From: a virus
DNA length: 32,140 nt
IMG/VR virus record: IMGVR_UViG_3300037189_010537
Span: 1-32,140 of that record
Strand: one strand, 5' to 3'
Made by a program: the position numbers and the translations under genes. The notes under the pieces are model-generated. The model was not told the origin of the DNA, did no database searches, and worked only from the letters and a program-made list of their open reading frames with translations. This document shows, in pieces, positions 1-32,140 of the stretch; positions within the stretch are counted from its first letter, which is position 1; every line of letters begins with the position of its first letter.

Positions 1-333
1 CATTTAAGAAAAGTTCCTACCAATACCGTTATGATGACTCCGGATAGCCAAACAACGATTCCGTTAGATCAACTTAACGAAATTATTGCTCAGCAAAAAG
101 GTGTGTCGGTAGAAGACCTAGCAGTAAATGACGGAACTCAAGAATCAAAACCTAAGAAGAAAACTGCTGAAAAGAAAGCAGACGGTATTGATGAAGCACC
201 GGCAACCCGTGCGGCAGAAATGCGTTCAAAGGCTGACGCTCTTTATAAAGAAGCGGCTCGCTTGCGTAAGGAGGCAGATGAGATTGATCCTCCCAAAAGC
301 AAAGCTAAAAAGGTTGCGGCAGAAGCTGAATGA
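1..333 (+). CDS. 3' part of an unrecognised Lys/Ala-rich protein (left edge truncated)
   Basis: I do not recognise this gene. The reading frame is open from base 1, and the first ATG pair (position 31) has no Shine-Dalgarno sequence before it, so the gene most likely begins outside the window; about 110 residues are visible. The first half holds a short helical stretch (IPLDQLNEIIAQQKG). It is followed by a Lys/Glu-rich linker (KPKKKTAEKKADG), a likely coiled-coil segment (RAAEMRSKADALYKEAARLR) and a basic tail (PPKSKAKK). Such charged, helical C-termini occur in many phage proteins, so no function is assigned. The stop codon overlaps the start of thymidylate synthase as ATGA (330-333), showing translational coupling and one plus-strand transcript. 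If the ATG at 31 were the true start, the product would be 100 residues. Confidence 0.6.
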   Translation, partial: HLRKVPTNTVMMTPDSQTTIPLDQLNEIIAQQKGVSVEDLAVNDGTQESKPKKKTAEKKADGIDEAPATRAAEMRSKADALYKEAARLRKEADEIDPPKSKAKKVAAEAE

Positions 334-1211
334 GTTCTTCAGAACAAGCATATTTAAAAGCTCTTAAAGATATTTTAGAAACAGGGGAACAACGCCCAGA
401 TAGAACTGGAGTTGGCACCCTTTCTAAATTTGGTCTGCAGATGCGATTTGATTTGACCGCAGGGTTTCCTGCTGTTACTACAAAAAAACTTGCTTGGAAA
501 AGTGTAGTTTCTGAATTACTTTGGTTTATCATGGGCAGTGGTGATGAACGTAAACTTAAAGAAATTCTTTTTGACGATCCAAAAAGCGATAAAAAAACTA
601 TTTGGTCAGATAATGCCACTGCCGACTATTGGAAACCTAGAGCTAAATTTGCAGGAGACTTAGGTCGAGTCTACGGAGTACAATGGCGTACTTGGCGGGC
701 ACCTGTATTTGGTGCTAACAAAATGGGGTTAAAACACATTGATCAATTACAAGAACTGATTAATGGTCTAAAAAAAGATCCATATAGTCGACGCCATATT
801 ATTAGTTCTTGGAATCCAGGAGAATTGGATATAATGGCACTTCCGCCTTGCCACATGATGGCGCAGTTTTATGTCAGTAAAGACAAAAAATTAAGTTGTC
901 AGATGTATCAGCGTTCAGCAGATATGTTTTTAGGTGTACCATTTAACATTGCGTCATATGCATTGTTTACACATATGATTGCTAAAGTGTGTGGATTGAA
1001 AGTAGGCGAGTTAGTAATTGTACTAGGCGATGCCCATATATACGAAAATCATATTGAGCAGGTTAAAGAACAATTAACACGTAAACCATTACCGTTACCT
1101 ATATTGTTCTTAACAGATAGCATAACAGATATTACCAAATTTACAATGGAAGATGTTATGCTTGATGGTTATCAGAGCCACGAAGCTATTAAAGCTCCAA
1201 TGGCTGTTTAA
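330..1211 (+). CDS. thyA: Thymidylate synthase (ThyA/Td type)
   Basis: Converts dUMP to dTMP using methylene-tetrahydrofolate as carbon donor and reductant; cytosolic and normally a homodimer. The 293 residues cover the whole family, closer in length to T4 Td (286) than to E. coli ThyA (264). Visible motifs: dUMP-phosphate Arg in DRTGVGT (about 24-30); FPAVTTKKLAWKSVVSELLWF (46-66) split by the active-site loop; GDLGRVYGVQWR (109-120); the second-subunit arginines R154-R155 in YSRRHII; catalytic Cys174 in LPPCHMMAQF; QRSAD (193-197); N205; GDAHIYENH (233-241); and the usual C-terminal APMAV. No key residue is missing. The start is set by ATGA overlap with the preceding gene. The stop overlaps the stop of the opposing fiber gene by four bases, so the two operons collide here. 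It would raise dTTP supply during replication. Confidence 0.97.
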   Translation: MSSSEQAYLKALKDILETGEQRPDRTGVGTLSKFGLQMRFDLTAGFPAVTTKKLAWKSVVSELLWFIMGSGDERKLKEILFDDPKSDKKTIWSDNATADYWKPRAKFAGDLGRVYGVQWRTWRAPVFGANKMGLKHIDQLQELINGLKKDPYSRRHIISSWNPGELDIMALPPCHMMAQFYVSKDKKLSCQMYQRSADMFLGVPFNIASYALFTHMIAKVCGLKVGELVIVLGDAHIYENHIEQVKEQLTRKPLPLPILFLTDSITDITKFTMEDVMLDGYQSHEAIKAPMAV

Positions 1212-2812
1212 ACTTTAATTTCTACAATACCTGAGTGGCCTGAGAAGTTTTCAAGGGCCACTCCTATTATAGATTGCGGATTATCCCCGTCTTGGTATAA
1301 CTCTGCATGTCCTGCCATAGAGCTACTTACCAATAAATTTCCTTTATAGATAATGCCAGTTACTCTGCATGGCACACGACCTTTTAGTGCTATGTAAGGA
1401 TGAGTTTCGTCTGTTCCAGCTTCGCTGTTCATCATATAAGCAGGATTCTGTGAAACAACCCCTGCTACTGAAATATCTGCACGTTTGGTAGATACTGTGA
1501 CTTCGCAGTCACCGCCGACTACTAATACGGTGCCAAAATCATATACTGCATCTGCATGGTATCGTTCTGCTAAATCAGCATAAGTGGCTTTTAATGTTGA
1601 TCCCGGAGTTAACGACCAATTACCGTCAATTTGGGCACTGCCGCCTTGCGCTGAAATTATAGTAGTAACAACTCCACCAACATGAGATCCGTATGTATTT
1701 CCTGTAACATCACCGGTGACATTACCTGTAACATTACCAATTAGGCGGCCAGTTAATGTTCCGACAAAGTTTGTAGAATATACATTGTTTATTGTTGCGG
1801 TATTTACATATGCTCTACTGAAATAATCAACAGTAGTGCCTAAATTAATTCCCCAAGTGGTGTTTGGAACAATATTATTTTGATCAAATGTTACCATATT
1901 AGTTAACACGCTAGTTAATGTGTTAACTGCATTAAGACTTATTTTAGATCCGTTAATTGCACTAATTTTACCTTCTGCATATGATCCGGCAGATTCAGCA
2001 TGGATTTTTAATACGCCGGAATACCCTACAACTAGTCCAGCATCATTATTAATACTAAATCCGCTATTTAAATTAGAATAATATTCGGCGGCCAACAGAT
2101 ACTCATTAGCAGTATGGTATGTTGACGAAATTTGATCATAAAATCCAAGTGCGCTAGGAGTAGTTCCCCAGAAATAAAACTGACTGGATTCTGTATTTCC
2201 GTTTACAGAATTTGATCCTGGCAGTGTAATACCTGCTTTAATAGTATTAAACCCTTCAGCAATTAGATCATCAACAGGATTTGGAGTAAAAGAATCTTTT
2301 GAAATAACGCCAGCGATAGTTTGTTGGTTGGTATTAGGATCAGTGATTGTAAATTTCATTACATATCGTTGATTATTGTTATCGTCTAATACTGTAGTTG
2401 ATGTTACCTGTACACCTGCTATTTGAGAATCCTGTGGACCTATAAAAACAAATCTACTACCGTTATATAGGTAAAGTTTTTGTTCACTTTCATTAAACCA
2501 CAAATCGCCTTTTACATTGTCAGTAGGAGCAGATCCTGTAGAATTGAATTGAGTTAATGCCTTAAATTTTGTACCGTCATATACTTTTAAATTTTTACTG
2601 CTAGAGTCAAACCAAAGTTGTCCTACTACTGCCTTTAATGGTTGAGAAGCGTTGGCAAAATTTTCTAAAAGATAAACAAGATTTTGGTCAATTATCTGTC
2701 CGTATCCTGCATAATTTTTACCTACAAAGGTCAACGGTGTAGTAGTATCGATTGACCCGTCTGCTACAGTTGTAAGTGATTGACCGTTTGATTTTTTTAA
2801 GATATAAGGCAT
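1208..2812 (-). CDS. Fiber-like structural protein, paralog 4 (ADLAE-type C-terminus)
   Basis: Last gene of the late block, 534 residues. Residues 1-130 match the other three paralogs: MPYILKKSNGQSL, then LTFVGKNYAGYGQ, LLENFANAS, GQLWFD, GDLWFNESEQKLYLYNG and FIGPQ. A second shared segment follows (GVISKDSFTP...GFNTIKAGI, about 165-200). The middle is a Ser/Asn/Gly-rich beta region with a short GNVTGNVTGDVTGN run (about 359-372), typical of fibrous beta-helical shafts. The C-terminal 124 residues (411-534) begin YADLAERYHADAVYDFGTV and contain NPAYMMNSE and ALKGRVPCRV; the domain is shared with the next paralog upstream. The Shine-Dalgarno (AGGA) and a late-promoter box lie just before the start. 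Probably a virion adhesion or decoration protein attached to the baseplate; family assignment and location are inferred. It could instead be a whisker or collar fiber. Confidence 0.75.
   Translation of the reverse strand: MPYILKKSNGQSLTTVADGSIDTTTPLTFVGKNYAGYGQIIDQNLVYLLENFANASQPLKAVVGQLWFDSSSKNLKVYDGTKFKALTQFNSTGSAPTDNVKGDLWFNESEQKLYLYNGSRFVFIGPQDSQIAGVQVTSTTVLDDNNNQRYVMKFTITDPNTNQQTIAGVISKDSFTPNPVDDLIAEGFNTIKAGITLPGSNSVNGNTESSQFYFWGTTPSALGFYDQISSTYHTANEYLLAAEYYSNLNSGFSINNDAGLVVGYSGVLKIHAESAGSYAEGKISAINGSKISLNAVNTLTSVLTNMVTFDQNNIVPNTTWGINLGTTVDYFSRAYVNTATINNVYSTNFVGTLTGRLIGNVTGNVTGDVTGNTYGSHVGGVVTTIISAQGGSAQIDGNWSLTPGSTLKATYADLAERYHADAVYDFGTVLVVGGDCEVTVSTKRADISVAGVVSQNPAYMMNSEAGTDETHPYIALKGRVPCRVTGIIYKGNLLVSSSMAGHAELYQDGDNPQSIIGVALENFSGHSGIVEIKV
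1233..1263. terminator. Strong hairpin at the convergent gene junction
   Basis: A perfect 8-bp inverted repeat, GAGTGGCC (1233-1240) and GGCCACTC (1256-1263), encloses 15 bases that can extend the stem (TGAGA with TTTCA, one G-U pair, two-base bulge). It lies 22 bases after the thyA stop and inside the last codons of the opposing fiber gene. No T-run follows on either strand, so it is not a classical intrinsic terminator. It could end or protect the 3' end of the thyA message or slow opposing polymerases. Role inferred. Confidence 0.5.
1701..1736. repeat. Three 12-bp imperfect tandem repeats in a fiber gene
   Basis: Units CCTGTAACATCA, CCGGTGACATTA and CCTGTAACATTA lie head to tail and encode a VTG(N/D) repeat read on the minus strand. 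This is the kind of in-frame repeat that lets a beta-helical shaft grow or shrink by whole turns. Only three clear copies; flanking codons are degenerate. Confidence 0.75.
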
Positions 2813-2833
2813 TGTTTTATTCCTGGACCTCTA

Positions 2834-2841
2834 TATTTATA
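2834..2841 (-). promoter_or_regulatory. T4-late-type promoter box before the last fiber gene
   Basis: Read on the minus strand this is TATAAATA, an exact match to the T4 late consensus, preceded by C. It overlaps the stop codon of the upstream fiber gene and ends 21 bases before the ATG at 2812, leaving room for an initiation site and the AGGA ribosome site. It would let the distal fiber gene be transcribed separately late in infection. The match is exact, but activity is inferred, and AT-rich DNA makes chance matches possible. Confidence 0.6.
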
Positions 2842-4261
2842 GTATAAGTGCTTCTACAAGTTTAACGCCTTCGTCATCGTTTGTTTCTAGCGCAACCGCA
2901 AATACTCTACTAGCATGAGGAACAGCCATCATTGCACAACCATTATTAGCCGCAATTAGGTCTTCGCCCTTTTTAATACGGCCAATAACTTTAACAGGAA
3001 CTCGTCCTTTTAATGCTACATATGTTCCGTTTTCTAATTCTGAATTCATCATGTATGCTGGATTTCCAGATATTGCGCCAATTGCACGTTGGCCCCATGA
3101 ACTAGCAGTAATTTCTTTTTCTCCACCTATTACTATTACTGTGCCAATTTCGTATTCTTGATCAGCAAGGTATTTTTCTGCAAGGTCAGCGTACTGTGCT
3201 GAAGTAGCAACGCCTCGCATAATTCCAGCACTGTCTCTTTCAACTATAGTCCCTGCAACAGAAGACGTCGATGCATGAATGTAGTCTGTACCAGCAGAAT
3301 TTTGTAGATAGTTGGAGTTGATTGCGGCTCCTACTGTGGTTGAACTTCCAGATCTCCATTGTGGACCGGCAGGACTGGCAGTTAACACAAACCCCGATGT
3401 GCCTAAAGGAAGGAATGTAGTAGAGCCAGACGTAGTCTGATAAGGAATTGATCCAAATGAACCTCCAGCAAGATTAGACGAAGTAGTAGCAACACCTATA
3501 AAAGAATTTGCCCGTATATTTCCAGATGTGTCTCTTTGTACTATTGTCGTAGGAGTAGCTGTTATTGCTGCCGATATTCCAACTGCACTGGTCGAATCTA
3601 ATAGCGTGGTTGCAGTAGTAGCTAGGTTACTGAGCCAACTTCTTCCAACAAACGGAAAATCATTTGTTTCGTAATTTTTAGCTGTTATACCTCGATAAAC
3701 TTTTGTTATTCCATCTATAGTATCTGACGAATCTACAAAAAATTCGTCAGTAGAAATAATACCAAGAGTTTCGCCGTTTACCAGAAGTTTAATTACTGCG
3801 TGATCTGTTCCGTGAATGTCTTTAACTGTCTCTGACAAAAATTTAGTTTCACTGAATCCAAAAACTTTTTCTGGACCAATTAATTGAAATTCTGTACTCG
3901 AAACACCAGCATCAACAAACAGTTGATTCTTTGTGGTGTCAAACCAAAGATATCCATGGTGGCTATCTGCTGGTGTAGTTGCTGAGACATTTACTGTTCC
4001 AACCCCTTGCCAATCACCGCCATTATAGAATTTTAAGAGATAATTTTGTGTATCGTACCACAACTGACCTCTTAGTTTATTTGCCGGTTCAACGTTACTG
4101 GCAAAATTTTCTAATAGATATAAAATGTTTTCGTTCTGAATAGTACCAAAATTACTGACGTTTTTTCCAACAAAGGTAAGACTGGAATAGCTATTGTCTG
4201 TTAGACCGTCTGCTAACGTTAATAGTGTTGTACCGTCATATTTTTTAAGCGTATATGGCAT
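2837..4261 (-). CDS. Fiber-like structural protein, paralog 3 (ADLAE-type C-terminus)
   Basis: 474 residues. The N-terminal anchor shared with its neighbours is clear: MPYTLKKYDGTTLLTLADG, SLTFVGKNVSNFG, ILYLLENFAS, RGQLWYDT, FYNGGDWQG, HGYLWFDTTKNQLFVDAG and LIGPE (1-131). It is followed by LGIISTDEFF and a GITKVYRGI segment near 170-190. The middle is low-complexity Ser/Thr/Ala/Gly sequence with ISAAITATPTTIVQRDTSGNIRA-like text, an incipient repeat with TIVERDSAGIMRG further on. The C-terminal 118 residues (357-474), starting YADLAEKYLADQEYEIGTV, match the C-terminus of the downstream paralog (NPAYMMNSE, ALKGRVPVKV, KKGEDLI). AAGGAA lies before the start. The gene begins 14 bases after the stop of the previous one. 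Role as a baseplate-attached fiber or decoration protein is inferred. Confidence 0.75.
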   Translation of the reverse strand: MPYTLKKYDGTTLLTLADGLTDNSYSSLTFVGKNVSNFGTIQNENILYLLENFASNVEPANKLRGQLWYDTQNYLLKFYNGGDWQGVGTVNVSATTPADSHHGYLWFDTTKNQLFVDAGVSSTEFQLIGPEKVFGFSETKFLSETVKDIHGTDHAVIKLLVNGETLGIISTDEFFVDSSDTIDGITKVYRGITAKNYETNDFPFVGRSWLSNLATTATTLLDSTSAVGISAAITATPTTIVQRDTSGNIRANSFIGVATTSSNLAGGSFGSIPYQTTSGSTTFLPLGTSGFVLTASPAGPQWRSGSSTTVGAAINSNYLQNSAGTDYIHASTSSVAGTIVERDSAGIMRGVATSAQYADLAEKYLADQEYEIGTVIVIGGEKEITASSWGQRAIGAISGNPAYMMNSELENGTYVALKGRVPVKVIGRIKKGEDLIAANNGCAMMAVPHASRVFAVALETNDDEGVKLVEALIL

Positions 4262-4275
4262 TCTCTATTCCTTGA

Positions 4276-6147
4276 TTAAACCGTAATATTAGTCCAAGTG
4301 CCTATCTGAACTAACCATGTTTGTACTGTGTATGAAGTAGTTGGTGTTAGAGTCTGAGCAGGTACTGTAACAGAGGCCGCGCCAGTTAAACCAGAAGCCA
4401 CTGTTGCTGTTGTTGTTAACAAAGAAGTCGAAGTTCCTACAGTAACAAGTGTAGCACTTGTCAAAGCGTACACAGCACTTGTTCTAACTGTTGATGTAGT
4501 TGCAGGTTTTGGAATTGAAGTTGTTCCGCAAAGTACTTTTGCTCTTGCACCATCTGGTATATCTAGATAAGAATACTCAGGAGCATTTGTAATAGGAAAC
4601 ATTAATTCTAAATATCCTTTAACATAATCATTTAATGAACCTGGATGGTTAGTGACATCTAATGTTAATGCAAATGCTTTGGCATTTGCGCCAGCAAAAA
4701 CTGCAGAGTCAACATAGGCTTTATTTGCGGCGTCATTATCTTGTGACGGAGTTGCAAGATTAGTAATTTGTAAATTGCTGACACTAATTGTTCCTGTGCC
4801 GCTGGCCGATAATTCTAAATTGTAACTGTCGGTTGTTGCAATTGAATTTCCATTAATAGTTACATTAGTAACCGTTAGATAATCTAATGTTCCTAGTCGA
4901 GCTAGCCCAGGGGCATCATTCACATACGGGCCTAATTGATTAATAGTCAGTGCTTGAAACCCGCCAATTTTAATTTCGTTACCGGCAGATAGATTAACAT
5001 GATCGTTAAAATTCCAACCGGTGCCGTCAGTTAGCCATCTAATAGTATGATTGCTCGAACCGTGTAAAGTAATGCCTCCACCGTTAGCATCAGCGTCACT
5101 ATTATGACCGTACCCTAATTCTATGTTAGTGTCATTGACCTGTAAATTTACAGTATTAAGATTAGTCGTAGTTCCTGTAACTAGTAAATCTCCAGCGATA
5201 CGAGTATCTCCAACTACATCTAATGCGTATGTTGGACTATCGTTCCATATACCTACGCTTTTTGACATTGCATCAACATAGATAACGTTTGTTAGGCCTG
5301 TATCTGATTTTGTAATTTGAATTCTAAAATCAGCATTAGTTGAGTTATAGGCCAGTGTACCGGCGTGTGTTCCGGCGTCTGCGTATAACGATAGACTGTC
5401 AAAAACGCTATTAGAAACAACTAATCCTAAATTATTTTGTACAACAAAACTACCTGTAGTAGTTTGATTAATATCGTTTCTTAAAAGATGATTAATGTCT
5501 ACACCAGATATTGTATCTGCACTGGTAGCAGTTCCTACAAATTTAAAATCAGCAATATTGGGATTTAAATTAAATCCTTTAGCAACAGATGTAAATCCAA
5601 GTTGTGTAGATGAACTTGCTGACAAGACAAAATTGTTTGAAGATAAAACTCCAACCACTTGGTCGTTATTATATAATGATGTAATAACTTGGACAGCATC
5701 TGTAGAATCTGTTGGAGTATCTACGATCCATCCAGTTTTACCGTATTCGGAAGAGTTTTGAGGGCCTACTAAAAATAATGTTTGACCGTCAGTGGTAAAG
5801 AACATCTGATCATTTGTGCTGTCAAACCAGAAATCTTGACTGGCTAGGCCAGTAGGTTGTGTATCTGCTACTAGTGTATTTGTTATAGGTCTAAATTGAT
5901 TTGACAGGTCGTAGATTCTTAATCGACCTGTACTAGTATCATACCATAACTGTCCAGTAACAGGGCTAACTGGCTCTTGTTCACTGGCGAAGTTTTCCAA
6001 CAGTTTAATCAAATTATTATTAAAATATTCACCATAAGAATTTACGTTCTTACCAATTAAGGTCAAGCTAGTGGTCAACTGATCAATCTTACCATCACCT
6101 AATGTTAGTAAAATAGTTCCGTCGGTATTGTATATGGTGTATGACAT
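4276..6147 (-). CDS. Fiber-like structural protein, paralog 2
   Basis: 623 residues. The shared N-terminal anchor is present: MSYTIYNTDGTILLTLGDG, SLTLIGKNVNSYG, LIKLLENFAS, GQLWYDTSTGRLRIYD, ASQDFWFDSTNDQMFF and LVGPQ (1-130), then VVGVLSSNNFVLS and LGFTSVAKGFNLN (about 163-196). The centre carries the text AGDLLVTGTTTNLNTVN followed by NIELGYGHNSDADANGGG and LHGSSNHTIRW (about 318-372), a module I recall from many marine myovirus fibers. The motif DNDAANKAYVDS (about 470-481) is the common tail-fiber knob hinge. The last 80 residues are unusually rich in Thr, Ser, Val and Ala and have no resemblance to the C-termini of the sister proteins. No convincing ribosome site is seen before the ATG; the start follows the previous stop by four bases, so coupling is likely. 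Probably a long fiber component; the exact T4 counterpart is uncertain. Confidence 0.75.
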   Translation of the reverse strand: MSYTIYNTDGTILLTLGDGKIDQLTTSLTLIGKNVNSYGEYFNNNLIKLLENFASEQEPVSPVTGQLWYDTSTGRLRIYDLSNQFRPITNTLVADTQPTGLASQDFWFDSTNDQMFFTTDGQTLFLVGPQNSSEYGKTGWIVDTPTDSTDAVQVITSLYNNDQVVGVLSSNNFVLSASSSTQLGFTSVAKGFNLNPNIADFKFVGTATSADTISGVDINHLLRNDINQTTTGSFVVQNNLGLVVSNSVFDSLSLYADAGTHAGTLAYNSTNADFRIQITKSDTGLTNVIYVDAMSKSVGIWNDSPTYALDVVGDTRIAGDLLVTGTTTNLNTVNLQVNDTNIELGYGHNSDADANGGGITLHGSSNHTIRWLTDGTGWNFNDHVNLSAGNEIKIGGFQALTINQLGPYVNDAPGLARLGTLDYLTVTNVTINGNSIATTDSYNLELSASGTGTISVSNLQITNLATPSQDNDAANKAYVDSAVFAGANAKAFALTLDVTNHPGSLNDYVKGYLELMFPITNAPEYSYLDIPDGARAKVLCGTTSIPKPATTSTVRTSAVYALTSATLVTVGTSTSLLTTTATVASGLTGAASVTVPAQTLTPTTSYTVQTWLVQIGTWTNITV

Positions 6148-6151
6148 AGTT

Positions 6152-7948
6152 TTAATATTTTATAATGTAATTGGTACCTGTAAATGGTCCTGGTGCTGAC
6201 GGAACATTAAACTGTGTTGTGTTACCGCCATATGTAGTTCCAATAAGCTGAAACAATCTAAAATATTGTCCTGCTTGAGGATACAATGCGTTGTCGCATT
6301 TAAGCCATCCATTTGGAATAGTAGAGTCAACGCCTGGCCATAAAATCATAGTGCCTGGTGGAACAATATCTACAAAAGAATTAGAATATAAAGTAGCATC
6401 AGGTCCGTATAGATCAGATAATAAATTTTTCTTAGAAATTCTAACTAATTGTGTGGAAGTTGTTCCTACACCAGTAGCCAGTAACAATGCATCTGTACTT
6501 TGAGCACTGGTGGCAATTGTTTGATCAACAATAGCATTAGCAGTAAGATTAGCACTTAATACTTTAACATATGCTGTTTCAGTTCCAACAGCAGTCTGTC
6601 CATCAAATGTAATAGTGTTTGACGATAATTGACCACCCAACAAGAAATTTGTAACGTGTGCTAATTTTGTAGCAGAGCCCTGAAGCGTTCCGTATACTGT
6701 AGTACCTGTTGTTCCGATTGTTCCTGCATACACGCTTCTAAACTGTTTGCCTATTGAACCTAGATCAAACAATGCGTTTCTTGAAGGAATAATATCTGCT
6801 CGGCCAGTTGTAGTACTAATACCTATTGTGAGTGTTCCAGCAAACTGTGCAGTAGACGTAATAGTTGCTGGCCCATTAACAAGTAGTGTATTAGCAACAA
6901 CGCCACCGACAACTGTTAGTGCATTGCTGGCTGTAGAATTTACTGTTAGTTTTCGATCAACAACGGCATTTCCATAAACTGTCAGTGCTGTAGGTTTAGC
7001 TGTGGTGCCGATTGAAATACTTAATGGGTCGGTGCCGCCATCGAGTGTTAACAGTGTATTAGCTATCTGATCTTTTGTAATCTGAAAGATAAATTTTCCG
7101 CCATCACTCAAATTTGAAAAAATATTGTTATTATTACTTTTCTGGAAAGCGAATGTTGGATTATTTGCTCCTATTAACAATCCAGAATCTTTATTAATAA
7201 CTAAAGTCCCGTTCATTTTTTGGTCAATGTCGTTTCTAATAAAATTATTAGCAGGCACATCTTCGATAGACGGACTAGTTTGTCTAAGGGTCAACGCGGC
7301 ATTAGATATGCCATTAAATTTAGGTGTATAAGAATCGTATGTTTTAGTACTAATATTAACGCCAGGTACTATATTTGAAAACCCTTCAATTACCTGTAAT
7401 GGCGTAAACGCAGTCTTTGAAATAATTTCTATTACACTACCACTTAGATACATTAAAATAACGTCTTGCTGGCCACCATTTCTATCTGTAATTTGTGTAG
7501 GGTATGCTCCGCTAAGATTTGTTCCGCTAAATGTAGGACCTACCAAGGTCCAGTTAATACCGTCTGATGTTAAAAACAATTGACTTGAATTAGTGTCTAC
7601 CCATATATCTCCCGGTTTAGGATTCTTAGGTTGATTTGGACTAGGCAATTGCCAAACACCGTTTGTAGGACACCAGGCGCCCCCATCAAATACATATAGT
7701 TTTGCTAGTGTTGATTCTTCTGAACTAGAGTCATACCAAAGTTGCCCTTGGATAGGATTAGCTGGTTCGTAAGGACTAGCAAAATTTTCTAAAAGTTGTA
7801 GGAAATTTTCATTAAGAGCCTTACCATATAATGGATAATTTTTTCCGACCAATTGTAAACTGGTGTCATTGTTATTAACACCAGGTGGCATATCAGGAAT
7901 TGTAATTGCTTGTTTGTTCGGATCTGATTTATTAATATTATATGGCAT
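6152..7948 (-). CDS. Tail fiber protein with C-terminal tail-collar domain, paralog 1
   Basis: 598 residues. The N-terminal anchor common to four adjacent proteins is present: MPYNINKSDPNKQA, SLQLVGKNYPLYG, NENFLQLLENFAS, IQGQLWYDSSSEES, PGDIWVDTNSSQLFL and WTLVGPT (1-140), then IEIISKTAFTPLQVIEGFSNI (about 180-205). The shaft (about 240-510) is beta-rich and low in charge, with NALFDLGSIGKQFRSVYAG, a common marine fiber segment. Residues 530-598 form a phage tail-collar domain: PPGTMILWPG, PNGWLKCDNALYP, FQLIGTTYGGN and TQFNVPS. In T4 this domain sits in the short tail fiber gp12, which grips the outer membrane during irreversible binding. A similar adhesin role is inferred, as is location at the baseplate rim. 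It follows the 223-residue gene after two bases. Confidence 0.82.
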   Translation of the reverse strand: MPYNINKSDPNKQAITIPDMPPGVNNNDTSLQLVGKNYPLYGKALNENFLQLLENFASPYEPANPIQGQLWYDSSSEESTLAKLYVFDGGAWCPTNGVWQLPSPNQPKNPKPGDIWVDTNSSQLFLTSDGINWTLVGPTFSGTNLSGAYPTQITDRNGGQQDVILMYLSGSVIEIISKTAFTPLQVIEGFSNIVPGVNISTKTYDSYTPKFNGISNAALTLRQTSPSIEDVPANNFIRNDIDQKMNGTLVINKDSGLLIGANNPTFAFQKSNNNNIFSNLSDGGKFIFQITKDQIANTLLTLDGGTDPLSISIGTTAKPTALTVYGNAVVDRKLTVNSTASNALTVVGGVVANTLLVNGPATITSTAQFAGTLTIGISTTTGRADIIPSRNALFDLGSIGKQFRSVYAGTIGTTGTTVYGTLQGSATKLAHVTNFLLGGQLSSNTITFDGQTAVGTETAYVKVLSANLTANAIVDQTIATSAQSTDALLLATGVGTTSTQLVRISKKNLLSDLYGPDATLYSNSFVDIVPPGTMILWPGVDSTIPNGWLKCDNALYPQAGQYFRLFQLIGTTYGGNTTQFNVPSAPGPFTGTNYIIKY

Positions 7949-7950
7949 AA

Positions 7951-8622
7951 TTACATCCCGTTAGTTAAACTTTGGATCCTAACAGTATAGTCAATTTGTA
8001 TTAATCTGTTTAATGATTTTTGTACAGGGTGGAAAATTACATGAGTTAATAGACGACCTGTACTATCAAGTCCGCTAGTACCGTCAGTACTGCGAGCTCG
8101 TAATCCTAATTCATCAAAAACAGAAGAACTAGTTTGACTTGTGCTGTTGTCAAACGCTGATTGGTCGCTAGGTTCACCATAATCTAACAAACAGGTAACT
8201 AGAATGTCAGTATAATATGTACCGTTCACATGGCGAACTTCCATAAAATTTCTTACAGGATCTTTATTCAGAACACTAGTAGCATCAACTGACTTAGAAT
8301 ATGTTGGACTATACAACTTAGAAACAATACCAGTGGTATTAGGAGTTAGATAGGTAATAATACCTGTTGGATCTACTAAACTTCCGCCGTTACCAAAGCA
8401 CATGTCGGCAATAAAACCACCGTTATTACTAATACTCTGCGCTAGAGCATAACTGAAATTTTCATAGTGAATGGCATTACGTTTATCGACAAATACTTCT
8501 TTGGTTTCAGGGTCAAATATTTTAATATGACCCTGAAGATGTACGCCGCCATGTTCATCTGGACGCTTATTTTCAGGATTTTGTTGATTTTCAGTCATTT
8601 TGTTATCTTTAAATTCTTCCAT
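7951..8622 (-). CDS. Conserved structural protein between the giant wedge gene and the fibers
   Basis: 223 residues, no family name that I can give safely. It begins with a polar, disordered-looking stretch (MEEFKDNKMTENQQNPENKR) and then HGGVHLQGHIKIFDPETKE (24-42), VFVDKRNAIHYENFSYALA (43-61), ADMCFGNGG (72-80) and GIITYLTPNTTGIV (87-100). The rest is beta-rich and ends LIQIDYTVRIQSL. I recall similar text in aquatic T4-like phages, where it is called a virion protein. By position it takes the place of T4 gp8, but it is shorter (T4 gp8 is 334 residues) and I see no direct similarity. Start choice: the first ATG (8622) lies only five bases after a late-promoter-like box, so the second ATG (8598, MTENQQ) is a reasonable alternative. 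Gap to the giant gene is 32 bases. Confidence 0.6.
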   Translation of the reverse strand: MEEFKDNKMTENQQNPENKRPDEHGGVHLQGHIKIFDPETKEVFVDKRNAIHYENFSYALAQSISNNGGFIADMCFGNGGSLVDPTGIITYLTPNTTGIVSKLYSPTYSKSVDATSVLNKDPVRNFMEVRHVNGTYYTDILVTCLLDYGEPSDQSAFDNSTSQTSSSVFDELGLRARSTDGTSGLDSTGRLLTHVIFHPVQKSLNRLIQIDYTVRIQSLTNGM

Positions 8623-8627
8623 ATTGT

Positions 8628-8635
8628 TATTTATT
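8628..8635 (-). promoter_or_regulatory. Possible late-promoter box before the 223-residue gene
   Basis: Minus-strand AATAAATA, one base from the T4 late consensus and fitting the looser NATAAATA form reported for cyanophages. It sits in one of the two longest gaps (32 bases) of the minus block. Initiation from it would fall at or near the first ATG, favouring the second ATG for translation. A chance match is quite possible in this AT-rich DNA. Confidence 0.35.
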
Positions 8636-8654
8636 CTCTAGTAAATTCTGGCTC

Positions 8655-11600
8655 TTAACTGTAAGTTTGGCGCTCTATATAAATTGTAGGCAAAGCTGAT
8701 TGTTTTTCTAACAAGAATCGGGCCTGTGGAGTTGTGCTGTCGAGCAGACCTGTTCCATCAGTTGCTGTACCTAAACCAAGATTATACCAAAGTTCTGCTT
8801 GTTTTTGCACCACTAATAATTTTTTATCTAACTCGGGCAAGTCACGAAGTATTAAAGTATTAGTTAACGTGTTAATAGTAAACTCTGGATCATAATATGT
8901 ATCGCTATTATTCTCACCAGAATCGTATGCTAGGGCTGAATTATGTGTAATGCTTGTAAATTTGTTCAATTTTCTTCCTGCATAAAATACTTCAATAGAA
9001 TTTGTAGCGGTTGACTGAACAGGATCAACATTAACTAATAGATAAGAAGTGGTATTTGCAGTAATGAATGTGTCAGAAATAACATTTTCAGTATACGGAA
9101 TTGCTTGATTTTTACCTTGATCAACAACTGTAGTTCCAGAAAGATATAGTTCTTTTGCGCCAGTACCTAATGTTGTTCTTCTTAGTTGTCCAAGTGTATT
9201 CTTAGTTTTAGTAAAGTATTCAATGCGCTCTCCCTGAATCCAAACAACTCCAGGAATATTTTGTCCGGGTAACGGAATTTGCAGGATGTCGCCGTTGACT
9301 ACATGAATTTCAGCGTCAGTGATTGCTAAATCCTGAGCTAGGTATGTAGTGTTTGCTCCGCTATAACGAAGATACGATGTTCTTCCAAAGATGTCTTTAA
9401 ATATTCTAAATCCAACTTGCTTTCCTATAAATGTATCACTAAAACTAGTAATTACAACTTTGTCTGAAAGACTATATTCGTATGCTCTATTAATCTCAAC
9501 AGTGCGATGATCTTCAGATATTCTAAAATCGTAACTGTTTGTTAAAGGCTTGCCGCCGATAGAAACCCATACATAACTATCATCGACTACAGCACGTTCC
9601 ATCCGATACTTATTGCTGGATGATGCTCTGAACACTTCTGTTCTAATGTTAGAGGCATCGTGATTAGTAAATGTAATAATTTTAATTATGTCGCCACTTT
9701 CTACTGAAGTTAATAATCTAACTTCGTTATCATAAATTAAATATTCTGCTCCTAAGATCACAGTAATAGCAATTACATCGCCAATAGTAAGGAATCCGGC
9801 ATTAAATATTATTTGATTATTTGCTTGGTCTAAAATAAAATCAGTATACGGCCTTATTTTTTGTCCGTTTACATATACTTCAAGAGTCGACATTCCGAAT
9901 ATGCCACCTGGATTACTTTCATTTGGTCGAATATCGTAAATTAGTTGACTATCCGTTACTGCATAATATGTAGTTGCTGGAGGAGTCAATCGTTTTCCAT
10001 TTAATTCAACAATAGCCTGCGCATGGAATGGTCCTAAATTCCCCGGAGGCTGTATTAAGGTAAATGTAGAAGTAGATACAATATCTGGCGATCTAAAAAC
10101 AAGAGGCCAATATATAGTTATTGCTTGATTAAATCCAACTCCCCATCCATTAAATAGATTATTATGAGATGCATAAGTGACTGTATATTCTGCTCCGGTA
10201 GAATCTTTCATTGTCCAACCAGCCTGTATTTGTCTTGTAGATTCGTTTTCCTCTAGCACCCAGCCAGAGCCAACCGGCGGAGTAGCATTGTTAACATCAA
10301 AGGTAACATTTACTTGTTGCCCTGGCATTTTTATTATCTGCTCTTTAATTTCACTGTATCCCTTAAATTCAGCTTGGAAGAACCATGCCTGAATTAAATT
10401 TGTAGTATTTGGATTTAATCCATATACAGTTAGTTGTGCCAAATTATTCTTTTTACTAACCGGAGCTAATGAATATCTAAGAGTAGTTGCTGTTGATTCC
10501 GACAATGTCTCTCCGTTGACAGTAACATATATGCTACCAACATTGTTATAAGAAATCCATGTATTAACAATCTGTTTGGTTACTCCAGTGGATGTCGTTA
10601 TACTTGATCCAAGTATTTCGCTTCCACCGACACCGACTACTGTTATTCCTACAATACCGATTGAACTTTGTGTATTAATAGTCACTGTCTTTTCAATTAC
10701 GTTAAGACTGTAATCTATATCGTAGGTTAGATATTTTCCATTGTAAGATACTAGCACTGAAGAAGTACTTGTAGGTTGTTGTTTTAAATCAATAGTGTAA
10801 GAACTTGATGTTGAATCAATTATAGTTGTTTGCGTTACAATTAAAGGACTGCCGCCTGGCTCTCTAGTGAACACACTAATACTTAAACTTTCTTGAACCT
10901 CTCCAGGTACTACCTCTTCAGGAGCATGGCTAGTATACGGTGTTAAGAACCCATCGCCGTCAATAATAATATCGCTCGGACGTAGTCCTAAGGCTGTGGT
11001 ATAGGCCAAATCGCCGCCGTCGATAACTGTGTCAAGATTGCTTGACACATCGTTAAAACTCCACAATTCGACTACACTACCAACGGTTCCAGACACAGTT
11101 TGACTTAGTGTAGAATTAAATTTTATTGCGTTGGTAATAGTATTGATTGCTGTTACAAAAGTACTAGCAGTTGTAGAGAACACATTAGATATTGAACTGG
11201 TGTTAAGGATGTTAACATACTGCCCGAGTTTTACTCCATCAATAGTAGATAACACTACAGTGTCTGTTCCTGCAGGCGCAGTTGACAAAATATCTATTGT
11301 GGTAAAGAAATCAATATCGTTAGCATACGAACTTTGTTCATATGGTAAAACATCCCATGCAGAACTATAGGCAAAGGGTAATGTGTCTATATTAACTCCA
11401 GGATAGTCAAAGCCTTCCATTAGCTGGCCTAGCTCATTTCCTGGCATTCCGGTAGTAGGTAGATAATAATCTCTAATACGTTCCGCCGCTGAGTATAACC
11501 CAATATTTTTGTTATAAGATATTTGGATTGTCTGTCCTCTAGAAGGAACTGTCGACAACACTAATTCGCTGTATTTTTTATGGTATCCGTTATACAATGT

Positions 11601-14600
11601 GGAATACTCAGTAATAGCATAATCACTGGATAGCAAAGTTATACCATCTATCGTAATTTCAGTAGTAGATGCTAGTGCAGATGCATACCATGTTAAGGTA
11701 AACATAAAATCAGATCCAGAAGCAACAAATGTGTCAGTAGCTGTTTTATCAAGTATTTCAAATGTTGAAGTATTAGATGTGACTCGATCAAATTTCATCT
11801 TAACAACATTAGATCTAACTTTATGGTTTGCTAATCTAACATAGGCAGTAGCTGGAGTTAGATTAGAATCGCCTCCGCCAACAATTATTGCTGTTGGCGT
11901 TTTAGTATATCCGCTACCAGGTTTTGTTAATACTATTTCTCTTACTTTTCCGTAGGCAATGTACGCTACTGCTTCTGCACCACTGCCAGTGTCGCCGGCG
12001 GCAGGAATAATGTTAACCACAGGAGTTGTTCGGTATCCTGCACCATTTGAAATAATTTCAATGCTGTCTACTTCATATCCATAATTGTCATTCCATGCTT
12101 TATACGGATATTGATTAATTAATTCGTTACCAGTACCTATAGTAATGAAAGAATCGATCGTAGTATCGTATGCCGGCGGTAAATCAAAATCTGTTAGATA
12201 TGTATTATTAAGTTCATACGGTGCATCATTAGATTTACCTATTTGGTAATTTACCTGGTAATTTCTTATCTTAGTATGGAATGGTTTGATTTCCTCTAGA
12301 TAATTTTCATACCAAGTTGGATCCTGGAATCTGTAGGTAGAACGTTGATCTAATACGCCGGCGGCATTATTAACATTGATGAATGTAGTTTTAAATGCCC
12401 AATCTAATAATTTCTGCTCAGTCAGTGCATATTTTACTGCTTTGAAGAAAAACTTATTCCAATAGATTCTATAACTTCCTACAAATAGGTCATTTTTAAT
12501 TGCGGTAATAATATTCTTTAATTCAACGTCCGGAGTTTGATCATACAGCGTTTGATCATACGTTGTTTCTTGATCAAATCCCAGTTGTGCCTTGGCAGAA
12601 TCCCATATAGTGTCAAGTATCTGGATTGTACCTTTTTCACTATACACTACATCAAAGTCTGGATTAAATGTTCCATTAATTCCTGTATCTGTTTTTCTTA
12701 AGATTAGATAATATCCATCTCCTGGATTATTAAGTTTAACATAGTCGCCCGATACTAAATCTAATTTAGGCAATTCGTATGTTTCTTCTACAGTGGCAGA
12801 TAGTGTTTTAAATTTGTTAAAACTGGTGTCAACCCAATCAACATATTTCCAATACATTGATGTATCAAATTCTTGTGTATATGTTCGTACCCAGGTAGAT
12901 CCGTTCCATTCAAATTTACTCCACTTGCTGGAGAATTCTGGATCAATTTGAACAACCACAGTAAATGGTCTGACCAGTAGTGATGGCGCTGTAACAAAAC
13001 CGTATCCAGGATTGTCAATTATAGTATCTACAATTGACCCAGTAACTGAATCAATTACAGTTTTAATTACTGCGTTATTAGCGGACACTCCCATTACTAA
13101 AACAGTTGGAGCAATTTTATATCCGTATCCAGGATCATCAATAGATACCGAAGTGATCCTTCCGTTGGTTACCTGACAGCTTAATTGCGCCTGTTTTAGT
13201 GTTGCTGTAATTAATAGTCCGCGAGCTTCTACTGTTTCTACTACTAGATCGTATTCGCCCAATAATGCATTTGGAATTTCTTTCTTGGCATTTAGATTTT
13301 TAAAATTAAAAAATCCTCGTGTTCTTATAGTTGACAAAACGCCGTTAGTATAATCTACTAAATTATGAAGAGCCGCTCTTCTGTCAACAAACATTCCTTG
13401 TTTAGGACGAATTTCAATACCATATTTTAGTCTTGACGGCAATGAAGGATCTGGCACTAGATTACCGACGCTGTCCTTTCCTAATAGGCTGTCAAACAAT
13501 TTTGCTTCTAGCATTTTAGGGATAACGCTGTTTTCATTATTTTCTTGTACCAGCGCCCACTCGGTGTGTTTTTTAATGTTGTTTCCTAAATTGTCAAATG
13601 CTATGTTAAGATAGACCCGATCTCCAATTAAATTAGTTTGGAAATTAGTCAATGCTACGGCATCAGACGATAAGATTTCTAAATATTCCAAACCGTAAGA
13701 TTTTGGACTAGTTAATAAATTTGCCACATTGGCCGCAGATATTTTTCTTGTGGTTGACAACGGTACAATCGTTTTATTTTTTACCCAGAAATAATACAAG
13801 GTAGAGAATTCACCTGTGTTGTTATCGTATTTTTGCTTGGTACTATAAACTGTATTATCTGGGAATTTTGGACCGCCACTAATTCCTTTGGTCAACCCGT
13901 CATTAGTATCTGCTAATAATGTCCACTGGCTAGGATTATATGACGACTCTACCCATTCGTATACCGCTATTTCAACACCTGGGAATAACGATCCCCAATT
14001 TGATTTTCTATAATCGAGCTCGCCTTGTTCGTACCATACATATTTTACAGAAGTTAAGTCCCACCACAATTCACCAACATGGTCGTCTGTCCAAAAACGA
14101 TCAGCATTGACTACTACAGTGTCGTTACCCTCTTCATATATAGCTGGGTCAAACGCTGTTTTATATTTTAATTCTTGATCTGCTAGACCCGGAATACGTC
14201 CTTTTAAAGGATCTAAAATATCTAAGTAATCAAGTACACTTTCGTGTAGTGCATCAATAGTTGACGCATTTTTAATTAGACCGATGTCAATTAATGGTTG
14301 CTGTTCTCTATATAAATTCCAACTGTTTTTAGTTGTGTCTATTGGATTCCATATGTATAAAGATCCGTTTTGATTACCGTTTACTATGCTATTAATACTG
14401 CCAACTAATACCACATCATTAGAAACAACTACGCTATCTCCATATGAACTGTATTCGTCAACTGTATTGTCAAATAATTCTTCCGCAAGTAAGAATAGTT
14501 CATTATATCTATTATAAACATATGCAGTACCTGATCCGGTAATAATATCTCCAAATCGGCAGGCATCTCCGTCAAATGTAGTTGTTTCTCGATCGAAGGT

Positions 14601-17600
14601 ACTTCGATTTGCAAAGTTATCGCCTTGACTGGTTATAGATAATAATGTGTTGTCAGTACTGATGCTAATTGCATGTCCAAAATTTAATTTTGGTTCTTGT
14701 GTAGGATTTGCTATCTCTTGTAGTATTTCATACAGCCCAGTTGTAGAATTTATTTTATAAATCCACACCCTGCCTGGCCCAATAGCATCATATCGAGATT
14801 TAATTGATGACACAAACAAGTATGTCCCATCTTCACTCATTGCAATTTCAGATCCTAGTTCAGAACCGTAGCCAATTTTATTATCGAATTCTGCAAGTTC
14901 TGAAGATATAGTCTGAGTTAACTGATATTCATCGTTATCTAACACATAGATGTGGACTGCTCCTTTGGAGTGATCGACACCCGGTGAAGATACTGCAACT
15001 GTTGTCCCGTCTTGAGTTCCAACAATTTTTGCGCCAAATTGACTAGTGCTTGTTTGGTAGTGTACATTGTCTGTAATAACAGTAGGTAGCGTTAATTTTG
15101 TTTGGCTACCAGTTGTAATTGACACTGTTCTAAATGCACCAGTGCCGGTTGTAACATAAGAAACGATTGACCCCAGGGCATTAACTTCACTGATTTTAAT
15201 CTTAAGATCATTAAATGGACTTATTCCACCTAATAGATCTCCGGTTATTTTAAGTACATTTCCTACCACATAACCTGTACCAGTAGTGCCAACACCATTA
15301 AATTCTGTAGTATACTTTCCGGCGGCGGCAGTGACATCAAAAGTAGCCCCACTACCTATTAACACAGTACCGGTAGTAATAGATGCAGTAGATGTATATG
15401 TGACCGCAGTTGATTCTTCTATTGAAACATTAAACCTATAGACTAAACCTGTTGCGGTTGTTAGCGCAGTTGATGTATGCCCGGGCGCTCCTACTAATAG
15501 TATCTTAGTTCCAGTTGATCGTTGAACAAAAATACTGGTACCAAAATATGATCTATTCTGAGGCACAGGATCTGTAATCACAGCGTAAGGTATTGTTTCT
15601 GAAAAACTTGAATCAAAATATCCAGATATCTTAACAGCACCTAGGCTAACAAACGTGGTAGTATTATAGTAAGGCTGAGATAGATTAATAGGACGAGAGT
15701 ATGAAGGAGAATTATTAATTCTAATAAAACTGGCTTTAGATGCAGACGCAAATATTAATTCATCTGTTTCGTCATAAAATAGCGCATCTCCAAAAGGTGT
15801 GTTATCGTTTTGAGGACGATATTTTCTGTCAATTTCATTAAATCCATAATTAATAACTGGTCTTAATGTGGTTCCATTTAGTTTATAAACATATAGTCGA
15901 CCGTGACCTCCAACTGCATCAGTTTTATTAGGAGCAGACACTACCACCGTAGAACTATTAGATTGTTTAGCAATTTTATATCCGAAATCTTGTCCAGGGT
16001 AGTTAGTTGGGGCAACAGATTCAGTTTGAGAATAATTTTTAATTTTTTCTAACACGCCCCACCGGCCGTCACCAATATCGTCTACCCACATCAATTCATT
16101 AGGATGAATATCTGCAATGTATTTTAGTTTAGAAATATCGTCAACAGATTTAAATCTTACACTTTCAAATTTTGTTATTACTCCAGGCGGTAGTTTTACT
16201 GGAATATTTTGCACCTGTGTTGGTAATGTAAATTCTGTTAATGAATTAATTTCATCTAAAAAATACGAACCATTTAGGCCGGCATCAAAATTAGTAATTT
16301 GAATTAAATCGTCAATTTTAAAACTGTGATTATTGGCAGTTTTAATTTTAACTCTACCAACAGATACCAATGTAGCATTCACAATTTGATTAGACTGACG
16401 AGTATGTCTTAGTACATCCCAATCTCCGCTTGCATTAAATGCCACCCATACCTTATCTCCTTCTTGATAAGTTATAGTATTAGTTGATGTGGTAATAGCG
16501 CCAAGATTTAATGCCGACTGGGCAACATCATCTAATCTTACATATCCAGCATGAGGAAGTATTAGATTGTTATTTTTAAATGTTCCAGAACTTGTAACAA
16601 ACGTGTTACCTGGCACATAATCTTTAGGCAGTATAACAGCATCTTGAGGAGTTATATAAGATATTAATTTATTTTCTGCCTGTGGTACTGCAGAAACAAA
16701 ATTAATTAGTTGGCTATTTTCAACAAAATCTTGCTCTCTAAGAGGAAACTCAATCTCGTTAAAACTTGAAAAAGATCCAAAATAGCCTGTTCTAAATGCC
16801 CATTCTTCGTAGAGTTCTAATTTACCTTGAAGATTAGCAGTTGATGCTTTTTCTAATTTTGTTAAAGAATTTTTAGTTCCTTTTTCTCTGATGTAACCTT
16901 GATAAAATTTATATTGACTAATAGGGTTGTCAAAAATATTGTCAAGATAATTTCTAGGACTATACCCGGTTAGATGCTGAGCCATTTTCTGTTGGCCGGC
17001 ATCAAAATTGTCAATATCTAGACTATAAAAATCTTCAAATTGATTAATCTTGTAATCAAAGTTAGGCAACAACTGCGGAGTAGGTGCTTTGTTTAATGGA
17101 ATCCATTGTGTAAAATCAAAAGACTGCGATCCTGTAATTTTTAATTTGGCAGAATAATACTTTCCTACATATTCAACAACATCAGCAGGAAGATAATCAA
17201 CATAGGGAGTCCATGCCTGAATACTAGCATTGTCATAAACAAATCCAGGACTGAAGAAATCTCCTTCCCAGCCTGCGGTTTTAAATCCAAGTAATTTAAC
17301 TCTATACTGTCTGTATCCAGAATCAATTTGGTATAACACATCATTAAAAATAGTTGTATTATTAAAAATTAACGAGTGTTCTTTCTGTACTACATTTAAT
17401 CGAGCAAAGAAAATACCTTCGTAGGTATTTTTAGTATTAATAGTCAGTAAATTTCCATCACGTAAAGAACTAAAATTATTGCTAGGGAAAGCAAATCCGT
17501 CTGCACGTAATAGACTGTACTCATAGAAACTGTCAAATATGTTGTCAACTACACCTTCTTGAAACTTAAATTTTAATTTATTAGCAAATGGGCTTAATGT

Positions 17601-20600
17601 AATTACACTATTATCGGCCCAATTTTGCGTGGTCCAATACACAAACTCTCTTACAGTAAAAGACCAATTGATTGTCTGTTGGAAATCAGAATTATAATCA
17701 TCAAATATAAATCCTTGTTCCTCTAACCACTTTCCGTAACCGTATATAAAATCTGTAACTTCCTGGACTGTTGAAAATTTTGTTCCGTATGAAACAACTG
17801 TTTCTTGTGTTTCATAACGGAGTGCCTGCTGGACGCTGGTTCCTCCAACAGTTGGCAATACAGAAATAGATTTATAATATACTGGATTAAAGGTTGCGCC
17901 GGCACTATGATTTGCGATAACTCTATAGTAGGCGTTTTGATAAGACACAATTTGTCCAGCAATATAGATCTGACCTGTTTGCCAGGTTAAAAATTCTTCA
18001 GATTTTCCGCCAATAACAATAGACGGATCAGATACTAAATGAATAGGTTTGTAGGTTTTAAAATAAAGATTTTTCTTGTCATAGCCTCTAACAACAAATT
18101 TCCCATTTAGTTTTATAACTATAATTCCTGATATCGCAATTGTCTCAACAGGATTACTGACATTAAAATGTACTGTGTAATCTTCATCTGGTAGATAAGG
18201 TATTGTGCTCTTAGTGTCTAATTGTACCGCATCAATAACAATTTCTAATTTATCTTTGTTAACGAACCCGCCTAGTTTAGAAAATAAATTAAAATTACCG
18301 TACGTTAGTTGATTTTTTAATTGACTAGTATATGAGTTAGCTTTTTTCTTTCCTGCTTCAATTACATATACTCCATATCCAGAAGCTCGAATAGTATTTC
18401 CGTTAGAATCGACATCACCGAATAGCACTAGATCAGTTGGGTTAATAAAACCATTAGTTACATTATAGGTGTATTGTCCGGCATTATTCAATGTCATTCT
18501 GCTGGTGTCAAATAATTTTGCGGCATAGTCAGCTGGTTTAAGCAATGCCATTATTATTTGTATAGCGAACGGCCAATTGCTACTTTTGCGCCATGCGTTT
18601 TCTGCGGGACCCCAATCACTGAATGCCCATTCTTGATCAGTGTCAAGTATAGAATCGTTGGCGGCAATGCCTGCCCAAGATCTAACATCGATTACATTTC
18701 CACTGTCATCAACTGGAATAATTTGACCTAGCCCTGGGCGAGCATACAACGGATTGATGCCTGCATTTGGTCCTTGAGCGATAAGCCCAGCTTCTAGATC
18801 AGTCCATAATTTTGCATTACCTGCTGTATATGGGGCTGGTCCGTAATAGCTGTCCCACCAATCAGGTTTAATACTAATACCTAACATTTCCCAAGGATGT
18901 GTATTTGGGCGATCGGTATCGAAGTAATACTTGTAAATTGCTCGCCAACTTCCAGGTAGTGGCTTGTTGAACACATAGTCGACGGCAGATTTATAATTGT
19001 ATGTTTTATGATTGTCTATATCGTATGTTAAATTTGTTTCAACATCAACTCCATATTTGCCAGCCCACTGTACAAATAAATCTGTAACTAAATTATAAGT
19101 CTCTCTGTATGAATATAGTTCATTCCTAAACACCCCCGGCAACAAACTATTGATGTCAAATAAATCGCTGTCGTAGGTAGTTTTAATATTGTTATAAATT
19201 CTTTTTTCGTATTCTAAGATAACTGCATCGCGATAGTCATTGAATGCCACTAATAAACTGCCATCGTGGCCTTGTATTACATTGACAGGTCCGTTAGCAT
19301 AAGAGGTATCTAAATATATAGATGGTTGATATTTTGGATACAATCCTAATTTAGTAGGAGTTGGTGCTATATAACACCCGTCAGTATCTAAGTATTCGTA
19401 GATAGTGATTTGATCGCCAGGGATAACATTAACTAATAATCCGACACTGGTTTCATATTGATTAAAACTATAATCTTTACCAAGAATTAATTGTTCGCCG
19501 TTTAGGTATACCAATACCGCTTGATTTGAAACTGCATCAGGATTAAAAATATTAGTAATTGAATAATCAGTATTTCGACTGTCTGTTACAGTATATTGTC
19601 TAGTCTTTTTATTTGTTCCATATGGAACCATGTCACTTAATAGGTAGGCAAAAGAAGTATTTTTACTACTATTCAATACTGAAATCGCTGTGTCTAATAA
19701 TTCAGGAGCAGACGCATTATTTTCTAATTGAGAAATGGTTCTAATTAAATTTAATTTAAATTGATTATAATCATCGTTAGCCTGTTGTATGGCTTCGATA
19801 AGATTGTTGTCTTTATTGCTTATAAAATATTGAGCCATTGACAACGGATTAGCACTACTAATAATCCTAGTTCCGTATGCAGTTGTGTTAGGCAATTGAC
19901 TTAGATTACTCACACCAATATAAGATCCGCTGAACTCAGGATCGCGATTGACCATGGTGTGAACATGGTCGTACAATTCGCTCAGTGTTAATTCTGCAAC
20001 TGGACCATTTAATGGGTTGTTGGTAAGATTTATAGGAGTTAGATACGTGCCGTCGACATTAGCGGCTGTATCGGATAAAATTTCAAATTTAACTTTTGAT
20101 CCTACGGCAACGTCAGTTGTAAATTTAACAAACAATAAATTATTTTCTGCTACCAGAGTATAGTCTTGATCTAACTTATATTTAGAATTGTCAACATATA
20201 CATCAATAACAAAATCAGTTATGTATCCAGGATTGTCAAATACAGTAATTTCAATTTGATCAGTTACTGTTTCGGTTACCTGAAACTGAATAACAGGAAT
20301 TTTGTATTCGTTAGATTTTGTCCATACATTTAAATAGGTTGTTGTATTTTCGTTGAGCTTTAGATATCCGCGGCTAACTGGAAAGGTTTCTGCTATATCT
20401 GGAAAAACTCTAATAACCTGGTCAGTATTAAAATAATTTAAAAATAGAAAAGAACTTTCAAGATAGGTATTTTTATATTGTAGGGGAAAACCTAAAATTG
20501 GATCGTTCGCTCCTGTGCCTACTCCATATCCAAACACGCGAGTACCTTCAAAATTACTAGTATAGGAATCGCCGCCGTAACTATTGCCAAGGTTGTCAAA

Positions 20601-22214
20601 AACATCAAAAAGTGGTGCTTGATTAATTGTAGTTTTTTGTTGTGAATAAATCCAACTGTCTGTATTGTACCACCAATCTCCAAAATTATTAGTTCCTTGA
20701 TCTACCGCAACACAGGCGCCTGTAAACGGGATAGAATCTTCCGTTGGCACAAGGCTAATTTTTCTTCTATTTTCAATTGTTACAAAGTTAACTTCATAGA
20801 TACGTCCTCGAACTAACGGATCAGTATCGGCATTAAAAACTACTCTATGTCCTTGATCTAACAGTACTCCGTCGACCCAATAACTTGCAGAACCTTCAAC
20901 ATTTGAAAACGCATCTTTAACGGAAGTATCCATTAGAGTAATGTTAGCTACTGCACGATTTCCAAAATTAAATAATTGTAGGTTAGGGATGAATTCAACG
21001 ATAGGACGTTGTGCCTGTTTGTCAGTAGGCAATATTACCGATTCGCCGTTAGCTTCTGCTACCGCAGTTAGTACATTTGCATGAAACCACCGATTGTATC
21101 GAGACCAAGGATTTAAATCAAGACTGGCTCGATTAATTGTCACATACGAAGGATCTATTGGAATGTTTTTAAAATTGTCGAACGGAAATTCGTCAAAATT
21201 TTCAGCATCAAAATTAGAATTGTAAAGCTCCGCCGAAGTTTCGGGTGTAACCAATAAATCATAATCTACTAGTTTGATTGATTTACCCACACCTTCAACA
21301 ATATAAGTTTTATTGGCATAGGTGTCCGGCATTACTGTGCCGCCAAACGTTACTTTAAGACCGTTAACAAATTCTACACCGTTGCCAGATTTAAATTGCG
21401 CCTTGCCGGCAATTTCGTTGTCTACATCTATAAAACTATTTTCAGTAATACTTTTAATTACAATTTTGCCAATGCCAATTTGATCACTGTCTGCACCGTA
21501 AAACAATACTGTAGGGGTTGTGTCTGTGACAGTTATTATTACCTGTCCTTCAGCCGACCCGTTGCCTACTACGTCAGTGGTATATAAATCAGTTATACTG
21601 TAGTCAGGATTATTTCTAATATAAAACTTATGATCGGTAACTACATTGAAAACGTATGTCACGCCTCGATACAGAGTTATTTGAGGACTTTCTGTGATTC
21701 CGTCTGGACTAAAAACAAAGAAACGACCATCTGAATTTAATGTTACTGTAAATGTGCTAACTAATTCTCGTTGTGTTCCCGTAATTCTAATTGGTTCTGG
21801 GCCTGTTGGTAACCAATAGTAATTTCTATAGTTAATTAATTTGTCCCAGTCTATTTGCGGATCATAGCTGTAGGTGTCAGGTCTAAACAATTTGTCTAGG
21901 TTGTCAACATTTCCGCCATGGTATGCAACCTGATTAATTAAATCATCATATCCATAAGCACGATCAACTGTTCCGTCTTTTTTACGAATAATTAGTCCAG
22001 GTTCTAATTGATATTTTCTTCTTAAGGGCAATGGGTCTGAAATATATTGATCTTTTTCAGGATTATAATTTGGACTTAGTTTACTACCGATGAATCCGTT
22101 TAATCTTTCCAGCTGAGGTGGAGATATAAATTGGTCTAAGGTGCTAGATAAAAATTTTGAATTTTTATCTGTTCTATAATAAACCGGTAGAAAATTTATA
22201 GATTTACGTGCCAT
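8655..22214 (-). CDS. Giant baseplate-wedge-position protein (4519 residues) with a FG-GAP-like beta-propeller
   Basis: Occupies 42% of the window; about 500 kDa by residue count. The N-terminus (MARKSINFLPVYYRTDKNSK, LDQFISPPQLERLNGFIG, KYQLEPGLIIR, INYRNYYWLP, 1-135) looks like a conserved attachment region. It follows gp6 after two bases, the place of T4 gp7 (1032 residues), so a gp7-like wedge role is inferred from synteny. Residues about 2077-2625 contain seven repeats of the form (F/L/Y)G-x-x-(I/L/V) ... (V/A)SS-x-G ... G-x-(V/L)-(Y/W)-(I/V)Y, starting near 2077, 2141, 2224, 2393, 2453, 2512 and 2591: a probable seven-bladed propeller. GxGY-P repeats lie at about 3020-3090 and 3385-3445. 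Small modules of the form VxVNGxxL..DY..GDxI recur near 898, 3515, 3816, 4108 and 4212. The C-terminus has PGVVWIQGERIEYF and LGQLRRTTLGTG (about 4316-4352). No catalytic motif, signal peptide or membrane segment was recognised. One uninterrupted frame, no sign of frameshift. Confidence 0.85.
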   Translation of the reverse strand: MARKSINFLPVYYRTDKNSKFLSSTLDQFISPPQLERLNGFIGSKLSPNYNPEKDQYISDPLPLRRKYQLEPGLIIRKKDGTVDRAYGYDDLINQVAYHGGNVDNLDKLFRPDTYSYDPQIDWDKLINYRNYYWLPTGPEPIRITGTQRELVSTFTVTLNSDGRFFVFSPDGITESPQITLYRGVTYVFNVVTDHKFYIRNNPDYSITDLYTTDVVGNGSAEGQVIITVTDTTPTVLFYGADSDQIGIGKIVIKSITENSFIDVDNEIAGKAQFKSGNGVEFVNGLKVTFGGTVMPDTYANKTYIVEGVGKSIKLVDYDLLVTPETSAELYNSNFDAENFDEFPFDNFKNIPIDPSYVTINRASLDLNPWSRYNRWFHANVLTAVAEANGESVILPTDKQAQRPIVEFIPNLQLFNFGNRAVANITLMDTSVKDAFSNVEGSASYWVDGVLLDQGHRVVFNADTDPLVRGRIYEVNFVTIENRRKISLVPTEDSIPFTGACVAVDQGTNNFGDWWYNTDSWIYSQQKTTINQAPLFDVFDNLGNSYGGDSYTSNFEGTRVFGYGVGTGANDPILGFPLQYKNTYLESSFLFLNYFNTDQVIRVFPDIAETFPVSRGYLKLNENTTTYLNVWTKSNEYKIPVIQFQVTETVTDQIEITVFDNPGYITDFVIDVYVDNSKYKLDQDYTLVAENNLLFVKFTTDVAVGSKVKFEILSDTAANVDGTYLTPINLTNNPLNGPVAELTLSELYDHVHTMVNRDPEFSGSYIGVSNLSQLPNTTAYGTRIISSANPLSMAQYFISNKDNNLIEAIQQANDDYNQFKLNLIRTISQLENNASAPELLDTAISVLNSSKNTSFAYLLSDMVPYGTNKKTRQYTVTDSRNTDYSITNIFNPDAVSNQAVLVYLNGEQLILGKDYSFNQYETSVGLLVNVIPGDQITIYEYLDTDGCYIAPTPTKLGLYPKYQPSIYLDTSYANGPVNVIQGHDGSLLVAFNDYRDAVILEYEKRIYNNIKTTYDSDLFDINSLLPGVFRNELYSYRETYNLVTDLFVQWAGKYGVDVETNLTYDIDNHKTYNYKSAVDYVFNKPLPGSWRAIYKYYFDTDRPNTHPWEMLGISIKPDWWDSYYGPAPYTAGNAKLWTDLEAGLIAQGPNAGINPLYARPGLGQIIPVDDSGNVIDVRSWAGIAANDSILDTDQEWAFSDWGPAENAWRKSSNWPFAIQIIMALLKPADYAAKLFDTSRMTLNNAGQYTYNVTNGFINPTDLVLFGDVDSNGNTIRASGYGVYVIEAGKKKANSYTSQLKNQLTYGNFNLFSKLGGFVNKDKLEIVIDAVQLDTKSTIPYLPDEDYTVHFNVSNPVETIAISGIIVIKLNGKFVVRGYDKKNLYFKTYKPIHLVSDPSIVIGGKSEEFLTWQTGQIYIAGQIVSYQNAYYRVIANHSAGATFNPVYYKSISVLPTVGGTSVQQALRYETQETVVSYGTKFSTVQEVTDFIYGYGKWLEEQGFIFDDYNSDFQQTINWSFTVREFVYWTTQNWADNSVITLSPFANKLKFKFQEGVVDNIFDSFYEYSLLRADGFAFPSNNFSSLRDGNLLTINTKNTYEGIFFARLNVVQKEHSLIFNNTTIFNDVLYQIDSGYRQYRVKLLGFKTAGWEGDFFSPGFVYDNASIQAWTPYVDYLPADVVEYVGKYYSAKLKITGSQSFDFTQWIPLNKAPTPQLLPNFDYKINQFEDFYSLDIDNFDAGQQKMAQHLTGYSPRNYLDNIFDNPISQYKFYQGYIREKGTKNSLTKLEKASTANLQGKLELYEEWAFRTGYFGSFSSFNEIEFPLREQDFVENSQLINFVSAVPQAENKLISYITPQDAVILPKDYVPGNTFVTSSGTFKNNNLILPHAGYVRLDDVAQSALNLGAITTSTNTITYQEGDKVWVAFNASGDWDVLRHTRQSNQIVNATLVSVGRVKIKTANNHSFKIDDLIQITNFDAGLNGSYFLDEINSLTEFTLPTQVQNIPVKLPPGVITKFESVRFKSVDDISKLKYIADIHPNELMWVDDIGDGRWGVLEKIKNYSQTESVAPTNYPGQDFGYKIAKQSNSSTVVVSAPNKTDAVGGHGRLYVYKLNGTTLRPVINYGFNEIDRKYRPQNDNTPFGDALFYDETDELIFASASKASFIRINNSPSYSRPINLSQPYYNTTTFVSLGAVKISGYFDSSFSETIPYAVITDPVPQNRSYFGTSIFVQRSTGTKILLVGAPGHTSTALTTATGLVYRFNVSIEESTAVTYTSTASITTGTVLIGSGATFDVTAAAGKYTTEFNGVGTTGTGYVVGNVLKITGDLLGGISPFNDLKIKISEVNALGSIVSYVTTGTGAFRTVSITTGSQTKLTLPTVITDNVHYQTSTSQFGAKIVGTQDGTTVAVSSPGVDHSKGAVHIYVLDNDEYQLTQTISSELAEFDNKIGYGSELGSEIAMSEDGTYLFVSSIKSRYDAIGPGRVWIYKINSTTGLYEILQEIANPTQEPKLNFGHAISISTDNTLLSITSQGDNFANRSTFDRETTTFDGDACRFGDIITGSGTAYVYNRYNELFLLAEELFDNTVDEYSSYGDSVVVSNDVVLVGSINSIVNGNQNGSLYIWNPIDTTKNSWNLYREQQPLIDIGLIKNASTIDALHESVLDYLDILDPLKGRIPGLADQELKYKTAFDPAIYEEGNDTVVVNADRFWTDDHVGELWWDLTSVKYVWYEQGELDYRKSNWGSLFPGVEIAVYEWVESSYNPSQWTLLADTNDGLTKGISGGPKFPDNTVYSTKQKYDNNTGEFSTLYYFWVKNKTIVPLSTTRKISAANVANLLTSPKSYGLEYLEILSSDAVALTNFQTNLIGDRVYLNIAFDNLGNNIKKHTEWALVQENNENSVIPKMLEAKLFDSLLGKDSVGNLVPDPSLPSRLKYGIEIRPKQGMFVDRRAALHNLVDYTNGVLSTIRTRGFFNFKNLNAKKEIPNALLGEYDLVVETVEARGLLITATLKQAQLSCQVTNGRITSVSIDDPGYGYKIAPTVLVMGVSANNAVIKTVIDSVTGSIVDTIIDNPGYGFVTAPSLLVRPFTVVVQIDPEFSSKWSKFEWNGSTWVRTYTQEFDTSMYWKYVDWVDTSFNKFKTLSATVEETYELPKLDLVSGDYVKLNNPGDGYYLILRKTDTGINGTFNPDFDVVYSEKGTIQILDTIWDSAKAQLGFDQETTYDQTLYDQTPDVELKNIITAIKNDLFVGSYRIYWNKFFFKAVKYALTEQKLLDWAFKTTFINVNNAAGVLDQRSTYRFQDPTWYENYLEEIKPFHTKIRNYQVNYQIGKSNDAPYELNNTYLTDFDLPPAYDTTIDSFITIGTGNELINQYPYKAWNDNYGYEVDSIEIISNGAGYRTTPVVNIIPAAGDTGSGAEAVAYIAYGKVREIVLTKPGSGYTKTPTAIIVGGGDSNLTPATAYVRLANHKVRSNVVKMKFDRVTSNTSTFEILDKTATDTFVASGSDFMFTLTWYASALASTTEITIDGITLLSSDYAITEYSTLYNGYHKKYSELVLSTVPSRGQTIQISYNKNIGLYSAAERIRDYYLPTTGMPGNELGQLMEGFDYPGVNIDTLPFAYSSAWDVLPYEQSSYANDIDFFTTIDILSTAPAGTDTVVLSTIDGVKLGQYVNILNTSSISNVFSTTASTFVTAINTITNAIKFNSTLSQTVSGTVGSVVELWSFNDVSSNLDTVIDGGDLAYTTALGLRPSDIIIDGDGFLTPYTSHAPEEVVPGEVQESLSISVFTREPGGSPLIVTQTTIIDSTSSSYTIDLKQQPTSTSSVLVSYNGKYLTYDIDYSLNVIEKTVTINTQSSIGIVGITVVGVGGSEILGSSITTSTGVTKQIVNTWISYNNVGSIYVTVNGETLSESTATTLRYSLAPVSKKNNLAQLTVYGLNPNTTNLIQAWFFQAEFKGYSEIKEQIIKMPGQQVNVTFDVNNATPPVGSGWVLEENESTRQIQAGWTMKDSTGAEYTVTYASHNNLFNGWGVGFNQAITIYWPLVFRSPDIVSTSTFTLIQPPGNLGPFHAQAIVELNGKRLTPPATTYYAVTDSQLIYDIRPNESNPGGIFGMSTLEVYVNGQKIRPYTDFILDQANNQIIFNAGFLTIGDVIAITVILGAEYLIYDNEVRLLTSVESGDIIKIITFTNHDASNIRTEVFRASSSNKYRMERAVVDDSYVWVSIGGKPLTNSYDFRISEDHRTVEINRAYEYSLSDKVVITSFSDTFIGKQVGFRIFKDIFGRTSYLRYSGANTTYLAQDLAITDAEIHVVNGDILQIPLPGQNIPGVVWIQGERIEYFTKTKNTLGQLRRTTLGTGAKELYLSGTTVVDQGKNQAIPYTENVISDTFITANTTSYLLVNVDPVQSTATNSIEVFYAGRKLNKFTSITHNSALAYDSGENNSDTYYDPEFTINTLTNTLILRDLPELDKKLLVVQKQAELWYNLGLGTATDGTGLLDSTTPQARFLLEKQSALPTIYIERQTYS
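14344..15986 (-). other. Segment encoding a probable seven-bladed FG-GAP-type beta-propeller
   Basis: Within the giant gene, residues about 2077-2624. The blades read FGYKIAKQSN...VVVSAPN...GRLYVYKL; FGDALFYDETDELIFASA; FGTSIFVQRS...LLVGAPGHT...GLVYRFN; FGAKIVGTQDGTTVAVSSPG...GAVHIYVL; LGSEIAMSEDGTYLFVSS...GRVWIYKI; FGHAISISTDNTLLSITS...GTAYVYNR; YGDSVVVSNDVVLVGSIN...GSLYIWNP. Spacing is 59-83 residues except between blades 3 and 4 (169), where an extra beta module is inserted. This matches the FG-GAP repeat of integrin alpha chains and many surface adhesins, although the calcium loop DxDxDG is not complete in any blade. Fold and adhesion role are inferred. Confidence 0.75.
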
Positions 22215-22216
22215 TC

Positions 22217-25200
22217 TTATTGTCCGTTCGTATTAGTTACAATTGACCCTGAGGTTTTTAGTTGTGATGCTGTTATTGCATCAATGATTTCAATGTCGCT
22301 GACTGTTGCTCCGCTGACAAAAATTTCATTGCTCTGGCAAGTAACTTCGTAGAGACTTCCAAACGTGCCTATTGAGTTAGGAACCACAATAAAATTAGTA
22401 ATGTCTGGAGTTAATTTATTCATAACATATGTAGATAGTTCGCTAAAATAAAATGTATCTCCAAAATCCCAATTGTCAATACTAAAGAATTCTTCAACGG
22501 CAGCAATGATTCTAGTTTTTAAATCATTGTTACTGGCTGTACTTGATCCGCTTCTTACTGCTTTGAATGTGCCTTGCAACGGTAGATCAGCTAGATTTCC
22601 AAATAATACTTTATAGCGAGTTGGTTGAAATATTAATTCATCACTAATTGATTTGATCTGTTCAAGACTAGATGCAAAATTTTCTTCAAGACTACTGCTT
22701 GTCGGCGGAGTAGGTTCTGACCCAATCCTGGTTGTTAGCCAATTACGATATTCAGTATCGTAACTTCTTGTTAATAGATATACGTCAATTAAATTAGTTT
22801 TACTAGGATCAATTCTACGTTCCTCACCGCTGTTGTGTAGATAATGGAATTTTAAATTAGATCTACCGTAGTATGCAAAATAGTCAGGTTCTAACACATA
22901 CTCTTGTGCATCTGCAGACCATCGTTTAATAACATTAATGTCCGGTGCATAGAAATAATATAGCTGACCGTTGACAGGATCTGTTACCGGCTGCTCTGTT
23001 GGGTAAGATAAAATAACATCTGTAGCAACCTGATATCTTTGACCATCGCTCAGATATTTAAAAAATACAAATTTGTCATTATACGCAGTTTGTAAACTGA
23101 CAGAGTCAGGTTGAACAATATTATTAAATGCATCAGGATCGTCAATTTGTCCGTTTTCATCTGCATCAAAGAAACTGATCTTAACTTTACTAGGATTAAT
23201 AAATCCGTCGGGCTCAACAGTTGCACTGTTTATTTGCCAACGATAGTCGACTCCTAATAAACTAATATCTCTTGGAGCATCAGGAGCACTTACTGTTACA
23301 GTACCAGTAGTATATCCGGTGCCACCGTCAATAGTTAATACTCCAGTAATAGAACCATTTGTTATAATAGGGTAAAATTGTCCGCCAGTAAGCCCGTCGA
23401 CTAAAATTGTCGGAGTTGACAAATAACCAGTTCCGGAATTAACAATTGAAAATCCTGTAATTGATCCGTTGTCGTTTGATGAATATACTTCGATTTCTGC
23501 AGACGTTGGTGTTGAAATGCTGTTATTAATAGACAGCACTTTAATCTGATCTTTAATAACAGTATTATTAACAAAATCATAACTTTTCTTATCGCTATCT
23601 ACATAAAATGCTGTCTCGGCAACACTTTCGAATAGATAATCCAATGTTCTATAACGCACACGATAGTCCATGCCTGTCCATTCAAAAGACACGAACCAAC
23701 TGCTGTCTTTGTTAGTGTTTGAAACATCTTTTTGGAATACCAAACTAAACGCATTAATAAAATTTACGTTATTGGTAGAAACAATATACCAAGCTCTGGT
23801 TATTGAATCAAAACTTAACCCAAAATTTTGTTTTGAAGTACAAATTTTAACAATTTCAGATTTAATTGCAGTTGACAATATTGATGCATATGCAGGTATA
23901 ATTTGAGATACCACTGCACCGTCTGGCACAGTTCCAGTCAATGTAATAGGACCGGCCCCAGTTGACAGTAAAGCTAACCCGTTATTAAATCCGTCACCGA
24001 TAACTCCTACCACTTTAGACCATATATAATTTCTAGTGGTGGAATCTTTAACACTAGTTAAAGTTCTATTAGGTAAGAAATAATATCCAGCTGGTGGAAT
24101 AAATTTAATAAGAGATCCAGGTACTACATACTTGAGATCATTATCTGTGTATTCGCCTACAGGCACAGGATTGGTTAAATTTTTAAAATATCCGTTAGTC
24201 TGATTAGTGTTTTTTTGTGCTTGAGTCCATGTAAGTTCTGTACCGCTGGCATTGATTCTAGGATATTGATCTAGATATAAACTACGCATCTCAGCACTGG
24301 TTACGATTTCTGACAGTTGATTGTCAATAATTCCTATAATGTCGCTTTCGTTAAAAAAGTTAAAATTAAAACTATTTTCTAGTGGACTGCGATATAAGAT
24401 ACCGTCGTTGGCAAAAATATTTGTACTGCTGTATTTTCCGCTGACATCAGAAAGTTCAAAATATTTGCTGACTCCGCTGGAAATTCTGTTGATGCTTTTA
24501 ATTTTTAAAATATCGTTGCCTGCTGTCAGAGGAGCAATATTATAATCCTCAGCAGTGATCATTCTATTTTGTAGATAATAATTTTGTGGAGCTTTAAGTT
24601 TAATCTGCTCAGTTGTTTCTGATGCAGAGCTGTTGCTTACAGTAGTCTGTAAACTACAGATAATTGTTAAAACAGAACTTTGACCATTTTTATTAACATA
24701 AGGTATTGACAATCTAATGTTGTTTAACTGTTGAGGTTTAATAACATAATTTAGACCGTTGCTTTGTCTATAGAAAAATGCAAATTGTCCTTTGGGAAGA
24801 TTTCCAAAACTTCCATCAGAAAAATTAATATCTATCTGATCGTTTTCTCTAGTAGAAATTCCGTAGATGTTTCTTTCACTGTTATTCACACTATTGTAGA
24901 TAACATTATTACCTACAAAGTCATTGACCTTGGTCCATAATTTACTGTAATTTCCAGACACATCTAATTGCCATAACCATGTATCTGAATTGTTTACATC
25001 AGGTGCGTTAACAGAAACAATAGCGTTTGGTACCGGAGTAACTACATTGAAGTTTTGTACGCTTAACGCACCTTCTCTAAAATGCACAAAAAATCCAGTG
25101 TTGGCTGAGGCATTTCCTTGATTGTCGTTTTTATATATAAAGCTAAACTGAGTTGCAGGTTTAGGAGCTTCTTCATATACATATGTTTTGTTGGCAAACG

Positions 25201-25849
25201 AACTCGAAACAACTTCAAAGTTCATCTGTGTCCCACTGATGTTGGCATTAAAACTGTAAACTGGAATGTTTGTATTTGAACTGTTAATTCTATATTGATG
25301 ATGTTCAATAGCATCAATAGTTGAAAGGTCGTACGGACGACCAAATACAAAAGAGCCAGGCATGGCGCTGTTTATAACAGATATAAATTGTTGGTACCAA
25401 TTGGTGTTAGTAGGATCGTTCCAGTTAATAACTGCACCAGCTAGATTATTACCATTAACGTCTGTTACGTTGTCGTTTGTTGAAACTGCTAAAATTTTAA
25501 GAAATCCGTTAGCTGGAATATTACGTTTAGCGTTATAGCTAATAAGACGTGCTAGTCTTAACACGCTGTCTCTGCGTTGGGCAGTTTCTAAAAAGTTTTC
25601 TCTAGCATTTAAATCAATACGGAAACTTATATTTTGACCTAGGTAAGCAATAAGATCAATTAATGCAATGTACTCGCTAGAGTCAATATAATCGTTAAAG
25701 TCTTCTGGATAGTTCTCACGCAGATACGTGATCATAGTTCTGCGTAAAGTTTCAAAGTCATAGCTTTCGAAATCCGCGTTTCTATAACTTTCGTAGATCT
25801 TGGTCCAGTCTTCAGCGACTAATAATTTGTTTGTAGTTGATGGTATCAT
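22217..25849 (-). CDS. gp6: Baseplate wedge protein gp6, enlarged
   Basis: T4 gp6 dimers join neighbouring wedges and make the iris that opens the baseplate. This copy has 1210 residues against 660 in T4. The N-terminus is typical: DWTKIYESYRNADFESYDFE, TLRRTMITYLRENYPEDFND, SSEYIALIDLIAYLGQNISF, RIDLNARENFLETAQRRDSV, LRLARLISYNAKRNIPANGF (15-117). The C-terminus is also the conserved one: FYFSELSTYVMNKLTPDITN, FGSLYEVTCQSNEIFVSGAT, IEIIDAITASQLK. The extra length is in the middle, including two GxGY-P repeats (about 797-860: VNSGTGYLSTPTILVDG and GGTGYTTGTVTVSAP) like those in the giant neighbour. Its gap upstream (57 bases) is the longest in the minus block and carries two late-promoter-like boxes; no clear Shine-Dalgarno is visible. 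The start is supported by the intact N-terminal match. Confidence 0.93.
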   Translation of the reverse strand: MIPSTTNKLLVAEDWTKIYESYRNADFESYDFETLRRTMITYLRENYPEDFNDYIDSSEYIALIDLIAYLGQNISFRIDLNARENFLETAQRRDSVLRLARLISYNAKRNIPANGFLKILAVSTNDNVTDVNGNNLAGAVINWNDPTNTNWYQQFISVINSAMPGSFVFGRPYDLSTIDAIEHHQYRINSSNTNIPVYSFNANISGTQMNFEVVSSSFANKTYVYEEAPKPATQFSFIYKNDNQGNASANTGFFVHFREGALSVQNFNVVTPVPNAIVSVNAPDVNNSDTWLWQLDVSGNYSKLWTKVNDFVGNNVIYNSVNNSERNIYGISTRENDQIDINFSDGSFGNLPKGQFAFFYRQSNGLNYVIKPQQLNNIRLSIPYVNKNGQSSVLTIICSLQTTVSNSSASETTEQIKLKAPQNYYLQNRMITAEDYNIAPLTAGNDILKIKSINRISSGVSKYFELSDVSGKYSSTNIFANDGILYRSPLENSFNFNFFNESDIIGIIDNQLSEIVTSAEMRSLYLDQYPRINASGTELTWTQAQKNTNQTNGYFKNLTNPVPVGEYTDNDLKYVVPGSLIKFIPPAGYYFLPNRTLTSVKDSTTRNYIWSKVVGVIGDGFNNGLALLSTGAGPITLTGTVPDGAVVSQIIPAYASILSTAIKSEIVKICTSKQNFGLSFDSITRAWYIVSTNNVNFINAFSLVFQKDVSNTNKDSSWFVSFEWTGMDYRVRYRTLDYLFESVAETAFYVDSDKKSYDFVNNTVIKDQIKVLSINNSISTPTSAEIEVYSSNDNGSITGFSIVNSGTGYLSTPTILVDGLTGGQFYPIITNGSITGVLTIDGGTGYTTGTVTVSAPDAPRDISLLGVDYRWQINSATVEPDGFINPSKVKISFFDADENGQIDDPDAFNNIVQPDSVSLQTAYNDKFVFFKYLSDGQRYQVATDVILSYPTEQPVTDPVNGQLYYFYAPDINVIKRWSADAQEYVLEPDYFAYYGRSNLKFHYLHNSGEERRIDPSKTNLIDVYLLTRSYDTEYRNWLTTRIGSEPTPPTSSSLEENFASSLEQIKSISDELIFQPTRYKVLFGNLADLPLQGTFKAVRSGSSTASNNDLKTRIIAAVEEFFSIDNWDFGDTFYFSELSTYVMNKLTPDITNFIVVPNSIGTFGSLYEVTCQSNEIFVSGATVSDIEIIDAITASQLKTSGSIVTNTNGQ

Positions 25850-25866
25850 AGCTATTCAATCATGTA

Positions 25867-25890
25867 GATAGCGTATTTATTGGATTTATA
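25867..25890 (-). promoter_or_regulatory. Paired late-promoter-like boxes before gp6
   Basis: On the minus strand the 57-base gap holds TATAAATC (25890-25883) and AATAAATA (25881-25874), the second followed by CGCTATC. The 13-mer TAAATACGCTATC (25879-25867) recurs exactly upstream of the gp48-like gene (31439-31427). From the second box a start point would fall in CTATC, leaving about 20 bases before the gp6 ATG. Two boxes plus a shared downstream sequence make a real late promoter likely, so gp6, the giant protein and the fibers could be raised independently of the hub genes. Activity is inferred. Confidence 0.55.
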
Positions 25891-25906
25891 AACTACGCAG
25901 ATTATA

Positions 25907-26344
25907 TTAAACAACTGAAAGACCAATTTCTTTGTCAAAATTTAACTTAAGGACCTGGGTCTGATCTGATCCTATATATTGCAGAGTTATCTCTAATAAT
26001 AGTCCGTATTCTTGTTCTACTACGTTTATTTCTAATGCGGATGCTCGTGGATCACTAGTTACTATCCTGGTAACATCGTCTGCAATTTGACGCTTAGTTT
26101 GATCCGTTAATGGATCAAACAACAGATCCCATATGATTGTACCAAACTTAGGATCCATGACTCTTTCATTTTTTCTAACCTGGAATTGATTCAGTATGTC
26201 TTGTTTGATTAGATCATAGTCATATAATTTAACATCAGTGGCGTTAGGATTAACCGTGCTGAATCCTTTATAAAACTGACTCTGTTTTGCAGTATGTCTG
26301 TCAGAATATTTGACAGGATTAAGGGTTTGACTAACGTATGGCAT
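25907..26344 (-). CDS. gp25: Baseplate wedge protein gp25 (GPW/gp25 family)
   Basis: 145 residues (T4 gp25 has 132). In T4 and related contractile systems gp25 sits at the inner wedge, clamps gp6 and gp53 and starts sheath polymerisation. Recognisable are LYDYDLIKQDILNQFQVRKN (40-59), ERVMDPKFGTIIWDLLFDPL (60-79), TKRQIADDVTRIV (82-94), then INVVEQEYGLLLEITLQYIG near the C-terminus. The family is sometimes called lysozyme-like because of early reports, but no lytic residues are evident here and a structural role is expected. It starts eight bases after the spike gene and ends 57 bases before gp6, the usual gp25-gp6 order of aquatic T4-like phages. Confidence 0.93.
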   Translation of the reverse strand: MPYVSQTLNPVKYSDRHTAKQSQFYKGFSTVNPNATDVKLYDYDLIKQDILNQFQVRKNERVMDPKFGTIIWDLLFDPLTDQTKRQIADDVTRIVTSDPRASALEINVVEQEYGLLLEITLQYIGSDQTQVLKLNFDKEIGLSVV

Positions 26345-26352
26345 AGTAGTAT

Positions 26353-28308
26353 TTACTCAGTAGATGTGGCGTTTGGAGAGCTAAGGAAAATATGCACAGG
26401 GTCTGGTCTGCTGAATAGGCCGCCCCAACTAAATCCGTATTTCTTCAATAGCCCTTTTTGGTACATAGTTGCGGCCTGCGTTTGATCAATGTCTGCCGCA
26501 ATGCCTCGACCGTGTGTATTAGGATTGTTTTTATCTGGTTTAACTGGTGTTGTTATTCGACCTCTGCCAGGAACATTAACAGTAGTCTGCCCGTTCTTGC
26601 CTCCATTGTCATACCACAAATTATATAATTCTAATTGCTCTGTATAGCTTCTAAAACTACTAGCAACTTTAACAGGTTTGCCATATATTCCTTTATAATC
26701 AACCGCTAGAGCCTTAAACGCCTGCTGGAATTCAGGTGTTGTTTTAGCAAAGTGGGCGGCATCTCCAGAGCCCGTGCTGAATATAATAGCTCCAGCAGGA
26801 TCCACTTCGCCTGTTGTCTGTGTGTTAGCTGGTTCAGATCCTGGTATTGTTTCGGTTCCTGCTGCCGGGGGAGTATTATCTGTATTAATTGGAGAATATT
26901 TGTTAGGGTCAGTACTTTCATGCTGAGGCCAAGGTTCTGCTGTTGGAACACGCTGTAATATAGAATTAATACTGCCTCCTCCGCCCGAAGTAGGGACTCC
27001 AAACACAGGAAGTGCATCAGGCCTTAGATATTCTGCAGGGGTAGATGTATCTGCCTGATTAGCCGGAGAATTATTATAGATATTGCCGGCAGTATTTTTT
27101 ATTTTAGATGCCTTGTTACTAATCTCGCTACCTGTAATTTTTACAGGCATGCCGTATAGGTCTAATCCTTTAGCGCCTAATACTTTTAATTCTGCATTAG
27201 AAAACACATCAATGTTTCCTAAAGAATTAATATATAACTGTCCCTGCGAACTAATTTTTGTAGTGCCGCCTACAGAAAGATTAAAATCTCCCAGCTTGGC
27301 TTCTGCATTAATTTGATTAGCAGAAATATTAACATTCTGACCAGCTTCAATATTAACGTTTCTGTCTGCTCTGAAGTTAAAATCTTGTTCTGAATGTATG
27401 CTAACACTGTCATTGGCATAGATATCTATTTTACCGTTGCTGGTTAATTCTATCCAAGCAGTACCTTGACTGTTAATGATGTAGATTAGATCAGCTGTGT
27501 TGTGCATCAGGATCTGATGTCCTGTTCTTGTGCGGATTCTAACTAGCTCGTTTTCGCCATCTAAGTCTCCGTCATCCATGACAAAAGTGCTTCCGCCTAA
27601 TCTGCTGGACGGTACAGAGGCTGAAAACTGTCCGTATTTTAACAGCCCAGAAGGAGAAGCCTTATCTACTGGACCAGGTGTGCTGATTCCAAATACCATG
27701 CTAGGTGCTTCACGTCTAGCACTACTGGTTGTAGTACCTCTTATGGTATCTTTTAACAAGCCTTGCTGTAATAGTGTGTTGGCAAAATAGGTATGAATAG
27801 GTCTAGGAGGATCGTTGTCGGCTAGATCAGTATAGGCCTTTTTATTGTACTCAGCGACAGGTAACGTGTATGAACCAAATTGTGAAATGCCAGGAGTACT
27901 TGCGGGAAGATCCTGAGATGCAATCCCAGGAATCATGTAGTTCATAAATTTGTCTGGAACACAACCTATCCAATAACAATCGTTGTAGTTTCCCCCAACA
28001 AATATAATCAATACTCTTGTGCCGATGTCAGGCGGCACCATCCACATGCCATAACTTTTCTGCGTGGCATCATAATCAGTTTTGTTGGCGCCGTTTGAAA
28101 AATCTAGATTTGTCACTCCGTAAAAAGGACTTAGATAGTGCGCTGGAACTGTTTGTTTATAAACATCCTCAGGATCATCTGCATAGCCTTTAATAATAGA
28201 CACTTCTAATGTTCCCATGAAATCTGAGTCAAGGTGGCCTACTACTCTAGCAACATACGGGCCAGGGCCTTTGGGTTTAAATGGTTTTCTTGATTGTTGA
28301 TTAGACAT
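26353..28308 (-). CDS. gp5: gp5-like tail spike/hub protein with C-terminal M15 peptidase
   Basis: 651 residues. Residues about 15-125 look like the OB-fold of gp5/VgrG spikes (YVARVVGHLDSDFMGTLEVS, MWMVPPDIGTRVLIIFVGGN, CYWIGCVPDKFM). Residues 255-395 are the repeating spike helix (RIRTRTGHQILMHN, AWIELTSNGKIDIYANDSVS, RADRNVNIEAGQNVNISANQ). A Pro/Thr/Gly-rich linker (about 415-505) leads to an M15-type D,D- or L,D-peptidase domain (about 515-645): VASSFRSYTEQLELYN, NTHGRGIAADID with zinc ligands H599 and D606, YGFSWGG, and PDPVHIF with candidate catalytic D636 and zinc ligand H639. In T4 gp5 the cell-wall enzyme is a lysozyme placed between OB-fold and spike; here an endopeptidase follows the spike. 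It would cut peptidoglycan stems as the tail tube enters the periplasm. Peptidase activity is inferred from motifs. Gene order (after the hub-like gene, before gp25) agrees. Confidence 0.88.
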   Translation of the reverse strand: MSNQQSRKPFKPKGPGPYVARVVGHLDSDFMGTLEVSIIKGYADDPEDVYKQTVPAHYLSPFYGVTNLDFSNGANKTDYDATQKSYGMWMVPPDIGTRVLIIFVGGNYNDCYWIGCVPDKFMNYMIPGIASQDLPASTPGISQFGSYTLPVAEYNKKAYTDLADNDPPRPIHTYFANTLLQQGLLKDTIRGTTTSSARREAPSMVFGISTPGPVDKASPSGLLKYGQFSASVPSSRLGGSTFVMDDGDLDGENELVRIRTRTGHQILMHNTADLIYIINSQGTAWIELTSNGKIDIYANDSVSIHSEQDFNFRADRNVNIEAGQNVNISANQINAEAKLGDFNLSVGGTTKISSQGQLYINSLGNIDVFSNAELKVLGAKGLDLYGMPVKITGSEISNKASKIKNTAGNIYNNSPANQADTSTPAEYLRPDALPVFGVPTSGGGGSINSILQRVPTAEPWPQHESTDPNKYSPINTDNTPPAAGTETIPGSEPANTQTTGEVDPAGAIIFSTGSGDAAHFAKTTPEFQQAFKALAVDYKGIYGKPVKVASSFRSYTEQLELYNLWYDNGGKNGQTTVNVPGRGRITTPVKPDKNNPNTHGRGIAADIDQTQAATMYQKGLLKKYGFSWGGLFSRPDPVHIFLSSPNATSTE

Positions 28309-28317
28309 AATATATTA

Positions 28318-30369
28318 TTAAGCGTACCAGTCTTTACCCTCTTCAGGTGTGTACGGAGACTCGACTACAGCGGCTGGTTTTGATCCGGTGTCGCCTGGTT
28401 GGTCTGGCAGTTTCATCATTTTTAAATGTTGTTTAAATTGTCCGTCAGCAAATTTACTACGTGCTTCGTACACAACATAAATTCCGCTAAAGTTAGATGC
28501 TCCGTTCATTTTCATCATACCGGACTCTCTGTCAATATCGTATGCACTATTAAGTTTTACATTGACATATATGTCGCCGGATTGATATGCGGCACTACCG
28601 TCTACCTTACTGATTCCGGGATTATCTGTATCTTCTGCAACCACCATATTACCTATACCACTCTGAACCAAATAAAATGGATCTCCTAGAATATCCATTT
28701 CTAACATTTTAGCTCTAACATTGTTCATCAGGGCCGCATGTAGAGTCTGTGCAAATACTGTGTATGCATCACCTGCCTGGAATGGTCTAGTTGCTTCTCC
28801 AGATCCTTGAATGTCTGACAAATCATGGTTAACGCCTCGAGACGGCGGTGTAACACCATCACCTTGTTTTATCTGCTTAGGTGGAGACAGTTGGATAATA
28901 TTTACTGCGTCATCTTTTGTAGCAATTCCACTACCCTGGCCTCGAGCCAATGATTTAGAATCGCCCACATATACCGCCATTGACTGAAAATACAGTGTGT
29001 CGTAATTAAGAGCTATACTTAGGACATCTTTATTTTCTCCTGTATATAGGTAATTGTATTTTCTTCGTATATAAGGTTCTAATTTAGTAGTGTCAATAGT
29101 TTGACTTTCCAATCCAGGTATTTTAGCAACGTGAACTTTATAGGGTTTTACCTGAAAGGTATAGGTATAACAGGGCTTGCTTCTTACAGCATCCCAGACA
29201 TCCGGCTTTGGTTCTGCTTTAATCGCAATTATAAAATATTCTATATGCCCGCTTTCGTCCTGCCGCTGTTTTAAATTTTTAAAAATACCTTTGACCCAGT
29301 CGGAATCTCGAATAATAGCAGAAATACAGTCGTGTATATTTGAGGAGTTGGCAAAAGACACACTGAATTCTTTATTCCATTTTTTTCCAGCAGATCCATT
29401 GGCCTGTCGATTATCTAGCGCACCGTTATTTTCTGCGGTGTTTTTCATATTGCTCTGCACTTCGTCTTTTTGCAAATCAGCTAGAGTTTGGCTGGCAATC
29501 TTAGGATCAACTTCTACCACATAGGTGTCAAATGCGTTTGTAGAATCGTCTTTGTTATTGGCCTTGGCAATGCCTTTGACTGTGTCATTGAGTTTTTCAA
29601 TCATGTCTTTAAGGGCAGAGCCTACAGTATTTTCTGCTCCGCCGGACACAGACATTGTGGCAACTAGTTTGTTTGGATCTCCCAGGCCAAATTCATTCAT
29701 AGGAATCGCCGTACAATTATATTTGGTACCGTTTTCGTCTGACTGCGTTCCTACACCAGCAAATCTAAAAGGAAAATATCTAGTGGTAGGAGCTCCGGGA
29801 TTTACTGGATCTGAAACTAGTTGCCCCGACACTGCTGAATCCGGGTAACCTATAAATTCTAATTTTAAACAATAAGGCGATGCTAGAAAGTTTGGATGTC
29901 CGGCTGCTAAACTGGCCGCCATCAGTGCTTCAAGAAATCCGCCAAGGCCGTAAGGTTCAATAACAGTAAAATTAATTTTTGTAGCCTGACTATATCCTGC
30001 ACGAGCAGTCGGATTCATCAAGGTGCCAATTTCTACATCGCCAAAATAAAAATCAAAACGTCCGGGACTAAACTCATTGAATTTTTTTATTTGGTCTACA
30101 TCTTCTGCCTTGGCTGTGCTAGTAGATAATCCGGTTGTACCTTTGCCTGCACTTTTGGCAATCACAAATCTGCTAGAGTAATCAGCCATTTGCTGAGGAG
30201 TTAATTCTTGTTGGAATGCAGAATCTTCTAAGCAACTGAGTGTAAAGTTATAGGTGTATGATCTAAAATAGTGTAAGATGTTTGTGTTTTTGGACAATTC
30301 AGAAAAATCAACTGCTCCAAATTCTCTATTAGCAGTAACTAATACTTCTCCGTATGATGGGGTTGCCAT
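28318..30369 (-). CDS. Probable baseplate hub protein (gp27 position)
   Basis: 683 residues. By place, directly before the gp5-like spike, it would be the partner that joins tube to spike, as gp27 does in T4 (391 residues). I see no direct match to gp27. Visible landmarks are an N-terminal YGEVLVTANREFGAVDF (6-22); a segment INFTVIEPYGLGGFLEALMA (about 132-151); RRKYNYLYTGENKDVL (about 432-447); and LEMDILGDPFYLVQSGIGN (about 553-571). The LxIxGDP form is common in hub proteins of contractile tails, where a beta-barrel domain carries it. A Thr/Ser/Lys stretch near 73-87 and an Asn/Asp-rich one near 270-340 look flexible. The gene starts a few bases after gp53, with AGGA upstream. A hub role is probable; equivalence to gp27 is inference from order and one motif. 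Confidence 0.65.
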   Translation of the reverse strand: MATPSYGEVLVTANREFGAVDFSELSKNTNILHYFRSYTYNFTLSCLEDSAFQQELTPQQMADYSSRFVIAKSAGKGTTGLSTSTAKAEDVDQIKKFNEFSPGRFDFYFGDVEIGTLMNPTARAGYSQATKINFTVIEPYGLGGFLEALMAASLAAGHPNFLASPYCLKLEFIGYPDSAVSGQLVSDPVNPGAPTTRYFPFRFAGVGTQSDENGTKYNCTAIPMNEFGLGDPNKLVATMSVSGGAENTVGSALKDMIEKLNDTVKGIAKANNKDDSTNAFDTYVVEVDPKIASQTLADLQKDEVQSNMKNTAENNGALDNRQANGSAGKKWNKEFSVSFANSSNIHDCISAIIRDSDWVKGIFKNLKQRQDESGHIEYFIIAIKAEPKPDVWDAVRSKPCYTYTFQVKPYKVHVAKIPGLESQTIDTTKLEPYIRRKYNYLYTGENKDVLSIALNYDTLYFQSMAVYVGDSKSLARGQGSGIATKDDAVNIIQLSPPKQIKQGDGVTPPSRGVNHDLSDIQGSGEATRPFQAGDAYTVFAQTLHAALMNNVRAKMLEMDILGDPFYLVQSGIGNMVVAEDTDNPGISKVDGSAAYQSGDIYVNVKLNSAYDIDRESGMMKMNGASNFSGIYVVYEARSKFADGQFKQHLKMMKLPDQPGDTGSKPAAVVESPYTPEEGKDWYA

Positions 30370-30372
30370 TTA

Positions 30373-30675
30373 TTAAATTCCTAAATCTTTTTTAAGTGTA
30401 GCTAGTTTTGGAATATATATTGAAACACCTGATACCAAATCATATATTGAATCTTTGATCACAGAAGGATTCCGTACTGCAAATACCCACCATAGTCTTG
30501 AATCTCCATACAGGTCATAGGCCAGAAGGTCTGGTCTATTTTCATATTTTGATGCCACCTGATACAGCGCATCGTCGGGATAGCTGGTAAAAGATCGATA
30601 GGTAAGTGTTTCTAAGTACCCGTTGGTAATAGAAGTTTTATAGTAAGGACTAAATGCTGTATAAGTGACACTCAT
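30373..30675 (-). CDS. gp53: Baseplate wedge protein gp53
   Basis: 100 residues, about half the length of T4 gp53 (196). The core is clear: SYPDDALYQVASKYENRPDL (31-50), LAYDLYGDSRLWWVFAVRNP (51-70), IKDSIYDLVSGVSIYIP (73-89). The pattern (residence of a Tyr-rich helix, DSRLWWVFA-RN, then a Pro-ending strand) is LysM-like and typical of gp53 proteins in T4-related phages. In T4 gp53 binds gp25 and gp6 and clips wedges around the hub. The start overlaps the stop of the preceding gp48-like gene by one base (TAATG), so the two are translationally coupled. The T4 C-terminal part appears to be missing, which is common in aquatic relatives as far as I recall. Confidence 0.9.
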   Translation of the reverse strand: MSVTYTAFSPYYKTSITNGYLETLTYRSFTSYPDDALYQVASKYENRPDLLAYDLYGDSRLWWVFAVRNPSVIKDSIYDLVSGVSIYIPKLATLKKDLGI

Positions 30676-31415
30676 TATAGGAACCCGCTAGTTTTTAATT
30701 TTTTCTTATTAAGATATTGATCAACACTAAATTTATTCTGTTCTTCTCTAGAAAACATTGGTATTAGGGTTAAACTTATCGAGCTCACAGTAGGAATAAA
30801 ATTTGTTCCAAATAATGTATATGCACTACTATAAGAATTTAATGATTGATCAACCATGTAGTAATCTACTTCTGTCGGCAATTCAGTCCTAAAATTAGAT
30901 ACAACTACAGGAACATCTTTGATCATGTAATCTCCGTAGGCATTAAATCTACACACAGGGGGTGGGCTACCGGCATCAGTGTCGTTACCGTATTTCATTT
31001 TTGTCAGTGCCCGTAGCATATGCATTGTGGCCAAATAAAACAATGCATCATTGTCATTCTGTACTGTAAATTTTGCACTGACACTAAAATTTCCTATAGT
31101 ACTGTTTTTATAAGAACTGATGGCAAAATTAGAATGCTGTAAATTTGCAGTAGAATAGTTAGCTGTCATGTCATATGAAATCTGCGGAGTGTACGGAAAT
31201 AAAATTCCTCCAAATGACTGTAAAGGACTAACTGGCGAATAATCATCTGCTAGATACGAAGGTGGAACAAGTAGACTAGCTCTATACTCTTGTTTGCCGT
31301 CAAACTTTACGTCGGGTCGTTTTAAAGAAGTAGGAGCACCTGGACTTCCTCCAGATAGGAATTTCATAACAAGACCAATACCTGCTCCTGTGATTGCCGC
31401 TGGGATAATATTCAT
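30675..31415 (-). CDS. gp48: gp48/gp54-like baseplate tail tube cap protein
   Basis: 246 residues; first gene of the late minus-strand block. T4 gp48 and gp54 (364 and 320 residues) top the hub and start tube growth. Here a hydrophobic N-terminal helix (IPAAITGAGIGLVMKFL, 4-20) is followed by a Pro-rich linker and a tube-like beta domain: FGGILFPYTPQISYDMTANY (68-87), NSTIGNFSVSAKFTVQNDND (104-123), MHMLRALTKMKYGNDTDAGS (131-150), PPPVCRFNAYGDYMI (151-165). The combination GG-LFPxTP and G-x-PPPV-R is what I recall from gp48/54-like proteins of cyano- and pelagiphages; which of the two T4 proteins it stands for is not resolved. Start chosen at 31415 because GGAGAG lies seven bases before. The hydrophobic N-terminus could be lipid- or tape-measure-contacting rather than membrane-spanning. 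Confidence 0.75.
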   Translation of the reverse strand: MNIIPAAITGAGIGLVMKFLSGGSPGAPTSLKRPDVKFDGKQEYRASLLVPPSYLADDYSPVSPLQSFGGILFPYTPQISYDMTANYSTANLQHSNFAISSYKNSTIGNFSVSAKFTVQNDNDALFYLATMHMLRALTKMKYGNDTDAGSPPPVCRFNAYGDYMIKDVPVVVSNFRTELPTEVDYYMVDQSLNSYSSAYTLFGTNFIPTVSSISLTLIPMFSREEQNKFSVDQYLNKKKLKTSGFL

Positions 31416-31426
31416 TTCTTCTCTCC

Positions 31427-31441
31427 GATAGCGTATTTAAC
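31427..31441 (-). promoter_or_regulatory. Late-promoter-like element before the gp48-like gene
   Basis: Minus strand GTTAAATACGCTATC. Its last 13 bases are identical to the element before gp6 (25879-25867). The box differs from TATAAATA at the first two positions, so on its own it is weak, but identity in the downstream part and correct place (about 20 bases before the ATG, ribosome site in between) favour a real late start. Inferred. Confidence 0.5.
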
Positions 31442-31455
31442 CGATAAATAATATA

Positions 31456-31472
31456 CCAACTTAATTAGTTGG
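31456..31472. repeat. Inverted repeat abutting the sigma-gene promoter
   Basis: CCAACT-TAATT-AGTTGG, a perfect 6-bp dyad with a 5-base centre, ends directly before the -35 hexamer (31473). Place and symmetry fit an operator for a dimeric regulator, or a small hairpin. No regulator gene is visible in the window; function is unknown. Confidence 0.5.
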
Positions 31473-31500
31473 TTGACTTTGGCAAATTCTATGTTATACT
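31473..31500 (+). promoter_or_regulatory. Extended -10 sigma70-type promoter for the gp55-like gene
   Basis: -35 TTGACT (31473-31478), 16-base spacer, extended -10 TGT-TATACT (31492-31500). This is close to consensus for a host housekeeping polymerase and would give a 5' leader of roughly 20 bases, suiting early or middle expression of a late-gene sigma factor. Confidence 0.75.
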
Positions 31501-31510
31501 ATAACAATAA

Positions 31511-31519
31511 AAGGAGAAG
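31511..31519 (+). promoter_or_regulatory. Strong ribosome binding site of the gp55-like gene
   Basis: AAGGAGAAG, with AGGAG ending 12 bases before the ATG at 31529. The spacing is a little long, but no other in-frame start codon lies closer, so the start at 31529 is preferred. Confidence 0.75.
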
Positions 31520-31528
31520 TCATAATAA

Positions 31529-32140
31529 ATGACCATAATTCAATCACCCACGGGTCGCAAGGTAAAGTACCTAAACAACCGCGATCTACTAGCAGAAATA
31601 CACAAAAGCAAATGTAGCTTTTCAAGTTTTACCAAATCAGAATACAGCCAACACGATATAATTTTAACCAATTTGGATAAGATTAACATACGCACCCTAG
31701 CAGATGCCAAACGTAATCGTGCTAAACGCCTAGGCCTAGAAGCGTTTTCAAAAGCTCGCATAGCAGGGGACAAAAAAAGCAAACTAGCAGATTTTGTTGT
31801 CGACTATAAAAAAATTGCAAAAACAGATCTTGTCATTAGGATAATGACGTTCGAGCATATACCGCTGGCGCCTGGACGTAAAAAGACTACCAAGACCACA
31901 GCCGATGCACACGATAAAGTAAACTTTCCGCCGTTCCAACATTGGAAGTTTGATGATCAAGACGAACTAATATGTGTGGGCAAAAGCCATTGGAAAGGTA
32001 CTGTAGACAAAGGGCATTTTAGCAAAGATCACGGACGTATTACTGAAAACCTAGGTAGAATGTATATTAAATTAAGTGAGAGATATGCTCAAAGATCCAA
32101 CTGGCGTGGTTATACCTACATTGAAGAAATGCGGGGACAG
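31529..32140 (+). CDS. gp55: T4 gp55-like late-transcription sigma factor, N-terminal part (right edge truncated)
   Basis: 204 residues are visible and the frame stays open to the end. T4 gp55 joins host RNA polymerase and directs it to TATAAATA late promoters. The start VKYLNNRDLLAEI (12-24) resembles T4 gp55 KYNYVNNKELLQAI. Residues 168-204 (HGRITENLGRMYIKLSERYA, then QRSNWRGYTYIEEMRGQ) resemble the T4 segment ending RFNFSGYTQSWKQEM, the sigma-2-like region. Between these lies about 140 residues absent from T4, including YSQHDIIL, RNRAKRLGLEAF, FPPFQHWKF and VGKSHWKGTV; I recall comparable text in cyanophage gp55 proteins. The sigma-2 region and beyond are cut off. The gene diverges from the baseplate block that it would control. 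Promoter and ribosome site are strong. Identification rests on two short matches and layout. Confidence 0.68.
   Translation, partial: MTIIQSPTGRKVKYLNNRDLLAEIHKSKCSFSSFTKSEYSQHDIILTNLDKINIRTLADAKRNRAKRLGLEAFSKARIAGDKKSKLADFVVDYKKIAKTDLVIRIMTFEHIPLAPGRKKTTKTTADAHDKVNFPPFQHWKFDDQDELICVGKSHWKGTVDKGHFSKDHGRITENLGRMYIKLSERYAQRSNWRGYTYIEEMRGQ

Follow-up and report, generated by a model that had tools for sequence, protein, structure and literature searches.

A predicted seven-bladed FG-GAP propeller within a giant baseplate-associated protein of large, mostly uncultured phages

The propeller of integrin alpha chains carries calcium-binding motifs of the DxDxDG type in blades 4-7 and has the alpha-I domain inserted where blade 2 passes into blade 3; its ligand-binding face corresponds to the propeller top, and both of its ends exit at the bottom face. 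It is built from seven FG-GAP blades preceded by an N-terminal velcro strand (e.g. PDB 9ind, 8vs6 and 7usm). Phages, too, are already known to have propellers in their tails and to encode FG-GAP proteins. The available part of PMC9509320 describes the nozzle of SU10 as a seven-bladed propeller that holds short tail fibres, has a fibre-dock loop on blade 1 and bears Ig-like domains inserted between its second and third blades, and the accessible portions of other accounts present the phi11 receptor-binding protein (RBP) as having a propeller of five blades and a putative sugar site, and phiKZ gp131C as a seven-bladed propeller of a peripheral tail protein. In the titles and abstract openings of the open-licence literature, we found no phage baseplate protein described as containing an FG-GAP propeller.

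The window analysed here (the whole stretch of 32,140 nucleotides of the IMG/VR record) encodes on its minus strand a giant protein of 4519 aa (8655..22214), a homologue of PA5oct gp355, RaK2 gp465 and CBB_236 that falls into phrog_10938, a virion structural protein family. By gene order and family assignment, genes for a gp6-like (22217..25849, minus strand, phrog_10646) and a gp25-like baseplate wedge subunit (25907..26344, minus strand, phrog_261) lie directly upstream, as is the case for T4 gp7; downstream follow four fibre-like genes with a common N-terminal domain, and the giant-protein gene thus sits between gp6-like and fibre-like genes. A first-pass annotation had placed the protein at the baseplate wedge, which its gp6- and gp25-like neighbours support; a likeness to gp7, however, did not emerge from three PDB profile searches and one fold comparison. 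The profile searches (residues 1-420, 940-1420 and 2632-3400) returned no baseplate protein, their sole match below 0.01 being the tailspike Dpo31 (0.003), over a short repeat-like stretch, and the AlphaFold2 model of residues 940-1420 used for the gp7 comparison (pLDDT 65) gave nothing useful (Z at most 2.9). The gp6-like protein likewise found nothing relevant among PDB sequences, with a single row at chance level (0.81).

The giant protein is probably part of the phage tail tip. The window's own protein is known from its gene alone, and its homologue by sequence comparison, CBB_236, was detected in virions with 21 unique peptides at 7.72% coverage (Table 4 in the available part of PMC5259590). 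PA5oct gp355 carries an ESI-MS/MS annotation, and phAPEC6 gp245, as presented in the accessible portion of PMC7247149, is probably a further virion homologue, its orthology being judged by size and gene neighbourhood. CBB_236, PA5oct gp355 and RaK2 gp465 share the gene order of the window; unlike the window, the PA5oct and RaK2 proteins yielded no propeller in a profile test covering these two.

Pfam, a family profile and an AlphaFold2 model together place a seven-bladed, integrin-type FG-GAP propeller with an inserted module at residues 2059-2628 (14331..16040, minus strand). Of the two Pfam families proposed by the first-pass annotation, PF14312 (FG-GAP_2) matches residues 2021-2680 at 27.3 bits (cut-off 23), with blade 7 as its best stretch, and detects 54 of 59 family members, the window included, at E 0.01; over the whole 4519-aa protein its score is 19.1 bits, under the cut-off, and PF01839 matches no more than 3/59 members. 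A single-blade HMM, constructed from 286 homologue blades (blades 1, 3, 4, 5 and 7 only, the window left out), detects five blades above 5 bits in the whole giant protein, all of them within the propeller region, and none in 200 shuffles of that region. The profile of all 59 propellers retrieves 48 PDB sequences, with integrin alpha-4 as the best (4.4e-18) and Lp49 as the one non-integrin row (0.026). The window propeller sequence alone found no integrin alpha chain in the PDB, and PHROGs assigned no family to any of the 59 propellers.

The AlphaFold2 model of the propeller (pLDDT 84.5, pTM 0.84) reads as seven four-stranded units, in which the first strand of blade 1 comprises only two residues and blade 7 takes its outer strand from the N-terminus. 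Compared with the propeller-only integrin alpha-V chain, 375/440 residues align at 3.2 A (Z 33.8), and the alignment spans the whole integrin propeller. Integrin alpha propellers match the model with Z 33-37 at ~3 A, with ~15% identity in most rows, and the best 50 matches in each of two structure comparisons are all integrins; the SU10 nozzle and phiKZ gp131C are not among these, which does not exclude a resemblance to them. The integrin-type fold proposed in the first-pass annotation is thus supported by model and family profile, and its seven positions coincide with the FG-like motifs at F2077, F2141, F2224, F2393, L2453, F2512 and Y2591. A count of seven blades in the modelled fold is well supported, and the strand list and integrin alignment predict that they form a single closed ring.

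All parts of the propeller are encoded on the minus strand. Its upstream anchor, WGVLEK (residues 2052-2057, 16044..16061), marks the point at which the chain departs from the host domain, and is followed by the N-terminal velcro strand (residues 2059-2067, 16014..16040; model and alignment). Integrin alignments start with residue 19 of the model paired to the first integrin residue, and by analogy with integrin topology this strand is expected to supply the outer strand of blade 7. The interval first given for the repeats, 14344-15986, does correspond to residues 2077-2624, but the propeller begins at about residue 2059, because the velcro strand precedes blade 1, and the gene lies on the minus strand. 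Family consensus, model and single-blade HMM agree on blades 1 (residues 2077-2123, 15846..15986), 3 (2224-2278, 15381..15545), 4 (2393-2437, 14904..15038), 5 (2453-2502, 14709..14858) and 7 (2591-2628, 14331..14444), the last of which Pfam supports as well. Blades 2 (2141-2214, 15573..15794) and 6 (2512-2580, 14475..14681) have long loops and score -3.9 and 4.5 bits in the single-blade HMM; in the window they rest on the family consensus and the strands predicted by AlphaFold2. In blade 2 the long loop joins strands 2 and 3, and the blade is weak in the window and clear in the family consensus. The corresponding loop of blade 6 (residues 2532-2561, 14532..14621; family alignment) has a family motif consisting of FD, a variable-length stretch and then TTFD...T.F; its D2548 is invariant (59/59), as are several glycines across the 59 sequences. 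Between blades 3 and 4, the top loop with the inserted module (residues 2279-2392, 15039..15380) comprises 114 residues that form no blade and are in part of low pLDDT. The host domain resumes at the downstream anchor WNLYREQQPLID (residues 2632-2643, 14286..14321), a site at which propeller-less phages carry shorter or different segments.

Like integrins, the phage family has an extra domain in a top loop between blades; unlike the alpha-I domain, however, this module lies between blades 3 and 4 or between blades 6 and 7. The family further differs from integrins in that its propeller is embedded in a phage protein and in that the calcium-binding pattern [DN]x[DN]xDG occurs in just 2/59 members and is absent from 57/59, a count in which residues 2632-2637 are taken as strand 4 of blade 7. 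The nozzles of SU10 and of T7-type phages resemble the window in having a seven-bladed propeller in a tail protein, but they belong to short-tailed phages and line the tail channel. The platform domain of the phi11 and 80alpha RBPs and phiKZ gp131C place a propeller at the periphery of baseplate or tail, the phi11 RBP being trimeric with five blades versus the seven of the window. A propeller-like FG-GAP fold also occurs in the Atu_ph07 'hemagglutinin' (A0A2L0UZX4) and a virion structural protein of cyanophage S-TIM5 (H6WG31), which the window propeller matches in BFVD at E 6.3e-16 and 1.2e-12, respectively. These entries comprise 393 and 407 aa, unlike the 4519-aa giant protein, and the giant protein of Atu_ph07 itself lacks a propeller, unlike that of the window.

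The propeller-carrying group consists of large, mostly uncultured tailed bacterial viruses. Among the matches listed, distinct sequences of the C-terminal flank numbered 189, of which 171 carry a propeller and 18, including all 6 named phages compared, do not; these counts are not population frequencies, because the IMG/VR loci were selected by similarity to the window or PA5oct and several contigs are present twice. In a quick tree of these flanks one change in propeller presence suffices (SH-aLRT 95), and no loss is seen among the sampled sequences of the propeller-bearing side (171/171). The tree, in which the window's protein is L001, carries long-branch warnings for SCTP-2, L227 and L174 and for PA5oct with L170 and L171; the nearest row to SCTP-2 by tree path is propeller-bearing. 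It omits further copies of the window contig (L009, L089, L177), rows whose C-flank match is short, identical C-flanks, and L245, whose contig stops before the slot. In its simplest reading, a seven-bladed FG-GAP propeller would have entered the giant baseplate-associated protein once, in the ancestor of a large phage group. Three propeller queries against 50,697 phage records gave no match in the giant protein and a single weak one (E 9e-3), which fell in another Phosso phage protein. A scan of 84,980 species genomes with the C-flank turned up no relative, and plasmids gave it no match. Between the conserved flanks, whose ends vary somewhat, the slot varies widely in length: ~139 aa (RaK2), 295 aa (Vibrio phage 2.275), 327 aa (PA5oct), 432 aa (SCTP-2), 1526 aa (Phosso) and 1528 aa (Atu_ph07). 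A sugar-binding jelly-roll, suspected by eye in the SCTP-2 slot, was dropped after Pfam and PDB searches had found nothing.

Few parts of the giant protein vary as much as the propeller, with its mean pairwise identity of 0.27 versus 0.46 for residues 940-1840 and 0.48 for residues 2640-2970 (n = 121 sequences). Its strands diverge more than the C-flank in 35 of 40 close pairs without shared rows, and in the 63 pairs with an N-flank the median identity is 0.79 for the propeller versus 0.84 and 0.87 for the flanks. No clear exchange of a whole propeller between close relatives was found in 74 pairs; among the 25 most extreme pairs listed, the biggest drop with both flanks present was to 0.55 versus 0.77 and 0.86. 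The pair L185/L186 (C-flank 91%, propeller 40%), one of the 40 close pairs, was rejected as an exchange: the L185 gene is broken within the propeller, where ~5.35 kb of unrelated sequence separates two stretches that match at 94% and 82%, and the two are therefore not compared like with like.

Top and bottom faces were assigned by analogy with integrins, and the limits of each loop were chosen manually on the model. Among the 59 members, insertions that exceed the median by more than 20 aa number 22 in 13 top loops versus 0 in 14 bottom loops; the cases are not all independent, since members are related, and one 'bottom loop' is really the exit segment, because the count takes residues 2632-2637 as the fourth strand of blade 7. 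The loop between blades 3 and 4 is an insertion hot spot, exceeding the median by at least 35 aa in 7/59 members with inserts of several kinds. The window's insert had no Pfam match, and its 95-aa core was absent from the phage records searched. By eye, the inserts of the window, L010 and L011 are similar. At the top loop between blades 6 and 7, four of eight close relatives carry a domain of ~120 aa that the others lack, by gain or loss; this domain looks 'Ig-like' by eye in L055, L112, L115 and L121, and the copies of L055 and L115 had no Pfam match. The idea that substitutions make the top face hypervariable was not borne out: with the same strand assignment, top loops were more substituted than bottom loops in 18 and less in 21 of 40 close pairs (p = 0.09).

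If the chain enters and exits the propeller at its bottom, as it does in integrins, the top should face outward from the giant protein. The top would then act as a mounting plate, whose strand 2-3 and inter-blade loops could accept whole extra domains and on which the conserved blade 6 loop with its TTFD motif may keep a fixed site. We infer orientation in the virion, exposure and host contact from these features; a bottom-anchored platform, whose top would present itself to the host or to exchangeable domains, seems to us an evenly balanced proposition. The likeliest job would be contact with the host surface, through the propeller top or domains mounted there, and the gain of whole domains on one face makes the ring a good candidate platform for it. 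The fold, the place beside wedge genes, the virion homologues, the one change on the tree, the variability of the propeller, its one-sided insertions, the domain gained or lost between blades 6 and 7, and the precedents of the phi11 RBP and SU10 nozzle would favour such contact, whereas the top loops are not more substituted and the integrin-type calcium pattern is absent in 57/59. One-sided insertions may also be mere tolerance.

It is possible, if rather doubtful, that the propeller instead serves docking or assembly in the baseplate, holding tail fibres or neighbouring wedges in the manner of the SU10 nozzle, whose fibre-dock loop and Ig-like domains, as far as the available part of that source goes, provide a precedent. 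The position of the gene between gp6-like and fibre-like genes would suit this, and the conserved TTFD loop would fit a fixed partner. However, all 6 named phages with a propeller-less giant protein still have the N-terminal domain of the fibre-like genes, so that this class of fibre does not need a propeller there; this speaks against fibre docking, which the first-pass annotation had offered beside receptor binding, as the sole purpose. Docking would also sit poorly with a propeller more variable than most of the giant protein. That variability and the insertions would agree with a purely structural role, in which a robust domain without binding function fills a module-exchanging slot that is occupied otherwise elsewhere, from the ~139 aa of RaK2 to the 1528 aa of Atu_ph07; yet this seems improbable given that no loss was seen among the propeller-bearing sequences of the tree (171/171) and given the invariance of D2548 and several glycines in 59 sequences.

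Returning to host contact, we tentatively consider, as a rather unlikely extension, that an integrin-like receptor head is built into the baseplate wedge, a conserved propeller held by its bottom, whose hot-spot loops would swap entire binding domains in an alpha-I-like fashion, such that host range may shift at the wedge and not at the fibres alone. A seven-bladed integrin-type propeller in a giant protein encoded beside wedge genes, kept in all 171 sampled sequences of its side of the tree and with long insertions on one face alone, offers a concrete target for studying the host contact of large uncultured phages.

The minus strand of the window carries a baseplate gene block with a gp25-like gene (phrog_261, 8.8e-18) and a gp6-like gene (phrog_10646, 8.4e-287), directly downstream of which lies a 4519-aa ORF (8655..22214, minus strand), the giant protein to which residue numbers refer below. 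Two homologue searches matched 59 and 65 phage records, respectively; residues 1-1840 and 2631-3378 are to a large extent conserved across large phages, and homologues occur in PA5oct, RaK2, 121Q, CBB, Atu_ph07, Phosso, SCTP-2 and Vibrio phage 2.275. The CBB counterpart, CBB_236, occupies the matching position after gp6- and gp25-like genes and was detected in virions by 21 unique peptides (Table 4 of PMC5259590). Similarly, the annotation of PA5oct gp355 records detection by mass spectrometry, and a 382-kDa protein of phAPEC6, listed beside the wedge protein with 17 unique peptides (PMC7247149), is probably an orthologue judging by its size and gene position. PDB profile searches of three stretches and one fold comparison revealed no link to T4 gp7. 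A CBM_5_12 match at residues 1410-1441 (25.3 bits) falls slightly below the cut-off of 26.2. A gp5-like hub protein (26353-28308, minus strand) has a weak C-terminal VanY/peptidase M15 match (18.4 bits, cut-off 25), at the place where a lysozyme is annotated in CBB and RaK2. Four consecutive fibre-like genes (1208-7948, minus strand) have in common an N-terminal domain of about 100 residues (41-43% identity to the first gene's copy), which was matched in all 15 related records examined, most of which contain several copies.

The first-pass annotation had recognised seven FG-GAP-like repeats at 14344-15986, i.e. residues 2077-2624, and its seven positions indeed coincide with seven FG-like motifs of the giant protein. 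The PF14312 search proposed there detects FG-GAP_2 on residues 2021-2680 (27.3 bits, Pfam cut-off 23), the score on the whole protein being only 19.1 bits, and the window's propeller sequence by itself matched nothing in the PDB. Adding homologues makes the case strong. Among 59 members 54 match FG-GAP_2 (best 1.7e-24), the consensus displays seven blades, and the family profile matched 48 PDB sequences (best integrin alpha-4, 4.4e-18), all integrin alpha chains except for one weak row. A blade HMM built without the window's sequence recovers five of its seven blades and nothing else above 5 bits across the 4519 residues, with no hit above this score in 200 shuffles.

In an AlphaFold2 model from the 59 sequences (pLDDT 84.5, pTM 0.84) we read the predicted strands as seven four-stranded units. 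Every one of the 50 Foldseek matches listed from the PDB is an integrin (best 2.8e-13), and VIA-align superimposes the model on integrin alpha-M (Z 36.8, 372 residues, 2.9 A) and on a propeller-only alpha-V chain (Z 33.8, 375/440 residues, 3.2 A), with alignments starting at residue 19 of the model and residue 1 of the integrin. The blade count made by eye agrees with the model, and such a full alignment to the integrin propeller makes another number hardly likely.

The propeller is bounded by upstream (residues 2052-2057) and downstream (2632-2643) anchors of the host domain, between which propeller-less phages possess short or other segments. It was absent from all six named homologues compared in full, whose segment between conserved flanks spans about 139 to 1528 aa, and a search of 50,697 phage records with three propeller queries detected no copy in this protein. 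PA5oct, RaK2, SCTP-2 and Vibrio 2.275 lack any FG-GAP match at E 0.01, while Atu_ph07 and Phosso have such repeats in other proteins. Sinorhizobium phage Phosso (PV764938.1) harbours long arrays at 48386-56545, 57900-68978 and 92220-94493, its 55 FG-GAP_2 matches (counted by hand) being distributed over a 3702-aa frame (33), a 3182-aa frame (14) and two frames of about 400 aa (8). The corresponding segment of SCTP-2 (L005), about 432 aa and part jelly-roll by eye, had no match in Pfam or PDB searches. In IMG/VR, first scans revealed the propeller in 160/160 giant-protein ORFs, two of them copies of the window's own contig; 159 were found by default search (133 distinct propeller sequences) and one (L142) with filters off. 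A PA5oct-led scan found it in 67/80 ORFs, one being too short for a verdict. Matches at E 0.001 were confined to one giant ORF per contig in 15/15 larger contigs. In a quick tree of 189 sequences of the conserved stretch following the propeller (C-flank), with root not fixed and some long branches unsure, one branch divides 171 sequences with propeller from 18 without (SH-aLRT 95), a single change compared with a mean of 17.4 when presence and absence are shuffled; the simple reading would be a single gain.

Few parts of the protein are as poorly conserved as the propeller (identity 0.27 vs 0.46-0.48 in the flanks), and in close pairs it evolves faster than the C-flank. Insertions exceeding the median by more than 20 aa number 22 in 13 top loops and none in 14 bottom loops, and loop length spread differs likewise (p = 0.0002); in close pairs, top loops show 1243 gap columns beside 6021 compared sites, bottom loops 112 beside 2115. 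Inserts make a hot spot of the blade 3-to-4 loop, where 7/59 members including the window have long ones of several kinds. Of eight close relatives (C-flank identity 80-89% in listed pairs), four carry a domain of about 120 aa in the blade 6-to-7 loop and four lack it. In close pairs, however, top loops do not accumulate substitutions faster than bottom loops, which disfavours a simple receptor-race picture. The blade 6 loop (residues 2532-2561, window 14532-14621) stands out from the rest of the top face by its conservation: FD and a variable stretch precede a conserved TTFD...T.F, and D2548 is kept in 59/59. A TFD stretch resembling this motif occurs in the blade 2 loop of locus L060. In L185 (2750-8101; also L187) about 5.35 kb, absent in L186, breaks the giant gene inside the propeller and contains a 134-aa ORF, TnpB-like by eye.

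In the integrin propeller both chain ends exit at the bottom face, the top face being the ligand-binding side. If the phage propeller has this topology, its top face should point outward.

The main rival, that the propeller docks fibres or wedges, is possible but less likely. The SU10 nozzle docks this way by a seven-bladed propeller which, like the present family, carries inserted domains, Ig-like in SU10 (as described in PMC9509320); yet the N-terminal domain common to the four fibre-like genes downstream in the window is present in 6/6 named phages whose giant protein has no propeller, so docking of that fibre class cannot be the propeller's only reason. The phi11 receptor-binding protein, with a putative sugar site, illustrates that receptor binding is among the roles open to a baseplate propeller in phages (accounts in PMC7048315 and PMC6115969).

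Propellers in phage tails and FG-GAP proteins of phages are already known, but no paper found in the open-licence literature describes, going by titles and opening lines of abstracts, an FG-GAP/integrin-type propeller in a phage baseplate protein. What is new is that a giant baseplate-associated protein incorporates a propeller of integrin type, one that is old in its group and has one-sided domain insertions. The best-supported reading, to which we give roughly even credence, is that it would act as a mounting plate, anchored to the baseplate by its bottom, whose top face, together with the domains mounted there, may be presented to the host.
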